NCBI RefSeq assembly: GCF_000564855.1
Contig: NZ_AYXG01000197.1
Span: 1-55,694, forward strand
DNA length: 55,694 nt
DNA from: Actinokineospora spheciospongiae
GTDB lineage: Bacteria > Actinomycetota > Actinomycetes > Mycobacteriales > Pseudonocardiaceae
Direction of reading: 5' to 3'
Part shown: in pieces, positions 1-55,694 of the stretch
How positions within the stretch are numbered: position 1 is the first letter of the stretch
Layout of the letters: the number at the start of each line of letters is the position of its first letter
The notes under the pieces: generated by a model
What the model was told of the DNA's origin: nothing
The model's input: the letters and a program-made list of their open reading frames with translations, nothing else
Databases searched by the model: none
Program-made: the position numbers and the translations under genes

Positions 1-29
1 GGGTGTGGGGGGTGTCCTAGGGTCGGCGC

Positions 30-569
30 ATGTCGAGTCCGTTGGTGCCGGGTGTCGGGGAGTTGTTCGAGGCGGAGGTGGACCGGGCGGCTTGGCGGCG
101 GACGTTGCGGCCGTGGTCGGCGGGTGGGGTCGCCGGGGTCGTGGTGGGGGTCGGGTTGGTCGTGGTGGGGTGGCCCTGGCCGGTGCTGGGGTGGGTGGTG
201 GTGGGTGCGGTGGTGCTGGTGGTGGGGGCGAAGGTGGCGGGGTACGTGGCGCGGCGCAAGCGGCGGGCCACGTCGCTGACGGTGGACCGGGTGGGGGTGC
301 GGGTGCCCACGGGTCGGGGGCCGGTGTTCCTGCCGTGGGAGTCGTTGCGGTCGGTGGTCGTCGACGGGGTGACGTTGCGGTTCCGGGTGCGCCCGGCCAT
401 CACCCCCGGTTCCCCCGGGGTGTTGGGGTTGCACCGGCGCGATGCGTGGCCGGTGGCGTCGGGGCCGGGGTTGCCGGTGGACACCCGGTTGTTCACCCGG
501 GAGCTGACCGAGATCGTGGCGGCGGTGCGGTTGTACTCCGGTGACTGCGTGCGCATCGCCGACGCTTGA
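30..569 (+). CDS. Small membrane protein with PH-like domain
   Basis: This is a 179-residue protein with two closely spaced hydrophobic segments at about residues 30-66, broken by a W-P-W-P turn. A basic R-R-K-R-R stop-transfer stretch follows. The soluble remainder contains a short all-beta region reading LTVDRVGVRVP, then FLPWESLRSVVV. That pattern is typical of small bacterial PH-like membrane proteins, so the protein is probably inner-membrane with a cytoplasmic C-terminal domain. Start is ATG at 30, with a weak TAGGG about 10 bases upstream. Codon choice is unusual for the window: coding-strand G-rich, with many TTG, GTG and GGG codons, shared with the next gene. Function is unknown. Its position beside the peptide-modification island may be coincidental. 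Confidence 0.75.
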   Translation: MSSPLVPGVGELFEAEVDRAAWRRTLRPWSAGGVAGVVVGVGLVVVGWPWPVLGWVVVGAVVLVVGAKVAGYVARRKRRATSLTVDRVGVRVPTGRGPVFLPWESLRSVVVDGVTLRFRVRPAITPGSPGVLGLHRRDAWPVASGPGLPVDTRLFTRELTEIVAAVRLYSGDCVRIADA

Positions 570-685
570 GGATCACTCAGTCGGCGGCGGTCACCCACAG
601 CCTCATGATCACTACACTCTGCGAGAACTCGGGGGTGTTCGGCCCCCGGTGGGTGATGGCGATCGTGTGAAGGGGTGTTCGGGCT

Positions 686-1477
686 GTGGTGATCACGCCG
701 GAGACGCGTAGACCCGGGTCGCCGTTGTTGGACCTGGTCCGGTTGACCCGGGTGCTGCGCCTGGGGGAGGGGTCGGCGTCGGTCGGGGTGGGGGTGGTGG
801 CCGCCGCGGAGGAGGTGCCGGTGCTGACCGGGGCGGTGGGGCGCGACGGGTTGGCGGTGGGGGTGCGGTGCCCGTGGCGGTCGCGGGTGGTGCCCGCGCG
901 GGGGTGCCCGCCGGGGGAGTTGGCGGTGGCGTTGCGGGAGGTGCTGCGGGGGCCGAGCCGGGTGCTGGTGGTGGCGTCCTCGGCGCGGGTGGGGCCGCGG
1001 TCGCACCGGGTGGCGTTGACCGCGGCGCTGGACGCGGCCGCGGGGCGGGGTGTCCCGGTGTTCGCCGCGGCGGGCACGACGCGGTGCGCGGTGACCGCGC
1101 ACCCGTGGGTGGTGCCGGTGTACTCGTGCTCGGTGACCGGGCGGCCCAGTTGGTTCGTGGAGTGGGCCGAGGATTCCGAGGAACCGGTGGAGGGTTTCGA
1201 GGAGGACCCGGTGGGGGGTGACCCGGAGGCGGCGCCGCGGGGGTTGTTGGCGCCGGGGCAGGAGGTGCCGGGCCCGTACGGGCGGGCCACCGGCAACGGG
1301 GTGGCCGCGGCGGTGGTGGCCGCGACCGCGGCGCTGCTGTGGTCGTTGGCGCCGTCGGTGCCGGGGTCGGTGCTGCGTTCGGCGCTGCTGGTGGGGGCGA
1401 CCACCCCCCGCCGGTGGGCGCCGCCGTTGTTGGACGCGCAACGGGCGTGGGAGTTCGTCGCCCGCGGCGTGGCCTGA
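686..1477 (+). CDS. Subtilase-fold pseudoenzyme (S8-like, catalytic residues missing)
   Basis: The 263-residue product follows the C-terminal two thirds of the subtilase fold. A strand and helix read VLVVASS...ALDAAAGRGVPVFAAAG, matching the region around the oxyanion asparagine (normally AAGN, here AAGT). Next comes LLAPGQEV, matching the APG loop. Then ATGNGVAAAVVAATAALLWS stands where active enzymes have GTS-hA-P-hVAG. The nucleophile position is G-N-G rather than G-T-S, and no D-[ST]-G or H-G-T motif is present, so all three catalytic residues appear lost. There is no signal peptide or C-terminal membrane helix, so this is not a mycosin. GTG start at 686. It is probably a binding or scaffold protein, perhaps for the peptide made by the neighbouring fxs-type genes; that link is inference. 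Confidence 0.7.
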   Translation: MVITPETRRPGSPLLDLVRLTRVLRLGEGSASVGVGVVAAAEEVPVLTGAVGRDGLAVGVRCPWRSRVVPARGCPPGELAVALREVLRGPSRVLVVASSARVGPRSHRVALTAALDAAAGRGVPVFAAAGTTRCAVTAHPWVVPVYSCSVTGRPSWFVEWAEDSEEPVEGFEEDPVGGDPEAAPRGLLAPGQEVPGPYGRATGNGVAAAVVAATAALLWSLAPSVPGSVLRSALLVGATTPRRWAPPLLDAQRAWEFVARGVA

Positions 1478-1498
1478 CCCTCAAGTTGAGGTTGAGGG
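1478..1498 (+). terminator. Short stem-loop after the subtilase-like gene
   Basis: CCCTCAA at 1478-1484 pairs with TTGAGGG at 1492-1498 (7 bp, 7-base loop) directly after the stop codon and before the convergent GNAT gene. There is no real T-run, so terminator activity is tentative. GTTGAG recurs several times to 1580. Confidence 0.4.
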
Positions 1499-1550
1499 TT
1501 GTGTGGTCAAGGGCGGGTTGAGGGTGCGGTCGGGCCTGTGGATGGGCTGG

Positions 1551-2285
1551 TCAGGGGTGGTTCAGGTGGTGGTTGAGGGTTTGCGGGGCGGGTCGGGTGG
1601 TCGCGGGGGGCAGGCCGAACATCGGCAGGCACTGCGCGACTCCGTGCAGGGTCACCGCGACCGTGCGGTGGGCCGCCCAGGCTTGCCGGGTCAGGCGCAG
1701 CCGCTGATCGATCGCCACGGCGCCGCGCACGACGCGCCGCTCGATGCCGTCGGGTGCGTAGCCGAGCCTGCGCGAGACCCCCAGCGAGGCGGGGTTGTCG
1801 GTGAACGCCGCCGAGCGGGCCTCCCGGGCGCCCAGGCCCTCGAACGCCAGGTGCAGCACCGCGGCGCGCATCTCGGTGCCGATGCCGCGACCGTGGTGCG
1901 CCCGCCCCAGCCACGACCCGGTCACCACCTCCCCGGTCACGGCCAGGTCGGTCGCCGAGAGGCCCTGCATGCCCACCACCACCCCCTCGCACACCACCAC
2001 CAGCGGCAACGACCAGTCCCGCGGTGTCCACGCCCCCAACGTCCGCCAGTGGTGCTGCACCACCGCGAGCGCCACCTGCCCCGGCGGGGCATCGGTCCAC
2101 GGCACGACGAAGGGCATCGTGGCCGGGTCGTGCACGCCGCCCGCGGCCAAGTGGGCCAGGGCGGTGAGCTGCTCGGGGTCGGGCAGGCACAGGTGCAGGC
2201 GCGGGGTGCGCAGGTGCAGCCCGGCGGGGGTGAACACGTCGGTGGGCATCGGCCCATGCTGGAGCAGGTGGGGCGCGGCGGTCAC
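1551..2285 (-). CDS. GNAT-family N-acetyltransferase (RimJ-like)
   Basis: The 244-residue protein has the GNAT layout: LRTPRLHLCLPD at the N-terminus, a beta-strand hydrophobic core PLVVVCEGVVVGMQGL, then a VTGSWLGRAHHGRGIGTEMR acetyl-CoA pyrophosphate loop (Q/R-x-x-G-x-G/A type, here GRGIGT) and a SLGVSRRLGYAPDG motif near the end. It resembles acetyltransferases acting on amino termini or small amines. GTG start at 2285, six bases after the stop of the HExxH gene, suggests translational coupling; an internal ATG at 2249 is the alternative. As the third gene of the fxsB-hexxh-gnat operon it could acetylate the matured peptide or give self-protection, but this is inference. The extended C-terminal tail is family-atypical. 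Confidence 0.85.
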   Translation of the reverse strand: MTAAPHLLQHGPMPTDVFTPAGLHLRTPRLHLCLPDPEQLTALAHLAAGGVHDPATMPFVVPWTDAPPGQVALAVVQHHWRTLGAWTPRDWSLPLVVVCEGVVVGMQGLSATDLAVTGEVVTGSWLGRAHHGRGIGTEMRAAVLHLAFEGLGAREARSAAFTDNPASLGVSRRLGYAPDGIERRVVRGAVAIDQRLRLTRQAWAAHRTVAVTLHGVAQCLPMFGLPPATTRPAPQTLNHHLNHP

Positions 2286-2290
2286 CCGGT

Positions 2291-3466
2291 TTAGCCCCGG
2301 CGGTGCTCAAGACCCCAGCGGTGTTCGAAGCGGGCGCGGTGGGCGCGCAGCAGGTCCTCGGCGTCGGCCTCGGCGCGGGTGGGCACCGGCACCCGGGCGA
2401 AGCGGGCCGCCGCGGCGGCGATCCCGGCGACGAAGCGGCGCCCGACCGCGGTCAGCGGGGCGGTGGCCAGCACGGCGGCGGTGGCGGTGACCGCGGCGCG
2501 CCAGCGGGCGAACTCGCGGTCGGCGTGCGGGCCGGACCCGGTGGCGCGGCGGGTGTGCCAGAACGCGGTGACCCCCAGGTGGGCGTAGGTGCCGTGCAGC
2601 AGGCCGGGCAGGGGGCGGGGGTCCGGGCGCCACGGGGCGTAGAAGGTGTCCGCGCACGGCGCGGTCAGCGGGTGCAGGTCCATCACCGCGGTGAGCTTCG
2701 CGTGCTGGGTCTCGTGGGTCAGGGTGGCCGCGGTGGCCTCGGGGTCGTCCCCGGCGGAGAGGAACACGCACCCCAGGGCGTCGGCGAGGGTGGCGCTGGT
2801 CTGCGACCCGGGTGGGGGTGCCAGGGCGGTGGCGGTGGTGGTGATCGCCGCGGTCTCCGCGGCGGCGTCGGGGTGGTCGCGGGCCAGCAGCGCCCACCCG
2901 GCGGCCACCCGGCCCGCCCACCGCGGCGGTGGGGGGCAGGCGCCGAGGTCGGCGGGCAGCAGGTCCGGGGGCCAGTCGGCGGCGACGACCTCGGCGGCAC
3001 CGCCGGGGCGCAGCACCGGGAACGGCGACCAGGGCAGGGTGTCGGTGCGGTGGCGGCCTGCGATCGCGGTGGTGGCGGTGCCCAGCGACGGCAGCACCCC
3101 CGCCCGGGTCGGCGGGAAGGACAGCACCGCGGGCACCCCGGCGCGCACCGCGGCCGCCGCCGCCACCCACGCCAGGTCCGCCGCCCGGCCGTGGCCGCGC
3201 ACCGCCCGCGCCGTGGCCCACGCCCCCACCAGCGGGTCGTCGAGGACCCGGTCCACCGCGGCCGGGGCCGCCGCGCGCACCGCGCCCAGGGCGCGGAAGG
3301 CGGCGGTGGCGTCGGGGTCACCGGTGATCGACAGCCGCAGCAGGCCCAGGGTGCGGGAGCGGCGGGCGGCGACCAGGGCGCGCACCGCTGCCTCGCCGCC
3401 GCCCCCGGCGGCGAGGGCGTCGAGGGTCGCCGGGGCCACGGTGTGCCGGGGCAGGGCGCGGGTCAC
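2291..3466 (-). CDS. HExxH-motif peptide-modification enzyme (aKG-HExxH-type beta-hydroxylase family)
   Basis: The 391-residue protein carries HETQH at 251-255 inside an A-T-L-T-H-E-T-Q-H-A-K-L block, and a second conserved block LLHGTYAHLGVTAFW at about 289-303. These mark the family first named for its HEXXH motif beside radical SAM maturases, members of which are now assigned as 2-oxoglutarate-dependent peptide beta-hydroxylases rather than metalloproteases. The N-terminal 240 residues are alanine-rich and helical, without a signal peptide, so it should act in the cytoplasm. The GTG start overlaps the fxsB stop (GTGA at 3466-3463), so both enzymes are made together and probably work on the same precursor. 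Expected activity: hydroxylation of a side-chain carbon of the precursor encoded at 4760-5017. Family placement is firm; substrate is inferred. Confidence 0.82.
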   Translation of the reverse strand: MTRALPRHTVAPATLDALAAGGGGEAAVRALVAARRSRTLGLLRLSITGDPDATAAFRALGAVRAAAPAAVDRVLDDPLVGAWATARAVRGHGRAADLAWVAAAAAVRAGVPAVLSFPPTRAGVLPSLGTATTAIAGRHRTDTLPWSPFPVLRPGGAAEVVAADWPPDLLPADLGACPPPPRWAGRVAAGWALLARDHPDAAAETAAITTTATALAPPPGSQTSATLADALGCVFLSAGDDPEATAATLTHETQHAKLTAVMDLHPLTAPCADTFYAPWRPDPRPLPGLLHGTYAHLGVTAFWHTRRATGSGPHADREFARWRAAVTATAAVLATAPLTAVGRRFVAGIAAAAARFARVPVPTRAEADAEDLLRAHRARFEHRWGLEHRRG

Positions 3467-4569
3467 CGCAGGTGTTCCAGGTCCGCGGCCAGGCGGGTGC
3501 TCGCGTGGGTGATCAGCCGGGTCAGGTCCGGGCAGTACACCGACGGGTTGTCCAACCCGGACCCGGCGCGGTGGCGGTGGGCGGGTTGCCCGCCGCCGCA
3601 GACCCGCAGCAGTGGGCACGCCGCGCACGTCGGGCACACCGGCGGCGCGGGGGCCAGGGCGGCGTCGAAGGGGTCGCGGTGCACGCTCAGGCCGGTCGCG
3701 GCGGCGGTGGGGACGGTGGCGGCGAGGATGTCGGAGCGGGCGATGCCGCCGTCGGTGTCGACGACCACCTGCGGGGACGGGTCGGTGCCCAGGCCCTCCA
3801 CCGTGGACTCCCCGCCCAGCAGCAGGTCGAGCAGGGCGTCGAACAGGCGCACGGAGGTGGGGCCGGGGGCGGCGGTGTACCAGTGCTCGAAGATCGTGAC
3901 CAGCCAGTCGCCGTAGGGGGTGCGGGTGGGGTCGGGGGCGCGGCCCGGGGGTGGGGTGTCCCAGGTGCCGTGCGGGAGCAGGTAGTCGAGCACCGGTGGG
4001 GCGGACCCGGTCAGGGCGGTGTGGGTGGCCAGCGGGTCGGCGGTGGGGTCGATGACGCACAGCAGCCCGCCGAAGACGTGCCGGTAGGGGCCGGTCAGTG
4101 CTGTGAGGCGTTCGGTGACCGCGGCGTGGGTGCCGTGCCCGGAGTGGGTGCGGCGGTGGCGGTCGTGCCCGGCGGCGGTGCCGTCGAGGCTGACCCCCAC
4201 CCGCACCCCGAACTCGGCGAACAGGTCCAGGAAGGCGGTGTCGAGCAGCAGCCCGTTGGTCTGCACGGCGAAGTCCACCCGGGCGGGCACCCGGTCGCGG
4301 GCGCGGGTCAGCACCCGGCGCAGGGCCGCCACCCCCGCCAGCAGGGGCTCACCGCCGTGCAGCACCACCTGCACCGCGTCGAGGCCGTGGGCGGCGGCGT
4401 GCTCGGCGACGCGGTCCACCGCGGCGTCGGCGGTGCCCGGGGCCATCGCCCGGGGCTTGGCGCGCCAGGACCCGTCGCCCATCTCGTAGACGTAGCAGTA
4501 GTCGCAGGCCAGGTTGCACCGGCCGTGGACCTTCAGCACGAACTGGCGCACCGGCCGCGGCCCGGTCAT
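3463..4569 (-). CDS. fxsB: FxsB-type radical SAM/SPASM peptide maturase
   Basis: The 368-residue radical SAM enzyme has C18-x3-C22-x2-C25 (GRCNLACDYCYVYEM) for the SAM-binding [4Fe-4S] cluster, then VVLHGGEPLL and VGVSLDG strands. A C-terminal SPASM-like cysteine set begins at about residue 312 (CPTCAACPLLRVCGGG, then VYC). CYVYEM followed by tryptophan is characteristic of FxsB and other three-residue cyclophane-forming maturases, which join an aromatic ring carbon to the beta carbon of the residue two positions later. ATG at 4569 is preceded by GGAGGAGGG at good spacing, so the upstream in-frame extension is rejected. Divergent from the precursor gene and coupled by GTGA to the HExxH gene. 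Expected to act on the F-x-N C-terminus of the precursor. Confidence 0.9.
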   Translation of the reverse strand: MTGPRPVRQFVLKVHGRCNLACDYCYVYEMGDGSWRAKPRAMAPGTADAAVDRVAEHAAAHGLDAVQVVLHGGEPLLAGVAALRRVLTRARDRVPARVDFAVQTNGLLLDTAFLDLFAEFGVRVGVSLDGTAAGHDRHRRTHSGHGTHAAVTERLTALTGPYRHVFGGLLCVIDPTADPLATHTALTGSAPPVLDYLLPHGTWDTPPPGRAPDPTRTPYGDWLVTIFEHWYTAAPGPTSVRLFDALLDLLLGGESTVEGLGTDPSPQVVVDTDGGIARSDILAATVPTAAATGLSVHRDPFDAALAPAPPVCPTCAACPLLRVCGGGQPAHRHRAGSGLDNPSVYCPDLTRLITHASTRLAADLEHLR

Positions 4570-4630
4570 CCCACCCTCCTCCCGGGGGCCACCCGTCCGG
4601 GTGGCGTGAGCGGTCATCATTCCCGGCCCG

Positions 4631-4660
4631 TGCGGTGACCGGCGGGTTCTCGTCACCGCA
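4631..4660. promoter_or_regulatory. Inverted repeat in the fxsA/fxsB divergent promoter region
   Basis: TGCGGTGAC (4631-4639) and GTCACCGCA (4652-4660) form a perfect 9-bp inverted repeat with a 12-base spacer. It lies in the 190-bp gap between the maturase (start 4569, minus) and the precursor (start 4760, plus), well placed as an operator controlling both. No linked regulator gene is obvious. Confidence 0.45.
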
Positions 4661-4759
4661 GTACCCGATCGGCTCATCCCCGTGTCGGGTGGCCGCGCGC
4701 GATACCATGGGTGGCAGGCACACCACGGGGTGTGACGATCCGGGGGAGGGGGGCGTGCC

Positions 4760-5017
4760 GTGGACGCCCGACGCGCCGAGCACGCCGACACCACCGCAGA
4801 CCGCGGCACCGACACCACCGAGGCCACCGGCGGGCCGGGCGGCGGCGGGACCGGGGCCGCGGCGGATGGGGGTGCGGCGGGGTTGCCCGACCTCACCGGG
4901 CTCGACTTCGCCGACCTGGAGGCCATGCCGGAGTCGGTGCTGCGCGCCGCGCTGCGCCGGGTGCTGGCCGACGGCGGTGCGCCGAGCAGGTTCGCCGCGT
5001 TCCAGAACTCCCTCTAG
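4760..5017 (+). CDS. fxsA: FxsA-like ribosomal peptide precursor with variant C-terminus FQNSL
   Basis: An 85-residue acidic leader-type peptide. The first 40 residues are low-complexity Gly/Ala/Thr/Asp. Then LPDLTGLDFADLEAMPESVL forms a likely maturase-recognition helix, and the protein ends SRFAAFQNSL. FxsA precursors classically end F-x-S-x-x. Here the equivalent positions read F81-Q82-N83-S84-L85, so the crosslinked acceptor would be asparagine instead of serine; a second aromatic triplet F78-A-A precedes it. F-x-N is an accepted three-residue cyclophane core in related triceptide families. GTG start at 4760 with a purine-rich GGGGGAGGGG upstream. Divergent from fxsB, upstream of fxsT, with a stem-loop after the stop. 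The FxsA assignment rests on the C-terminus, size and neighbours. Confidence 0.85.
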   Translation: MDARRAEHADTTADRGTDTTEATGGPGGGGTGAAADGGAAGLPDLTGLDFADLEAMPESVLRAALRRVLADGGAPSRFAAFQNSL

Positions 5018-5047
5018 GGTGTTGCGACGATCGGGTGATCTTGGTCG

Positions 5048-5071
5048 CCGGGGGGCATCGGGAACCCCCGG
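5048..5071 (+). terminator. Stem-loop between precursor and fxsT
   Basis: CCGGGGG (5048-5054) pairs with CCCCCGG (5065-5071) across a 10-base loop, 30 bases after the precursor stop. There is no T-run. A partial terminator here would leave much more precursor than FxsT transcript, as is common in peptide clusters. Confidence 0.45.
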
Positions 5072-5125
5072 GCGGGAGTCTCCTCAAGACGGGACACGTC
5101 GGCGCGGGTGGGATGTGGGAATCGG

Positions 5126-8100
5126 ATGAGCGGACGTCGGGAGGCGGTCGGGCAGGCCGCGGTCACCGTGTTCGCCGCGGCCGCGGTCCGGCCGGGGCGC
5201 GCCGACGCGGTGGCCAACCTCGCCGTGCTGCTGGCCGCCGCCGGGCGCCGGGTCCTGGTGCTGGACTGGTCCACCGAGAGCCCCCCGGTGCGGGAGTTCC
5301 TCGACCCGTTCCACACCGACACCGCCGAGGTGCCCGCCGCGCTGTGGGCGGGGCTGCTGGCCATGGTGCCCGCCCACGCCCGCCCGGCCGGGGTCGGGCC
5401 GCTGGAGCGGTTCACCGTGCCCGGGCTGGCGGGGCCGGTGGACCTGATCTGCACCGGCACCCCCGGTGGGCTGCCCGACTTCGTCACCGCCACCGCCTCC
5501 CCCGCCGCGTCGGGGGACCTGCGCGGGCTGCTGACCGAGTCCGACTACGACGACGTGCTGGTGCTGCTGCCCGCCGGGCGCGACCCCGACCGGCTCGCCG
5601 CCGCCGCGGCCCTGGGCGACCTGGCGGTGGTGGTCTTCGCCGGGGGGCCGCGGGCGGTGGCCGCGGCGGTGGAGGTGGCCACCGGGTTGCGGCGGGCGGC
5701 GACCGTGCGCGTCGACGTGGTCGCCCTCGCCGCCCCGTTCCCCGCCGGGGACGACCCCGAGCAGGCCGCGCAGGCCCGCACCGACATCCACCGGGCCTTC
5801 GCCCCCATCACCGCCGAACAGGCCGACGCCCCACCGGTCGACGGGCATCTGGAGTTGCCCGCCTGGCGCCACGACGACCCGTTCGCGCTGCTGGCGGTCC
5901 TGGTGGAGTCCCCCGACACCGCCCCCGCGGTCCTGGCCGGGCACGCCGCGCTCGCCGAGGTCGTCACCGGGCACGGGCTGCCCACCGCCGACGGGGTGCC
6001 CGCCGCCACCCGCGCCACCTACCGGCGCGCGTTCGGGTTGCCCACCGACGGTGAACCCGACCGGGTCCTCGTCGCCGCCGCCCCCGCCCACCGGCCCTGG
6101 TCGGACTGGGTGCGCGACCAGCTCGCCCGCGCCGGGGCCCGCACCCGCGACCTCGCCGACCCCGGCGACTGGCTCGACCCGGGGGCGCCGGTGGCGCCGT
6201 CGGTGCTGGCCATCACCGCGGGCGACACCGACCCACCCGGCCTCGACGCGCTCGCCGGGCGGGGGCTGCGCACCCACCGGTTCACCCCCGCCCCCACCCC
6301 CGAGGGGCCCGTGGGCCCGGCCGGGCGGCGCAGCGCCACCGAGCACGCCGACCGGGCCCGGTCGGCCATGCTGCGCGCCCTGGGCCTGGTCGAGCGGCGC
6401 ACCGACTTCGCCGGGCCCGCCCCCCGGCTGCCCGGACTGGCCCCGGCCCGCTTCGGCGCCCCCGGCCTCAACCCGCGGCTGACCCCCCGCGACACCGACA
6501 TCAACGCCCTGCGCGACCGGTTCACCCGGGCCGGGGAACGGCGCACCATCGTCACCGTCACCGGGGCCGCCGGGGCGGGCAAGAGCCAACTGGCGCTGGC
6601 CTACGCCCACCGCTTCGCCTACGACTACGACCTGGTGTGGTGGGTGCCCACCCACGACCGGCAACGGGCGTTCGTCGCCCTGGCCGGGCTCGCCGCCGGG
6701 ATGGGGCGCGCGGGCGGGCACCAGGCCAGGGCGGCGCTGCGGGCACTGGCCACCGACCCCGCCTGCAGGCGGTTCCTGCTGGTGTTCGACGACGTGCCCG
6801 CCGACGACGACCTCGAGGACCTGCTGCCCGAGGGCGGCACCGGGCACATCCTCATCACCACCCGCTCCGCCCTCGACAGCACCGTCGAACTCACCGGCAT
6901 GGTCGCGGGCGAGGCGGTGGCCCTGCTCACCGGCGCCGTGCCCGGGTTGACCGCCGAGCACGCCGCCGCCGTGGCCGAAGCCCTCGACCACCGCCCCTAC
7001 GCCCTGGAACTGGCCGGGTGCTGGCTGCGGGAGACCGTGGAAGCGCTGTGCTCGGCCGGGGCCGCCGTCGCCGCGGCCGCCGACCACGCCGCGGCCGACC
7101 TCGTCGCCGAACTCACCCGCCCCGCCGACACCCACACCCCGCACCGGGCCCACGACCCCGCCGGGTGCCGCATGACCGAGCACACCCTGGCCACCCTCGC
7201 CGAGACCACCCTGGGGCGGGTGACGCTGCTGCTGGTGCGCATGGGGGCGTTCCTGTCCGCCCAGGGGGTGGCGCTGGGGTTGATGCGGTCGCGGCCGCTG
7301 GTGGCCGCGGTGGCCGACCTCGCCGCCGACGACGCCCTGGCCCTCGACGCCACCCGCGTCGACCGGGCCCTGCGGCTCGGCGAGCGCTACGGGCTGCTGG
7401 AGGTCGACTGGGGCAACCGGGCCCGGGTGCACCTGGGCAACACCCTGCAGGGCATCGTCGCCGACCTCATGGGCCCCGACGAGCGCGAGGCCACCCGGGC
7501 CACCCTGCTGCGGTGCCTGGCCCGCTACGCCCCCGCCGAGACCGCCGACGAGGCCGGGTCCGCCGACCGCTTCGCCGAACTGCAACGCCACGTGCTGCCG
7601 TCGGGGGCGCTGGGCAGCGACGACCCGCAGGTGCGGCGGTGGCTGGTCAACCAGGTGCGGTACCTGTACCTGCACCGCGGCGAGTACGGCATCCTCGACG
7701 CCGCCCTCGACATCGGCGCCGGGGTCCTCGACGACTGGGCCGCCCGCTTCGGCGTCGACGACCCGCTGCGGCTGCGGCTGGCCGGGCAGCTTGCCAACCT
7801 CGCCCGCGACCTGGGTCACCGCCGCCGGGCCCTCGACCTCGACCGCGACACCCTCGCCCGGCAACGGGCCCGCCCCGACTCCGCCGGGGACCTGCCCACC
7901 CTGGCCACCGCCCGCGGTCTCGGCGGGGACCTGCGCGGCCTGGGCCGCTTCGCCGACGCCCTCGTCGAGGACCAGGTCACCTGGGAGGGTTACGTCCGCG
8001 AACTCGGCGAGGACCACCCCCAGACGCGGCGGGCGGCCAACAACCTCGCGGTGTCGCGGCACCTGTCCGGTGACACCGAGGGCGCCCTGCGCGTGGAGGA

Positions 8101-8872
8101 GGACAACCACCGCCGCCGCCTGCGCCTGTTCGGCGAGGACGACCCCGACACGTGGTGGTCGGCGACCAACATCGGCGTCTACCGGCGCGAGCTGCGCCAC
8201 CCGCGGGCGGTGGAGGGGTTGCAGATCGCCTGGCAGAAGCTGCGCGACCTGCTCGGCGCCGACGCCCGCGCCACCGTGTGCGCGGAGTGGCAGTTCAGCG
8301 CCGCCCTGCGCGGCACCGACGCCGGGCGGGCCCGCAACCACGCCCGCAACGCCCGCACCGTGCTGCGCGCCCTGCTCGGCGAGACCCACCCCGACACCCT
8401 GGCCGCCACGCTGAGCTTCGCCCACGCCCAGCGCCGCTTCGGCCAGGACCACGCCATGGCCCTGGAACTGGCCCTCGACGCGCACGCCGGGTTCACCGCC
8501 GAGGTCGACCTGCCGCCCGGGCACCCGTTCCTGGCGCTGTGCGAACTGGGCCTGGGGCAGGCCGAGGCGCACGCCGGGTCCCACGAGCGCGCCGAGGAAC
8601 GCCACCGCCACGCCCTGGCCCTGCTCACCGACCGGCTCGAACGGGTGCACCCGTGGACCCTGGCCGCCGCGGTCGACCTGGGTGCGCTGCTGGCCGAGAC
8701 CGGGCGCCTCGACGAGGCGGTGCGGATCACCACCGCCGCCCGCGACGACGCCGTGGACTACCTGGGGCCCGGGCACCCCTGCGCGGTCGACGCGGGCGCC
8801 AACCTCGACCTCGCCGCCCGAGGGGTCACCACCGGCTGGAGGCTGATCGATGTCGACGTCCCCCAGACCTGA
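5126..8872 (+). CDS. fxsT: FxsT-like giant protein: ParA-like / TIR-like / NB-ARC / TPR
   Basis: About 1248 residues. The N-terminus aligns with ParA/MinD-type domains of FxSxx-COOH systems (VANLAVLLAAAGRRVLVLDW, then ESPPVREFLDPFH), but the Walker A lysine-glycine loop is replaced by AAVRPGRADA. A TIR-like segment follows at about 311-345 (RVLVAAAPAHRPWSDWV...L). An intact NB-ARC P-loop TGAAGAGKSQLALAY lies near 478-492, with LLVFDD as Walker B and LITTRS as sensor I. From about 835 to 1225 there are tetratricopeptide repeats with the GEDHPQTRRAANNLAV type of consensus, as in STAND proteins. It is probably a cytoplasmic regulator or receptor. ATG at 5126 chosen; GTG at 5108 is the alternative. 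No separate FxsC gene is seen, so its TIR role may reside here. Confidence 0.85.
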   Translation: MSGRREAVGQAAVTVFAAAAVRPGRADAVANLAVLLAAAGRRVLVLDWSTESPPVREFLDPFHTDTAEVPAALWAGLLAMVPAHARPAGVGPLERFTVPGLAGPVDLICTGTPGGLPDFVTATASPAASGDLRGLLTESDYDDVLVLLPAGRDPDRLAAAAALGDLAVVVFAGGPRAVAAAVEVATGLRRAATVRVDVVALAAPFPAGDDPEQAAQARTDIHRAFAPITAEQADAPPVDGHLELPAWRHDDPFALLAVLVESPDTAPAVLAGHAALAEVVTGHGLPTADGVPAATRATYRRAFGLPTDGEPDRVLVAAAPAHRPWSDWVRDQLARAGARTRDLADPGDWLDPGAPVAPSVLAITAGDTDPPGLDALAGRGLRTHRFTPAPTPEGPVGPAGRRSATEHADRARSAMLRALGLVERRTDFAGPAPRLPGLAPARFGAPGLNPRLTPRDTDINALRDRFTRAGERRTIVTVTGAAGAGKSQLALAYAHRFAYDYDLVWWVPTHDRQRAFVALAGLAAGMGRAGGHQARAALRALATDPACRRFLLVFDDVPADDDLEDLLPEGGTGHILITTRSALDSTVELTGMVAGEAVALLTGAVPGLTAEHAAAVAEALDHRPYALELAGCWLRETVEALCSAGAAVAAAADHAAADLVAELTRPADTHTPHRAHDPAGCRMTEHTLATLAETTLGRVTLLLVRMGAFLSAQGVALGLMRSRPLVAAVADLAADDALALDATRVDRALRLGERYGLLEVDWGNRARVHLGNTLQGIVADLMGPDEREATRATLLRCLARYAPAETADEAGSADRFAELQRHVLPSGALGSDDPQVRRWLVNQVRYLYLHRGEYGILDAALDIGAGVLDDWAARFGVDDPLRLRLAGQLANLARDLGHRRRALDLDRDTLARQRARPDSAGDLPTLATARGLGGDLRGLGRFADALVEDQVTWEGYVRELGEDHPQTRRAANNLAVSRHLSGDTEGALRVEEDNHRRRLRLFGEDDPDTWWSATNIGVYRRELRHPRAVEGLQIAWQKLRDLLGADARATVCAEWQFSAALRGTDAGRARNHARNARTVLRALLGETHPDTLAATLSFAHAQRRFGQDHAMALELALDAHAGFTAEVDLPPGHPFLALCELGLGQAEAHAGSHERAEERHRHALALLTDRLERVHPWTLAAAVDLGALLAETGRLDEAVRITTAARDDAVDYLGPGHPCAVDAGANLDLAARGVTTGWRLIDVDVPQT

Positions 8873-9800
8873 CGCGCACGAGACCGTGCCCGCCCACCTG
8901 CCCGCCGACGTGGGCGCCCTCATCGGGCACTACCGCGACACCCTGGCCGCCGCGACCGCCCTGGACTGGTTGGGGCACTTCCGGGCCGGGACCCTCGCCT
9001 ACGGCATCGACCGGCTCGGCGAAGCAGAACCCGCCCCCGACCACCTGCCCGGCACCACCCGCCGCGACGCCGTCGAACGCCTCGGACGCCAGGTCACCTC
9101 CACCGTGCGCGCCCTCGACCGCACCCTGCAACAGGCGGGCACCGGCAGGCTCATCCGCACCGTGCTCAGCACCGACCGCAACGCCCTGTTCTGCGACACC
9201 GTGCGCCCCGGCGACGACGTCATCGGGGTCATGCCCGTCACCGACGGGCCCGACGCCGTCGACGCCGGGGACCGCGCCGTGGCCGCCCTGGCCACCCGGC
9301 TGCGCGCCCTCGACGGGCTGCCCGCCCCCAACTACGGGTCCTTCGACACCACCGCGGTCACCGACCGCGCCGGCAGCCCCACCCGGCCCCTGCCGCGCCC
9401 GGGCACCGACACCGCCGCCATCACCGACCGGATGCGCGCCGACATCGGCCCCGACACCCTGCACCTGCTCAGCTACTGGTCCGACGGGCGGGCCGAGGCC
9501 ACCGTCGACTGCCTCGACACCGTCACCGGCCCCGCCCGCGGCGCCCGCCTGCGCGCCCTCTACGCCGCCCTCGGCGCCGACCTGGGGCCCAGGGCCAACG
9601 AACTCAACCGGGCCGCCGGGGGCGCCCTGCGCGGGCGGCTGCTGCGGCTGGTCCTCGACGTGGAGTCCGGCGCGATCTACTACCGGCGCCTGCCCGCCCG
9701 CCGCTACCTCGTCGGGGTCACCCTGAACCAGGCCCACGTCGCCGCCGCCGACGACCGCATCTCCGCCCTCGCCCAGGACCTCACCCACCCCGACGGTTGA
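8850..9800 (+). CDS. Unknown protein of the fxs-type cluster
   Basis: I do not recognise this 316-residue protein. It starts with ATG at 8850, inside the last 23 bases of fxsT in another frame, so it is translationally coupled to that gene. It is soluble and moderately charged, has no signal peptide or membrane helix, and has few cysteines. It reads as an alpha/beta protein: a helical first 100 residues (ALIGHYRDTLAAATALDWL...), a middle with FCDTVRPGDDVIGVM, and a C-terminal part with LLSYWSDGRAEATVDCLD and a short GAIYYRRLPARRYLVGVTL strand pair. Coupling to fxsT suggests a shared role in peptide sensing or immunity, which is inference only. Confidence 0.7.
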   Translation: MSTSPRPDAHETVPAHLPADVGALIGHYRDTLAAATALDWLGHFRAGTLAYGIDRLGEAEPAPDHLPGTTRRDAVERLGRQVTSTVRALDRTLQQAGTGRLIRTVLSTDRNALFCDTVRPGDDVIGVMPVTDGPDAVDAGDRAVAALATRLRALDGLPAPNYGSFDTTAVTDRAGSPTRPLPRPGTDTAAITDRMRADIGPDTLHLLSYWSDGRAEATVDCLDTVTGPARGARLRALYAALGADLGPRANELNRAAGGALRGRLLRLVLDVESGAIYYRRLPARRYLVGVTLNQAHVAAADDRISALAQDLTHPDG

Positions 9801-9837
9801 ACCCGGCCGGACGCCGTCCCCCGCACCCCGGAAGATG

Positions 9838-9866
9838 TTGAAGGTGAGAGGACTTCGGCATAGGAT
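9838..9866 (+). promoter_or_regulatory. Housekeeping-type promoter for the antiporter gene
   Basis: TTGAAG (9838-9843) and TAGGAT (9861-9866) are separated by exactly 17 bases, a good match to the principal-sigma consensus. Transcription would begin near 9873, about 70 bases before the GTG at 9943. A 10-codon reading frame beginning ATG 9914 ends in the GTGA at 9943-9946 and could act as a coupled leader. Confidence 0.6.
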
Positions 9867-9942
9867 CGACCCGGAGTGTGCGGGACTCGGCCGTTGCGGT
9901 GAACGGGGACACCATGGTCGCAGCACCAGAGGAGTACGCGTC

Positions 9943-11031
9943 GTGACAGCCCTGTCACGGTCGGTTGCCGTGGTGGGGGCGGTGTCGGCCGGGTGGGGCT
10001 TGGCCGCGGCCACCGGCTTCCACGACGCCGCCGCCTCCGACGCCTACGGCTTCCTCGTCACCGCCCTGCTCGGCTTCGGCCTCTACACCAGCACCCGCGG
10101 CATCGACATCGACGAGTTCCGCGCCCACCTGCGCACCGTCCTCATCGCGGTCACCCTCGGCGTCGCGGCCAAGGTCGCCCTGATCTTCGCCGTGCTGCAC
10201 GCCGTCGGCCACGACGTGAAGGCGCTGCTGCTGGCGGTGGCCGTCGCCCAGATCGACCCGCTGTCGGTCGCCGCGATGCGCGCCAAGTCCCGCATGAGCG
10301 AACAGGGCAAAGCCCTGCTGGCCGCCTGGGCGTCCTTCGACGACCCGGTCACCGTCCTGCTCACCGCCTACCTCGGCGCCGCCCTGCTCGGCCCCGACTT
10401 CGGCGCGGGCACCGGCGGCGCGGCCGGGTTCGCCCTCAGCGTCGCGGGCAACCTCGCCCTCGCCGCCGCGGTGTGCTGGACGTGGCGGCGGGTCGGGGAC
10501 CGCCCGCGCGGGGCGGTGGGCAACGCCGTCGTCGCCGCGGCGGTGCTCGTCGTGGCGTTCCTGGCCGTGCGGTACTCGCTGATGCTCGCCCTGGCCCTCA
10601 TCGGCCTCGTCGTGCGCCCCGACGTCGGCGACGCCCTCGACCGCCTCGCCGGGGCCGCCCTGTACCTCGGGCTCGGCGCCATCGGCGCGGTCCTGGTCAC
10701 CGGCATCCCCGTCGGCACCGGCGTCGTCCTCGGTGTTGCCGCGTTCGCCGCCCAGTTCGTCGTCGCCTACGCCGTCACCGCCCACCGCCACTGGCGCCGC
10801 GACCGGCTCCGCCTCGCCCTCGGCCAGCAGAACGGCCTCACCGCCGTCATCCTCGCCCTGCTGCTGGAACCCGCCTACCCCGGCGCCGCCGCCACCGTCG
10901 CCGTGGCCGTCGTCGTGGTCAACCTCCTGCACCTGAGCACCAACGCCGCCCACGACCACCTGGCCCGCCCCCGGCTCGAGGCCGACCGTCGCGACCGGCG
11001 CGTCCCGGCCACCCCGGTGCTGGAAGGCTGA
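9943..11031 (+). CDS. Na+(K+)/H+ antiporter-like membrane protein (CPA family)
   Basis: The 362-residue integral membrane protein has about ten or eleven hydrophobic helices. Two blocks look like the ion-binding core of cation:proton antiporters: AVAQIDPLSVAAM in mid-protein, and KALLAAWASFDDPVTVLL with adjacent aspartates where NhaP/KefB-type carriers have their conserved acidic pair. A late motif LGQQNGLTAVILALLLEPAYPG is also typical of these families. It lacks a C-terminal TrkA-N domain. GTG at 9943 follows AGAGGAG at suitable spacing. It stands alone behind its own promoter and is likely involved in pH or cation homeostasis. The exact ion is not determinable from sequence. Confidence 0.8.
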   Translation: MTALSRSVAVVGAVSAGWGLAAATGFHDAAASDAYGFLVTALLGFGLYTSTRGIDIDEFRAHLRTVLIAVTLGVAAKVALIFAVLHAVGHDVKALLLAVAVAQIDPLSVAAMRAKSRMSEQGKALLAAWASFDDPVTVLLTAYLGAALLGPDFGAGTGGAAGFALSVAGNLALAAAVCWTWRRVGDRPRGAVGNAVVAAAVLVVAFLAVRYSLMLALALIGLVVRPDVGDALDRLAGAALYLGLGAIGAVLVTGIPVGTGVVLGVAAFAAQFVVAYAVTAHRHWRRDRLRLALGQQNGLTAVILALLLEPAYPGAAATVAVAVVVVNLLHLSTNAAHDHLARPRLEADRRDRRVPATPVLEG

Positions 11032-11041
11032 GCCCCTTCCA

Positions 11042-11059
11042 CCGCGCGCAGCGGCGCGG
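11042..11059. terminator. Short hairpin between convergent genes
   Basis: CCGCGC (11042-11047) pairs with GCGCGG (11054-11059) over a 6-base loop in the 42-bp gap between the antiporter and the convergent HAD gene. It is short and lacks a T-run, so termination is only likely by position. Confidence 0.35.
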
Positions 11060-11073
11060 AGCATGAGGGTCGT

Positions 11074-11580
11074 TCAGCCGGTGAGACCGCCCAGCCACGC
11101 CTGCGCCCCGGCCACCACCTCGCCGGTCAACCCGGTGTGCGGGTCGACCGGCACCAACAGGGTCGCGACATCACCGCGCCGGGCCAGGAACTCCGCCCGC
11201 GGACCCGGGTACAGGTCGAAGTCGTCGTCGAACCACACCAGCGGCCTGCCATGCGCGTACCGGGACACCCCCGGGAACTTCCACCCCGGCCCCTCGGCGA
11301 AGGTCACCGCGGGCAACCGCGGCAGCCCCAACACCGGACCGACCATCGTGTTCGCCTTGTGCTCCCACGTCGTCGCCCACACCAACTCGGCCCCGGTGCG
11401 CTCGGCCAACCCCAGCAGCGCCGCACCGTGCGCGGGGTCCAACCACAACCGCAACGGCCGCCTGCGACTCCACCCCGACAACCGGAACCGGTGCTCGACG
11501 TACCCCGCCGGGCGGGTGTCGTCGGTCGCCGCGAACGGGTTCAACGGCCCATCGACATCCACGAACACCACCGGCCGCAC
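11074..11580 (-). CDS. HAD-superfamily protein (HAD_SAK-like)
   Basis: The 168-residue protein opens VVFVDVDGPLNPF, the HAD motif I D-x-D-G with the nucleophilic aspartate. It continues with ELVWATTWEHKAN (motif II threonine; the TTW-x-x-x-AN pattern is typical of HAD domains associated with RNA-repair 'Swiss Army Knife' proteins and their stand-alone relatives) and ends with PLVWFDDDFDLYPG as the acidic motif IV. There is no obvious cap domain, so it should act on a large or exposed phosphate substrate. GTG at 11580 is preceded by a G-rich stretch; the longer in-frame extension is not supported. Substrate unknown. Confidence 0.75.
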   Translation of the reverse strand: MRPVVFVDVDGPLNPFAATDDTRPAGYVEHRFRLSGWSRRRPLRLWLDPAHGAALLGLAERTGAELVWATTWEHKANTMVGPVLGLPRLPAVTFAEGPGWKFPGVSRYAHGRPLVWFDDDFDLYPGPRAEFLARRGDVATLLVPVDPHTGLTGEVVAGAQAWLGGLTG

Positions 11581-11703
11581 CCCCGAACCCCACCACGACC
11601 ACCACCGGCACGGCAACCACGGAGTGGATCAGGCCTCGCTCGTTCAGCGGAGTGGTCGAGATGCCCGGTGGGCATAGGGTTCGGTGACGCGCCCATGACT
11701 GGG

Positions 11704-11718
11704 GATTGGGCGCCAATC
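11704..11718. promoter_or_regulatory. Palindrome upstream of the RCC1-like gene
   Basis: GATTGG (11704-11709) and CCAATC (11713-11718) flank GCG, 16 bases before the ATG at 11735. Two ACTGGGG copies (11698-11704 and 11721-11727) bracket it. The site is a plausible operator or mRNA hairpin near the ribosome binding site. Confidence 0.35.
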
Positions 11719-11734
11719 GAAACTGGGGTTTCGC

Positions 11735-12667
11735 ATGAAGAGCACGACGGGTCTGTTCGGCCTGCGCGCGAAAGCACTCGCGGTGGCCGCCGGGGTCATC
11801 ACCTCGGTGGTGTTGACGCCCGGCGTGGCGCACGCCTACACCGGGCAGGTGATCGGCTGGACGTCCCCGGCCGACCCGGTCAGGAACGTCCCCACCTCCT
11901 TGTCGTCCGGGGCGACCGCCATCGCGGTGGGTGGAGGGCACGCCTTGGCGGTCAAGAACGGCGGGGTGATCGCCTGGGGCCACAACGCCTACGGACAGAC
12001 CGGCGTTCCGGCGGTGGCCACGTCCGGGGTGACAGCGGTGGCGGCGGGGGCCAGCCACAGCTTGGCGCTCAAGAACGGTGGAGTGATCGCCTGGGGGGAC
12101 AACACCTCAGGGGGAGCCACCGTACCGGCAGCCGCCACCTCGGGGGTGGTCGCGATCGGTGCCGGGTGGTCCTTCAGCGTCGCACTCAAATCGACCGGGA
12201 CCGTGGTGGCGTGGGGCAACGTGCCCGCCGGGCTCAACGGTGCCACCGGGATCAAGGCCATCTCGGTCAATGTGCTCGACGCCATCCTGGTGCGGAACGA
12301 CAACTCATTGGCCCAGTACACGCTGGTCAACTACACCCCGGCGCCGCCGAACACAGCGGGGTTGCCGGTGAAACAGGTGGCGGCCGGGGTGTCGGTGCAC
12401 ATCGGGTTGACCAATGACGGGCACACCTTCGCCTGGGACACGGAGGGAGAACCCGTCGACCTGCCCGCGTCGATGCAGAGCGGGGTCAAGTCGGTGGCCG
12501 CTTCCTGGACGCACCTGCTGACTGTGGGCAACGACGGAGCTGTGCGAGTCGTGTGGCTCTACGACTACAGCCTGGTGACTTTGCCCAGCTCCTTCACCAG
12601 CGGGGTCGACAAGGCGCTGTTGGGGGTCGACAGCAACAACGAGACCTGGGTCGTGGCGACCAAGTGA
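11735..12667 (+). CDS. Secreted RCC1-like beta-propeller protein
   Basis: A 310-residue exported protein. A Sec signal peptide (basic KSTTGLFGLRAK, hydrophobic VAAGVITSVVLTPG, cleavage after AHA) is followed by RCC1-type repeats of about 50 residues. The core of each is G-V-x-A-V/I-A-x-G-x-x-H-x-L-A-L/V-K-N-G-G-V-I-A-W-G: clear copies at about 58-85 and 102-129, and more degenerate ones later (GVVAIGAGWSFSVALKSTGTVVAWG, then VKQVAAGVSVHIGLTNDGHTFAW). Only five or six blades are visible, fewer than the seven of eukaryotic RCC1. It lacks an anchor, so it is probably released. Likely role: extracellular protein binding; partner unknown. Composition is slightly less G+C-biased than neighbours. 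Confidence 0.85.
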   Translation: MKSTTGLFGLRAKALAVAAGVITSVVLTPGVAHAYTGQVIGWTSPADPVRNVPTSLSSGATAIAVGGGHALAVKNGGVIAWGHNAYGQTGVPAVATSGVTAVAAGASHSLALKNGGVIAWGDNTSGGATVPAAATSGVVAIGAGWSFSVALKSTGTVVAWGNVPAGLNGATGIKAISVNVLDAILVRNDNSLAQYTLVNYTPAPPNTAGLPVKQVAAGVSVHIGLTNDGHTFAWDTEGEPVDLPASMQSGVKSVAASWTHLLTVGNDGAVRVVWLYDYSLVTLPSSFTSGVDKALLGVDSNNETWVVATK

Positions 12668-12672
12668 TCCCG

Positions 12673-12698
12673 GGCGGCCCCGCTGCGGCGGGGCCGCC
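12673..12698. terminator. Bidirectional terminator hairpin
   Basis: GGCGGCCCCG (12673-12682) pairs perfectly with CGGGGCCGCC (12689-12698) across a 6-base loop, placed between two convergent genes. There is no T-run, as is usual for terminators in this kind of genome. Confidence 0.7.
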
Positions 12699-12703
12699 GC
12701 CGC

Positions 12704-14962
12704 TCAGCGGCCTGCCGCCGTGCGCAGGACCTGGCGGCGGACGCGGAAGCTCAGGTTGCTCAGCGACTCCTCCACCCGCGCCAGCGCGTCCTCCGGGCGG
12801 CCCGGGACCGCCGTCAGCGGGGTCAGGCGGAACGTCGGCAGGTACTCGGCCATCGCGTCGTAGACGTTGCACACGCCTTCCAGGGCCGCTCGGGCGTCGG
12901 CGTCGGTGGTGCCCGGGTAGCGGTGGAACCAAGCCGCGACCGCGCTGCGGAAGCGGGCGACCACGTCGACCAGCAGGCGGCCGGTGCCCGCGGCGGCGAC
13001 GACGTCGGGGCGCTCGACGATGCGCAGGGCCGGGTCGGCGGCCTCGTAGGTGCCGGTGTCGAACGCGAGGGCGACCTCGGGGTCGATCGTGGTCAACGCG
13101 GTGAGCGCGTCGACCGCGGCGGTGAACAGGCCCGCCACCGGCTCCGGCAGGTCGTCGGCCTGCGGGGCCGGGACCGAGGCCGGGGTCGGGGTCGGGTCGG
13201 CGGGGCGGGTGAGCACCGACTCGACCCGGTCGGCGTTGTGCTGGATCTGCTCGAGCAGGTCGCGGTGCATGGTGGCCATGCGGCGCAGGATCTGCTCGGT
13301 GTGGGTCAGGACCTGCCCGACCGGGTCGGCGGCGTCGAGTTCGGGGAGGCGGGACATCGCCGTCTCCAGGGCGTGCAGCAGGTCGTCGACGAAGGTGGCC
13401 TGCCGGTAGAGGACCGGTTCGTGGCCCAGGTGCTCGCGGACGCGGGCCACGGCGATGTCGGTGGGGGTGCCGGTGACGACCGGCAGGATCACCGCGTGCG
13501 GCTCGACCCCGCGCAGGGCCACCACCCTGGCCAGCACCGCGTCCACGTCGGCTTCGGTGAGCAGGGCCGAGGTCAGCAGCACCGCACACCCGGAGGCCCG
13601 CTGCGGGAACCGCACCCAGTAGTCGGCGCGGGTGTCGGCCTTGGGGCCCAGGACCCGGTCGCGGTAGTGGTCCCAGTTGGCGATGGTCAGCACCCGGGCG
13701 ATCTGGTCGCCGATGTCATCGGCGTTGGGCTGGCCGAACAGGTCGGTGCTGGCCCGGCTGAGCAGGGCGTCGTCGATGGGGGCGTCCACCCCGGTCTCGC
13801 GGCGGCGGTCGTCGGCGAGGCGGAACGCCCGGTGGCACAGGCGGATCACCTCACGCGGGTTGCCGCGGGTGACCATGCGGATCGTGCGGACCACCGGTGG
13901 GGTGAACGGGGACAGGGTCCGCGCACCCAGGGTGGCTTCCTGGGTGCGCATGATGAAGTCGGTGATCTCCTGCTCGGTCAGCCCCGCCAGGCGCACCGGG
14001 TGCGGGATGCGCGCGCGCACCGGCCCCGACAGGGCGGGCCACACCTCCGGCAGGCCGCCGAGCACCAGGCACGCACCGGCCTTCGTCGCCACCTGCAGCA
14101 ACTCCTGGAACTCCGACATCTCCGCGTGCCCGGGGGCGTGCTGGGCGGAGAAGATCTTGTCCAGCTCGTCGACGACGAGCACGAACCGCTGCTCGCGGCC
14201 ACCGAGCAGCAGCGCGAAGACCCGCAGCGCCTCCAGCGCCACCAGGTCGTCGTCGATGACCTTGGTGACGCCGCGGTCGACGAGGATCTGCTCCGGGCGC
14301 CCGCCCAGCAGCCAGTTCCACACCGCGTCCTGGAACCCGGTGCGCAGCAGCAGGGTCAGCGCCGCGGCGAAGTCGCGGTTGGCGGTGACCCCGGCCAGGG
14401 TCTCGCGGACCTGCCGCAGCAGCCTGGACTCCAGCAGGCCCAGCTCCCGGGCGATCTCGTGCCAGCGCACGTCCTCCCGCTCGGTCTCCGCCGCCAGGCC
14501 GCTCATCGCCCGCACGTCGTCCTTGGTCAACCCCGACGGCTCCAACGCCTCGGCGACCCGGTCGGCGTAGTAGTCGTTGACCAGGGCCACCAGCCCCGAC
14601 ACGCCCAGGGAGGTCATGAACCGCTTGTAGAGCGAGAGGAAGTCCGCGGCGGCGGCGTCGAGGTACATCGCCCCGCGCGGGTTGCCCAGCCGCCGCCGCG
14701 CCCGCGACACCATGCGCACCGACAGGTGGGTCTTGCCGATGCCGTAATCACCCAGCAGGGCGATGACCGTGCCCCCGGGACCGCCGGGGCGGTCGTCGCG
14801 GCCGTCGAGGTAGTCGTCGAGGAACGCGAACGCGGTGCGCATCGCGTCGGTGAGCACGGTGATCTCCGCGGAGTCCGGGTCGCCGTCGACCAGGGACACG
14901 TTGGCCACCGCCATGTCCGCGAACGGGTTGCGCCGCCGCGCGGGCCGCTGCTCGTCGCTCAC
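12704..14962 (-). CDS. Large P-loop NTPase (AAA/STAND-like), last gene of a three-gene operon
   Basis: The 752-residue cytoplasmic NTPase has Walker A GDYGIGKTHL at 71-80, Walker B FVLVVDELDK at 260-269, and an arginine-rich GNPREVIRLCHRAF segment at the position of an ORC/Cdc6-like lid. The middle, from about 410 to 520, reads as an alpha/beta domain (SGCAVLLTSALLTEADVDAVL). The C-terminal third is helical with a Pro/Thr linker. An N-terminal NPFADMAV motif resembles the NPFVVPHF start of the neighbouring ATPase, so both may contact the same surface. The GTG start at 14962 overlaps the upstream stop as GTGA. No nuclease, protease or other effector domain is visible. It could be a chaperone-like or signalling ATPase working with the two upstream genes. 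Confidence 0.8.
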   Translation of the reverse strand: MSDEQRPARRRNPFADMAVANVSLVDGDPDSAEITVLTDAMRTAFAFLDDYLDGRDDRPGGPGGTVIALLGDYGIGKTHLSVRMVSRARRRLGNPRGAMYLDAAAADFLSLYKRFMTSLGVSGLVALVNDYYADRVAEALEPSGLTKDDVRAMSGLAAETEREDVRWHEIARELGLLESRLLRQVRETLAGVTANRDFAAALTLLLRTGFQDAVWNWLLGGRPEQILVDRGVTKVIDDDLVALEALRVFALLLGGREQRFVLVVDELDKIFSAQHAPGHAEMSEFQELLQVATKAGACLVLGGLPEVWPALSGPVRARIPHPVRLAGLTEQEITDFIMRTQEATLGARTLSPFTPPVVRTIRMVTRGNPREVIRLCHRAFRLADDRRRETGVDAPIDDALLSRASTDLFGQPNADDIGDQIARVLTIANWDHYRDRVLGPKADTRADYWVRFPQRASGCAVLLTSALLTEADVDAVLARVVALRGVEPHAVILPVVTGTPTDIAVARVREHLGHEPVLYRQATFVDDLLHALETAMSRLPELDAADPVGQVLTHTEQILRRMATMHRDLLEQIQHNADRVESVLTRPADPTPTPASVPAPQADDLPEPVAGLFTAAVDALTALTTIDPEVALAFDTGTYEAADPALRIVERPDVVAAAGTGRLLVDVVARFRSAVAAWFHRYPGTTDADARAALEGVCNVYDAMAEYLPTFRLTPLTAVPGRPEDALARVEESLSNLSFRVRRQVLRTAAGR

Positions 14963-15918
14963 CTCGACCCCCCTCGGGGACCGCGCGGGCCCAGTTGACC
15001 GGCCAGCCACCTGCGGAAGTCCTCGGCGGTCACGGCGTAGGCGGGGGAGTAGTCCGCGCCCTGGTCCCGCAGCATCTTGAAGGTGCCGTGCGCGGCGCGC
15101 TGCAGGGTCTTGACCGACGGGGAGATCATCGCCAACGTCCGCAACCCCTCCGGGGACACCCGCGGGTACACCCCCGACCCGGCGTGCCTGCTGAGCCGGT
15201 CGTCGACGAACCGGTCGACGTCGCGCGCGGACAGCGTCTGCATCTGCACCACCACCGGGGGCCGGAAATCTTCCAACTCTTCCTCGATCTCCATCAAGCT
15301 ATCCCCCAACAGGGACGACTCGGCCAGGAACACGACCCTCGGACTGCTGAACATCTTCGCGTACCGGACGACTTCGAGCACCAGATCACCGGGCGTCGGC
15401 AGCAGCACGACGGCCGCGGCGGCCGGTTCCAGCGCCGTCTCCAGCTCGGGGAAGATCAGCCGGGGGTCGTCGTTGTGCTGCCACAGCGCCGCCGCGCCCG
15501 GCCGCAGCAGCCCGGCGTTGCGCTGCAGGGCGGGCAGCAGCCGCTTGCACACCAGGTTCACCCGCTGGTCCACCGACCGCTCCTGCTCCTCCACCGCCGC
15601 GGTCAGGTCGATGACGTGCGCGCGCAACCCGATGCCCACCAGGCCCGCGCGGACGCGGTCGGCGAGCCGGTTGACCATGGCGCTCTTGCCGCACCCGGAC
15701 TCCCCGGCCACCAGCACGTACCCGCCCCTGGCCAGTTCGGTGAAGTCGTCGAACGCCGACTCCGCCCAGTCCAGCGCCGCCGCGAAGCCGCACACGTCGA
15801 CGTAGAAGCCCTCGTGCTCGGGGTGTTCGAAGGGGCGCAGGGGGCGCAGCGGGCCCCGGTCGAAGTGCGGGACCACGAACGGGTTGACCGGCTTCCCGCC
15901 CGCGCCGCCGGTGCTCAC
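14959..15918 (-). CDS. P-loop ATPase, middle gene of the three-gene operon
   Basis: The 319-residue ATPase has Walker [11 protein letters not shown] at 72-81, Walker B-like PRVVFLAESS near 200, and conserved arginines after QTLSARDVDRFVDDRL. Like the larger downstream NTPase it starts with an N-P-F motif (KPVNPFVVPHF), followed by LRPFEHPEHEGFYVDVCGF. It has no membrane helix. Its GTG start overlaps the stop of the membrane protein gene (GTGA at 15918-15915), and its own stop overlaps the next start in the same way. Such tight coupling argues for a fixed-stoichiometry complex. I cannot assign a named family beyond AAA/ORC-like P-loop NTPase. Confidence 0.8.
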   Translation of the reverse strand: MSTGGAGGKPVNPFVVPHFDRGPLRPLRPFEHPEHEGFYVDVCGFAAALDWAESAFDDFTELARGGYVLVAGESGCGKSAMVNRLADRVRAGLVGIGLRAHVIDLTAAVEEQERSVDQRVNLVCKRLLPALQRNAGLLRPGAAALWQHNDDPRLIFPELETALEPAAAAVVLLPTPGDLVLEVVRYAKMFSSPRVVFLAESSLLGDSLMEIEEELEDFRPPVVVQMQTLSARDVDRFVDDRLSRHAGSGVYPRVSPEGLRTLAMISPSVKTLQRAAHGTFKMLRDQGADYSPAYAVTAEDFRRWLAGQLGPRGPRGGSR

Positions 15919-16655
15919 CCGGTGTTCTTCCGGCGCAGGGACCGGTGCCACCGCCCGGGCGTGGCCAGCGCGGCGGCCACCCGGTCCAGCGCCGAGTGCA
16001 GTTCCTCCACCGCCTCCTCCTCGCGCCTGCCCGGCCCTCCGGACAGGCCGCCGAGGGCCTCGGGGGACAGCGGGCCGGAGACGATGGTGTTCTTGGCGGC
16101 CTCCGCCGAGGGCCACGACGGGTGCTCGGCGACCACGCGCCGCAGCCGCGTCAACAGGGCGGTGTGGGCCTTGTCGAAGCGGGCGCTGTCGCGGTTGACC
16201 ACGTACGTGGAGGCGTACTCCAGCGCGGCGGCGCGGAACTCCGTGGCCGCCGCGACCAGGGCGTCGCGGTCGGCGCGGCCCGCGGTGACCCTGGCCTGCC
16301 AGGCGGTGGCCACGTAGGCGGCGAGCGCGCCGAACAGGCCGGTCAGGAACGGCAGGGCCTTGTCCAGGACGTCCTGCGGGGGTTGCTTCTGCGCCTCGTA
16401 GAGGGCCTGGCAGGCCTTCTCGAACGCCTCCGCGTCGCCCCGGCGCCACGCGGGCAGGTCGGCGACCTTGGCCTTGTCCGCGCCGAGGGCGATCGCGGCG
16501 TCGCGCAGCGGTTGGGCCTGGGCGGGGGACAGGCAGTAGACCAGTTCGTGGTCCTCGGGGTCGGCGTGCGCGGCCGGGGCCCAGGCCAGGGCGGTCCACA
16601 CCGTCACCAGGGCCACCGCCGCGCCCCGCCACCCGACCCCGCGGTCCACGCGCAC
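15915..16655 (-). CDS. Membrane-anchored extracytoplasmic protein, first gene of the NTPase operon
   Basis: About 246 residues. An N-terminal signal sequence (RGAAVALVTVWTALAWAP, with AHA as a possible cleavage site) precedes an exported region of about 90 residues (ADPEDHELVYCLSPAQAQPLRDAA...), then one membrane helix (PFLTGLFGALAAYVATAWQA) and a helical cytoplasmic tail of about 130 residues rich in Arg, Glu and Ala. This is the layout of a sensor or anchor that could recruit the two cytoplasmic NTPases encoded downstream. Start choice is uncertain: GTG 16655 or GTG 16649 put the signal peptide at the N-terminus, while TTG 16712 would add 19 residues. No enzyme motif is visible. Confidence 0.7.
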   Translation of the reverse strand: MRVDRGVGWRGAAVALVTVWTALAWAPAAHADPEDHELVYCLSPAQAQPLRDAAIALGADKAKVADLPAWRRGDAEAFEKACQALYEAQKQPPQDVLDKALPFLTGLFGALAAYVATAWQARVTAGRADRDALVAAATEFRAAALEYASTYVVNRDSARFDKAHTALLTRLRRVVAEHPSWPSAEAAKNTIVSGPLSPEALGGLSGGPGRREEEAVEELHSALDRVAAALATPGRWHRSLRRKNTG

Positions 16656-16898
16656 CCCCCGGTCGCCACCCGTGCCCGAGCACCCGGCGGGTGCCCGCCG
16701 GATGAAGGTCAACTGTAGCGAAACCCATGTGCCCGCCCCCGCTCTCTTGCTACATCCACCACCCGGGGTGGGGCGTTAGTGCGCCGACCGGGTGACGCTG
16801 CGGGTTCCCCCACGCCGCCGGGCCGCTCGACCGGGCGCGGGCGGGGTGCGGGAAACGCGGTGGCAGCGGTGACCGGGCAGGCCCTAGGGTCGCCGCAC

Positions 16899-17864
16899 GT
16901 GACCTCGCACCCACCACCGCAACCGCACGCCAGCGGCCACCTCGACGTCGGCGACGGCAACCGCATCTACTGGGAGAGCAGCGGCAACCCCGACGGCAAA
17001 CCCGCCCTGTGGCTGCACGGCGGCCCCGGCGCGGGCGGCGGGCGGGGCAGCCGCCGCCTGTTCGACCCCGACGCCTACCGCATCGTGCTGTTCGACCAGC
17101 GCGGCTGCGGGCAGAGCGAACCGCACGCCGCCGACCCCCAGGTCAGCCTGGAGCACAACACCACCGAACACCTCCTCGCCGACGTCGAGCGGCTGCGCGA
17201 ACACCTCGGCGTGGACCGGTGGCTGCTCTACGGCGGGTCCTGGGGCTGCACCCTGGCCCTGGCCTACGCCCAGCGCCACCCCGACCGGGTCTCCGAGATC
17301 GTCCTGGTCGCCATCTCCCTGAGCACCCCCGCCGAGATCGACTGGCTCTACCGGGGCGTGCGGGTGCTGGTGCCCGGCCCCTGGGAGGACTTCCGCCGCG
17401 GCTCGGGCCTGCCCGGCGACCCCGCCGGGGTGGAACTGGTCGCCGCCTACGACCGGCTCCTCAACTCACCCGACGCCGCCGTGCGCGACCGGGCCGCCGT
17501 CGACTGGTGCGCCTGGGAGGACGCGGTCATCGCCCACGAACCGCGCGCCGGGCACTTCTCGGCCACCTTCGGCGACACCCAGCGCGCCTTCACCCGCATC
17601 TGCGCCCACTACTACTCCCACCACGCCTGGCTCGACGACGGCGCCCTGCTGCGCGGCATGGACCGCATCGCCCACGTCCCCGCCGTCCTCATCCACGGCC
17701 GCCTGGACTTCGGCTGCCCGCTCAAGACCGCCTGGGATCTCGCCGCGGCCTGGCCCGCCGCCGACCTGGTGGTCATCGACGACTCCGGGCACACCGGCAG
17801 CCCCGCCCTGTCCGACGCCATCCACGCCGCCACTGCCCGCTTCGCCCCCGCCGAGGGGGCCTGA
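16899..17864 (+). CDS. pip: Proline iminopeptidase (S33 alpha/beta hydrolase)
   Basis: The 321-residue S33 peptidase removes N-terminal proline from peptides. It contains the oxyanion-hole block LWLHGGPGAGGG, FDQRGCGQSEPH, the nucleophile elbow GGSWGCTLAL with the catalytic serine, a lid region, IHGRLDFGCPL with the acid residue, and a late DDSGHTG carrying the catalytic histidine. All match family order and length (about 310-320). GTG at 16899 is preferred over an upstream in-frame ATG that would add 40 low-complexity residues. No export signal, so cytoplasmic. A GNAT gene follows after 5 bases. It fits the peptide-use theme of the next 9 kb. Confidence 0.93.
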   Translation: MTSHPPPQPHASGHLDVGDGNRIYWESSGNPDGKPALWLHGGPGAGGGRGSRRLFDPDAYRIVLFDQRGCGQSEPHAADPQVSLEHNTTEHLLADVERLREHLGVDRWLLYGGSWGCTLALAYAQRHPDRVSEIVLVAISLSTPAEIDWLYRGVRVLVPGPWEDFRRGSGLPGDPAGVELVAAYDRLLNSPDAAVRDRAAVDWCAWEDAVIAHEPRAGHFSATFGDTQRAFTRICAHYYSHHAWLDDGALLRGMDRIAHVPAVLIHGRLDFGCPLKTAWDLAAAWPAADLVVIDDSGHTGSPALSDAIHAATARFAPAEGA

Positions 17865-17869
17865 GGGCC

Positions 17870-18448
17870 GTGCCGAGGCTGATCGCAGACGTCCTGCCCG
17901 CCGGGGCCCTCGCCGGGGGTGACCAGCCGCGCATCCCCGGAGACGGGGTGCTGCTGCGGCCGTGGCGGGCGGGTGACCACGCCGCCGTCGTCGCCGGGTA
18001 CACCGACCCCGACATCCAGCGGTGGCACGCGCGCGGCATGGACGACGCCGAGGCCCGGGACTGGATCACCGGGTGGGGTGCGCGGTGGCGGGCGGAGACC
18101 GGGGCCGGGTGGGCCGTGGTCTCCGCCGAGGCCGAGGGCACCGTGCTCGGGCAGATCAGCCTGCGCCGCGTGCACCTCGACGAGGCCCGCGCGGAGGTGT
18201 CGTACTGGGTGCTGCACGCCGCCCGCGGGCACGCGGTAGCGCCGCGGGCGCTCACGGCCCTGGCCGGGTGGGGGTTCACCGGGCTCGGGCTGCACCGGAT
18301 CGAGGTGGCGCACTCCACGGCCAACCCCGCTTCCTGCCGGGTGGCCGAACGGGCGGGGTTCGCGCTGGAGGGGACCAAGCGGGCCGAGGTGCTGCACGCC
18401 GACGGGTGGCACGACATGCACCTGCACGCCCGCCTCGACACCGACTGA
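17870..18448 (+). CDS. GNAT-family N-acetyltransferase
   Basis: The 192-residue protein has a RimJ/RimL-like GNAT pattern: VLLRPWRAGDHAAVVAGYTDPDIQRW at the start, AVVSAEAEGTVLGQISLRRV, EVSYWVLHAARGHAVAPRAL (acetyl-CoA loop, R-G-H-A-V-A type), then LHRIEVAHSTANPASCRVAERAGFALEGTKR. These are the usual blocks for enzymes acetylating amino groups of proteins or small molecules. The GTG start lies 5 bases after the pip stop, so the two genes are co-transcribed. A hairpin terminator follows. Substrate unknown. Confidence 0.85.
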   Translation: MPRLIADVLPAGALAGGDQPRIPGDGVLLRPWRAGDHAAVVAGYTDPDIQRWHARGMDDAEARDWITGWGARWRAETGAGWAVVSAEAEGTVLGQISLRRVHLDEARAEVSYWVLHAARGHAVAPRALTALAGWGFTGLGLHRIEVAHSTANPASCRVAERAGFALEGTKRAEVLHADGWHDMHLHARLDTD

Positions 18449-18509
18449 CCACCCGGCGACCCGGCCGGGGCAGGGCGGGGACACCCGCACGGTCGGACCG
18501 GGCCGATGC

Positions 18510-18547
18510 CGCCCCGGGTGGTCGACCGCGACCGACCACCCGGGGCG
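18510..18547. terminator. Bidirectional terminator hairpin
   Basis: Perfect 15-bp stem: 18510-18524 (starting CGCCCC) pairs with 18533-18547 (ending GGGGCG) across an 8-base loop, between the GNAT gene and the convergent M20 peptidase gene. Confidence 0.7.
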
Positions 18548-18575
18548 CACGCGGACCACCGGCCCGCGCCGCGCC

Positions 18576-19880
18576 TCAGCAGTCGGACAGGAACCGGTCG
18601 AGGACCTCCACCCCGAACCGCAGGCCTTCGACCGGGACCCGCTCGTCGACCCCGTGGGCCATCGCCCGGTAGTCGAAGTCCGGCGAGAGCAGCAGCGGGG
18701 CGAACCCGAAGCACTCGATGCCCAACTGGGAGAACGCCTTCGCGTCGGTGCCCCCGCCCATGCAGTACGGGACCACCACCGCCCCCGGGTCCTGCGAGCG
18801 CAGCGCCGCGGCCATGGCGTCGAACCACGGGGAATCCACCCGCGACTCCACCGGCGGCTGGTGGGCGACGTACTCGCGGGTGATGCCCGGGCCCAGCAGC
18901 CGGTCGATCTCGGCGAGCATCACCGCCTCGGTGCCCGGCAGGACCCGGGTGTCGACCTGCGCCTGGGCCACCCCGGGCACCACGTTGACCTTGTACCCGG
19001 CCTGCAGCACCGTGGGGCGGGTGCTGTTGCGCACCACGTTCTCCACCATCTTCGTGGCGTTGCCGAAACCGGCGATGGTGGCGTCGACGTCGTTCCAGTC
19101 GACCGGGGCGCCCAGGGCGGTGCCGACCCGGTCGATGAACGCCCGCACGGTGGGGATGAGGTGGATGGGCCACCGGTGGGCGGCCAGCCGGGACAGGGCG
19201 TGGACCAGCTTCTCCACCGCGTTGTCGTCGTTGCGGCGCGAGCCGTGCCCGGCGCGGCCGGTCGCGGTCAGCCGCAGGTGCGAGGTGCCCCGCTCGGCGG
19301 TGCCCACCGGGTACAGGTGCACCAGCTCCCCGGTGGCCGAGCGGGCGGGCACGGTGTAGCCGCCGGACTCGCTGATGGCCGCCGCGCACCCCTCGAACAG
19401 CGACGCGTGCTCCTGCACCAGCCAGTGCGCCCCCCACTGCCCGTCGTCCTCCTCGTCGGCGACGAAGGCGAAGACCACGTCGCGGCGCGGGCCCCGGCCC
19501 TCGGCCGCCCAGCGGGCCAGCACGGTCAGCACGTTGGCGACCATGTCCTTCATGTCCACCGAGCCCCGGCCCCACACGTACCCGTCGTGGATCTCCCCGG
19601 AGAACGGGTGCCTGCTCCACTCCGCCGGGTCGGCGGGCACCACGTCGAGGTGGGCCTGCACCAGCAGCGCGGGCAGCGTCGGGTCGGTCCCCGGCCAGCG
19701 GGCGACGACGTTGGAGCGGCCCGGTGCGCGCTCCAGCAGCACCGGCGCCAGGCCCGCGTCGCCCAGCCGCCCGGCGACCAGTTCCGCCGCCGGTCGCTCC
19801 GGGTTGCCCGCACCCCCGCCCAGGTTGGTCGTGTCGATCCGGACCAGCCTGGAGCAGAGTTCCTCGACAGCCTCACCCAC
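18576..19880 (-). CDS. M20-family metallopeptidase
   Basis: The 434-residue dinuclear zinc peptidase of the M20 group (dipeptidase, acetylornithine deacetylase, carboxypeptidase relatives) has metal-binding blocks in order: VQAHLDVVPADP, WGRGSVDMKDM, VADEEDDGQWG, and a late YCMGGGTDAKAFSQLG followed by AHGVDERVPVE. The dimerisation domain lies between (RLTATGRAGHGSR). GTG start at 19880 is preceded by GAGAAGGGG. The gene is 13 bases downstream of the M55 peptidase in the same orientation and divergent from a peptide transporter, so a role in hydrolysing imported or recycled peptides is likely. Confidence 0.9.
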   Translation of the reverse strand: MGEAVEELCSRLVRIDTTNLGGGAGNPERPAAELVAGRLGDAGLAPVLLERAPGRSNVVARWPGTDPTLPALLVQAHLDVVPADPAEWSRHPFSGEIHDGYVWGRGSVDMKDMVANVLTVLARWAAEGRGPRRDVVFAFVADEEDDGQWGAHWLVQEHASLFEGCAAAISESGGYTVPARSATGELVHLYPVGTAERGTSHLRLTATGRAGHGSRRNDDNAVEKLVHALSRLAAHRWPIHLIPTVRAFIDRVGTALGAPVDWNDVDATIAGFGNATKMVENVVRNSTRPTVLQAGYKVNVVPGVAQAQVDTRVLPGTEAVMLAEIDRLLGPGITREYVAHQPPVESRVDSPWFDAMAAALRSQDPGAVVVPYCMGGGTDAKAFSQLGIECFGFAPLLLSPDFDYRAMAHGVDERVPVEGLRFGVEVLDRFLSDC

Positions 19881-19893
19881 GCCGTACCCCTTC

Positions 19894-20721
19894 TCAGCCG
19901 TACAACCCGTCGATGGCGCCCGCCGCGATGGCGGTGACCACCTTGAACGCCTTCATCGCCGCGGTCTGCGACTCCGCGGTGAACCTCACCGTGCGCGTAC
20001 CCACCAATTCCACCGTCGGCACCACCGCGGCGGCATGTGCGAGATGTGTCGCATCGAAGTCGACCTCCACGGTGTGAGCGGACGCGTCGCCGTGCCCGCG
20101 CCCGGCGTGGGCCATCGCCGCGGCCGCCTCGGCGGTGATCACCGCGGCGGTCACCGACGGCGGCGAGCACACCGCGGCGTAGCGCGACACGCACTCCTTG
20201 ACCACCGCGTGCCGCGCCCTGGGCGCGTAGGTGGCCGCGTCGGCGCAGGTCAGGTCGTCGCCGGTGACCAGCAGCACCGGCACCCCGTGTTCGGCGGCGA
20301 GGGCGGCGTTGAGCCTGCCCTCGCCGGCCGCGACCCCGTCGAGGCGGACCTCGGTGATCGAGTTCTCCAGGTAGGTGTGGGCCAGCACCCCGTCGGCGCC
20401 CGCCCCGGTGTGGTAGCCCAGGAACACCACCCCGTCGACCCCGGAGTCGATGCCCTGCATCATCGACAGCGGCTTGTGGCGGCCGGTGAGCAGCCGGGCC
20501 CGGGGGTCCAGCTCCTCCAGCAGCACGTTGCGCTGGGAGGAGTGCGCCTCGTTGACCAGCACCTCGGCGGCGCCGCCGTCGAACAGCCCGGCCACGCAGG
20601 CGTTGACGTCACCGGTCAGCGACCGGCGGAACCGCTGCCACTGCTCGGTGCCCGGCACGACGTCGGCGGTGCAGGTGACGCCGGTGGCGCCTTCCATGTC
20701 CGCGGAGATGAGGATGCGCAC
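19894..20721 (-). CDS. M55 D-aminopeptidase (DppA-like)
   Basis: The 275-residue protein begins VRILISADMEGATGV, the M55 signature with the metal-binding D-x-E. It continues with VNEAHSSQRN, VFLGYHTGAGADGVLAHTY and NSITEVRLDG, which together supply the histidine and glutamate ligands of DppA. DppA of Bacillus is a D-stereospecific aminopeptidase releasing D-Ala from peptides and sits in the dpp operon. Here it is divergent from a dpp-like transporter, so the linkage is preserved. GTG at 20721 gives the conserved N-terminus directly; a longer start is not needed. Forms an operon with the M20 gene. Confidence 0.92.
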   Translation of the reverse strand: MRILISADMEGATGVTCTADVVPGTEQWQRFRRSLTGDVNACVAGLFDGGAAEVLVNEAHSSQRNVLLEELDPRARLLTGRHKPLSMMQGIDSGVDGVVFLGYHTGAGADGVLAHTYLENSITEVRLDGVAAGEGRLNAALAAEHGVPVLLVTGDDLTCADAATYAPRARHAVVKECVSRYAAVCSPPSVTAAVITAEAAAAMAHAGRGHGDASAHTVEVDFDATHLAHAAAVVPTVELVGTRTVRFTAESQTAAMKAFKVVTAIAAGAIDGLYG

Positions 20722-20729
20722 CGGACCCA

Positions 20730-20781
20730 GGTTACTTCTGCGCGACACTCGTTGACTTCCACGGTTCCCGAATGGTTACTT
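20730..20781. promoter_or_regulatory. Paired GGTTACTT repeats between peptidase and transporter operons
   Basis: GGTTACTT occurs at 20730-20737 and again at 20774-20781, 44 bp apart (about four helical turns), in the gap between the M55 start and the binding-protein start. A TTGACT at 20752-20757 could be the -35 element for the transporter. The layout suggests one regulator controlling both operons. Confidence 0.4.
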
Positions 20782-20835
20782 TCTTGCCAACTGTGACAGG
20801 AGCTGCGTCACACCGACGGACGAGGGGTGGGCACG

Positions 20836-22641
20836 GTGCGGCAGAGAAGATGGGCGTTGGGGGCATCCACACTGGTGGTGGCCATGTCGGCGGGACTGGG
20901 GGCGGTACCGGCGGCGACGACCGCCACCGCCGCCGCGCAACAGGGGACGACGCTGCGGGTCGCGGTCACCCAGGAGGTCGACTCGCTCAACCCGTTCCTG
21001 TCGATCACCCGCACCGGGACCGACATCCTGCGGGCCGCGTTCGAGGAGCTGACCACCGCCTCGGCCGCGGACCTGAGCCCCGAGCCGGGCCTGGCCGAGA
21101 AGTGGGAACCCTCACCGGACAAGCTCACCTGGACCTACACCGTGCGCCGCGGCGCGAAGTGGAGCGACGGACAGCCGATCACCGCCGCGGACGTGGCGTT
21201 CACGTTCAACCTGATGCTGTCCAACGAGACCGCCCGCACCGCCAACGGCAACTACGTCGCCCAGTGGGAATCGGTCACCGCCCCCGACGAGACGACCGTG
21301 GTGGTCAAGACGAGGGCCCCGCAGACCACCATGGTCGCCCTGGACATCCCGATCGTGCCCGAGCACGTGTGGTCCAAGGTCGACGTGGGCGCCGAACCCG
21401 CCTACCCCATGGTGGGGTCCGGGCCGTTCGTCATCACCGACTTCAAGGAGAGCCAGTACACCCGGCTCTCGGCGAACAAGCAGTACTGGCGCGGCGCACC
21501 GAAGATCGACAACCTCGACTTCATCCACTACAAGAACGCCGACGCCGCCGTGCAGGCGCTGCGCAACGGCGAGGTCGACCTGGTCAACGGCCTGACCCCC
21601 ACCCAATTCGACGCGCTCGCCGGTGACCCGGACATCGAGCGCAACAACGCCAAGGGCAAGCGGTTCAACGAACTGGTCATGAACCCCGGGGCCGCCACCG
21701 CCACCGGGCAGCCCATCGGCGACGGGCACCCCGCCCTCAAGGACCCGCGGCTGCGCCGGGCCATCGCCCAGGCCATCGACTCCAAGACCATCGTCGACAA
21801 GGTCTCCGGCGGGTACGCCACCGTCGGCGGTGGCTACATCCCGCCGCTGTTCTCCACCTACCACTGGGAACCCACCGGGGATCAGGCGCGGCCCTTCGAC
21901 CCGGCCGCGGCCAACTCCGCCCTCGACGCCGCCGGGTACGCCCGCGGCGGCGACGGGGTGCGCGTCGACCCCGCCAGTGGGCGCCCGCTGAAGTTCCGGC
22001 TGATGCTGCACTCCGGCAAGGCCTTCGACGAGCAGTCCGCCCCGTTCATCCAGGGGTGGCTGCGCGACATCGGCATCGCCGTGGACGTGCGGTCGGTGGC
22101 CGACAACAAGCTCAACGAGGACACCACCGCCGGGCGGTTCGACCTGGCCTACAGCGGCTGGACCGGCAACCCCGACCCCGATGCCGTCCTCGCCCTGCAG
22201 ACCTGCGCGTCGCGGCCCAACGCCGACGGCAAGGGCGCCACCCCCGACTCGTTCTTCTGCGACGCGGACTACGACCGCCTCTACGCCCAGCAGGGCAGCG
22301 AGTTCGACACCGCCAAGCGCGCCGAGATCGTCAAGCGGATGCAGCAGATCCTGCACGCCCAGGCGCCGCTGACCATCCTGTCCTACGACAACGCCCTGGA
22401 GGCCTACCGCAAGGACAGGTTCGCCCCGTTCACCCTGTCCCCGGACCCGGGCGGGTTCATCATGAACCAGCAGTCCTACTGGGGTTACTACAGCGCCACC
22501 CCCGCGTCGGCGTCCGCCTCGGGCGGGTCCTCGTCGTCGACGGTGGTGTGGGTGGTCATCGGCGCGGTCGTGGTGATCGCCGCCGTGGCGGCCCTGGTGC
22601 TGGCCCGCCGCCGCAGGGCCACCGCGGACGAGCGCGAATGA
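20836..22641 (+). CDS. Oligopeptide-type ABC transporter substrate-binding protein with C-terminal membrane anchor
   Basis: The 601-residue family-5 binding protein has a Sec signal (VRQRRWALGASTLVVAMSAG...) without a lipobox cysteine. The mature part shows LRVAVTQEVDSLNPFLSITR, AEKWEPSPDKLTWTYTVRRGAKWSDGQPITAADVAFTF and DPRLRRAIAQAID, the classical SBP_bac_5 blocks. After the domain a Ser/Ala linker leads to one C-terminal helix (VVWVVIGAVVVIAAVAALVL) and an R-R-R-R stop. Gram-positive binding proteins are normally lipoproteins, so this anchor is unusual. GTG at 20836 has GAGGGG eight bases upstream; GTG 20827 is the alternative. The stop overlaps the permease start (ATGA). Confidence 0.92.
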   Translation: MRQRRWALGASTLVVAMSAGLGAVPAATTATAAAQQGTTLRVAVTQEVDSLNPFLSITRTGTDILRAAFEELTTASAADLSPEPGLAEKWEPSPDKLTWTYTVRRGAKWSDGQPITAADVAFTFNLMLSNETARTANGNYVAQWESVTAPDETTVVVKTRAPQTTMVALDIPIVPEHVWSKVDVGAEPAYPMVGSGPFVITDFKESQYTRLSANKQYWRGAPKIDNLDFIHYKNADAAVQALRNGEVDLVNGLTPTQFDALAGDPDIERNNAKGKRFNELVMNPGAATATGQPIGDGHPALKDPRLRRAIAQAIDSKTIVDKVSGGYATVGGGYIPPLFSTYHWEPTGDQARPFDPAAANSALDAAGYARGGDGVRVDPASGRPLKFRLMLHSGKAFDEQSAPFIQGWLRDIGIAVDVRSVADNKLNEDTTAGRFDLAYSGWTGNPDPDAVLALQTCASRPNADGKGATPDSFFCDADYDRLYAQQGSEFDTAKRAEIVKRMQQILHAQAPLTILSYDNALEAYRKDRFAPFTLSPDPGGFIMNQQSYWGYYSATPASASASGGSSSSTVVWVVIGAVVVIAAVAALVLARRRRATADERE

Positions 22642-23663
22642 CCGACGCGCTCACCACCGTCGAGCCCCCCGCCGCCGCCACCCCGCGTGGCGGCGGCGGG
22701 GGGACGCTGCGCTACGTGCTCAGCAAGGTCGGCGCCGCGCTGATCAGCCTGGGGCTGATCGTGGTCCTCGGGTTCGTGCTGTTCCGGGTCCTGCTGCCCG
22801 GCGACCCGGTGCGCACCCTGACCCGCGGCGCCCCGGTCACCCCCGAGGGCGCCGCCGCCCTCGAACGCGAGTACGGGTTCGACCTGCCGCTGTGGGGGCA
22901 GTTCACCCGCTACCTGGGCAACCTCGCCCACGGGGACCTCGACAGGTCGCTGGTGTTCAAGGTGCCGGTGGCGCAGAAGATCGGCGAACGGCTCGGCCCG
23001 ACGCTGCTGCTGGTCGGCGTGGGCACCCTCATCGCGGTGGTGCTGGGCCTGTGGCTGGGCACCCGCACCGCCTGGCGGCGCGGCAGCCGCTTCGACCGCA
23101 CCGCCACCGGGATCGCCCTCGCCCTGTGGTCGGCCCCCACCTTCTGGCTGGGGCTGGTCCTGCTGACCGCCACCGGCGGGCTGTTCCCCTCCGGGGGCAT
23201 CACCTACCCCGACACCCCACCGGACTTCCTCTCCCAGGCCCTCGACACCGCCCACCACATGGTGCTGCCCACGATCACCCTCGTCGCCGTCGTCTACGCC
23301 CAGTACCAACTGGTCATGCGGTCCTCGCTGGTGGAGGAGATGCACGCCGAGCACCTGCTCACCGCCCGCGCCAAGGGCCTGCGCGACGACGAGGTGCGCC
23401 GCCGCCACGCCGTGCCCAACGCCCTGCTGCCCACCGTGACCCTGGTGTTCCTGCACCTGGGCCTGGTGGTGTCCGGGGCGATCACGGTGGAGACGGTGTT
23501 CTCCTGGCCCGGCCTGGGCCTGCTCACCTTCGAGGCGCTGCGCTTCCCCGACTACCCGCTGCTGCAGGGCACCTTCCTGGTGCTGGCCGCCGCCGTGGTC
23601 GTGATGAACCTCGTCGCCGACCTGCTCCTGCGGGTCCTCGACCCCCGGGTGCGTGCCTCATGA
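22638..23663 (+). CDS. Peptide ABC transporter permease (DppB-like)
   Basis: The 341-residue inner-membrane permease of the DppB/OppB group opens with a Pro/Gly-rich tail. A first membrane helix LISLGLIVVLGFVLFRVLLPGDPVR carries the family PGDP motif, then come five further helices. The EAA-type loop LTARAKGLRDDEVRRRHAVPNALLP contacts the ATPase. ATGA overlap with the binding-protein gene before it and with the second permease after it shows a single coupled operon. It should form the heterodimeric channel with the next gene product. Confidence 0.93.
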   Translation: MTDALTTVEPPAAATPRGGGGGTLRYVLSKVGAALISLGLIVVLGFVLFRVLLPGDPVRTLTRGAPVTPEGAAALEREYGFDLPLWGQFTRYLGNLAHGDLDRSLVFKVPVAQKIGERLGPTLLLVGVGTLIAVVLGLWLGTRTAWRRGSRFDRTATGIALALWSAPTFWLGLVLLTATGGLFPSGGITYPDTPPDFLSQALDTAHHMVLPTITLVAVVYAQYQLVMRSSLVEEMHAEHLLTARAKGLRDDEVRRRHAVPNALLPTVTLVFLHLGLVVSGAITVETVFSWPGLGLLTFEALRFPDYPLLQGTFLVLAAAVVVMNLVADLLLRVLDPRVRAS

Positions 23664-24568
23664 CCGCCCCCGAACCCGTCGAGCGGACCCCCGGCCCGGC
23701 GTGGGCGCGGCGCCGCGCCGCCGCCCGCCGCGCCTGGGGCGAGTTCACCCGCCACCGCGCCGGGGTCCTCGGCCTCGGCGTGCTGGTGCTGGTCATCGCC
23801 CTGGCCGCGCTGGCACCGCTGATCACCGACGCCGACGGCGTCGACGTCACCCGCGCCACCGGCGGCCGGTTGGAACCACCCGGCGGCCGGTACTGGCTCG
23901 GCACAGACGAGAGCGGGCGCTCGGTGCTGCTGCTGGTGCTGTGGGGGGCGCGGATCTCCCTGCTCGTCGGCCTGTCGGCCACCCTGCTCTCCATCGCCAT
24001 CGGCACCGTCGTGGGCATCCTCACCGGGCACTTCGGCGGCTGGGGGTCGGCGCTGCTGATGCGGCTGACCGACTTCTTCCTCGTGCTGCCCTCGCTGGTG
24101 CTGGCCATCGCCCTGTCCACGGTGATCGGACCGGGGGTGGGCACCATCGTGCTGGCCATCGGCGTCACCTCCTGGCCCTCGGCGGCCCGGCTGGTGCGCG
24201 CCCAGACCCTCGGCGTGGAGGCCCGCCCCTACATCGAGCGCTCCCGCGCCCTCGGCGGCGGGCACCTGCACGTCATCGGCAAGCACGTGCTGCCCGGGGT
24301 GCTGCCGCTGGTGCTGGTCAACACCACCCTGGCCGTGGGCACCGCCATCGTCGCCGAGTCCACCCTGGCCTTCCTCGGCCTCGGCGACCCGGTGGCCATC
24401 TCCTGGGGCAGCATGCTGCGCTCGGCGTCGAACTCCGGGGCCGTCACCGCCGGGGCTTGGTGGTACCTGGTGCCGCCGGGGCTGGCCATCGCCGTGGTCG
24501 TGCTCGCCTTCACCCTGTGCGGGCGCGCCATGGAGTCCGTGCTCAACCCCAGGCTGCGGGAGCGCTGA
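23660..24568 (+). CDS. Peptide ABC transporter permease (DppC-like)
   Basis: The 302-residue second permease has the DppC hallmarks: a cytoplasmic N-terminal segment with [21 protein letters not shown], a first helix, then a periplasmic loop with [25 protein letters not shown], and an EAA loop [33 protein letters not shown] and [20 protein letters not shown] near the end are also typical. The start overlaps the preceding stop (ATGA), and the ATPase gene begins two bases after its own stop. Confidence 0.93.
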
Positions 24569-24569
24569 G

Positions 24570-26192
24570 ATGACCCTGTTGCAACTGCGCGACCTGCACG
24601 TGCGCTACCCGGGCGAGCACGCCGTCGCCGGGGTCGACCTGGCCCTGGCCGCGGGGGAGACCCTCGGCCTGGCCGGGGAGTCCGGCTGCGGCAAGTCCAC
24701 CCTGGCCATGTCCGTGCTGCGGCTGCTGCCGCCCACCGCCGAGGTCGACGGGGAAATCCTCTTCGACGGCGAGGACGTGTCCACCATGAGCTGGGGGCGG
24801 CTGCGCGCGGTCCGCTGGGCCGGGGCGTCGGTGGTGTTCCAGGGCGCCATGCACGCCCTCAACCCCGTGCACCGCATCGGCGAGCAGATCGCCGAACCCA
24901 TCCGCGTGCACTCGCCCAAGACCCCACCGGCCCGGGTCCGCGAGCGGGTCGCCGAACTGCTCGCCCAGGTGGAACTGCCCGCCGACCGGGCCGGGGCCTA
25001 CCCCCACCAGCTCTCCGGCGGGCAGAAGCAGCGGGTGATGATCGCCATGGCCCTGGCCTGCGACCCCAAGCTGGTCATCGCCGACGAACCCACCACCGCC
25101 CTCGACGTCGTCGTGCAGGCCCAGGTCCTCGACGTGCTCACCCGCCTGGTCACCGACCACGGCATCGGGCTGCTGCTGATCTCCCACGACCTGGCCGTGC
25201 TCGGCGCCACCTGCGGGCGGCTGGCGGTCATGCGCCGCGGCCGCGTCGTCGAGGAAGGACCCGCCCACCGGGTCATCACCGCCCCCACCCACCCCTACAC
25301 CCGCACCCTGGCCGCCGCGTTCCCCACCATCGGCGACCCGGCCTCCCGGTACAACCCGGCCACCGCCGGTGAACCCCCGGTCGCGGGCACCGAGGCGGTG
25401 GGGGAGGAACTGCTCACCATCCGCGACCTGCGGGTCACCTTCGGGGCCACCGCCGCCGTGGCCGGGGTGGACCTGAGCGTCCGCGCCGGGGAGATCGTCG
25501 CCCTGGTCGGGCAGTCCGGCTCCGGCAAGACCACCCTCGCCCGCACCGTCCTGGGGTTGCGGAAACCCGACTCCGGGCAGGTCCTCTTCGACGGCAAACC
25601 GGTCCCCACCTCGACCAAGGGGCTCAAAGCCCACCGCAAACAGGTGCAACTGGTGCTGCAGGACCCCACCAGCGCCCTCAACCCCCGCCACACCGTGCAC
25701 GAGGCGGTCGCCGAGGGGCTGCGCATCCACGGGGTGCGCGGCGACGAGGCCGACCTGGTGCGCGCGGCGCTGACCGACGCCGAACTGCGACCCGCGGAGA
25801 AGTACCTGGGGTCGCTGCCGCACGAGCTGTCCGGCGGGCAGCGGCAACGGGTCGTCATCGCCGGGGCCTTGGCCCTGTCCCTGCGGCTGCTCGTCGCCGA
25901 CGAACCCGTCGCCTCCCTCGACGCGTCCGTGCGCGGGGAGGTCCTGGCGCTGCTGCTGCGGCTGCGCGCCCGCCTCGGCCTGGCCACCCTGGTCATCACC
26001 CACGACCTCGGGCTCGCCTGGAACATCGCCGACCGGGTCGCGGTCATGCACCGGGGGGTGATCGTCGAACACGGCCCCGTCGAGGACGTGCTGCTGCGCC
26101 CCCACCACGACTACACGAGGTCACTGCTGGCGGCCGTCCCCCGCCCGGACGCGGGCCGAACGGCCGAACCCCGGGCCGACCAGGGGGTCTGA
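24570..26192 (+). CDS. Peptide ABC transporter ATPase, DppD-DppF fusion
   Basis: The 540-residue protein contains two complete nucleotide-binding domains. Domain 1 has Walker [11 protein letters not shown], signature LSGGQKQRV and Walker [14 protein letters not shown]. Domain 2 has [19 protein letters not shown] and [12 protein letters not shown]. Both carry the H-D switch ([16 protein letters not shown]). In many bacteria these are separate DppD and DppF proteins; the fusion is common in actinomycetes. A C-terminal oligopeptide-ATPase extension occurs after domain 1 ([12 protein letters not shown]) and domain 2 ([12 protein letters not shown]). It powers the transporter formed by the three preceding genes and ends the operon. 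Confidence 0.94.
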
Positions 26193-26206
26193 GGAGCACC
26201 CGGGCA

Positions 26207-26259
26207 GGGACCGACCGCGCGCCACTACCCGGTGTGAGCAGCGCCGCGCGGTCGGTCCC
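26207..26259 (+). terminator. Terminator of the peptide transporter operon
   Basis: A perfect 15-bp stem (26207-26221, starting GGGACCGACC, with 26245-26259, ending GGTCGGTCCC) and a 23-base loop, 15 bases after the ATPase stop and before the next gene. Confidence 0.65.
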
Positions 26260-26346
26260 ACCGGAACGGCCGTAGCGCGCAGGCCGGACAACGCCCCTGT
26301 GTAATCTCTTCCTCTGACAGTCACCCCCGCTGAAGCATGCGCACAC

Positions 26347-27909
26347 GTGGAAGAGTCCTTGGTCGCTGAGAACGCAGAGAAGCAGACAACCGCCCCCGAC
26401 GGGAGTTCGGAGCCGTTCCCGGAGCGGATTGGACCGCTGCCCAAGCGCACCATCGCGCTGGGCACCCTCGGCAGCGTCCTGATCCTGCTCAGCGCGTTCG
26501 GCGCCGCCGGAATCCTGGTCAGCGACCCGGTCCTCGGACACGGACCCCTGTCGTGGATTCGCTACGGCCACGGGCAGATGCTCGCCACCGGCGTCATCTA
26601 CCTCGGATTCGGCCTCGTCGTGTGGGCCTGGGTCCGCCTCGGCCGCCACGTCCTCGCCGGGCGGGTCGCCCCCGGGTCGGTGCTGCTGGCCGCCGCGTGC
26701 TGGATGGCCCCGCTGGTCATCGCCCCGCCGGTGTTCACCCGCGACGTGTTCTCCTACATCGCCCAGGGCACCCTGCCGCTGTTCGGCCACGACCCGTACT
26801 CGGTCGGCCCGATCGTGCTCGACCTGCAGAGCGTCGTGCAGAACGTGCACCCGTTCTGGCAGACCACCCCCGCCCCCTACGGGCCCATGTTCATCCTGTT
26901 GGCCAAGGGCGTGGCCTGGGTCGCGGGCACCAACATGATCGCCGGGGTCGTGCTCATGCGCGTCACCCTGATGATCGGCCTCGGCCTGCTGCTGTGGGCG
27001 CTGCCCGGCCTCGTGCGCCACCTCGGCGGCAACCTCTCCACCACCCTGTGGCTGGCGATCGCCGGACCGATGACCGTGGTGCACCTGGTCGGCGGACCGC
27101 ACAACGACCTGCTCATGGTCGGCTTCCTCGCCGCGGGCACCCTGTGCGTGCTCGAGCGCAAGCACGTCGTGGGCATCCTCCTGGTCACCCTCGGCGTCGC
27201 GGTCAAGGCCACCGCCGCCATCGCCCTGCCCTTCCTGGTGTGGGTGTGGGCCGGGCACCTCAACTCCACCCCGGTGAAGAACTTCGTCCGCGCCGGGGCC
27301 GCCGCGGTGGGCGTGTTCGTCGCCACCTTCGCCGTCACCACCGTCGCCGCCGGGGTCAACCTGGGCTGGATTCAGGCCCTGCAGGCACCCACGATGATCG
27401 TCAACTGGCTGTCGGTGCCCACCGCGGTCGGCGAGGTCGTGCACTCGGTGGTCGACCTGTTCGTCAACGCCAACAAGTCCTGGTTCGTCAACACCACCCG
27501 CGTCCTCGGCGCCCTGGTGTTCGTCTGGATCGCCGCCCGCCAGTGGTGGCAGTCCCGCGCGGGCGGCTCGGACGCGGTGCGGCGCATGTCCTTCGTGCTC
27601 TTCGCCGTCGCCGTGCTCTCCCCCGCCACCCTGCCGTGGTACCTGACCTGGGGCTTCGTCATCGCCGCCGCCCTGCCCTGGCAGCGCCGCCAACTGGCCA
27701 TCCTGGTCAGCGCCGCGGTGTTCCTGGTGCTGACCTACTCCCCGGCCGGTGAGGACCTGCTCTACAACTGGGTGTTCATCGCCTGCGCGGTCGCGGTGTC
27801 GGTCTTGGCGGGCTTCTCCCTGCTGCGCGTGGACCCGCTGGGCCTGTTCACCGACCACCGCGAGGACGACCTGGTCGGCGTGGACACCCCCACCGCCGCC
27901 AAGGTGTAG
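26347..27909 (+). CDS. mptB: Alpha-1,6-mannosyltransferase, MptB type
   Basis: The 520-residue polytopic protein has about twelve or thirteen membrane helices and matches the polyprenol-phosphomannose-dependent alpha-(1->6) mannosyltransferase MptB, which starts the mannan core of lipomannan/lipoglycan on the outer face of the membrane. Diagnostic regions: FTRDVFSYIAQGTLPLFGHDPYSVGP, with the loop-1 Asp typical of GT-C enzymes, TTPAPYGPMFILLAKGV and GPHNDLLMVGFLA. The N-terminal 30 residues are a cytoplasmic charged tail. GTG at 26347 accepted; a TTG twelve bases later is possible. It stands alone, between two strong terminators, which suggests constitutive single-gene expression. Confidence 0.9.
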   Translation: MEESLVAENAEKQTTAPDGSSEPFPERIGPLPKRTIALGTLGSVLILLSAFGAAGILVSDPVLGHGPLSWIRYGHGQMLATGVIYLGFGLVVWAWVRLGRHVLAGRVAPGSVLLAAACWMAPLVIAPPVFTRDVFSYIAQGTLPLFGHDPYSVGPIVLDLQSVVQNVHPFWQTTPAPYGPMFILLAKGVAWVAGTNMIAGVVLMRVTLMIGLGLLLWALPGLVRHLGGNLSTTLWLAIAGPMTVVHLVGGPHNDLLMVGFLAAGTLCVLERKHVVGILLVTLGVAVKATAAIALPFLVWVWAGHLNSTPVKNFVRAGAAAVGVFVATFAVTTVAAGVNLGWIQALQAPTMIVNWLSVPTAVGEVVHSVVDLFVNANKSWFVNTTRVLGALVFVWIAARQWWQSRAGGSDAVRRMSFVLFAVAVLSPATLPWYLTWGFVIAAALPWQRRQLAILVSAAVFLVLTYSPAGEDLLYNWVFIACAVAVSVLAGFSLLRVDPLGLFTDHREDDLVGVDTPTAAKV

Positions 27910-27920
27910 CCGCACCCCTG

Positions 27921-28003
27921 CCCGGTGGCGTCTCCACCGGGGTTTTCCGCCCGCAGCCCGCGGGCGCATCCGTCGCGGTGACCGGTGCGCCCGCGGGCTG
28001 CGG
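27921..28003. terminator. Tandem terminators between mptB and the MDR gene
   Basis: First hairpin: CCCGGTGG (27921-27928) with CCACCGGG (27934-27941), a 5-base loop, followed by GTTTT, a textbook intrinsic terminator for mptB. Second: an 18-bp perfect stem 27951-27968 with 27986-28003 and a 17-base loop, serving both convergent genes. Confidence 0.8.
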
Positions 28004-28025
28004 CGTCTGCGCGGTACCCGGCCCG

Positions 28026-28961
28026 TCAGGGGATCGACAGGACGATCTTCCCGCGCACCCGCCTGCTCTCGCTCACCTCGTGCGCCTTCGCCGCCTCGGC
28101 CAGCGGGAACACCGCGTGCACCGGGATGCGCAACCGGCCCTCCCCGGCCAAGGCCACCGCGGCGGCGAGGCCGTGGGCGTGGGAGGGGTCGGGGTTCGGG
28201 CCGCCGCTGGTGCTCAGGTGCACGCCGTGCTCGGCGGCGGTGAAGTCGGCGACGGTGATGACCCGGTCGGGGGTGCCCGCGATGGTGACCAGGTCGGGCA
28301 GGGAGCCGGACCCGGCGGCGTCGAGGACGAAGTCGACCCCGCCGGGGGCCAGGGCGGCGACGCGGTCGGGCAGGCCGGGGCCGTGGGTGGTGGGGACCGC
28401 GCTCAGGTCGGTGAGGAACTCCTGGTTGTGCGGGCCGCCGGTGCCGATCACCGCCACCCCCCGGGCGCGGGCGAGTTGGGTGGCCACGGTGCCCACGCCC
28501 CCGGCCGCGCCCTCGATGAGCAGGGTGGCGCCGGGGGTGACCCCGAGCAGGTCCAGGACGCGGGTGGCGGTCTCGACGTTCCCGGCCGCGCCCCCGGCCT
28601 GCGCCCAGTCCCAGGCGTCCGGCTTGGGCGCCCAGTGCTCCAGGACGGCGAACTCGGCGGTGGCGCCGCCGAGTTCGCGCATCCGCACCAGCCCGAACAC
28701 CGCGTCGCCCACCGCCACGCCGGTGACGCCGGGGCCGATCTCGTCGACGATCCCGGCGCCGTCGACGCCGGTGGTGTGCGGGAGGTCGAGGGTGATCATG
28801 TGCCGCAGCGTCCCCGAGCGCAGGTAGCGGTCGGCGGGGGTGAGTCCGGCGGTGCGCACGGCGATGCGGATCTCCCCGGGGCCGGGGTGGGGTTCGGGGA
28901 CGTCGGTGTCGACGGTGAGGACGTCGGGGGTGCCGTAGTCGGCGAAGCGCAAGGCGAACAC
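28026..28961 (-). CDS. Quinone-oxidoreductase-like MDR dehydrogenase
   Basis: The 311-residue NADPH-dependent medium-chain oxidoreductase lacks the structural zinc cysteines, like quinone oxidoreductases. It has the GroES-like N-terminal domain (MITLDLPHTTGVDGAGIVDEIGPGVTGVAVGDAV), then the Rossmann dinucleotide site LIEGAAGGVGTVATQLAR with A-x-x-G-x-G-x-x-x, and the C-terminal AHEVSESRRVRGKIVL signature. GTG at 28961 has AGGAAGG seven bases upstream. It is divergent from a TetR regulator with a perfect palindrome between them, so it is probably induced by a small electrophile or quinone-like ligand. Substrate not determinable. Confidence 0.9.
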   Translation of the reverse strand: MFALRFADYGTPDVLTVDTDVPEPHPGPGEIRIAVRTAGLTPADRYLRSGTLRHMITLDLPHTTGVDGAGIVDEIGPGVTGVAVGDAVFGLVRMRELGGATAEFAVLEHWAPKPDAWDWAQAGGAAGNVETATRVLDLLGVTPGATLLIEGAAGGVGTVATQLARARGVAVIGTGGPHNQEFLTDLSAVPTTHGPGLPDRVAALAPGGVDFVLDAAGSGSLPDLVTIAGTPDRVITVADFTAAEHGVHLSTSGGPNPDPSHAHGLAAAVALAGEGRLRIPVHAVFPLAEAAKAHEVSESRRVRGKIVLSIP

Positions 28962-29007
28962 GGTCGGGCCTTCCTGGGGAGCGGGGTGTGCTGTCGCCCA
29001 GTCCAGC

Positions 29008-29039
29008 GGCGCAAGTGGAGGGGGTGTTCCACTTGCGCC
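29008..29039. promoter_or_regulatory. TetR operator palindrome
   Basis: GGCGCAAGTGGA (29008-29019) and TCCACTTGCGCC (29028-29039) form a perfect 12-bp inverted repeat with an 8-base spacer. It lies between the MDR gene and the TetR gene, ending 5 to 14 bases before the TetR start. Confidence 0.75.
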
Positions 29040-29052
29040 TAAAGTGGGAGGC

Positions 29053-29682
29053 GTGGCCTCCCTGGACTCTCGCTTGCGCGCCGACGCCCGCGACAACCGC
29101 GACCGGATCGTGCGGGTGGCCCGCGGCACCTTCGCCGAGCGCGGGATCGACGTGCCCATGGCCGCCATCGCCCGCCGCGCCGGGGTCGGCGTGGCCACCC
29201 TCTACCGCCGCTTCCCCACCAAGGAGTCCCTGGTCGCGGCGGCGTTCGCCGAGTGGATGGCGCACTGCGCGGTGCTGGTCGAGGAGGGGTTGGTCGACCC
29301 GGACCCGTGGCGCGGGTTCAGCGCGGTGCTGGAGCGGGTGTGCGCGGTGCAGGCCCTCGACCGTGGGCTGACCTCCGCGCTGATGACCGCGTTCCCCGAC
29401 GCGCTGGACTTCGCCACCCACCGCACCCGCGCACTGTCGGGGTTCATGGCCCTGGCCCGCCGGGCCCAGGAGGCGGGTCGGTTGAGGGCGGACTTCGGCA
29501 TCGACGACCTGACCATGCTGCTGATGGCCAACAGCGGGCTCGTCACCGACAGCCCGGAGGCGGCGCTGGCGGCGTCGCGGCGGCTGGTGGCCTGGTTCCT
29601 GCAATCCTGCCGCGCCGAGCACGCCGAGGCGCTGCCGCCCCCGGTCCCGCTGGGCCTGGGACACCTCTACCGCCGCCGCTGA
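29053..29682 (+). CDS. TetR-family regulator
   Basis: About 209 residues. The N-terminal helix-turn-helix is clear: RDRIVRVARGTFAERGIDVPMAAIARRAGVGVATLYRRFPTKESLVAAAF, with the LYRRFPTKE recognition-helix end typical of TetR. The ligand-binding half is helical with no recognisable subfamily mark. The start is uncertain, GTG 29044 or GTG 29053. The GGGAGG sits too close to the second start to act as a normal ribosome binding site, and the operator ends just before it, so a leaderless message is possible. It likely represses itself and the divergent MDR gene. Confidence 0.9.
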   Translation: MASLDSRLRADARDNRDRIVRVARGTFAERGIDVPMAAIARRAGVGVATLYRRFPTKESLVAAAFAEWMAHCAVLVEEGLVDPDPWRGFSAVLERVCAVQALDRGLTSALMTAFPDALDFATHRTRALSGFMALARRAQEAGRLRADFGIDDLTMLLMANSGLVTDSPEAALAASRRLVAWFLQSCRAEHAEALPPPVPLGLGHLYRRR

Positions 29683-29866
29683 CCGGGGGTTCAGCCCGCG
29701 GCGGCGCGCAGGAGCGCGCCCGCTACGCCTGCCCGACGGTGAACTCGATCATGGCGAGCCGGTCGATGATCCGCATGCCCGCGACGCCAGGGCCCGGCCC
29801 GGGAGCGCGGGGCGGTGTTCACCCCGGGCGGAGCGTGTTCACCGCGGGCTGAGCCCCCAGGGGTGC
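29683..29866. other. 184-bp gap without a convincing gene
   Basis: Between the TetR gene and the convergent LD-carboxypeptidase gene. The only in-frame item is a 17-codon minus-strand frame (29776-29723, MRIIDRLAMIEF...) that could be a remnant but has no ribosome binding site. GAGC/GCTC-rich stretches may support termination; no strong stem is seen. Confidence 0.4.
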
Positions 29867-30784
29867 TCAGGACAGGGCGGGTTCGGTGAGGGTCAGGGTG
29901 GCGTCGTCGGCGTCGAGGACCGCCTCGGCGCCGAGGGGGACGGTGAGTTGCCCGGGGCAGTGGCCGAAGCCCAGTTCCCACAGCACCGGCACCCCCAGTG
30001 ACGCCAGCAGGTCCGACACCACCGCCTTGACCTCTTCCAGCGGCCCGCACCCGGTCCAGGACCCCAGGGCGATGCCGCTGACCCCGGTGAACCACCCGGC
30101 GCGCAGCAGGTGGGTGAGCTGCCCGTCGATGCGGTAGGGCTCCTCGTTGACGTCCTCGAGGACCAGGATCGTCCCGTCGGCCGGGGGCACCGCGTCGAGG
30201 GTGCCGACCTCGGCGGCCAGCAGGCTCAGCGTGCCGCCGACGAGGACCCCCCTGGCGGTGCCGTGCCCGGAGGAGGTGGTGGCCGGGCCGATGAGGGTCG
30301 TGGTCGACCCCGGGTCGAACAGGGTGGCGTGCAGGTGCTTCTGCGCGTCGTCGTCGAAGGCGTTGGTGGCGATCATCGGGGAGAACAGGGTGACCAGGTC
30401 CAGCGCCTGCCCGACCGCGGTGTGCAGGGCGGTGACGTCGCTGGACCCGGCGAGGACCTTCGGCCCGGCCTCGGCGAGGGCGGGCCAGTCCAGCAGGTCG
30501 ACCATGCGGTGGGCACCGTAGCCGCCGCGGCAGCAGAACACCGCCGCCACGTCCGGGTCGCACCAGGCGTCGCGGAAGTCCGCGGCCCGGTCGGCGTCGC
30601 GCCCGGCCAGGTACGGCAGGTGCGGGTGGCGGTCGAGGACGTGGTCGCCGACGCGGACGGTCAGCCCCCACGACTCCAACACGCCCACCCCGCGGGCCAG
30701 CAGGTCCTGCGGCACCGGGCCCGAGGGGGCCACGACGGCGACGGTGTCGCCGGGGCGCAGATGGGCGGGTCGGGTGCGGCTCAT
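29867..30784 (-). CDS. LD-carboxypeptidase (S66 family)
   Basis: The 305-residue S66 peptidase would cleave the L,D bond of tetrapeptides in murein recycling or microcin C-type immunity (MccF is in the same family). Visible blocks: PGDTVAVVAPSGPV at the N-terminus, AVFCCRGGYGAHRMVDLLDW, VLAGSSDVTALH with the nucleophile serine in G-S-S-D, LVLEDVNEEPYRIDGQLTHL with the catalytic glutamate, and ELGFGHCPGQLTVPLGAEA with the histidine. No signal peptide, so cytoplasmic. The ATG overlaps the stop of the S9 peptidase gene (ATGA at 30784-30781), so they are co-translated. Confidence 0.93.
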   Translation of the reverse strand: MSRTRPAHLRPGDTVAVVAPSGPVPQDLLARGVGVLESWGLTVRVGDHVLDRHPHLPYLAGRDADRAADFRDAWCDPDVAAVFCCRGGYGAHRMVDLLDWPALAEAGPKVLAGSSDVTALHTAVGQALDLVTLFSPMIATNAFDDDAQKHLHATLFDPGSTTTLIGPATTSSGHGTARGVLVGGTLSLLAAEVGTLDAVPPADGTILVLEDVNEEPYRIDGQLTHLLRAGWFTGVSGIALGSWTGCGPLEEVKAVVSDLLASLGVPVLWELGFGHCPGQLTVPLGAEAVLDADDATLTLTEPALS

Positions 30785-32724
30785 CGGCTCAGCTCCAGCA
30801 CCGGCACCCCGGGCGGGGTGAACCCGAAGACCTGCCCGTAGAACGACAGCTCCGCGGCGTACGCGGCCTCGATGGTCTCCGCCCTGCGGAACCCGTGCTG
30901 CTCACCGGCGAAGCGCAGGTAGGCGTGCGGGACGCCGGACCCGTCGAGGGCGGCGGCGAAGCGGTCGGCCTGCTCCGGTGGGCAGATCTTGTCCTCCAGC
31001 CCCTGCATCAGCAGCACCGGCCCGGCCAGGTGCGCCACCCGGTTGGCCGGGGACCGCTCGGCGTAGCGCTCGGCGTGCTCGGTGGGCGAGCCGACCAGGC
31101 CCTCGGTGTAGCGGGCCTCGAAGTCGTGGGTCTCCCCGCCCTCGCCGGTCCACCCGGTCAGGTCGAGGATGGGGAACTGCACGGTCCCGCAGGCGTAGGT
31201 GTCGACCGAGGTCAGCGACGCCGCCGCCGTCCACCCACCGGCGGAGCCGCCGCGGATGCCCAGGCGGGCCGGGTCGGCGCCGCCCTCGGCGGCCAGCGCG
31301 GCGGCGGCGGTGGCGCAGTCGGCCACGTCGAGCACCCCCCACTGCCCGTTGAGGACCTCCCGGTAGGCGCGGCCGTAGCCGGTGGAGCCGCCGTAGTCGA
31401 CCGCGACGACGCCGATGCCGCGGCTGGTGAAGTAGGCGAACCCCAGGTTCAGGCCCGACCCGGCCGACCCGGTGGGCCCGCCGTGCACGTACACCAGGTA
31501 CGGGGGCAGCTCCCCCTCGGGGGCGGCGAAGTCGGGGTTGGTGGGCGGGTACACCGTGGCGGGGACGCCGCGGCCGTCCTCGGCGGTGAAGGTCCGCCGC
31601 ACGGGCACCGGCAGGTACGCCGCGTCGGGCAGCGCCGGGCCGGGGTCGCCGAGGTGGGCCAGCTCCCCGGTGGACAGGTCCAGGCGCACCACCGTGCCGG
31701 CCGTGTCGGGCCCGGAGCCCACGGCGGTGACGACCCCGTCGGTGTCGGCGCCGAGGTCCGACCACAGGGCCACGTCGGTGTCGACGTCGGTGACCGTGCC
31801 GGAGCGCTCGTCGAGCACGGCGAGCCGCCCGCCGCGCACCACGGCGAACCGGCCGCGGCCCAGGACGGCGAACCAGCGGCGGCCCAGCACCCACATCGGG
31901 CCGCCGATCTCGTACGGCCCGGCCGCCAGGTTCGTCGAGGTGCCGTCGAGGGTGATGCGGTGCAGGTTCCACCACCCGTCCGGGTCGGTCAGCGCCAGCA
32001 GCGCGTCGGAGCCCTCCCACTCCACCTGGCACACCGCCTCGCGCGGCCCGCCCGCCACCACCCGGTGCGGGCCCAGGGTGCCGTCGGGCAGCAGGTGCGC
32101 CACGCACAGCTCGGTGCCGTCCCACGGCATCGCCGGGTGCTCCCAGCCCAGCCAGGCGGCGAAGCGGCCGTCGGGGCTGGGCTTGGGGGCGGTCATGAAG
32201 TGGTGGCTGGCGCCGAGCACCCGCACCCCGGACCCGTCGAGGGGGATGGCGACCAGGTCGCGGCGCACGTCGGTCGGGCGGTCCCCGGTGGCGGTCTCGC
32301 GCACCGCCCACACCTCCGCGCCCCCGGCACCGGGGACCAGGTCGGCGAAGCGCTGCCCCTGGGGCCGGTCGGGCTCGGCGGTCAGCGCCACCGGCTCACC
32401 GCCGAGGTCGAGCAGGTAGACCCGCTGGTCGGACCACTCGGTGAACGCCACCCGCCCGTCGAGGACCGCGTACGGGGTGCCGCCGTACTCGTGCACCCGG
32501 TTGCGGGCGTTCCACGGGGCGGGCAGCAGCTCCTCGGGGCCGTCGGCGCCGCAGCGCACCAGGGTGGACCGGCCGCCCTCGTCGGGCTTGGCCAGGGTCC
32601 ACCACACCGTGTCCCCGACCCGCCGCGCCCAGGCCGGGCTGCTGCCCGGCCGGGCGACGTCGGCTTCGCCGATCGGCGAAACCCAGGTCCCGTATGACGC
32701 GATCTCCACCACAGGAGGGACCAT
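30781..32724 (-). CDS. S9-family prolyl oligopeptidase-like peptidase
   Basis: The 647-residue two-domain serine peptidase has a beta-propeller from about 30 to 390 with WD-like strands (SPDGRFAAWLGWEHP, LLALTDPDGWWNLHRIT) that gates access. The alpha/beta hydrolase follows: YLVYVHGGPTGS, the GIRGGSAGGWTAA nucleophile elbow, LLMQGLEDKICPPEQ with the acid, and FAGEQHGFRRAET with the catalytic histidine. It matches the S9C acylaminoacyl/dipeptidyl group in length. ATG at 32724 is preceded by AGGAGG. Cytoplasmic. First gene of a pair with the LD-carboxypeptidase; together they suggest intracellular peptide degradation. Confidence 0.93.
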   Translation of the reverse strand: MVPPVVEIASYGTWVSPIGEADVARPGSSPAWARRVGDTVWWTLAKPDEGGRSTLVRCGADGPEELLPAPWNARNRVHEYGGTPYAVLDGRVAFTEWSDQRVYLLDLGGEPVALTAEPDRPQGQRFADLVPGAGGAEVWAVRETATGDRPTDVRRDLVAIPLDGSGVRVLGASHHFMTAPKPSPDGRFAAWLGWEHPAMPWDGTELCVAHLLPDGTLGPHRVVAGGPREAVCQVEWEGSDALLALTDPDGWWNLHRITLDGTSTNLAAGPYEIGGPMWVLGRRWFAVLGRGRFAVVRGGRLAVLDERSGTVTDVDTDVALWSDLGADTDGVVTAVGSGPDTAGTVVRLDLSTGELAHLGDPGPALPDAAYLPVPVRRTFTAEDGRGVPATVYPPTNPDFAAPEGELPPYLVYVHGGPTGSAGSGLNLGFAYFTSRGIGVVAVDYGGSTGYGRAYREVLNGQWGVLDVADCATAAAALAAEGGADPARLGIRGGSAGGWTAAASLTSVDTYACGTVQFPILDLTGWTGEGGETHDFEARYTEGLVGSPTEHAERYAERSPANRVAHLAGPVLLMQGLEDKICPPEQADRFAAALDGSGVPHAYLRFAGEQHGFRRAETIEAAYAAELSFYGQVFGFTPPGVPVLELSR

Positions 32725-32753
32725 ACCCAGTGCCCGACCGGCGACCGATACGG

Positions 32754-32782
32754 TTGACCAAACGGGAAAGGCACGATCTGCT
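32754..32782 (+). promoter_or_regulatory. Possible promoter for the DUF3090 operon
   Basis: TTGACC (32754-32759) is a strong -35 match, and TCTGCT (32777-32782) is a poor -10 with 17-base spacing. Placed 35 bases before the DUF3090 start in a divergent gap. Confidence 0.35.
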
Positions 32783-32816
32783 CGGTTCGGCGGCGTGCAC
32801 TAAGTTCGGAGGTGCC

Positions 32817-33383
32817 ATGGCCCGTGTCATCCACGTCTTCCGCCAGCCCGACCGCTTCGTAGCAGGCACCGTCGGGGAACCCGGCGACCGCGTCTTCTAC
32901 CTGCAGGCGGTCGAGAGCGTGCGCATGGTGAGCGTGACCATCGAGAAGCAGCAGGTCGCGGTGCTCGCCGAGCGCATCGGCTCACTGCTGGAGGAGGTCC
33001 ACCGCCGCTTCGGCGCGGAGGTCCCCGACGGCGTGCCCGGTGACCTCGTCGACGCCGAGCCGCTGACCGTGCCGGTGGAGGAGGAGTTCCGCGTCGGCAC
33101 CATGGGCCTGGGCTGGGACGCGGAGTCCAAGGCGGTGGTCATCGAACTGCTGGCCGCCACCGACGCCGAGGTCGACGAGTCGGTGGTGCTCGACGACACC
33201 GAGGAGGGCCCGGACGCGGTGCGGGTGTTCCTGTCGCCGGGGGAGGCGCGGGCGTTCGCCGACCGCGCCGACCGGGTGGTCAACGCCGGGCGCAAGCCGT
33301 GCCCGCTGTGCGCGGAGCCGCTGGACCCCAACGGCCACGTCTGCCCCCGGCAGAACGGGTACCGCCGCACCGAAGAGGACTAG
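32817..33383 (+). CDS. DUF3090 family protein
   Basis: The 188-residue actinobacterial conserved protein starts MARVIHVFRQPDRFVAGTVGEPGDRVFYLQA. It contains a middle FRVGTMGLGWDAESKAVVIELLA segment and ends with a zinc-ribbon-like block PCPLCAEPLDPNGHVCPRQNGYR, with C-x2-C and a later H-x-C. These are the defining features of DUF3090. The ATG at 32817 has GGAGG at ideal spacing. In actinomycetes this gene is regularly next to an SCO1664-family gene, as here (5-bp gap), often near mycothiol genes; no mshC is in this window. Molecular function unknown. Confidence 0.92.
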   Translation: MARVIHVFRQPDRFVAGTVGEPGDRVFYLQAVESVRMVSVTIEKQQVAVLAERIGSLLEEVHRRFGAEVPDGVPGDLVDAEPLTVPVEEEFRVGTMGLGWDAESKAVVIELLAATDAEVDESVVLDDTEEGPDAVRVFLSPGEARAFADRADRVVNAGRKPCPLCAEPLDPNGHVCPRQNGYRRTEED

Positions 33384-33387
33384 GGAC

Positions 33388-34185
33388 GTGCGCCCCACCG
33401 ACCCCGACGTCGGGGACTTCCTGCTGCGCGGCGCCCTCGACGTCGAGAGCAGGCTCGTCGACGCCTCCAACGCCACCCTGTTCTGCGCCATCGAGGCCGA
33501 CGGGGTGGCCGCCAAGTGCGTCTACAAGCCGGTGCGCGGGGAACGCCCGCTGTGGGACTTCCCCGACGGCACCCTGGCCGGGCGGGAGGTGGGCGCCTAC
33601 CTCGTCGCCGAGGCCTCCGGCCTGGGCGGCATCCCGCCGACGGTGCTGCGCGACGGCCCGTTCGGCCCGGGCATGGTGCAGCTGTGGATCGACATCGACG
33701 ACGAGGCCCCCGGCCTGGTCGACGTGGTGCCCCCGGCGCAGCTCAAGGCGGGGTGGAAGGCGATCCTGCGGGCGCACGACAGCGACGGGGAGCCCGCGGT
33801 GCTGGCGCACTCGGACTCCCCGGCCATCGCCCGCCTCGCCGCCCTCGACGTGGTGATCAACAACGCCGACCGCAAGGGCGGTCACGTGCTGCTGGGCACC
33901 GACGGCGGCGTCTACGGCGTCGACCACGGCATCTGCCTGCACACCGAGCACAAGCTGCGCACGGTGCTGTGGGGGTGGGCGGAGGAACCGATGCCCGACG
34001 AGGTCGTCGACGCCCTGGCCCGGCTGCGCTCGGCGCTGGGCGGCCCACTGGCCGACACCCTCGGCGAGCACATCACCCGCGCGGAGGTCAGGGCCCTGCG
34101 CTCGCGGGTGTCGCGGCTGCTGTCGGCCCCGGTGTTCCCGTCGCCGGACACCAGCCCGTACCCGATCCCCTGGCCCGCGTTCTGA
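33388..34185 (+). CDS. SCO1664 family protein (kinase-like fold)
   Basis: The 265-residue protein has an N-terminal LLRGALDVESRLVDASNATLFCAIEADGVAAKCVYKPVRGERPLWDFP, where VYKP is a nucleotide-binding lysine motif. Later LDVVINNADRKGGHVLLGTDGGVYGVDHGICLH carries an N-A-D-R-K-G-G-H catalytic-loop-like sequence and a V-D-H-G metal-binding motif, resembling phosphatidylinositol 3/4-kinase or HipA-like folds. It follows DUF3090 by 4 bases and overlaps the next start (TGATG). A phosphotransferase role is inferred from motifs; the substrate is unknown. Confidence 0.9.
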   Translation: MRPTDPDVGDFLLRGALDVESRLVDASNATLFCAIEADGVAAKCVYKPVRGERPLWDFPDGTLAGREVGAYLVAEASGLGGIPPTVLRDGPFGPGMVQLWIDIDDEAPGLVDVVPPAQLKAGWKAILRAHDSDGEPAVLAHSDSPAIARLAALDVVINNADRKGGHVLLGTDGGVYGVDHGICLHTEHKLRTVLWGWAEEPMPDEVVDALARLRSALGGPLADTLGEHITRAEVRALRSRVSRLLSAPVFPSPDTSPYPIPWPAF

Positions 34186-35111
34186 TGCCCCGGCAGTGGC
34201 CCGCGTCGTTCCGCGACCGGCTGACCTCCCCGCTGCCCGGCCCCGCGCAACTGCTGCGCATCCTGCGCGAGGGCGGCTTCCGCGGGTCCACCGAACACGC
34301 CGACCGCATCCCGGTGGCGCGCACCGGGCTGCCCCCGGCCGACCCGGCCGAAGTGGCGCTGACCTGGGTGGGCCACGCCACCTACGTCATCCGGGTGGGC
34401 GGGGCGTGCGTGCTGGCCGACCCGGTGTGGTCCGACCGCATCCCCGGCACCCCGCGCCGGATCACCCCACCCGGCATCGCCTGGGAGGAACTGCCACCGG
34501 TGGACGCGGTGGTGATCAGCCACAACCACTACGACCACCAGGACGCCCCCACCCTGCGCCGCCTGCCCCGCTCGACGCCGGTGCTGGTACCGGGCGGGTC
34601 GGGGCGCTGGTTCACCCGCCGCGGGTTCACCGACGTGCACGAACTGGACTGGTGGGAGTCGGTGCGGGTCGCGGGCCTGGCCTTCGACTTCACCCCCACC
34701 CACCACTGGTCGCGCCGCGGCCTCACCGACACCTGCAAGTCCCTGTGGGGCGGCTGGGTGATCACCGGTGACGGGCACCGGGTGTTCCACGCCGGGGACA
34801 GCGGCCACGGGCACTGGTTCACCGAGATCGGCCGCCGGTACCCGGGGATCGACGTGGCGATGATGCCGATCGGCGCCTACGACCCGCGCTGGTTCATGTC
34901 CCCGGTGCACATGGACCCCGAGGAGGCCGTGCGCGCCACCACCGAGCTGGGCGCCCGGCGGTTGGCCTCGATGCACTGGGGCACGTTCGTGCTGACCGGG
35001 GAACCGGTGCACGAGCCGCTGGGGCGGGTGCGGGCGGCGTGGTCGGCGGCCGGATTGCCCGTCGAGGACCTGTGGGACCTGGCCGTGGGGGAGACCCGCA
35101 CCCTGCGCTGA
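34185..35111 (+). CDS. MBL-fold metallohydrolase (NAPE-PLD-like)
   Basis: The 308-residue metallo-beta-lactamase-fold enzyme has the zinc motif SHNHYDHQDAPTL (H-x-H-x-D-H), upstream WVGHATYVIRVGGACVLADPVWSDR, then TPTHHWSRRG, HAGDSGHGHWF with metal-binding D and H, and late MHWGTF. The spacing and W-G-G-W insert match the NAPE-phospholipase D / UlaG-like subgroup, whose members hydrolyse phosphodiester or lactone bonds. The start overlaps the SCO1664-family stop (TGATG), so it belongs to that operon. No export signal. Substrate unknown; an association with envelope lipid is possible but not shown. Confidence 0.9.
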   Translation: MPRQWPASFRDRLTSPLPGPAQLLRILREGGFRGSTEHADRIPVARTGLPPADPAEVALTWVGHATYVIRVGGACVLADPVWSDRIPGTPRRITPPGIAWEELPPVDAVVISHNHYDHQDAPTLRRLPRSTPVLVPGGSGRWFTRRGFTDVHELDWWESVRVAGLAFDFTPTHHWSRRGLTDTCKSLWGGWVITGDGHRVFHAGDSGHGHWFTEIGRRYPGIDVAMMPIGAYDPRWFMSPVHMDPEEAVRATTELGARRLASMHWGTFVLTGEPVHEPLGRVRAAWSAAGLPVEDLWDLAVGETRTLR

Positions 35112-35179
35112 GCCGTGATCGTACCGCCGATGTGCTGAACGTCGTGGACCACCGCCGCGGCCTGCGGTGCAATGGGTCG

Positions 35180-38100
35180 GTGCGGACGCTGTCCAGGCTG
35201 CTGGTCCCGTCGCTGATCACGGCCGGGGTGGTGACACTGTCGGCGATCGCCGTGAACGTGTGGACCAGCGAGTCCGTGCCCGCGCCGTTCCACCTGCTCA
35301 AGGCCCACGCGCACTGGGCGGTGCTCGGCCTGTGGCTGCTCACCGCGCTGCTGGCCGCGCTGTACGAACTGCCCCGCCGCAAGGCCGCCGAGGAGGAACA
35401 GGCCCTCGCCGAGCGCGATCGCCTGGGCGCGACGGTGGCGGTCGTGCGCGGCCGGATGCACCGCACCGTCGCCCGCCGGGTCCGCGACAGCCGCCTGTTC
35501 CCCGGCCTGCCCCGGCTGCCGCAGGTGTGGCAGTCCGCCACGCCCACCCGGCTGGCCACCGACGCCGCGGGGTACCTGAGGGGCGAGGAGTACGTCCGCA
35601 CATTCGAGGCCGTCCCATCCCGGCGCCTGGTGGTGTGCGGGGCCGCAGGCACCGGCAAGACCGACTGGCTGCTCACCTACGCCCAGGGCGCCCTGGCAGC
35701 AGATGGCCCCGTGCCGCTGCTGCTGGACCTCAGCACCTGGCCCAGGGACCTGGACTTCGAGCGGTGGACCGGCAGGCAGTTCGCCGCGGAGTTCCCCGAA
35801 CTCGACGGCGACTTCGTGCACACCGGGCGGTTCGTGCTGCTGCTCGACGGCCTCGACGAGGTCGACCCCGAACGCAGGCACGGGCTGCTGGAGGTGCTGG
35901 GCTCCGCGGTGTGGAGCGACCAGGCGATCATCCTCACCAGCCGCCCCGAGGCCTATCCCGACCACGGCCTGCTGGACGCGGCGGTCATCATCCTGCTCCC
36001 GCTGGACACCGGGCAGGTGGTGGGGTGGCTCGACCGGGTGTTCCGCACCGAGGCCGACGCCGAACGCTGGTTGCCGGTGCGCCGCGCGCTGCGCACCCCG
36101 GGCAGCCCGGTCGCCGAGGCGCTGAGCAGCCCGCTGATGGTCACCCTGGCGGCGAAGGTCTTCCAGGACCCGGGCAGCGACCCGGCCGAGCTGGCAGACG
36201 CCGGGTCGGTCACCGGCCGGTTGCTCGACGGTGTGGTGCCCGCCGCCTACGCCCGTCCCGGCAAGCAGTCGAAGTGGACGGCCGAGCAGGCGGCGGGCTG
36301 GCTGGAGTTCCTCGCCACCCACACCGGGCGGGACGGGATCGCCTGGTGGCGGCTGTACCTGCTCGTGCCCCGCTGGCGGTTCGCCGTCTGCTTCGGATTC
36401 CTGCCCGCGCTCACCGGCACCCTGATCGCCGGTGGAGCGGCCTGGCTGTTCCTCGGTGCGCTGCCCGCGGGTCTGTCGGTGGACGACACCTGGGAATTGC
36501 TCAGGCAGCCGCTGCTCATCGCGCAGTCCATGTTCGACAACGCCGTCCGGACGATCAGCGGCGAACAACAGCCGAGCGCGGCGGAGACCGCGGTGGCCGT
36601 CGGGTCGGCGGTCGGGTCGATCGCGGCGGGCTGTCTGTCCGGTGCGCTGCTCGGTGCGCGGGAGAGCAGCTGGTGGCGGCGCACGGGCTGGTCGGTCCGG
36701 GGGATCGGGCGGCCCTGGCCGGCCCCGGTCCGGGACATCGGCTTCGGCGTGGTGGTCGCCGCCGCCGTGGGCGCGTTGACCGCGACGGCCGGGGTCGCGG
36801 TGGCGAGCCTGCTGCTCACCGCGGGCGAGGACTCCAGTGCGTTGTTCTGGCTGGCCACGGGGACCGCCGTGGGGGTCGGCGCCCTCACCGGGGCGGGTAC
36901 CGGCCTGTACTCGGTGCTCTTCGGTGAGCCACCGCTGGTGTGGTCGCGGCTGAGCCCGAGCGCGCCGAGCCGCCTGCGCCTGACCCTGCCGCCGTGGCGG
37001 CGGTGGGTGCTGGCCGCGGCCGGGGGCGCGGTGGCGGGCACCGTGCTGGCCCTGGCCTTCGGCGCCGGGCCGGGGCGGGTGGCGCTGCTCTGCGCGGCTG
37101 TCGCGGTGGCGGGCGTCGCCTGGCTGATCGCCGACGACCTCACCGACGACGAGGGCCCCGGGCCCGCCGACACCTGGCAGGCCCGCGGTGCCGAGCGGCC
37201 CTCGGTGCTGCTGCGCGACGACGTGCTCGCGTCCCTGATGCGGGTGGTGGCCACGGCGCTGCTCGCCGCCCCGCTGTTGGCCGCGCCGTTCGTGGTGCAC
37301 CCGGCCGTCGGGCGGACGGTGGCCGGGCTGCTGGTGGTGTACGCGGTGCTCCGCGAGCTGACCACCCGGTCGTGGAGCTGGTGGCTGGTGGCCGCCCTGG
37401 CACTGGCGGTCCGGCGGCGCCTGCCGTGGTCGGCGCTGGGTTTCCTGGAGGACGCATGCGCACGTCAGGTGTTGCGGGTGCAGGGCGGCAGGTACCACTT
37501 CCGCCACGCCGAGTTGGCCGACCGCCTCTCCCGCGCCCCTGCGCCTCCCGCGCCCGCACCACGCCGGGAGGACTGGGACCACGTGGTGGTCGACGCTCCC
37601 TACGCGGAGGACCTCATCCGGGCGTACGACCTGATCGACGAGGGCGAGGACGCCGAGGCCCGGCCGCTGCTGGAGGCGTTGCGGGACCGGGCCCGGCGTG
37701 ACGGGGACGCCGAGGCCGCGTTGGTCGCCCGTGCCGCGCTCGCCCAGTTGTCGGACCTCGACGGCGCAGCGGCGGGCCTGCGCGGGCGACTCACCGAGAT
37801 CCTCCCCGAAGTGCTCGCCACGTTCGGGGAGGCGCACCTGCTGACGGTGCGGACCCGGCTGCTCCTGGCCGACCTGCTCACCGGGGACAAGGCGATCAGG
37901 CACGTGGACGCCGTTCTGGCCGCGCGCCCGCACGGCGCCGCCCCGTCGGACCCCTACGTGCGGGCCGCGCACCTGCGGGGTGTCGACCTGCACGAGGACG
38001 GTGACCAGCTGTCTCGGCTGCACCACGCGGCCATGGCCGAGGCGGGCCTGCCCGAGGGAGATCCCCGCGTCGAACGGCTCCGGGGAATCCAGCTCGAGGC

Positions 38101-38383
38101 CCGGACCAACGTGGTCTGCGCCTTCGCCCCGGCACCGGAACGGCTGGTGTCCCTGACCAGGCTGCACCGGGAGGCGTGCGCCAGGCTGCGCCCCGGGCAC
38201 CCCACCACGATGACCATCCGGGTGGAGCTGGCCAAGGCCTGCGGCCGGGCGGGGCGGTGGGCGCAGGCCGAGGAGCACTGGGTCGCGATCACCGAGTGGG
38301 CGGACGGGGCGCTGGAACCGGGCCCGGTGATGGACGGTTTCCACGACCAACTGCGCAAGGCCCGCGGCCACCGCCGGTTCTGA
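35180..38383 (+). CDS. Polytopic NACHT-domain protein
   Basis: About 1067 residues. Two N-terminal membrane helices (about 8-27 and 45-62) precede a NACHT-type STAND NTPase with Walker A CGAAGTGKTDWLL near 153-165, Walker B FVLLLDGLDEVD near 221-232 (the D-G-L-D-E form diagnostic of NACHT) and sensor ILTSRPEAYPDH. After the lid region come two clusters of membrane helices (about 400-570 and 605-745), and the last 300 residues form TPR-like helices (RAYDLIDEGEDAEARPLLEALRDRA...). Bacterial NACHT proteins include antiphage receptors, and membrane forms are frequent in actinomycetes. GTG at 35180 gives an N-terminus that leads straight into the first helix. No separate effector enzyme is linked; membrane action by the helices is conceivable but inferred. 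Confidence 0.87.
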   Translation: MRTLSRLLVPSLITAGVVTLSAIAVNVWTSESVPAPFHLLKAHAHWAVLGLWLLTALLAALYELPRRKAAEEEQALAERDRLGATVAVVRGRMHRTVARRVRDSRLFPGLPRLPQVWQSATPTRLATDAAGYLRGEEYVRTFEAVPSRRLVVCGAAGTGKTDWLLTYAQGALAADGPVPLLLDLSTWPRDLDFERWTGRQFAAEFPELDGDFVHTGRFVLLLDGLDEVDPERRHGLLEVLGSAVWSDQAIILTSRPEAYPDHGLLDAAVIILLPLDTGQVVGWLDRVFRTEADAERWLPVRRALRTPGSPVAEALSSPLMVTLAAKVFQDPGSDPAELADAGSVTGRLLDGVVPAAYARPGKQSKWTAEQAAGWLEFLATHTGRDGIAWWRLYLLVPRWRFAVCFGFLPALTGTLIAGGAAWLFLGALPAGLSVDDTWELLRQPLLIAQSMFDNAVRTISGEQQPSAAETAVAVGSAVGSIAAGCLSGALLGARESSWWRRTGWSVRGIGRPWPAPVRDIGFGVVVAAAVGALTATAGVAVASLLLTAGEDSSALFWLATGTAVGVGALTGAGTGLYSVLFGEPPLVWSRLSPSAPSRLRLTLPPWRRWVLAAAGGAVAGTVLALAFGAGPGRVALLCAAVAVAGVAWLIADDLTDDEGPGPADTWQARGAERPSVLLRDDVLASLMRVVATALLAAPLLAAPFVVHPAVGRTVAGLLVVYAVLRELTTRSWSWWLVAALALAVRRRLPWSALGFLEDACARQVLRVQGGRYHFRHAELADRLSRAPAPPAPAPRREDWDHVVVDAPYAEDLIRAYDLIDEGEDAEARPLLEALRDRARRDGDAEAALVARAALAQLSDLDGAAAGLRGRLTEILPEVLATFGEAHLLTVRTRLLLADLLTGDKAIRHVDAVLAARPHGAAPSDPYVRAAHLRGVDLHEDGDQLSRLHHAAMAEAGLPEGDPRVERLRGIQLEARTNVVCAFAPAPERLVSLTRLHREACARLRPGHPTTMTIRVELAKACGRAGRWAQAEEHWVAITEWADGALEPGPVMDGFHDQLRKARGHRRF

Positions 38384-38395
38384 GCCGGGTGCGGG

Positions 38396-38420
38396 CGGGC
38401 CGCCCACCGGGTGGGGCCCG
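38396..38420 (+). terminator. Stem-loop after the NACHT gene
   Basis: CGGGCC (38396-38401) pairs with GGCCCG (38415-38420), with further internal pairing of CCAC and GTGG, 12 bases after the stop. No T-run. Confidence 0.45.
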
Positions 38421-38510
38421 ACCGTGGGGACCCGCGCCCGGCGCCCGGACCTGTGTGGGAGTTGTGCTTTTCGCGTGCAGGTCCCGGGTCGCGGGTGCGC
38501 CGGGGGCGTC

Positions 38511-38550
38511 GGTCCGGTTGGGTGGTGTTGATCAACCGATGTCCGGACCG
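38511..38550 (+). promoter_or_regulatory. Imperfect palindrome in the leader of the small secreted protein gene
   Basis: GGTCCGGTTG (38511-38520) can pair with CAACCG (38533-38538), and its outer GGTCCG with CGGACC some bases later, ending about 20 bases before the GGGGAGGAAA ribosome binding site. It also contains the self-complementary GTTGATCAAC. It may be an operator or a leader hairpin; no known riboswitch class is recognised. Confidence 0.35.
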
Positions 38551-38581
38551 CCCGGCGGTCTGTTCCTGGGGAGGAAACACC

Positions 38582-39055
38582 ATGCGCACATCCCTCGTGG
38601 TCGCGGCTGCCGCCGTGGCCCTGCTCGGCACCCCGTTGCTGGCCGCACCCGCGGGCGCCGCCACCGCGGCGGCGTCGGTGTGCCCGGTCGACGGTGGTGA
38701 CCCGGACCTGTTCACCGCCAAGGCCACCCGTGCCACTGCCTCGGTCACCACCGCCGACGGGCGCACGATCGCGGTGGAGTTGCGCTCGGGCAACAACGCC
38801 GCCGCCCAGCAGCACGCCTGGGTGAAGATCAGCTCCAGCACCCCGTTGCGCGCCACCGACCAGGTGTGGCTGGAGGTCACCGGTGACAGCGGCGCCACCT
38901 GGGCCACCTGCGGGGTCACCGCGCCCGCGGCGGGCGGCCTGTCGGCGTGGACGCACGGGTTCCGCACCTCGACCTCGGCGCAGGTCCGCATGGTGGGCGC
39001 GGTCCGGGTCGTGCAGACCCCGACCGACCTGGTGGGGCGCACCGGCACCTGGTGA
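38582..39055 (+). CDS. Small secreted protein
   Basis: 157 residues. A Sec signal peptide (MRTSLVVAAAAVALLGTPLLAAPAGA) is cleaved probably after GAA or AGA, leaving a mature domain of about 125 residues. The mature part is beta-rich, with ATASVTTADGRTIAVELRSG, HAWVKISSSTPLRATDQVWLEV and a two-cysteine set (VCPVDGG near the start, WATCGVTAP later) likely forming a disulfide, and ends VGRTGTW. I do not recognise a named family; the layout resembles small extracellular domains common in actinomycetes. ATG at 38582 follows GGGGAGGAAAC. Flanked by hairpins, so monocistronic. Confidence 0.8.
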   Translation: MRTSLVVAAAAVALLGTPLLAAPAGAATAAASVCPVDGGDPDLFTAKATRATASVTTADGRTIAVELRSGNNAAAQQHAWVKISSSTPLRATDQVWLEVTGDSGATWATCGVTAPAAGGLSAWTHGFRTSTSAQVRMVGAVRVVQTPTDLVGRTGTW

Positions 39056-39061
39056 CGGGCA

Positions 39062-39092
39062 CCCCGGCCCGGGCGGGGGGCCCGGGCCGGGG
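39062..39092. terminator. Bidirectional terminator hairpin
   Basis: A perfect 13-bp stem: 39062-39074 (CCCCGGCCCGGGC) with 39080-39092 (GCCCGGGCCGGGG), loop GGGGG, between convergent genes. Confidence 0.7.
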
Positions 39093-39112
39093 GTCGGGAA
39101 CAGGGGCGGGTG

Positions 39113-39649
39113 TCAGGGGCGGGGGCGGGCGTTGCGCAGGCGGATGCCGCTGAACCCCACGGTGAGGGTGGTGACCGCGTCCCAGAACGCCCACAGGTTG
39201 TCCAGCACCCGCAGTTGGATTCCGGCCTCGGCGTGCACGGCGAGCAGGTCGCCGACGGGTTCGGGTGGTCCCAGCGGGGTGACCGGGCGGGTGGCGACGT
39301 GCGCGTGCGGCACGGGTGTGCCGTGCGGGCGGAAGTCGGCGGCGGGGAAGCGGTAGGCGTAGAGGCGGGTGGTGCGCAGCGCGTCGAGCCAGGCGTACTC
39401 GACGGCGTGCACCCGGTGCCCGCCGCCGGGGCCCAGGACGGTGTCGCGGTCGGCCGGGGTGGTGGTGGGGGTGGCCCAGGCCATGGCGCGCGGGCAGGCG
39501 CGGGGGAACCAGTAGTCCGGGGCCCTGGCGGCGTCGACGGCCCACACGTAGGCGTCGGGTTCGGCCGCGGTGGCGGCGCGGTGCGGGGCGAAGCGGGTGA
39601 TCGTCGGGTCCTCGGAGAAGTGCAGCAGTTGCCCCGGTTCCGGTCGCAT
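39113..39649 (-). CDS. DUF6886 family protein
   Basis: The 178-residue protein begins MRPEPGQLLHFSEDPTITRFAPHRA, then AYVWAVDAARAPDYWFPRACPRAMAW and VHAVEYAWLDALRTTRLYAYRFPAADFRPHGT. The 'LxHFSEDPxIxxFxP' opening followed by an 'APxYWFPRxCPR' block is the pattern I associate with DUF6886, whose members are single-domain cytoplasmic proteins of about 170 residues, possibly related to ADP-ribosyl-transferase-like folds. ATG at 39649 is preferred over a 12-residue upstream extension. Function unknown. Confidence 0.75.
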   Translation of the reverse strand: MRPEPGQLLHFSEDPTITRFAPHRAATAAEPDAYVWAVDAARAPDYWFPRACPRAMAWATPTTTPADRDTVLGPGGGHRVHAVEYAWLDALRTTRLYAYRFPAADFRPHGTPVPHAHVATRPVTPLGPPEPVGDLLAVHAEAGIQLRVLDNLWAFWDAVTTLTVGFSGIRLRNARPRP

Positions 39650-39715
39650 GGACCGACCTTGCCGCAGGCGGTGGCGAACGGGCAATCGGTTCCCCGCCGC
39701 GCACCGGGGCGGGGG

Positions 39716-40456
39716 TCAGTCCTGGCGGGTGGGGCGCAGGGTGATGTCGCCGATCTCGACGTCGTCGGGTTGTTCGACGGCGAAGGCCACGGCTCGCGCC
39801 ACGGCGTCGGGCTCCAGGCCGAGGGTGCGCATCCGCTGCCGGATCTGCTCGCGGGTGGTGGGGTCGTTGATGTGGTCGGCGAGCCCGGTCTTGACGAAGC
39901 CGGGTGAGATCGACGTCGTGCGCAGGACCCCGTCGGTGGACTCCTGGCGCAGCGCCTCCAGCAGCGTGCGGACCGCGTTCTTGGTGCCCGCGTAGACCGC
40001 CTGGGTCGGGGTGATCTTCAGGCCGGAGGTCGACACGACGGTCACCAGGTGCCCGCGGCCCTGCTCGCGGAACACCGGCAGCGCGGCGGCGATCCCGTGC
40101 AGCACGCCGCGCACGTTGACGTCGATCATCGCGTCCCAGCCCTCGACGTCGAGGTCGGCCACCGGGGCGGTCCTGGCGATCCCGGCGTTGCCCACCAGGA
40201 CGTCGAGGCGGCCGAACCGATCGAGGGCCGCGGCGACCAGTCCGCGCAGGTCTTCGAGCCGGGTGACGTCGGTGGGCACCGCCTCCGCGTGGCCGCCCGC
40301 GTCGCGGATTCGCCCGGCCAGCGCGGTGAGCCGATCGGTGCGCCGCGCGCCGAGCACCACCGAGGCGCCGCGCGCGGCGAGCCGCACCGCGGTCGCCTCC
40401 CCGATGCCGCTGCCGGCCCCGGTGATCGCCACGACCTTGCCGCTGATCCCGCTCAT
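39716..40456 (-). CDS. Short-chain dehydrogenase/reductase
   Basis: The 246-residue classical SDR has cofactor loop VAITGAGSGIGEATAVRLA (T-G-x3-G-x-G), VLVGNAGIART (N-A-G), VVSTSGLKITPTQAVYAGTKNAVRTL with the Ser and Y-x3-K catalytic residues, and ISPGFVKTGL. R-R-T-D after the second strand suggests NADPH preference. ATG at 40456. It is divergent from a TetR gene with two GACA-N2-TGTC boxes between, an arrangement seen for many actinobacterial SDR genes induced by their own ligand. The substrate cannot be read from sequence. Confidence 0.93.
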   Translation of the reverse strand: MSGISGKVVAITGAGSGIGEATAVRLAARGASVVLGARRTDRLTALAGRIRDAGGHAEAVPTDVTRLEDLRGLVAAALDRFGRLDVLVGNAGIARTAPVADLDVEGWDAMIDVNVRGVLHGIAAALPVFREQGRGHLVTVVSTSGLKITPTQAVYAGTKNAVRTLLEALRQESTDGVLRTTSISPGFVKTGLADHINDPTTREQIRQRMRTLGLEPDAVARAVAFAVEQPDDVEIGDITLRPTRQD

Positions 40457-40479
40457 CGACGCGCCTCCCGCTCTAGACT

Positions 40480-40522
40480 GACAACTGTCCGGTTGCTGTT
40501 CCAGCATAACCGGACACTTGTC
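40480..40522. promoter_or_regulatory. Paired TetR boxes between SDR and TetR genes
   Basis: Two GACA-N2-TGTC boxes (40480-40489 and 40513-40522), centres 33 bp apart (three helical turns), are nested in a larger inverted repeat whose arms are TGTCCGGTT (40486-40494) and AACCGGACA (40508-40516). Well placed to let one TetR repressor silence both divergent genes. Confidence 0.6.
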
Positions 40523-40547
40523 CATTTGTCTGGGGGAGGAGTGAGGG

Positions 40548-41108
40548 GTGTCCGCTCGCGCGCACCGCTCGGACGCGGTCGCCAACCGTGATCGCATCGT
40601 CGCCGAGGCTCGCGCGGTGCTGGGTGAGTCCCCCGGGGCGGCCGGGGAACTCAGGCTGCACCTGATCGCCAAGGCCGCCGGGGTCGGGCAGGGCACCCTC
40701 TACCGGCACTTCCCCACCCGCGAACACCTGCTGGCCGAGGTCTACCGCCTGGAGCTGGGCGAGTTGGTCGACGCCGTGCCCGCACTGCTCGCCGGGCACC
40801 CGCCCGTCGAGGCGCTGGCCCGGTGGTTGCAGCGGCTGGTCGACTACGCCCGGGTCAAGCGCGGGGTCGTGGCGGCGATCGAGGCCACGGCCTGGCAGGA
40901 CCTGCACGCGGGCAACCACGGCAGGCTCGACGAGGCGCTCACGACCCTGCTCGAGGCGGGCGCGGCCACCGGTGAACTGCGCGAGGACGTGACCGCCGCC
41001 GACGTCATCCTGCTGCTCGGCGCCCTGTCGCGGGTGCCCGAGCCCGGGTGGGACGCCCGGGCCGGGACCCTGGTCGCGGTCATCCTCGACGGTCTGCGCC
41101 GCCGCTGA
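40548..41108 (+). CDS. TetR-family regulator
   Basis: The 186-residue protein has an N-terminal DNA-binding domain: VANRDRIVAEARAVLGES...LRLHLIAKAAGVGQGTLYRHFPTREHLLAEVY, where GVGQGTLYRHFP is the usual TetR recognition helix. The C-terminal ligand domain is helical and short (ALSRVPEPGWDARAGTLVAVI). GTG at 40548 follows GGGGGAGGAG at fair spacing. Divergent from the SDR, sharing the paired operator upstream. Probably represses itself and the SDR; the inducer is unknown. Confidence 0.9.
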   Translation: MSARAHRSDAVANRDRIVAEARAVLGESPGAAGELRLHLIAKAAGVGQGTLYRHFPTREHLLAEVYRLELGELVDAVPALLAGHPPVEALARWLQRLVDYARVKRGVVAAIEATAWQDLHAGNHGRLDEALTTLLEAGAATGELREDVTAADVILLLGALSRVPEPGWDARAGTLVAVILDGLRRR

Positions 41109-41171
41109 GGGCGGCACCCGACCCGCGCGGTCGAGGTGGCCGGGGCCACCTCGACCGCTCACGCGTGCCGC

Positions 41172-42986
41172 TCACTCCGAGGCGAGCAGGTCCTGCAGTT
41201 CGGTGACGGCCCCGCGCAGCTCGGTGACGAAGGTGTTCATCTCCTCGGCGACCGCGGCGGGGGTCGACAGGTACAGGTTGAACCGGTCGGGCAGCAGCAC
41301 GTAGGCCACCCCGATGCAGGTGGGGCTGGTGGAGCCGAACCCGAAGTACTGGATGTTGGTCGACGGGGCGGAGCTGGTGGACAGGTAGTCGTCGCGCATG
41401 ACCGTCCAGCCCGGGGTGTCGTAGAGGGCCAGGGGGGCGGTGGCGCCGAGTTCGGCGCCGCGGCGCTTCTGGATCAGTTGCAGCTCCCACAGGTGCTGCT
41501 CGGGGGCCTGGCCGTTCTGGCACTGCTTGGCGCGGGCGACGTGGGCCTCGGCGGCGGTGCGGAACGCGGCCCGCTTGTCCGCCGCGGACACCGCCGGGTC
41601 TCCCATGGCCTCGACGAAGGCGAGGACCTCCGGGGTGACCACGCGCATCGCCTCGGTGCGCCCGTTCTGGTACTGGCGGGTGGCGATGGACTCGTAGGTG
41701 GCGCCGGTGATGCCCTTGGACCGCTTGTGCGCGAGCTGGTAGGCGAGCTGGGCGAACGCGTCGGGCGACATCTTCAGCGCCTTGGCCCTGGCGGTGCCGA
41801 AGTCGGTGAACGACACGGTGCGGGTGGCGGTGGCCGCGGCGTACTCGGCGAACGCGCGCCGGGCGGTGGCGATGTCGGCGCGCAGGGCGTCATCGAGGAC
41901 GAACTCGATGGGGTCGACGGCGGGGAGGCCCTGCGGGCGGGCCCCGGCGCGCTCGGCGTGGGCCTCGGCGGTCTCGCCGAGCATGGCGTCGACGAAGCTG
42001 AGGATGGTGGTGCCGTCGAGGCCGCAGTGCTCGATGTTGATCCCGGCCCGCCCGTCGGCGAAGACGATGAGCGACACGGCCTTGTCGAAGTAGCGGTTGC
42101 CGCTGTCGCCGTGCAGGAGCTGGTCGCACGCGGCCTGGGTGTCGGCGGGGGCGAAGGACTCCAGGTTGACGCAGAACAGGGCGGTCTCGATGGTGTCGAC
42201 CGCGGCGGCGTTGGCCGGGTCGAGGGCGATCAGGCGGCCCCGGGTCCGCGCCCACTCGGCGCGGGCCTGGGTGGTCAGGGACCCGACGGTGCGGTCGGGG
42301 GCGGTGCCGTCGGCACCGGCCTTGACCACCGCCCGCAGCCCGCCCTCGAGGTCGGACAGGGAGTAGGGGGCGCCGTCGGGGCCGATGACGTCCATCCGGA
42401 ACATGCTGCCCCGGTTGAACACCACCACGTGCCGGGCGGCCGACGGGCCGGGCCACTCGTCGGTGTAGGGGACGCGGACGGTGTCCTGCTCGGCGCCGGG
42501 GATGCGGGTCTCGGAGAACAGGAACTTGTTCTGCTCCATCGACAGCGCCTGCCCGCGCTGGATGACCGGCGGCACCTCCTCCTTGTCGAGCAGGAGCTTG
42601 AAGTCCACCGCAGCGGTGATCAGCCCGGCGGCCCGCTGGAACTGGTCCTCGTCGGTGTCGCGGAACAGGAAGAAGAAGTTCGCGTTGAGCGCGATGCGGT
42701 CGCGGCGCCCCAGGTACCGCGAGGGCCAGAACACGTCGAGCCAGGAGCGGGTGCCGGGGGCGTCGTTGAACCGCTCCAGGTCAGCGTGCAGGACCCGGGC
42801 CGGGCTGTCGGCGGCCAGGTAGTCGGTGACGGCGGCCTCGGTGGTGGCCAACTGCTCGGGGGTGAGCAGCGGCGAGCACCACGTCAGGAACCGCGCGCAG
42901 GTGTCCTCCAGCGTGGGCAGCGGTACCCGGGGCAGCCGGTCCTCGTTGCCGAACGTGCGGGTGGACCACTGCTGGCTGCTGTTCAC
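41172..42986 (-). CDS. Choline/carnitine O-acyltransferase family protein
   Basis: The 604-residue enzyme of the carnitine/choline acyltransferase fold has catalytic His320 in NIEHCGLDGTTIL, matching the H-x3-(D/G)-G motif of carnitine acyltransferases. N-terminal LPRVPLPTLEDTCARFLTWCSPLL, VFNRGSMFRMDV (the family's F-R-M-D-like segment) and late STSSAPSTNIQYFGFGSTSP, matching the S-T-S acyl-CoA/carnitine site, are all present. It would move an acyl group from CoA to a hydroxyl of a quaternary ammonium compound. Such enzymes are rare in bacteria. The position behind a 2OG dioxygenase and an SAM methyltransferase suggests a locally made carnitine-like acceptor. GTG start at 42986; own start region 115 bp after the methyltransferase gene. 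Confidence 0.9.
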   Translation of the reverse strand: MNSSQQWSTRTFGNEDRLPRVPLPTLEDTCARFLTWCSPLLTPEQLATTEAAVTDYLAADSPARVLHADLERFNDAPGTRSWLDVFWPSRYLGRRDRIALNANFFFLFRDTDEDQFQRAAGLITAAVDFKLLLDKEEVPPVIQRGQALSMEQNKFLFSETRIPGAEQDTVRVPYTDEWPGPSAARHVVVFNRGSMFRMDVIGPDGAPYSLSDLEGGLRAVVKAGADGTAPDRTVGSLTTQARAEWARTRGRLIALDPANAAAVDTIETALFCVNLESFAPADTQAACDQLLHGDSGNRYFDKAVSLIVFADGRAGINIEHCGLDGTTILSFVDAMLGETAEAHAERAGARPQGLPAVDPIEFVLDDALRADIATARRAFAEYAAATATRTVSFTDFGTARAKALKMSPDAFAQLAYQLAHKRSKGITGATYESIATRQYQNGRTEAMRVVTPEVLAFVEAMGDPAVSAADKRAAFRTAAEAHVARAKQCQNGQAPEQHLWELQLIQKRRGAELGATAPLALYDTPGWTVMRDDYLSTSSAPSTNIQYFGFGSTSPTCIGVAYVLLPDRFNLYLSTPAAVAEEMNTFVTELRGAVTELQDLLASE

Positions 42987-43084
42987 TGGCGTCCTTCTTC
43001 TTCACGCGGGAATCGACGCGTTCATCATCAACTGCGCGGGCACCACCCCGCAATGAGCGCTGCGCAACTGGCGCGGCGTGACAA

Positions 43085-43102
43085 AACCCGCGGTGGCCGG
43101 GT
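43085..43102 (-). terminator. Possible intrinsic terminator after the methyltransferase gene
   Basis: On the minus strand ACCCG pairs with CGGGT across 7 bases, followed directly by TTTT; it begins at the last base of the stop codon. The stem is short, so it may be a partial terminator before the acyltransferase gene. Confidence 0.35.
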
Positions 43103-43929
43103 CAGACCGGCAGCGGGGCCGCGCCGCGCGGGCGCGACAGGTGCAGCTCGGCGTAGAGCCAGCCCTCGGACTCCAGGCCGGTGGGGTCCACCCCGGCGGT
43201 GGCGATGGTGTGGAGGACCTGGGCCTGCTCCTCGGCGGAGGCGAAGCGCCGCTGCTTGAAGGTGCCCTCGACGTGCACGGTGTCGTAGCCGAGGTCGGCG
43301 AGGGCGTCGGCGACGCCGGTGTAGGGGAACATCCGCAGCACGAAGTGCGCCATCCACGGCAGCGGCCCGTCCTGGGCCTCGGCGACGCGGGTGAGGGTGG
43401 CCTCGGTGACGTAGCCGACGCACCCGGTGGACACGACCAGGTCGGTGCCCGCCAGCCGGGCCCGCTGCTCGGGGGTGGGGTCGCCCGACTCCAGGTCGGC
43501 GTGCACGGTGTCCTCGAGGTACCCGGCGGCGTGGGCGTAGGCCAGGGCGGGCGCGGAGGCGTCGAACCCGACGAAGCGCACGTCCTCGAGCTGGTCGCGG
43601 GAGCGGACCATGGCCCGGTCCACGGCGAGGAGCCCGTCGCGGTCGAGTCCGGTGACGGCCGGGTCGGTGTAGTGGGTGTAGAGCTCGTCCATGGTGGCGT
43701 CGCAGCGCAGCAGGGCGGCGTTGATGCCGTAGGAGCAGCCGATGTCGAGGACCTGGGGCACCGCGACGCCCTGGGTCTGGCGGTACTCCTGGATGAGCTT
43801 GGCGAAGTAGGGCTTGGCCAGCTCGGGGATCTGGTAGTCCAGGCCGCGCAGGGCGGCGAAGTAGGCGCGCGGGTCGGGCTCGGTGTAGATGTGGTCGAAC
43901 GAGGTCTTGCCGGTGGCGTCGAGGTCCAC
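43102..43929 (-). CDS. Class I SAM-dependent methyltransferase
   Basis: The 275-residue methyltransferase has the SAM loop VLDIGCSYGINAALL at 60-74, then the acidic strand-2 end VGFDASAPALAYAHAAG, and post-I motif DLVVSTGCVGYV. The first 50 residues (FDHIYTEPDPRAYFAALRGLDYQIPELAKPYF) form a lid that could bind a small polar substrate. No membrane or carrier-protein domain. It lies between a 2OG dioxygenase and a carnitine-acyltransferase-like gene in one orientation. A role in N-methylating the hydroxylated amino acid made by the dioxygenase is the natural reading, but the specificity is inferred from context only. Confidence 0.87.
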   Translation of the reverse strand: MDLDATGKTSFDHIYTEPDPRAYFAALRGLDYQIPELAKPYFAKLIQEYRQTQGVAVPQVLDIGCSYGINAALLRCDATMDELYTHYTDPAVTGLDRDGLLAVDRAMVRSRDQLEDVRFVGFDASAPALAYAHAAGYLEDTVHADLESGDPTPEQRARLAGTDLVVSTGCVGYVTEATLTRVAEAQDGPLPWMAHFVLRMFPYTGVADALADLGYDTVHVEGTFKQRRFASAEEQAQVLHTIATAGVDPTGLESEGWLYAELHLSRPRGAAPLPV

Positions 43930-44001
43930 GGGTGCTCGTCTCTCCTAGCCGGGGTGCGGGCGGGCGGTGGCCCGTCGCCGGGGTGTGGTCGGGGGCGCGG
44001 G

Positions 44002-44898
44002 TCAGTCGAGGAGGGTGTCGCCGCGCACGGCGCGACCCGCGGCGGCCAAGTGCTCGGGCAGGACCCGGCCGAAGAGCTGCCGGGTGCGCTCGACGCTGCC
44101 GATGACGCCGGGCCGCTGGCTGTAGGCGAAGATCGCCGAGTGCCGGGCGGTGGCGCCGGTGACGGTGTCGACCCGGTGCAGGGCGAAGCGGCCCTTGAAC
44201 AGTTGCAGGTCCCCGGGGCGCAGGCTCAGGTGCCGCACCAGGTCGGACCCGCCCGCGAGCACGGCGGCGACGTCGGGCAGGTTCTCGTCTGTCTCGGTGC
44301 GGATGCCGGGGCAGTAGTGGAACTGCCCGCCCCCGTCGGGCTCCTGGGTGAGCATGCTGACGGTGAACTCGTTGGTGTCGAAGTGCCAGGGGTGGGCCAT
44401 GCCCGGGGGGATGACGTTGAGGCACAGCCCCGAGAGCGGGTCGGCCAGTTCGTGCAGCTCGGGCAGCTCGAAGCAGTCGGCGACGAAGCGCTGGAACAGC
44501 GCGCTGGTGTAGAGGCGTTCGATGATGGCACCTGCGGGCAGCAGGTCGCGGGCGACGAAGGCGTTGCCGCGGACCATGGTGACCCGCCCGGGGTGCTCGG
44601 CGGGCAGGTCGGCGTCGAGGGCGATGTTGTAGGCGTTGACCGTCTCGGGTTCGTAGTGCGCCTGCGGGGCGACGGCCGCCCCCTCGGCGCGCAGGGCGTC
44701 CTGCAGGGCGGGGCGGATGAAGTCCGCCAGCACGGTGCAGCCCTGTTCGCGCAGTTCACGGCGGGCGCGGTCGACGACGCCGGTCAGGGTGGGCCCGCCG
44801 GGGTCGTCGAGCGGGTAGCGGTCGGTGTCGACCACCTCCTCGACGACCCGCGCCTGGCTCCGCGTGCGTTCCCCCGACCCCTCCGCCGATCCGCCCAT
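44002..44898 (-). CDS. Fe(II)/2-oxoglutarate dioxygenase, HalD/BesD-ArpA-like, hydroxylase type
   Basis: 298 residues. The iron triad is seen as H172-F-D174 in HPWHFDTNEFTVSMLTQEPDGGGQFHYCPGIR and H241 in FALHRVDTVTG; R252 or R262 nearby probably binds 2-oxoglutarate. The VNAYNIALDADLPAEHPGRVTMVRGNAFVARDLL region resembles the HalD/BesD family that acts on free amino acids. BesD-type halogenases have glycine where this protein has D174, so this one should hydroxylate rather than chlorinate. ATG start at 44898 follows AAGGACGGGG. It leads a three-gene set with a methyltransferase and a carnitine-type acyltransferase. Substrate is likely a free amino acid or a methylated derivative; this is inference. 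Confidence 0.85.
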   Translation of the reverse strand: MGGSAEGSGERTRSQARVVEEVVDTDRYPLDDPGGPTLTGVVDRARRELREQGCTVLADFIRPALQDALRAEGAAVAPQAHYEPETVNAYNIALDADLPAEHPGRVTMVRGNAFVARDLLPAGAIIERLYTSALFQRFVADCFELPELHELADPLSGLCLNVIPPGMAHPWHFDTNEFTVSMLTQEPDGGGQFHYCPGIRTETDENLPDVAAVLAGGSDLVRHLSLRPGDLQLFKGRFALHRVDTVTGATARHSAIFAYSQRPGVIGSVERTRQLFGRVLPEHLAAAGRAVRGDTLLD

Positions 44899-45269
44899 CG
44901 ACCCCGTCCTTCCCCGCGTACGGGTGATTGCCGTGTCCGCCCCATTGTCCGACTCGGCGCTGGACCGGGTTTATCACAGCCGTCTCACCGGTTTCCATCA
45001 ATGTGATCGACTTTGTGACACGACACACGAAAGCCGTGGTCACGGGCGGAGTCGGCCGCATTCTGCCGAACTCCGGGGCCGGTCATACCGCCGAATGGTG
45101 GCCTTATCCGGAATGTGGCCGCACCGGTTGTGACAATGGTGCGTGAAATTCCTCGGCGATGACCGGCGGGTGCGCGACACCCGACGCTGCGGTGTCACCA
45201 CCACAGACACCCGTGCCATACCGCACACCGAACCTGGTAGTTCGCACACGGCCGGTGTGCGAGGATGGG
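44899..45269. other. 371-bp divergent intergenic region, less G+C-rich
   Basis: Between the dioxygenase gene (minus) and the DeoR gene (plus). Visibly less G+C-rich than its surroundings, especially 44940-45150. It holds only chance frames. On the minus strand a TTGATG (45002-44997) and TGATAA (44976-44971) could be promoter elements with a long 20-base spacer. On the plus strand GGTGTC (45191-45196) and GACACC (45206-45211) are inverted, and the DeoR palindrome lies at 45242-45262. Confidence 0.5.
45242..45262. promoter_or_regulatory. Probable DeoR operator
   Basis: TCGCACAC (45242-45249) and GTGTGCGA (45255-45262) form a perfect 8-bp inverted repeat with a 5-base centre. It overlaps the GAGG ribosome binding site, eight bases before the DeoR start, ideal for autoregulation. 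Confidence 0.55.
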
Positions 45270-46031
45270 GTGGTGCGCGGAGACGAACGCAGGCGGGTGA
45301 TCGTGGCCCGGCTGCGACAGGGACAACGGGTCGAGGTGGCCGCGGTGGCCGCGGAGACCGGCGCCTCGGAGATGACGGTGCGCCGCGACCTCGACGCGCT
45401 CGCCGCGACCGGGGTGCTGCGCCGGGTGCACGGCGGCGCGGTCGCGGCCACCCCCGGGTCGGTGGAGCAGCCCTTCGCCACCCGGGCCACCGCAGGCGCC
45501 GACGCCAAGCGGCGCATCGCCGCGGCGGTGGCGGCGATGGTGCGCGACGCCGAGGTCGTGGTCCTCGACTCGGGCACCACCGCGGTGCAGGTGGCCAAGG
45601 CGCTGCGCGGGCGCCCGGTGACGGTGATGCCGCTGTCGCTGCACGCCGCCCGCGAACTCCTCGACGACCCGCAAGCGCGGGTGCTGATGTGCGGCGGGCA
45701 ACCCCGGCGCGGGGAGTGGGCGCTGACCGGGCCGCTGGCGGTGGCCTCGCTGCGCGCGGTGCGCTTCGACGTGGCGGTGATCAGCCCCTGCGGGTTCGAC
45801 ACCGCCACCGGCCTGACCGCCGTCGACCTCGACGACGCCCAGGTCAAGCAGGAGGCGATGGCCGCCGCGGGCCGGGTCCTGGCCGCGGTCGACGGCGGCA
45901 AGTGGGGCCACACCGCCATGGCCCGCATCTGCCCGGCCGACCGGGTCGACGTGCTCATCACCGACGACACCGCCCCGGCCGCGGACCGGGCGGAACTGGC
46001 CGGAATGGGAGTGACGATCCATGTCTGCTGA
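45270..46031 (+). CDS. DeoR-family regulator
   Basis: The 253-residue protein has an N-terminal winged helix: DERRRVIVARLRQGQRVEVAAVAAETGASEMTVRRDLDALAATGVLRRVHGGAV, the DeoR signature with V-R-R-D-L and R-V-H-G-G-A. The sugar-phosphate sensor follows (AEVVVLDSGTTAVQVAKAL, PRRGEWALTGPLAV, VISPCGFDTATGLT, ITDDTAP). It normally binds a phosphorylated sugar. Start at GTG 45270, or 45273, both behind GAGG. Its 3' end overlaps the MFS gene by 11 bases, so it probably controls that transporter. Confidence 0.92.
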   Translation: MVRGDERRRVIVARLRQGQRVEVAAVAAETGASEMTVRRDLDALAATGVLRRVHGGAVAATPGSVEQPFATRATAGADAKRRIAAAVAAMVRDAEVVVLDSGTTAVQVAKALRGRPVTVMPLSLHAARELLDDPQARVLMCGGQPRRGEWALTGPLAVASLRAVRFDVAVISPCGFDTATGLTAVDLDDAQVKQEAMAAAGRVLAAVDGGKWGHTAMARICPADRVDVLITDDTAPAADRAELAGMGVTIHVC

Positions 46032-47229
46032 CCCACCCACCCTCCCGCGCGCCGCGCGCGCGGCGACCTGGGGGTTCTTCGGCCTCAACGGGTTCGTGCT
46101 CGGCGCGTGGGTGGTGCACATCCCGGTCGTCGAGCACGACACCGGCATCAGCCACAGCACCCTGGGCGCGCTGCTGCTGGTCTTCGGCGGCGCCGCGTTC
46201 GCCGGGATGCAGGTCACCGGGCCGCTGGCCGACCGGTTCGGGCACCGGGTGGTGGTGCCCGCGGCGGCGGCGCTGCTGTGCGTGGCGGTCCTGGGCCCCG
46301 GCCTGGCGGGCGGCCCGTGGGCGCTGGGGGCAGCCCTGGTGGCCTTCGGCCTGGGCAACGGGGCGCTGGACGTGGCGATGAACGCCCACGCCGTGGAGGT
46401 CGAACGCGCCTACGGGCGGCCGGTGATGTCGGCGTTCCACGCGGTGTTCTCCATCGGCGGCGCGGCCGCGGCGGGCCTGGGGGCACTGGTGCTGGGCCGG
46501 GTGCCCACCGAGCTGACCCTGGGGTGCGTGGGCGCCGCCGGGTTGCTGACCGCGGCGGTCTCGGCCCGGTTCCTGCTGCCCGGCCGCCCCGCCGCCGAAG
46601 CCGCCGCGGACACCGGCGGCACCACCACCCGGGCCCCGAGGCGGCTGGTGTGGCTGCTGGGCGGGTTGGCGTTCGCGCTGATGCTCTCCGAGGGGGTGGC
46701 CTACGACTGGGCGGCGGTGCACCTGCGCGACGTGGTCGACACCCCGCCGGGGATCGCGGCCCTGGCCTACGGGGCGTTCTCGGTGGCGATGACGGTCGGC
46801 CGGTTCACCGCCGACGCCGTCGCCGCCCGGTTCGGGGCGGTGCGGGTGGTGCGCTACGGGGCCGCCCTGGCCGCGGTCGGGCTGGCGGGGGCGGCGCTGT
46901 CGCCGTGGGTGGTCCCGGCGATCGCCGGGTGGGCGGTGTTCGGGGTGGGCCTGTCGGGGTGCGTGCCGCAGCTGTTCACCGCGGCGGGCAACCTCGACCC
47001 CCGCTCGTCGGGGGCGCTGCTGGCCCGGGTGGTGGGCCTGGGCTACCTGGGCCTGCTGGCCGGGCCCGCGGTGATCGGCGGGCTCACCCACTGGGTGGCG
47101 CTGAACACCGCGTTCGCCCTGCCGGTGGCGCTGTGCGTGGTGGGCGCGGTCGGCGCCCGGGTGCTGCGACCGGCAGCCGGGGCAGCCGGGGCACCCGGGA
47201 CTACGACGGCGGGTACTGCGCGGCCTTGA
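46021..47229 (+). CDS. MFS transporter (YbjJ-like)
   Basis: The 402-residue major-facilitator protein has twelve helices: the first GFFGLNGFVLGAWVVHIPVV, MFS signature GPLADRFGHRV after helix 2, and a charged central loop GRPAAEAAADTGGTTTRAPRR. The second half reads LALMLSEGVAYDWAAVHL and GRFTADAVAARFGAVRV. The N-terminal half, including GNGALDVAMNAHAVEVERAYGRPVMSAFHAVFSIGG, matches the YbjJ-type sugar/efflux group. ATG at 46021 overlaps the deoR stop. Its 3' end overlaps the convergent flavodoxin-like gene by 29 bases. Transported molecule unknown, probably a sugar. Confidence 0.9.
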   Translation: MSADPPTLPRAARAATWGFFGLNGFVLGAWVVHIPVVEHDTGISHSTLGALLLVFGGAAFAGMQVTGPLADRFGHRVVVPAAAALLCVAVLGPGLAGGPWALGAALVAFGLGNGALDVAMNAHAVEVERAYGRPVMSAFHAVFSIGGAAAAGLGALVLGRVPTELTLGCVGAAGLLTAAVSARFLLPGRPAAEAAADTGGTTTRAPRRLVWLLGGLAFALMLSEGVAYDWAAVHLRDVVDTPPGIAALAYGAFSVAMTVGRFTADAVAARFGAVRVVRYGAALAAVGLAGAALSPWVVPAIAGWAVFGVGLSGCVPQLFTAAGNLDPRSSGALLARVVGLGYLGLLAGPAVIGGLTHWVALNTAFALPVALCVVGAVGARVLRPAAGAAGAPGTTTAGTARP

Positions 47230-47812
47230 GCAGCCGCGCCAGGTGCGCGGTGTTCGCGGCGAGGGTGGCGGTGGTGGAGGCCACCGCCTCCGGGGTCTGC
47301 TCCAGGTCCTTGTAGTCGGTGCCCTGCAGGGCCTCACCGTTCCAGTAGGTGCCGCCCCCGGCGGGGATGGTGAACCCCACGTCGTTGAGGGCCTGGAACA
47401 GGTCGGCGGTCACCTTGTGCGCCCCGTCCTCGTTGCCGACCACGCACACCACCGCCACCTTGCCGTAGGTCAGCAGCCTGCCCTCGTCGTCGGACTCCGA
47501 CAGCTCCCCGTCGAGGCGCTCCAGCACCCGCTGCGCGACGCTGCTGGGGTGGCCCAACCAGATGGGGGTGGCCAGCACCAGCACGTCCGCGGCGAGCACC
47601 TTCTCCCGGATCGACGGCCACGCGTCGCCTTCACCCATGTCGACGAGCACCCCGGGTTTGACGTCGTGGTCGACCACCCGCACCACCTCACCGGTGACCC
47701 CGTGCCCGTCGAGGGCATCGAGGACCTGGCGGGCGATCAGGTCGCTGCTGGAGTCCTGCGGCGACGGGGTCAGGGTGCAGACGAGGGCCAGCGCGCTCAA
47801 CGGGGTGCTCAT
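47201..47812 (-). CDS. Flavodoxin-like / NADPH-dependent FMN reductase family protein
   Basis: The 203-residue protein has a flavodoxin fold. N-terminal LALVCTLTPSPQDSSSDLIARQVLDAL provides the phosphate-binding loop (T-x-S-P-x-x-S-S-S), middle VLVLATPIWLGHPSSVAQRVLERL binds the isoalloxazine (A-T-P-I-W-x-G-x-x-S), and VAVVCVVGNEDGAHKVTADLFQALNDVGFTIPAGGGTYW completes the FMN site. ATG at 47812. Likely an NAD(P)H-dependent oxidoreductase of small quinones or flavins. No linked redox partner; monocistronic and convergent with the MFS gene. Confidence 0.9.
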   Translation of the reverse strand: MSTPLSALALVCTLTPSPQDSSSDLIARQVLDALDGHGVTGEVVRVVDHDVKPGVLVDMGEGDAWPSIREKVLAADVLVLATPIWLGHPSSVAQRVLERLDGELSESDDEGRLLTYGKVAVVCVVGNEDGAHKVTADLFQALNDVGFTIPAGGGTYWNGEALQGTDYKDLEQTPEAVASTTATLAANTAHLARLLKAAQYPPS

Positions 47813-47898
47813 GGCCCTGCGGCTACCCACCTGCCCGCCGGGGAAACCCCCGGCGTGGCGGGTCGGCGGGTGGGGACGGCGCCGGCTAGCGTGGCGGG

Positions 47899-48711
47899 GT
47901 GCGCTCGCAGAACTACGGCCGCGACATCACCACCGGGCGGCCACCCAGGCAGATCCCCGAGGTCCTCGCCGAGGTCGGCACCGTCGCCGAGGACCCCGCC
48001 TCGGGGTTCTGCGGTGCGGTGGTGCGCTTCGAGCGGGACGCCGTCGTGCTGGAGGACCGCCACGGCCGCCACCGGGTGTTCCCGCTGACCCCGGCCGGGT
48101 TCCTCGTCGACGGCCGCCCGGTCACCCTCGTCAAACCCCCCACCCCCGCGGTCGCGGCCGCACCGGCGCGCTCGGCGTCGGGGTCGGTGCGGGTCCACGG
48201 GCTGCGCGCCCGCACCGCCCGGGAGAGCCGCATCTGGGTCGAGGGCGTGCACGACGCGGAACTGGTCGAACGGGTGTGGGGCCACGACCTGCGGGTGGAA
48301 GGCGTGGTGGTGCAGCCCCTCGACGGCATCGACCACCTCGCCGAGCGGGTCGCCGACTTCGGCACCGGCCCGGGCCGCAGGCTGGGGGTGCTGGTGGACC
48401 ACCTGGTGGCGGGCAGCAAGGAGTCGCGCGTCGTCGAGGCGCTGCGCGACGAGCAGGTGATGGTCACCGGGCACCCCTACGTCGACATCTGGCAGGCGGT
48501 GAAACCCGCGGCGGTGGGCATCGCGGCCTGGCCGGACGTGCCGCGCGGGCAGCCGTGGAAAGAAGGGGTGTGCACCGCCCTGGGCTGGGGTGACCCGATG
48601 GAGGGGTGGCGGCGGGTCCGCGTGGCGGTGACCGGGTTCCGGGACCTGGAGCCGCCACTGGTGGGCGCGGTGGAGCGGCTGATCGACTTCGTGACCGAAC
48701 CGACTGCGTGA
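47899..48711 (+). CDS. DUF3097 family protein
   Basis: The 270-residue actinobacterial protein starts RSQNYGRDITTGRPPRQIPEVLAEVGTVAEDPASGFCGAVV and contains VHGLRARTARESRIWVEGVHDAELVERVWGHDLRVEGVVV, then HLVAGSKESRVVEAL and TGHPYVDIWQAVKPAAVGI. The 'RIWVEGVHDAELVERVWGDDLR' block is the hallmark of DUF3097 and resembles a Toprim-like acidic core (E-G at the first strand). No export signal. GTG at 47899. Function unknown; nucleic-acid-related by fold similarity only. Confidence 0.92.
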   Translation: MRSQNYGRDITTGRPPRQIPEVLAEVGTVAEDPASGFCGAVVRFERDAVVLEDRHGRHRVFPLTPAGFLVDGRPVTLVKPPTPAVAAAPARSASGSVRVHGLRARTARESRIWVEGVHDAELVERVWGHDLRVEGVVVQPLDGIDHLAERVADFGTGPGRRLGVLVDHLVAGSKESRVVEALRDEQVMVTGHPYVDIWQAVKPAAVGIAAWPDVPRGQPWKEGVCTALGWGDPMEGWRRVRVAVTGFRDLEPPLVGAVERLIDFVTEPTA

Positions 48712-48771
48712 TCCGAGCGCTGAACCACCGTTGCGGCAACGCTCCCGCCCCGACTGGGGGATGATGGGGTC

Positions 48772-49203
48772 ATGGCGGCACTGCTGTGGCTCATCGCGGG
48801 GATCGTGCTCATCGTCGCCGAGGTCGTCTCCGGGGACCTGGTGCTGCTCATGCTGGGGGCCGCCGCACTGGCCGGGGCCGGGGCGGAGGCCCTGTTCGGG
48901 GTGACCCTGCTCAGCGCCGGGGTGTTCGCCGCGGTGTCCATCGGGTTGATCACCGCGGCCCGCCCGGCGCTCAAGCGCAGGCTGCACCCCGGCGAACACG
49001 TCAAGGACAACGTCGCCGCCCTCGTCGGGCAACGGGCCACCGTGCTCACCACCGTCGACGGCGCGGGCGGGCGGGTGCGCCTCGACGGGCAGGAGTGGTC
49101 CGCGCGCACCCTCGACGAGACCCAGGTCCTCGAACCCGGCACGTCGGTGACCGTCATGCAGATCTCAGGCGCCACCGCGGTGGTGTGGGCCGACGGGCTG
49201 TGA
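48772..49203 (+). CDS. nfeD: NfeD-family membrane protein
   Basis: The 143-residue protein has three closely packed hydrophobic helices (LLWLIAGIVLIVAEVVSGDL, LVLLMLGAAALAGAGAEALF, LLSAGVFAAVSIGLITAA) and a C-terminal OB-fold domain of about 65 residues (LVGQRATVLTTVDGAGGRVRLDGQEWSARTLDE). This short form lacks the N-terminal protease domain of long NfeD. It precedes an SPFH protein gene by 38 bases; NfeD-SPFH pairs are conserved and act together at membrane microdomains. ATG at 48772. Confidence 0.93.
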   Translation: MAALLWLIAGIVLIVAEVVSGDLVLLMLGAAALAGAGAEALFGVTLLSAGVFAAVSIGLITAARPALKRRLHPGEHVKDNVAALVGQRATVLTTVDGAGGRVRLDGQEWSARTLDETQVLEPGTSVTVMQISGATAVVWADGL

Positions 49204-49241
49204 GCCCGCCGGTGTGGAAAACAAGCAGGTAGGAGGTTGTG

Positions 49242-50444
49242 GTGTCGCCGACTCTCATCGTCGCCATCGTCGTGGTGGTGTTCGTGCTCACAATCATGAT
49301 CAAGTCGGTGCTGGTGATCCCGCAGGCCCAGTCGGCGGTGATCGAGCGCCTGGGCCGCTTCCGCAACGTCGGCGAGCCGGGCCTGAACTTCCTCGTGCCC
49401 TTCTTCGACCGGGTCCGCGCCCGCATCGACCTGCGCGAGCAGGTCGTCTCCTTCCCGCCGCAACCGGTGATCACCCAGGACAACCTCACCGTCTCCATCG
49501 ACACGGTGGTCTACTTCCAGGTCACCGACTCCCGGGCGGCGGTCTACGAGATCTCCAACTACATCATCGCCGTGGAGCAGTTGACCACCACCACCCTGCG
49601 CAACGTCGTCGGCGGGATGAGCCTGGAGGAGACCCTGACCTCCCGCGACCAGATCAACCAGGAACTGCGCGGCGTCCTCGACTCCGAGACCGGCCGCTGG
49701 GGCATCCGGGTGGCCAGGGTGGAACTCAAGGCGATCGACCCGCCACCGTCGATCCAGGACTCCATGGAGAAGCAGATGCGCGCCGACCGGGAGAAGCGCG
49801 CGATCATCCTCACCGCCGAGGGCCAGCGGGAAGCGGCGATCAAGACCGCCGAAGGGCAGAAGCAGTCGCAGATCCTCGCCGCCGAGGGCGCCAAGCAGGC
49901 CACCATCATGGCCGCCGAAGCCGACCGCCAGTCACGCATCCTCAAGGCCCAGGGTGAGCGCGCCGCCCGCTACCTGCAGGCCCAGGGCCAGTCCAAGGCC
50001 ATCGAGAAGGTCGTCGCCGCGATCAAGGCCTCCCGCCCCACCCCGGAGGTGCTGGCCTACCAGTACCTGCAGACCCTGCCCACGATGGCCCAGGGGGACG
50101 CGAACAAGGTGTGGATGATCCCCACCGACTTCTCCAAGGCCCTGGAGGGCTTCGCCCGCCAGCTCGGCGCCAAGGGCGAGGACGGCGTGTTCCGCTACGA
50201 GCCGCCCACCGACACCCCCACCGGGCCCTCGGCCACCGAGGACGAGGAGGAGGTCGCGGGCTGGTTCGACACCTCCACCGACCCGCGCATCGCCGAAGCG
50301 GTCCGCGAGGCCGAGGCGGTGGCCCGCAAGGAGGTCGACAGCCCGCTGGCGACCCCGGGCATGCCCGCGCTGGGCTCGCGCCCGCAACCGGCAGCGCTGA
50401 CCGAGCACTCGGCGGGCAACCCGCCCGCCGCACCGCAGGACTGA
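49242..50444 (+). CDS. SPFH-domain stomatin-like protein
   Basis: The 400-residue membrane-anchored SPFH protein of the QmcA/stomatin group has one N-terminal helix (TLIVAIVVVVFVLTIMIKSVLVI). The SPFH domain follows (VPQAQSAVIERLGRF-type start, here IPQAQSAVIERLGRFRNVGEPGLNFLVPFFDRV), then QDNLTVSIDTVVYFQVTD and RWGIRVARVELKAIDPP. A long coiled coil runs KQMRADREKRAIILTAEGQREAAIKTAEG, and a Pro/Glu-rich tail ends the protein. AGGAGG favours GTG 49242 over GTG 49239. With nfeD it forms a two-gene unit organising membrane domains or controlling a membrane protease. A strong terminator follows. Confidence 0.93.
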   Translation: MSPTLIVAIVVVVFVLTIMIKSVLVIPQAQSAVIERLGRFRNVGEPGLNFLVPFFDRVRARIDLREQVVSFPPQPVITQDNLTVSIDTVVYFQVTDSRAAVYEISNYIIAVEQLTTTTLRNVVGGMSLEETLTSRDQINQELRGVLDSETGRWGIRVARVELKAIDPPPSIQDSMEKQMRADREKRAIILTAEGQREAAIKTAEGQKQSQILAAEGAKQATIMAAEADRQSRILKAQGERAARYLQAQGQSKAIEKVVAAIKASRPTPEVLAYQYLQTLPTMAQGDANKVWMIPTDFSKALEGFARQLGAKGEDGVFRYEPPTDTPTGPSATEDEEEVAGWFDTSTDPRIAEAVREAEAVARKEVDSPLATPGMPALGSRPQPAALTEHSAGNPPAAPQD

Positions 50445-50452
50445 CCGACCAC

Positions 50453-50482
50453 GAAGGCCCCCGGGGGATACCGGGGGCCTTC
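50453..50482. terminator. Strong bidirectional terminator
   Basis: GAAGGCCCCCGG (50453-50464) pairs perfectly with CCGGGGGCCTTC (50471-50482), loop GGGATA, between the SPFH gene and the convergent AlkZ-like gene. Confidence 0.8.
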
Positions 50483-50494
50483 GCCGTGCCCAGG

Positions 50495-51589
50495 TCAGGT
50501 GTGCTCGACGCGGACCTCGGCGACACCACGCGCACCCGCCACCACCTCAGCCTCGACCGCCACCGCCCGCCGCACCGACCCCGGCAGCGGCGCGAACCCG
50601 GCCACGGTGATCGCCAGCTTCCTCCCCGACGCCTTGGCCCGCCACGTCCCCACGATCGCCCCACCGGCGAGCACGGTCCCGGGGTTGCCGATCACCTTCC
50701 ACACCCGCGCCCGCTCCGCCGGGTCGGGCACCAGAGTCTCCCGGTCCCGGGCCTGCACCAGCGGGTCCAGCGGCGGCAGCAACCGCACCACATCCGCGTC
50801 CGGGGCGCCCCGCAACGCCTCCACGTCGGCCTCCGGCAACCACATCCGGGTGCCCTCCACGTCCACCGGCACCAGGTGCGCCGGCCAGGCGGGGCGGGCA
50901 GCGGCCTGGGTGGTGCCCAGGAACGCCGCCGCGGCGGCGAGGGTGCTGGGCCCGTGCACCCGCAGGTAGGCGTCCAGGAGGGTGCCCGAGGCCGCGGTGG
51001 GCACGTCGTGGCGGTGGGGCAGTGGCCGCAACCGGGTGGGGCGGGCCGCCCCCAGGACCTCCACCCCGGCGAACACCCCCACCAACTGGAACAGGCTGCC
51101 CCACACGTGGGTGGCGGCACAGGTGGCGCACGCGTAGGAGTACTGCGCGGGCAACGCCGCGGTCATCTCCGCGCTGACCTGCCCACGCGGCTTCTCCTCC
51201 GCCACCACCTCCCGCATCACCCGCGACGCGCGGTCGATGGCCTCCAACCCGCCGACCCCCGCCTTGCGCAGCGCGGACCCGAACCCACCGAGACGGGCCA
51301 GGGCATCGGCGTCCGACCGCGGCCACAGCGCCTCGGCGGTCGCCGCGACGTCCTCGCGGCGCAGCACGTGCGGGGCCCCGCGCAGCGTCCACACCGCCAC
51401 CGGATCGGGCACGGCCAAACCCCGCGCGGCCAACGCCACCGCGGGCCCACCGGACCCGCCGTCCTGCACACCCAGGTCGACCACGGCGTCGACACCGTCG
51501 CGGTGCAGGCCGTGGCGGGCGACGCGGTGGGCGAGCACCCGGGCCCGGCTGACCGACACGACTGCTCCGCTGACCGCCATGGCGACCAT
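50495..51589 (-). CDS. AlkZ-like winged-helix DNA-binding protein (HTH_42 family)
   Basis: The 364-residue protein of the winged-helix family that includes the DNA glycosylase AlkZ shows tandem winged-helix segments: VLRREDVAATAEALWPRSDADALARLGGFG, then LPAQYSYACATCAATHVWGSLFQLVGVFAGVEV, TLLDAYLRVHGPSTLAAAAAFLGTT and PLLDPLVQARDRETLVPD-like late blocks (here LPPLDPLVQARDRETLVPDPAERARVW). The N-terminal LGVQDGGSGGPAVALAARG is where AlkZ-type enzymes carry a Q-x-Q or Q-x-D active-site motif; here the second residue reads glycine, so crosslink-repair activity is doubtful. ATG at 51589, or 51580. Convergent with the SPFH gene. Confidence 0.83.
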   Translation of the reverse strand: MVAMAVSGAVVSVSRARVLAHRVARHGLHRDGVDAVVDLGVQDGGSGGPAVALAARGLAVPDPVAVWTLRGAPHVLRREDVAATAEALWPRSDADALARLGGFGSALRKAGVGGLEAIDRASRVMREVVAEEKPRGQVSAEMTAALPAQYSYACATCAATHVWGSLFQLVGVFAGVEVLGAARPTRLRPLPHRHDVPTAASGTLLDAYLRVHGPSTLAAAAAFLGTTQAAARPAWPAHLVPVDVEGTRMWLPEADVEALRGAPDADVVRLLPPLDPLVQARDRETLVPDPAERARVWKVIGNPGTVLAGGAIVGTWRAKASGRKLAITVAGFAPLPGSVRRAVAVEAEVVAGARGVAEVRVEHT

Positions 51590-51734
51590 GCTGCCAGGTG
51601 CCCGACCGACACCCGGGGATGGCGCTGCCCACCCGCCCCTGGCGCGGGGGACAGGCCGGGGGCGGGGGAGTGGCACCCGATGCCAGGAACCCCACCACCG
51701 GCGAACACCACCTCCCGCACGGCCCGGGCGCGGC

Positions 51735-52634
51735 TCAGTCGATGCGGGACACCACCAGCGCCGTCGCAGGCGCGGGGTCGGCACCGCAGCTCACCGGCCG
51801 GACACCCAGGTCCCGCTCGGTCACCGTGACCCGCCACCCGCGCCCGTCGACGTGCCACACCACCACCCGCCGGTCACCGTCCTCATCGCGCTCGCACGAC
51901 CGCACGTGCAACACCTCCGGGTCCACGGTGTGCGTCAGCACCCGCACCGCCAACTCCGCCACCTGCCCCGCCGCCACCCACGTCGACCGACCCCGACACC
52001 CCCGCAGCACCACCTCACCCCCGACCAGCAACTCCCGCCCACGCCCGACGTCGAGACCGCCGTAGGCGTACCCGGTGGGCAACAACAACCCCGTGGGGGC
52101 GAACCGGTGCCCCCCGAGGTGGGTGGCCTCCCACACCGCGTCCCCGAACTCCGCGGCCAACTCCCCGGCCACCGGCCTGCCCCGGACCGCGCAACACACG
52201 TCGCGGCGCCCGTTGGTGCACACCAGCAGCACCGGCCCCACCACCGGCTCCCCGAACCCACCGTGCGCCCCCGCACCCAACGCGGCCAAATCCAGGTTCA
52301 GCAGGTCCCGCGGGTCCAACAACGACCCCGCCCGCAACCACCCCGCCCCCGGCACGGTGTGCGCCAGCAACACCCGACGCGGCACCACGCGGTGCCGGTC
52401 GGGGTGCGCCCCCGGGCGGCGCACCAACACCACCCGCACCCCCGTCCCCGCCGACCGCGCCACCAACCGCGCCCCCACCCCACCATCGAGGTGACTGCCC
52501 ACCAAAGCCTCACGCCCCCACGGGCCCGGCTGCTCCAAGCACAACCACGTCGTCGCGATCGCCGCCGTCCCGGCCAACGGCTCATCCAAGGCGCGCGACA
52601 CCGCAGAGCACGCGGACGGGGGAGTGATCACCAT
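51735..52634 (-). CDS. Sucrase/ferredoxin-like protein
   Basis: The 299-residue protein matches the sucrase/ferredoxin-like (Suc_Fer-like) family: ACSAVSRALDEPLAGTAA at the N-terminus, LVCTNGRRDVCCAVRGRPVAGEL in the middle (thioredoxin-like ferredoxin cysteines) and ATHLGGHRFAPTGLLLPTGYAYGGL. The conserved cysteines and histidine could hold a [2Fe-2S] cluster. A C-terminal domain of about 100 residues follows and may bind a partner (ERDLGVRPVSCGADPAPATALVV). ATG at 52634. Redox role likely; the historical 'sucrase' label has no biochemical support. Confidence 0.88.
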   Translation of the reverse strand: MVITPPSACSAVSRALDEPLAGTAAIATTWLCLEQPGPWGREALVGSHLDGGVGARLVARSAGTGVRVVLVRRPGAHPDRHRVVPRRVLLAHTVPGAGWLRAGSLLDPRDLLNLDLAALGAGAHGGFGEPVVGPVLLVCTNGRRDVCCAVRGRPVAGELAAEFGDAVWEATHLGGHRFAPTGLLLPTGYAYGGLDVGRGRELLVGGEVVLRGCRGRSTWVAAGQVAELAVRVLTHTVDPEVLHVRSCERDEDGDRRVVVWHVDGRGWRVTVTERDLGVRPVSCGADPAPATALVVSRID

Positions 52635-52676
52635 GGCGGCACAACCCTCTCACGGCCGGTACCGCCGATCGAGTGG

Positions 52677-52698
52677 CCACCGATCACCCTCCGATCAC
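52677..52698. promoter_or_regulatory. Tandem 11-bp repeat upstream of the sucrase/ferredoxin-like gene
   Basis: CCACCGATCAC (52677-52687) is followed directly by CCTCCGATCAC (52688-52698), one mismatch apart, about 45 bases upstream of the minus-strand start. Could be a tandem regulator binding site. Confidence 0.4.
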
Positions 52699-52776
52699 AT
52701 TACGGCGACCGAGCGCAACCTTTCCACACCACCGATGCCCCCCGATGACACCGCGCCCCCACGCCCAAGCAGATGA

Positions 52777-53742
52777 TCACCCCGCCCCCGGCCCCGCCGC
52801 CCGCGCCAACCGACCCGCCATCGCCGCCGCAGCCACCGCCAACTCCGGCGGCTCCACCACCTCGAACTCACACCCCAACATCGACACCCACATCGCCAAC
52901 CCCTCCCACGACGGCGCCCCCGCCGTCAACCGGCACGACCCCTCGTCCACCGCCTCCAACTGCCCCGCCGTCGCCGAAATCCGCTCCGCCGCCTCCGCCA
53001 CCGGCATCCGCAACAACACCACCGCCCGCCGCCCGTACGCCCCCACCGTCAACCCCCGCGCCGCATACGCCGCCAAATCCTCCGCCGGAGGCTCACGCGG
53101 GGTGAACCGCGGCCCCGTCGGCACCCGCGGCACCATCCGATCCACCCGGAACGTCCGCCAATCCACCCGCACCACGTCGAACCCGATCAAGTACCACCGC
53201 CGCCCCGTGTGCACCAACCGCAACGGCTCCACCTCCCGCACCGACGACTCCCCACCGTGATCGCGGTAGTCGAACCGCAACCGCTCCTGCGCCCGGCACG
53301 CCGTCGCGATCGCCGTCAACACCCCCGCATCCACCGTCGGCCCCACCCCCACCAACGGCACCGTGCTCGCCCCCAACGCCCGCACCCGCTCCCGCAACCG
53401 CGACGGCAACACCTGCTCCAACTTCGCCAACGCCCGCACACACGTCTCCTCGATCCCCACCACCGCCCCCGTCGACGCCGTGCGCAACCCGATGGCCACC
53501 GCCACCGCCTCCTCGTCGTCGAGCAGCAACGGCGGCAACGCCGCCCCCGCCCCCAACCGGTACCCCCCAGCCGTCCCCGTCACCGCGTGCACCGGATACC
53601 CCAACGACCGCAACTTCTCCACATCCCGGCGCACCGTCCGATCCGTCACCCCCAACCGCTCCGCCAAATCCGCCCCCGACCAATCCCGCCGCACCTGCAA
53701 CAGCGACAGCAACCGCAACAACCGCGCCGAGGTCTCCACCAT
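52777..53742 (-). CDS. WYL-domain transcriptional regulator
   Basis: The 321-residue regulator has an N-terminal HTH of the HTH_11 type (ETSARLLRLLSLLQVRRDWSGADLAERLGVTDRTVRRDVEKLRSLGYPVHAV) and a WYL domain with RRWYLIGFDVVRVDWRTFRVDRM, followed by the C-terminal extension (WVSMLGCEFEVVEPPELAVAAAAMAGRL). WYL domains sense nucleic-acid or nucleotide ligands. ATG at 53742. A 17-bp palindrome lies 23 to 39 bases upstream (53765-53781) and is a likely autoregulatory site. Confidence 0.92.
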   Translation of the reverse strand: MVETSARLLRLLSLLQVRRDWSGADLAERLGVTDRTVRRDVEKLRSLGYPVHAVTGTAGGYRLGAGAALPPLLLDDEEAVAVAIGLRTASTGAVVGIEETCVRALAKLEQVLPSRLRERVRALGASTVPLVGVGPTVDAGVLTAIATACRAQERLRFDYRDHGGESSVREVEPLRLVHTGRRWYLIGFDVVRVDWRTFRVDRMVPRVPTGPRFTPREPPAEDLAAYAARGLTVGAYGRRAVVLLRMPVAEAAERISATAGQLEAVDEGSCRLTAGAPSWEGLAMWVSMLGCEFEVVEPPELAVAAAAMAGRLARAAGPGAG

Positions 53743-53764
53743 GACCCCAGTCTGACACCCACCC

Positions 53765-53781
53765 CGGACAACACCTGTCCG
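53765..53781. promoter_or_regulatory. Palindrome upstream of the WYL gene
   Basis: CGGACA (53765-53770) and TGTCCG (53776-53781), 5-base centre. Suitable operator for the WYL regulator. Confidence 0.5.
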
Positions 53782-53804
53782 CAACCACCCTCGAACCCGA
53801 GCAC

Positions 53805-53839
53805 GCGGGCCCCCGACAACACCACCACCGAGGGCCCGC
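53805..53839 (-). terminator. Weak stem-loop after the O-methyltransferase gene
   Basis: GCGGGCCC (53805-53812) pairs with GGGCCCGC (53832-53839) across a 19-base loop, in the gap between the O-methyltransferase stop (53857) and the WYL gene. The loop is large, so it is tentative. Confidence 0.35.
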
Positions 53840-53856
53840 CCACCCGCGAAAACCAC

Positions 53857-54516
53857 TCAGCCGGTCACCAGGACATAGGCGAACCCGTCATACCCCTTCG
53901 ACCCCACCGTCTGCACCGCCGTCGCCTCCACCCTCGACTCCGCCGCGATCAACCGGTTCAACTCCCGCGTCCCCACCACCCCCGGGTCCACCGACCCCCC
54001 ATCCGCCACCGCACCACCACGCACCACGTTGTCCACCACGATCACACTGCCCGGCGCCGTCAACCGCAACGCCCACCGGAAGTACTCCGGATTCGACGGC
54101 TTGTCCGCATCGATGAACACGAAGTCGAACGGCTCCCCACCCACCAACCCCGGCAACGACTCCAAAGCAGGACCCACCACCACCTCCACCACCCCGGCCA
54201 ACCCCGCCGCCGCCAAGTTCTCCCGCGCCACCACCGCGTGCGCCTCATCCAACTCCAACGACACCAACCGACCACCCGGCGGCAACGCCCGCCCCAACCA
54301 GATCGCGCTGTACCCACCCAACGTCCCCACCTCCAAGATCCGCCGCGCCCCCCGCGTCCTGGCCAACAGGTTCAACAACCGCCCCTGGTTCGGCGCCACA
54401 TCGATCGCAGGCAACCCCGCCGCCCGCGCCCGCGCCAACGCCCCCGACAACACCTCGTCCTCCGGCAACAACGCCGACACCAGGTAACCGTCAACCGCCG
54501 ACCACCGCTCCTGCAC
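53857..54516 (-). CDS. SAM-dependent O-methyltransferase (caffeoyl-CoA OMT-like)
   Basis: The 219-residue enzyme of the small catechol/caffeoyl-CoA OMT group has PAIDVAPNQGRLLNLLARTRGARRILEVGTLGGYSAIWLGRAL (SAM loop E-V-G-T-L-G-G-Y-S), VSLELDEAHAVVARENL, FDFVFIDADKPSNPEYF (metal/acidic core D-A-D-K) and VIVVDNVVRGG, then KGYDGFAYVL at the end. These place it in the divalent-metal-dependent class. GTG at 54516 follows GAGGGG; the earlier GTG 54543 adds nine residues. Co-orientated with the WYL gene. Acceptor unknown. Confidence 0.92.
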   Translation of the reverse strand: MQERWSAVDGYLVSALLPEDEVLSGALARARAAGLPAIDVAPNQGRLLNLLARTRGARRILEVGTLGGYSAIWLGRALPPGGRLVSLELDEAHAVVARENLAAAGLAGVVEVVVGPALESLPGLVGGEPFDFVFIDADKPSNPEYFRWALRLTAPGSVIVVDNVVRGGAVADGGSVDPGVVGTRELNRLIAAESRVEATAVQTVGSKGYDGFAYVLVTG

Positions 54517-54588
54517 AACACACCCCTCACCTGTGGACACCACGTCACCACCAAGCTAGCCCCCGCCACAGCCCCTACCATCGTGATC

Positions 54589-55089
54589 ATGTCGACTCCG
54601 GAGCGAGCCTGGCCCACCACGGACGCCCACGACGAGCTGACCCTGCTCTGGGAGCTCCTGCGCTTCCAGCGCCACACAGCCCTGGGCAAGGCCACCGGCA
54701 CCACCCTCGCCGAAGCCATCGAAACCCCCCTCGCCACCTCACCGCTGATGAGCATCCTCGGCGTCATCAAGCACCTCACCGCCGTCGAACGCCACTGGCT
54801 CACCCGCGTCGCGGGCGGCGCCGACCTGCCCTCCCTCTGGACCGAAGACCCCGACTCCGACTGGCGCATCACCCCCACCGACACCCCCACCACCGTCCTG
54901 AACGCCTACCGCGCCGAATGGGCCCTCGCCGAAACCGCCATGGCCCCCCTCCACCCCGACGACCAAGCCCTCGGCGACCCCACCCGCACCACCCGCTGGA
55001 CCCTCAACCACGTCATCCAGGAAACCGCCCGCCACGTCGGCCACCTCGACATCCTCCGCGAACTCGCCGACGGCAGCACAGGGGAGTAG
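54589..55089 (+). CDS. DinB-like (DUF664) protein
   Basis: The 166-residue four-helix protein of the DinB/YfiT superfamily has DELTLLWELLRFQRHTALGKATG, LGVIKHLTAVERHWLTRVAGG with the first metal-ligand H, and TLNHVIQETARHVGHLDILRELADG with H-x3-H at the end. This gives the three-histidine site of DUF664. Family members are often thiol- or ligand-dependent transferases (mycothiol-dependent in actinomycetes), but the function here is unknown. ATG at 54589. Confidence 0.9.
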   Translation: MSTPERAWPTTDAHDELTLLWELLRFQRHTALGKATGTTLAEAIETPLATSPLMSILGVIKHLTAVERHWLTRVAGGADLPSLWTEDPDSDWRITPTDTPTTVLNAYRAEWALAETAMAPLHPDDQALGDPTRTTRWTLNHVIQETARHVGHLDILRELADGSTGE

Positions 55090-55199
55090 CCACCACACCG
55101 GCAACGCCCGCCCCCGCCCACAGCACTGCGCGAACCCCCTCCCGCCGACACCGCAGAACCACACCAACCCCGCAGAACCACCACCCCACACACCGGACA
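55090..55199. other. 110-bp gap, nearly G-free on the plus strand
   Basis: The plus strand is almost purely C, A and some G, with CCGCAGAACCAC repeated twice about 20 bases apart. No promoter or stem is convincing. Confidence 0.4.
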
Positions 55200-55694
55200 T
55201 CACCCCGCCAACCACGCCCCGATCCCACCCACCAACCGCTCCTTCACCACCGCAGGCGCGAACGACGACTCCACCCCCGCCCGAGCCAACCCCGCCAACT
55301 CCCCATCCGAAAACCCCAACTCCGACCGCACCAACGCGAACTCACCCGACAACGACACCCCCGTCATCGCAGGCACATCGGTGTTCAACGACACCACCAA
55401 CCCCGCCTCCAACAACCGGGGGAGCGGATGCACCCCCACCGACCCCACCAACCCCAACTCCACGTTCGACGCCGGACACACCTCCAACCCCACCCCCCGA
55501 TCCCGCACCTCCGCCACCAACTCCACGTCCTCCAACACGCTCAACCCGTGCCCCACCCGATCCGCACACCCCACCCGCACCGCCTCCGCCACACTCCACG
55601 CCCCACACTGCTCACCCGCGTGGTGCACCATCCGCAACCCCAACTCCCGCGCCCGCCCCAACACCCCCGCGAACGGCGCCAACGGATACCGCTC
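55200..55694 (-). CDS. Adenosine deaminase family protein, C-terminal part (cut by window edge)
   Basis: This runs off the right edge; about 165 C-terminal residues are present and the start lies outside. The visible part has MVHHAGEQCG (H-A-G-E, catalytic glutamate), RVGHGLSVLED (V-G-H-G), GLEVCPASNVELGLV (C-P-x-S-N) and VVSLNTDVPAMTGVSLSGEFA. It is the adenosine/AMP deaminase-type (beta/alpha)8 metal enzyme. In bona fide adenosine deaminase the L-N-T-D-D-P loop carries two aspartates; here it reads N-T-D-V-P. One is lost, which may change nucleoside specificity. Cytoplasmic, zinc-dependent; purine salvage is likely. Confidence 0.85.
   Translation of the reverse strand, partial: ERYPLAPFAGVLGRARELGLRMVHHAGEQCGAWSVAEAVRVGCADRVGHGLSVLEDVELVAEVRDRGVGLEVCPASNVELGLVGSVGVHPLPRLLEAGLVVSLNTDVPAMTGVSLSGEFALVRSELGFSDGELAGLARAGVESSFAPAVVKERLVGGIGAWLAG

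Follow-up and report, generated by a model that had tools for sequence, protein, structure and literature searches.

In the eukaryotic carnitine route, a methylated amine undergoes 2-oxoglutarate (2OG)-dependent C-hydroxylation (TMLH and BBOX) and is then O-acylated by carnitine acetyltransferase (CrAT). The gamma-butyrobetaine and trimethyllysine hydroxylases are, we assume, members of the TauD family. Carnitine acyltransferases are reversible. In CrAT, we take Arg518 to be the residue that binds the carnitine carboxylate and Phe566 to be a contact of the trimethylammonium group. Another family of 2OG enzymes, the HalD/BesD type, includes halogenases, of which an HxG motif with an open halide site is presumably the mark.

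Here we describe a cassette of three genes in Actinokineospora spheciospongiae that encodes a HalD/BesD-type dioxygenase, a methyltransferase, and a choline/carnitine-type O-acyltransferase. We propose, with a probability of about 0.46, that the three genes form one small pathway to an O-acylated, hydroxylated onium zwitterion of the betaine type.

Organization of the cassette

The window, which is the whole stretch of DNA analysed, comprises 55,694 nucleotides of contig NZ_AYXG01000197.1. The cassette lies on its minus strand, running from 44898 to 41172. Gene 1 (44002..44898, minus strand) encodes a 2OG/Fe(II) dioxygenase of 298 residues, assigned to the HalD/BesD type by Pfam HalD and a fold match and carrying an HxD triad. 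Gene 2 (43102..43929, minus strand), an optional member, encodes a class I SAM-dependent methyltransferase of 275 residues, assigned through its AlphaFold model and belonging to an unnamed family. Gene 3 (41172..42986, minus strand) encodes an O-acyltransferase of 604 residues that matches PF00755. The three open reading frames lie where the preliminary description had placed them, and the enzyme classes that it had proposed are borne out by Pfam HalD, PF00755, and AlphaFold/Foldseek.

The gaps between the genes are 72 and 115 bases, and a purine-rich stretch resembling a ribosome-binding site precedes each of the three starts. A gene for a DeoR-type regulator (45159-46031, Pfam-type profile match) is divergent from the cassette. 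Judging from the sequence and the map of open reading frames, the intergenic region between the two (44899..45158) is probably the promoter region.

Conservation and co-inheritance

Relatives of the dioxygenase occur in 276 stretches of one genome collection, of which 80 were kept as named loci. The acyltransferase gene adjoins the dioxygenase gene in 79 of these 80, which represent 11 named genera; locus L085 runs out at a contig end. Conservation of the trio in other genomes had been set beforehand as a test of the preliminary description, and 74 of the 80 loci carry all three genes, one with a split methyltransferase gene. Among 298 genomes of the order, 32 have both the dioxygenase and the acyltransferase, one has the dioxygenase without the acyltransferase, and two have the acyltransferase without the dioxygenase (Fisher p about 2e-39, relatedness ignored); these genomes partly overlap with the 80 loci, so that the two counts are not independent. 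The mirror-tree correlation is 0.90-0.92 (n=76/78). The methyltransferase and the acyltransferase form a single open frame, exemplified by L115, in one genus (g322) of the Candidatus Frankia californiensis group, where three of the four genomes sampled show the fusion. In addition, one genome (G018) has the methyltransferase-acyltransferase pair without the dioxygenase.

Other neighbour families reach at most 24 of 85 loci, each tied to one genus, the exceptions being an antisense shadow and a heterogeneous set of ABC ATPases. No fourth gene conserved across genera was found among the neighbour families of the 85 loci, and the cassette contains no conserved transporter. A larger biosynthetic cluster was rejected, since the apparent multi-genus neighbour cluster is that heterogeneous set of ABC ATPases. 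Carriage by plasmids or phages was rejected as well: the acyltransferase has no match on plasmids, the dioxygenase has none in phages, and none of the 92 plasmid records that contain a dioxygenase relative reaches 60% identity.

The trio is a conserved set, not a chance neighbourhood. The co-occurrence, the conservation of the trio, the flanks tied to one genus, the mirror-tree correlation, the fusion, and the G018 pair together argue for one pathway. The methyltransferase gene is missing beside the dioxygenase-acyltransferase pair in 12 examined loci and is a dispensable member of the cassette. Its absence there would suit three genes linked by chance or by shared regulation and serving separate pathways, but conservation over 11 genera with differing flanks, together with the fusion and the co-occurrence, leaves such an arrangement next to no probability.

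The dioxygenase

The dioxygenase scores 45.5 bits against Pfam HalD (PF23169; cut-off 26). HalD and a weak WelO5 are the Pfam matches listed, and TauD is not among them. The best folds in Foldseek are HalB, HalD, BesD, and the lysine hydroxylase 7jsd, with TM (target) of about 0.6-0.7; the match to HalB has an E value of 1.6e-14 and TM (target) of 0.73. The relation to the BesD/HalD family that had been noted is thus supported by both profile and fold, at 15-19% identity to the solved structures. For the lysine site of BesD, keyword searches of PMC13244439 and PMC10187165 turned up none of the residue names sought.

Residues 171-174 read WHFD, and H172, D174, H241, and R252 are invariant in a 56-row alignment (A1). 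All 86 dioxygenases compared, including a 36% relative in G049, keep HFD, which upholds the hydroxylase triad of the preliminary description. Halogenation was rejected, given HxD in place of HxG in all 86. By this triad, the dioxygenase is of the hydroxylase type.

Relatives outside the cassette, at 28-48% identity, point to a possible substrate. Among 20 of their gene contexts, with neighbours partly scanned, clear betaine genes, for OpuAC transport or MTTB, are present in four (L223, L224, L227, and L228), an M24 gene alone in three, and a Fae-type gene in four; nine, including those of Pantoea (L225) and Enterobacter (L226), have no betaine, Fae, or M24 gene among the neighbours scanned. 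In the dioxygenase tree, the rows nearest the cassette clade are the Caballeronia loci L223 and L182, the sister rows being unsure because several outer branches are long. In both, an M24 protein is encoded directly beside the dioxygenase relative, and L223 additionally has OpuAC and a ProW-like permease. In Pseudomonas (L224), an M24-type gene is next door and OpuAC is 7.6 kb away. MTTB is present in L227 and L228, and L227 also has a GbcA-like (glycine-betaine-monooxygenase-like) Rieske enzyme, below the model cut-off. The best model for the M24 proteins is DddP, likewise matched below the cut-off, and M24 alone is weak evidence for a betaine context. Overall, the outside contexts lean to an onium (betaine) substrate of the dioxygenase; therefore, methylation before hydroxylation is favoured. 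Weighing against an onium substrate are the count of clear betaine contexts, four of 20, and the lack of a conserved transporter in the cassette.

The relatives beside Fae-type genes could be demethylases rather than C-hydroxylases. Together with the MTTB and Rieske neighbours and the reversibility of carnitine acyltransferases, they would fit a cassette that recycles or breaks down an acylated betaine, the dioxygenase serving as an oxidative demethylase. However, the SAM methyltransferase encoded alongside it would reverse the demethylation, and no further gene accompanies the cassette across genera. We regard a catabolic cassette of this kind as hardly probable.

The methyltransferase

In Pfam, the methyltransferase matches Methyltransf_12/25 only, below threshold; NCBIfam gives no match up to E 0.1, and the best PDB profile match has E 0.072. 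No curated match to a named N-methyltransferase subfamily was found in either collection. The AlphaFold model (pLDDT 90.5) retrieves generic class I SAM methyltransferases in Foldseek, including BioC, MmtN, and PMT, with TM of about 0.4. By its model, the protein is of the class I SAM type with a Rossmann-type SAM domain. Because the fold matches are generic, N-, S-, O-, and C-methylation would all be compatible with it. Methionine S-methylation, raised by MmtN as the fourth match in the fold search, was rejected as a specific assignment: TM is about 0.4, unrelated methyltransferases score alike, and MmtN is not among the matches listed by the profile search.

A second methyltransferase subfamily is represented in L231, next to a glycine-betaine ABC system (one of seven loci), and in L234, where its gene forms an apparent operon with that for SbnA, a 2,3-diaminopropionate enzyme. 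The betaine ABC neighbourhood and the betaine genes near the dioxygenase relatives are the basis on which we suggest an onium substrate.

The preliminary description had proposed another order. The dioxygenase would act first, on a free amino acid; the hydroxylated product would be N-methylated by the methyltransferase and lastly acylated at its hydroxyl by the acyltransferase. This order follows that of the genes and agrees with the matches to lysine and ornithine halogenases and hydroxylases and with the SbnA operon. A free amino acid as the substrate would, however, rest on the distant similarity to the BesD-family structures, and four nearer relatives occur with betaine genes. In addition, the dioxygenase-acyltransferase pair is kept in cassettes without the methyltransferase, so the methyl step need not fall between hydroxylation and acylation. 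We therefore consider hydroxylation first to be unlikely, and favour an onium zwitterion as the substrate of the dioxygenase.

The acyltransferase

The acyltransferase matches PF00755 over its full length (5e-160). All 89 cassette acyltransferases keep the catalytic His320 and Asp324, as well as a Phe at the position of CrAT Phe566. From the PF00755 homology, this His/Asp pair, and this Phe, we infer acyl transfer to an onium compound. Tyr431 and Thr444, which presumably align with other contacts of the carnitine carboxylate, are also kept in 89/89. Phe548 occupies the position of CrAT Met564, where cassette members have Phe or Trp; the bulky residue suggests a short acyl pocket and short donors.

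The Arg that marks carnitine-specific enzymes (CrAT, COT, and CPT) is absent from all 89 cassette members, which have Gln497 in its place, as do L149 and L150. The Asn that marks choline acetyltransferase (ChAT) at this position is absent as well. A more distant actinobacterial acyltransferase (L192) keeps the Arg. Judged by these residues, the cassette enzyme is a distinct subfamily of the choline/carnitine acyltransferases. The 'acylcarnitine-like' product of the preliminary description stands insofar as a carnitine-like O-acylated product is plausible; in the strict sense, it does not agree with the invariant Gln at the carboxylate-Arg position.

The three chemistries would fit synthesis of carnitine and acetylcarnitine from 4-aminobutyrate via gamma-butyrobetaine. 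Carnitine as the product is not favoured, given the Gln at the carboxylate site; the Arg kept in L192 and the lack of a TauD match for the dioxygenase also speak against it, and this route is very improbable. An acyltransferase without the carboxylate-binding Arg would suit a neutral ester, and the methyltransferase, having no family assignment from Pfam, NCBIfam, or the fold search, might cap the carboxylate as a methyl ester, or another position, to give an O-acyl hydroxy-amino acid ester instead of an onium. But Tyr431, Thr444, and the trimethylammonium-contact Phe are invariant, and the Gln is also kept where the methyltransferase is not next door (five named loci and five added rows). An ester product is accordingly improbable, and we return to the onium zwitterion.

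Proposed pathway

In the proposed pathway, the methyltransferase would produce, or finish, an amino acid with a quaternary ammonium (or sulfonium) group; where its gene is missing from the cassette, the betaine would be imported ready-made or the gene would lie elsewhere in the genome. The dioxygenase would then hydroxylate an unactivated C-H bond of the onium zwitterion, and the acyltransferase would load the hydroxyl so formed with a short acyl group (probably acetyl) taken from CoA. We infer the substrate, the atom methylated, the order of steps, the acyl chain, and the purpose, which may be that of a compatible solute, a stored acyl group, or a signal.

A broader claim is realistic but tentative: that actinomycetes from Streptomyces to Frankia use three dedicated enzymes to make an O-acyl hydroxy-onium compound, whatever its core, as a bacterial counterpart of acylcarnitine or acetylcholine, with the acyltransferase as a third acceptor class (Gln type) and the dioxygenase as a betaine hydroxylase recruited from a BesD-like lineage. 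If true, these bacteria would have a de novo pathway to an acylcarnitine-like compound, a piece of new chemistry from organisms already well mined; the acyltransferase would have a natural third acceptor specificity beside carnitine and choline, and the BesD-like lineage would extend to betaines. The part of the PMC literature under open licence that was searched yielded no description of the trio. The cassette is short, widespread, and easy to express, so its product can be sought directly.

Comparison with known systems

The cassette shares with the eukaryotic carnitine route the logic from gamma-butyrobetaine through carnitine to acetylcarnitine, but it has another dioxygenase family and another methyltransferase, would act on another core, and is one three-gene operon. 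The dioxygenase resembles the BesD/HalD family (HalB 7u6j, HalD 7u6h, BesD 6nie, and hydroxylase 7jsd) in fold, Pfam HalD match, and the metal-binding HxD/G...H position. It differs from the halogenases in its triad, and from the family as a whole in its longer chain, in its low identity to the solved members, and in that four of its nearer relatives occur with betaine genes. The bacterial betaine clusters that house these relatives (OpuAC/ProW, MTTB, GbcA-like Rieske enzyme, and DddP-like M24) have, within the stretches examined, neither the methyltransferase of the cassette family nor the acyltransferase. The acyltransferase shares whole-length homology, the catalytic His with its acidic partner, and the acceptor-site Tyr and Thr with carnitine acetyltransferase and CPT2; unlike them, it has Gln for Arg and Phe for Met564, is bacterial, and is linked to dioxygenase and methyltransferase genes. 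It belongs to the same fold family as choline acetyltransferase, which we take to lack the Arg likewise, with Asn in its place and Val for the Thr.

Organization and conservation of the cassette

The three cassette genes all lie on the minus strand of the window and are co-directional by ORF mapping. In transcription order they encode the dioxygenase (44898-44002, minus strand; Pfam HalD, 45.5 bits, cut-off 26), the methyltransferase (43929-43102, minus strand; Pfam methyltransferase models, all sub-threshold), and the acyltransferase (42986-41172, minus strand; PF00755, 5e-160). The intergenic gaps are 72 and 115 bases, and a purine-rich, RBS-like stretch precedes every start. NCBIfam provides no name for any of the three proteins. 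By Pfam, one flank contains a TetR regulator, an SDR oxidoreductase, and a DUF6886 protein (39113-39685, minus strand, 226 bits), the last adjoining the SDR gene downstream of the cassette; the other flank contains a DeoR regulator and an MFS transporter.

The trio is conserved together. In a sample of 298 genomes of the host order, Mycobacteriales, the dioxygenase is present in 33, a PF00755 protein in 34, and both in 32 (Fisher p ~2e-39, uncorrected for kinship). One genome (G049) has the dioxygenase alone, a 36% relative, and two (G018 and G050) have the acyltransferase alone, divergent in both. The best 30 of the 33 dioxygenase matches, the window's own among them, were turned into loci. 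The acyltransferase is beside the dioxygenase in all 30, facing it in one (L016), and the methyltransferase is there too in 24. A scan of named genomes gives 276 stretches encoding a dioxygenase relative. Among the best 80 of these 276, 79 have the acyltransferase (the exception, L085, stops at a contig end) and 74 have the methyltransferase, counting one split gene. These loci come from Actinokineospora, Amycolatopsis, Actinomadura, Actinocorallia, Actinophytocola, Saccharopolyspora, Saccharomonospora, Nocardia, Streptomyces, Wenjunlia, Frankia, and one other Pseudonocardiaceae genome; they partly overlap with the 298 genomes, so the two sets of counts are not independent. Across 396 genomes sampled evenly from the phylum, PF00755 occurs in 4 (three of the cassette type, one, L192, of another type) and the dioxygenase in 17, of which 14 are distant forms with no methyltransferase or acyltransferase within the stretches examined.

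Spacing was measured in 78 full-trio loci (74 named and four more, including split L106 and fused L115), with starts placed through homology to the window's genes. The median is 34 bases between dioxygenase and methyltransferase and 13 bases between methyltransferase and acyltransferase. With L106 and L043 left out, the protein distance matrices of the trio correlate at 0.90-0.92 over 76 loci, values that host kinship raises; 500 permutations give at most 0.12.

The commonest non-cassette neighbour family occurs in 24 of 85 loci examined, and such families are almost wholly confined to Nocardia or Amycolatopsis and kin. Two neighbour clusters span several genera, with nine loci each. Neither is an additional cassette gene: one consists of ORFs antisense over the cassette, the other of mixed ABC ATPases.

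Elsewhere in the window, a 1114-aa protein (35039-38383, plus strand) with weak NACHT (23.5 bits, cut-off 26.7) and TPR matches looks like a STAND-type NTPase. For a 1254-aa protein (5108-8872, plus strand), Pfam at the chosen limit shows TPR repeats at the C terminus and nothing else. Clustered genes for an M20 peptidase, an M55 D-aminopeptidase, a family 5 substrate-binding protein, and an oligopeptide ABC ATPase (18576-26192) look like an uptake and cleavage unit for a D-dipeptide or muropeptide.

Fusion and loss

The methyltransferase and acyltransferase form a single open frame in Candidatus Frankia californiensis (L115) and in two more genomes of its genus (L197 and L198), whereas a fourth genome (L194) has them as separate genes. 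In G018, the acyltransferase and methyltransferase are paired, with no dioxygenase within the 20 kb examined; in G050, the acyltransferase has neither partner within 18 kb. Twelve loci, five of them named, have the dioxygenase/acyltransferase pair without an adjoining methyltransferase. A close relative of the methyltransferase is encoded elsewhere in two of these genomes (G267 and G967) and a distant one in two (G224 and G968); none was found elsewhere in the remaining eight. The methyltransferase gene has probably been lost more than once, because loci without it sit at several points of the dioxygenase tree. In Streptomyces clavifer JCM 5059, the methyltransferase is split over two ORFs (L106, 10942-11741), reflecting either decay or sequencing error.

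The dioxygenase and its relatives

The AlphaFold model of the dioxygenase (pLDDT 90.7) best matches HalB, HalD, BesD, and the lysine hydroxylase 7jsd, at 15-19% identity. The metal site reads HFD in 86 of 86 dioxygenases, whereas the halogenases have HxG. In the tree, a 99/99 branch sets off the 92 cassette members, which are neighboured by Caballeronia L223 and actinobacterial L182 (midpoint root; several outer branches are long).

We inspected 20 contexts outside the cassette, comprising 14 distant actinobacterial relatives and 6 of 92 plasmid records with a match. Clear betaine genes lie near four. In L223 (48% identity), the order is LysR, dioxygenase, M24 protein, OpuAC substrate-binding protein, and ProW-like permease. 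Against the DddP model (cut-off 600), its M24 protein reaches 330 bits and is therefore DddP-like, not DddP. In Pseudomonas L224, an M24 protein of this type adjoins the dioxygenase, and OpuAC is 7.6 kb off. In Mesorhizobium L227, the neighbours include MTTB and a Rieske enzyme (best model GbcA, at 157 of 670 bits far under the cut-off), and Rhodobacteraceae L228 has MTTB downstream of an ABC transporter operon. Among the 14 actinobacterial loci, an M24 gene is present in three and a Fae-type gene adjoins the dioxygenase in four (each Pfam-confirmed in both cases scanned). Nine of the 20, including Pantoea L225 and Enterobacter L226, have no betaine, Fae-type, or M24 genes among their partly scanned neighbours.

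DddP-like M24 genes, under the DddP cut-off, accompany the dioxygenase in L223 (8902-13209), L224 (8953-18413), and L182 (9408-11493), with betaine transport genes near both in L223 and L224. A possible reading is an undescribed betaine or sulfonium catabolic route. The Fae-type (formaldehyde-activating enzyme) genes directly beside distant actinobacterial dioxygenases (L183, 2277-3604; L184, 9587-10920; L185; L186) hint at 2OG-dependent demethylation releasing formaldehyde.

The methyltransferase

NCBIfam yields nothing for the methyltransferase, and its Pfam matches all stay under cut-off. Its model adopts a class I fold, and the matches to it are all generic; the first fifteen include MmtN and phosphoethanolamine methyltransferases, which does not decide the acceptor. 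Genomes of the class also encode a second subfamily, of which seven loci were inspected. One member adjoins an OpuAC-type betaine ABC system (L231). Another is in an apparent operon with an MFS transporter and an SbnA-type 2,3-diaminopropionate enzyme above its model cut-off (L234, 9238-12432), a candidate small natural-product locus. The other five, with five of their neighbours scanned, show nothing telling.

The acyltransferase acceptor site

In CrAT, the Arg of motif FDRHL binds the carnitine carboxylate, Met564 restricts acyl length, and Phe566 contacts the trimethylammonium. Alignment with CrAT and CPT2 structures identifies His320 as the catalytic histidine and Asp324 as its acidic partner, and places Gln497 at the position of the Arg and Phe548 at that of Met564. 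The residue survey covered 89 cassette acyltransferases, of which 83 came from the blastp set, five from loci lacking the methyltransferase, and one from the window. All 89 have His320, Asp324, Tyr431, Thr444, Gln497, Phe548, and Phe550. The divergent G018 and G050 enzymes keep Gln at the Arg position and carry Trp in place of Met564. A more distant enzyme, L192 (9001-10704), is a separate actinobacterial PF00755 protein; it retains the carnitine-type Arg and has no dioxygenase or methyltransferase partner within the 20 kb examined.

Compared with CrAT, this residue pattern suggests an acceptor that is carnitine-like at the onium end and unlike carnitine at the carboxylate end, and a short acyl group. 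Because Tyr431 and Thr444 are kept, the enzyme may still make some carboxylate contact. Carnitine itself is unlikely to be the product.

Proposed pathway

The enzyme families and their conservation together are established. For the substrate, step order, and function of the cassette, we infer as the best-supported model a route in which onium formation would come first, C-hydroxylation second, and short-chain O-acylation last. The preliminary description had the free amino acid hydroxylated first, and this order may apply instead. The route starting with onium formation is related in its logic to the mammalian one in which BBOX is reported to convert delta-valerobetaine to homocarnitine (PMC11773067).
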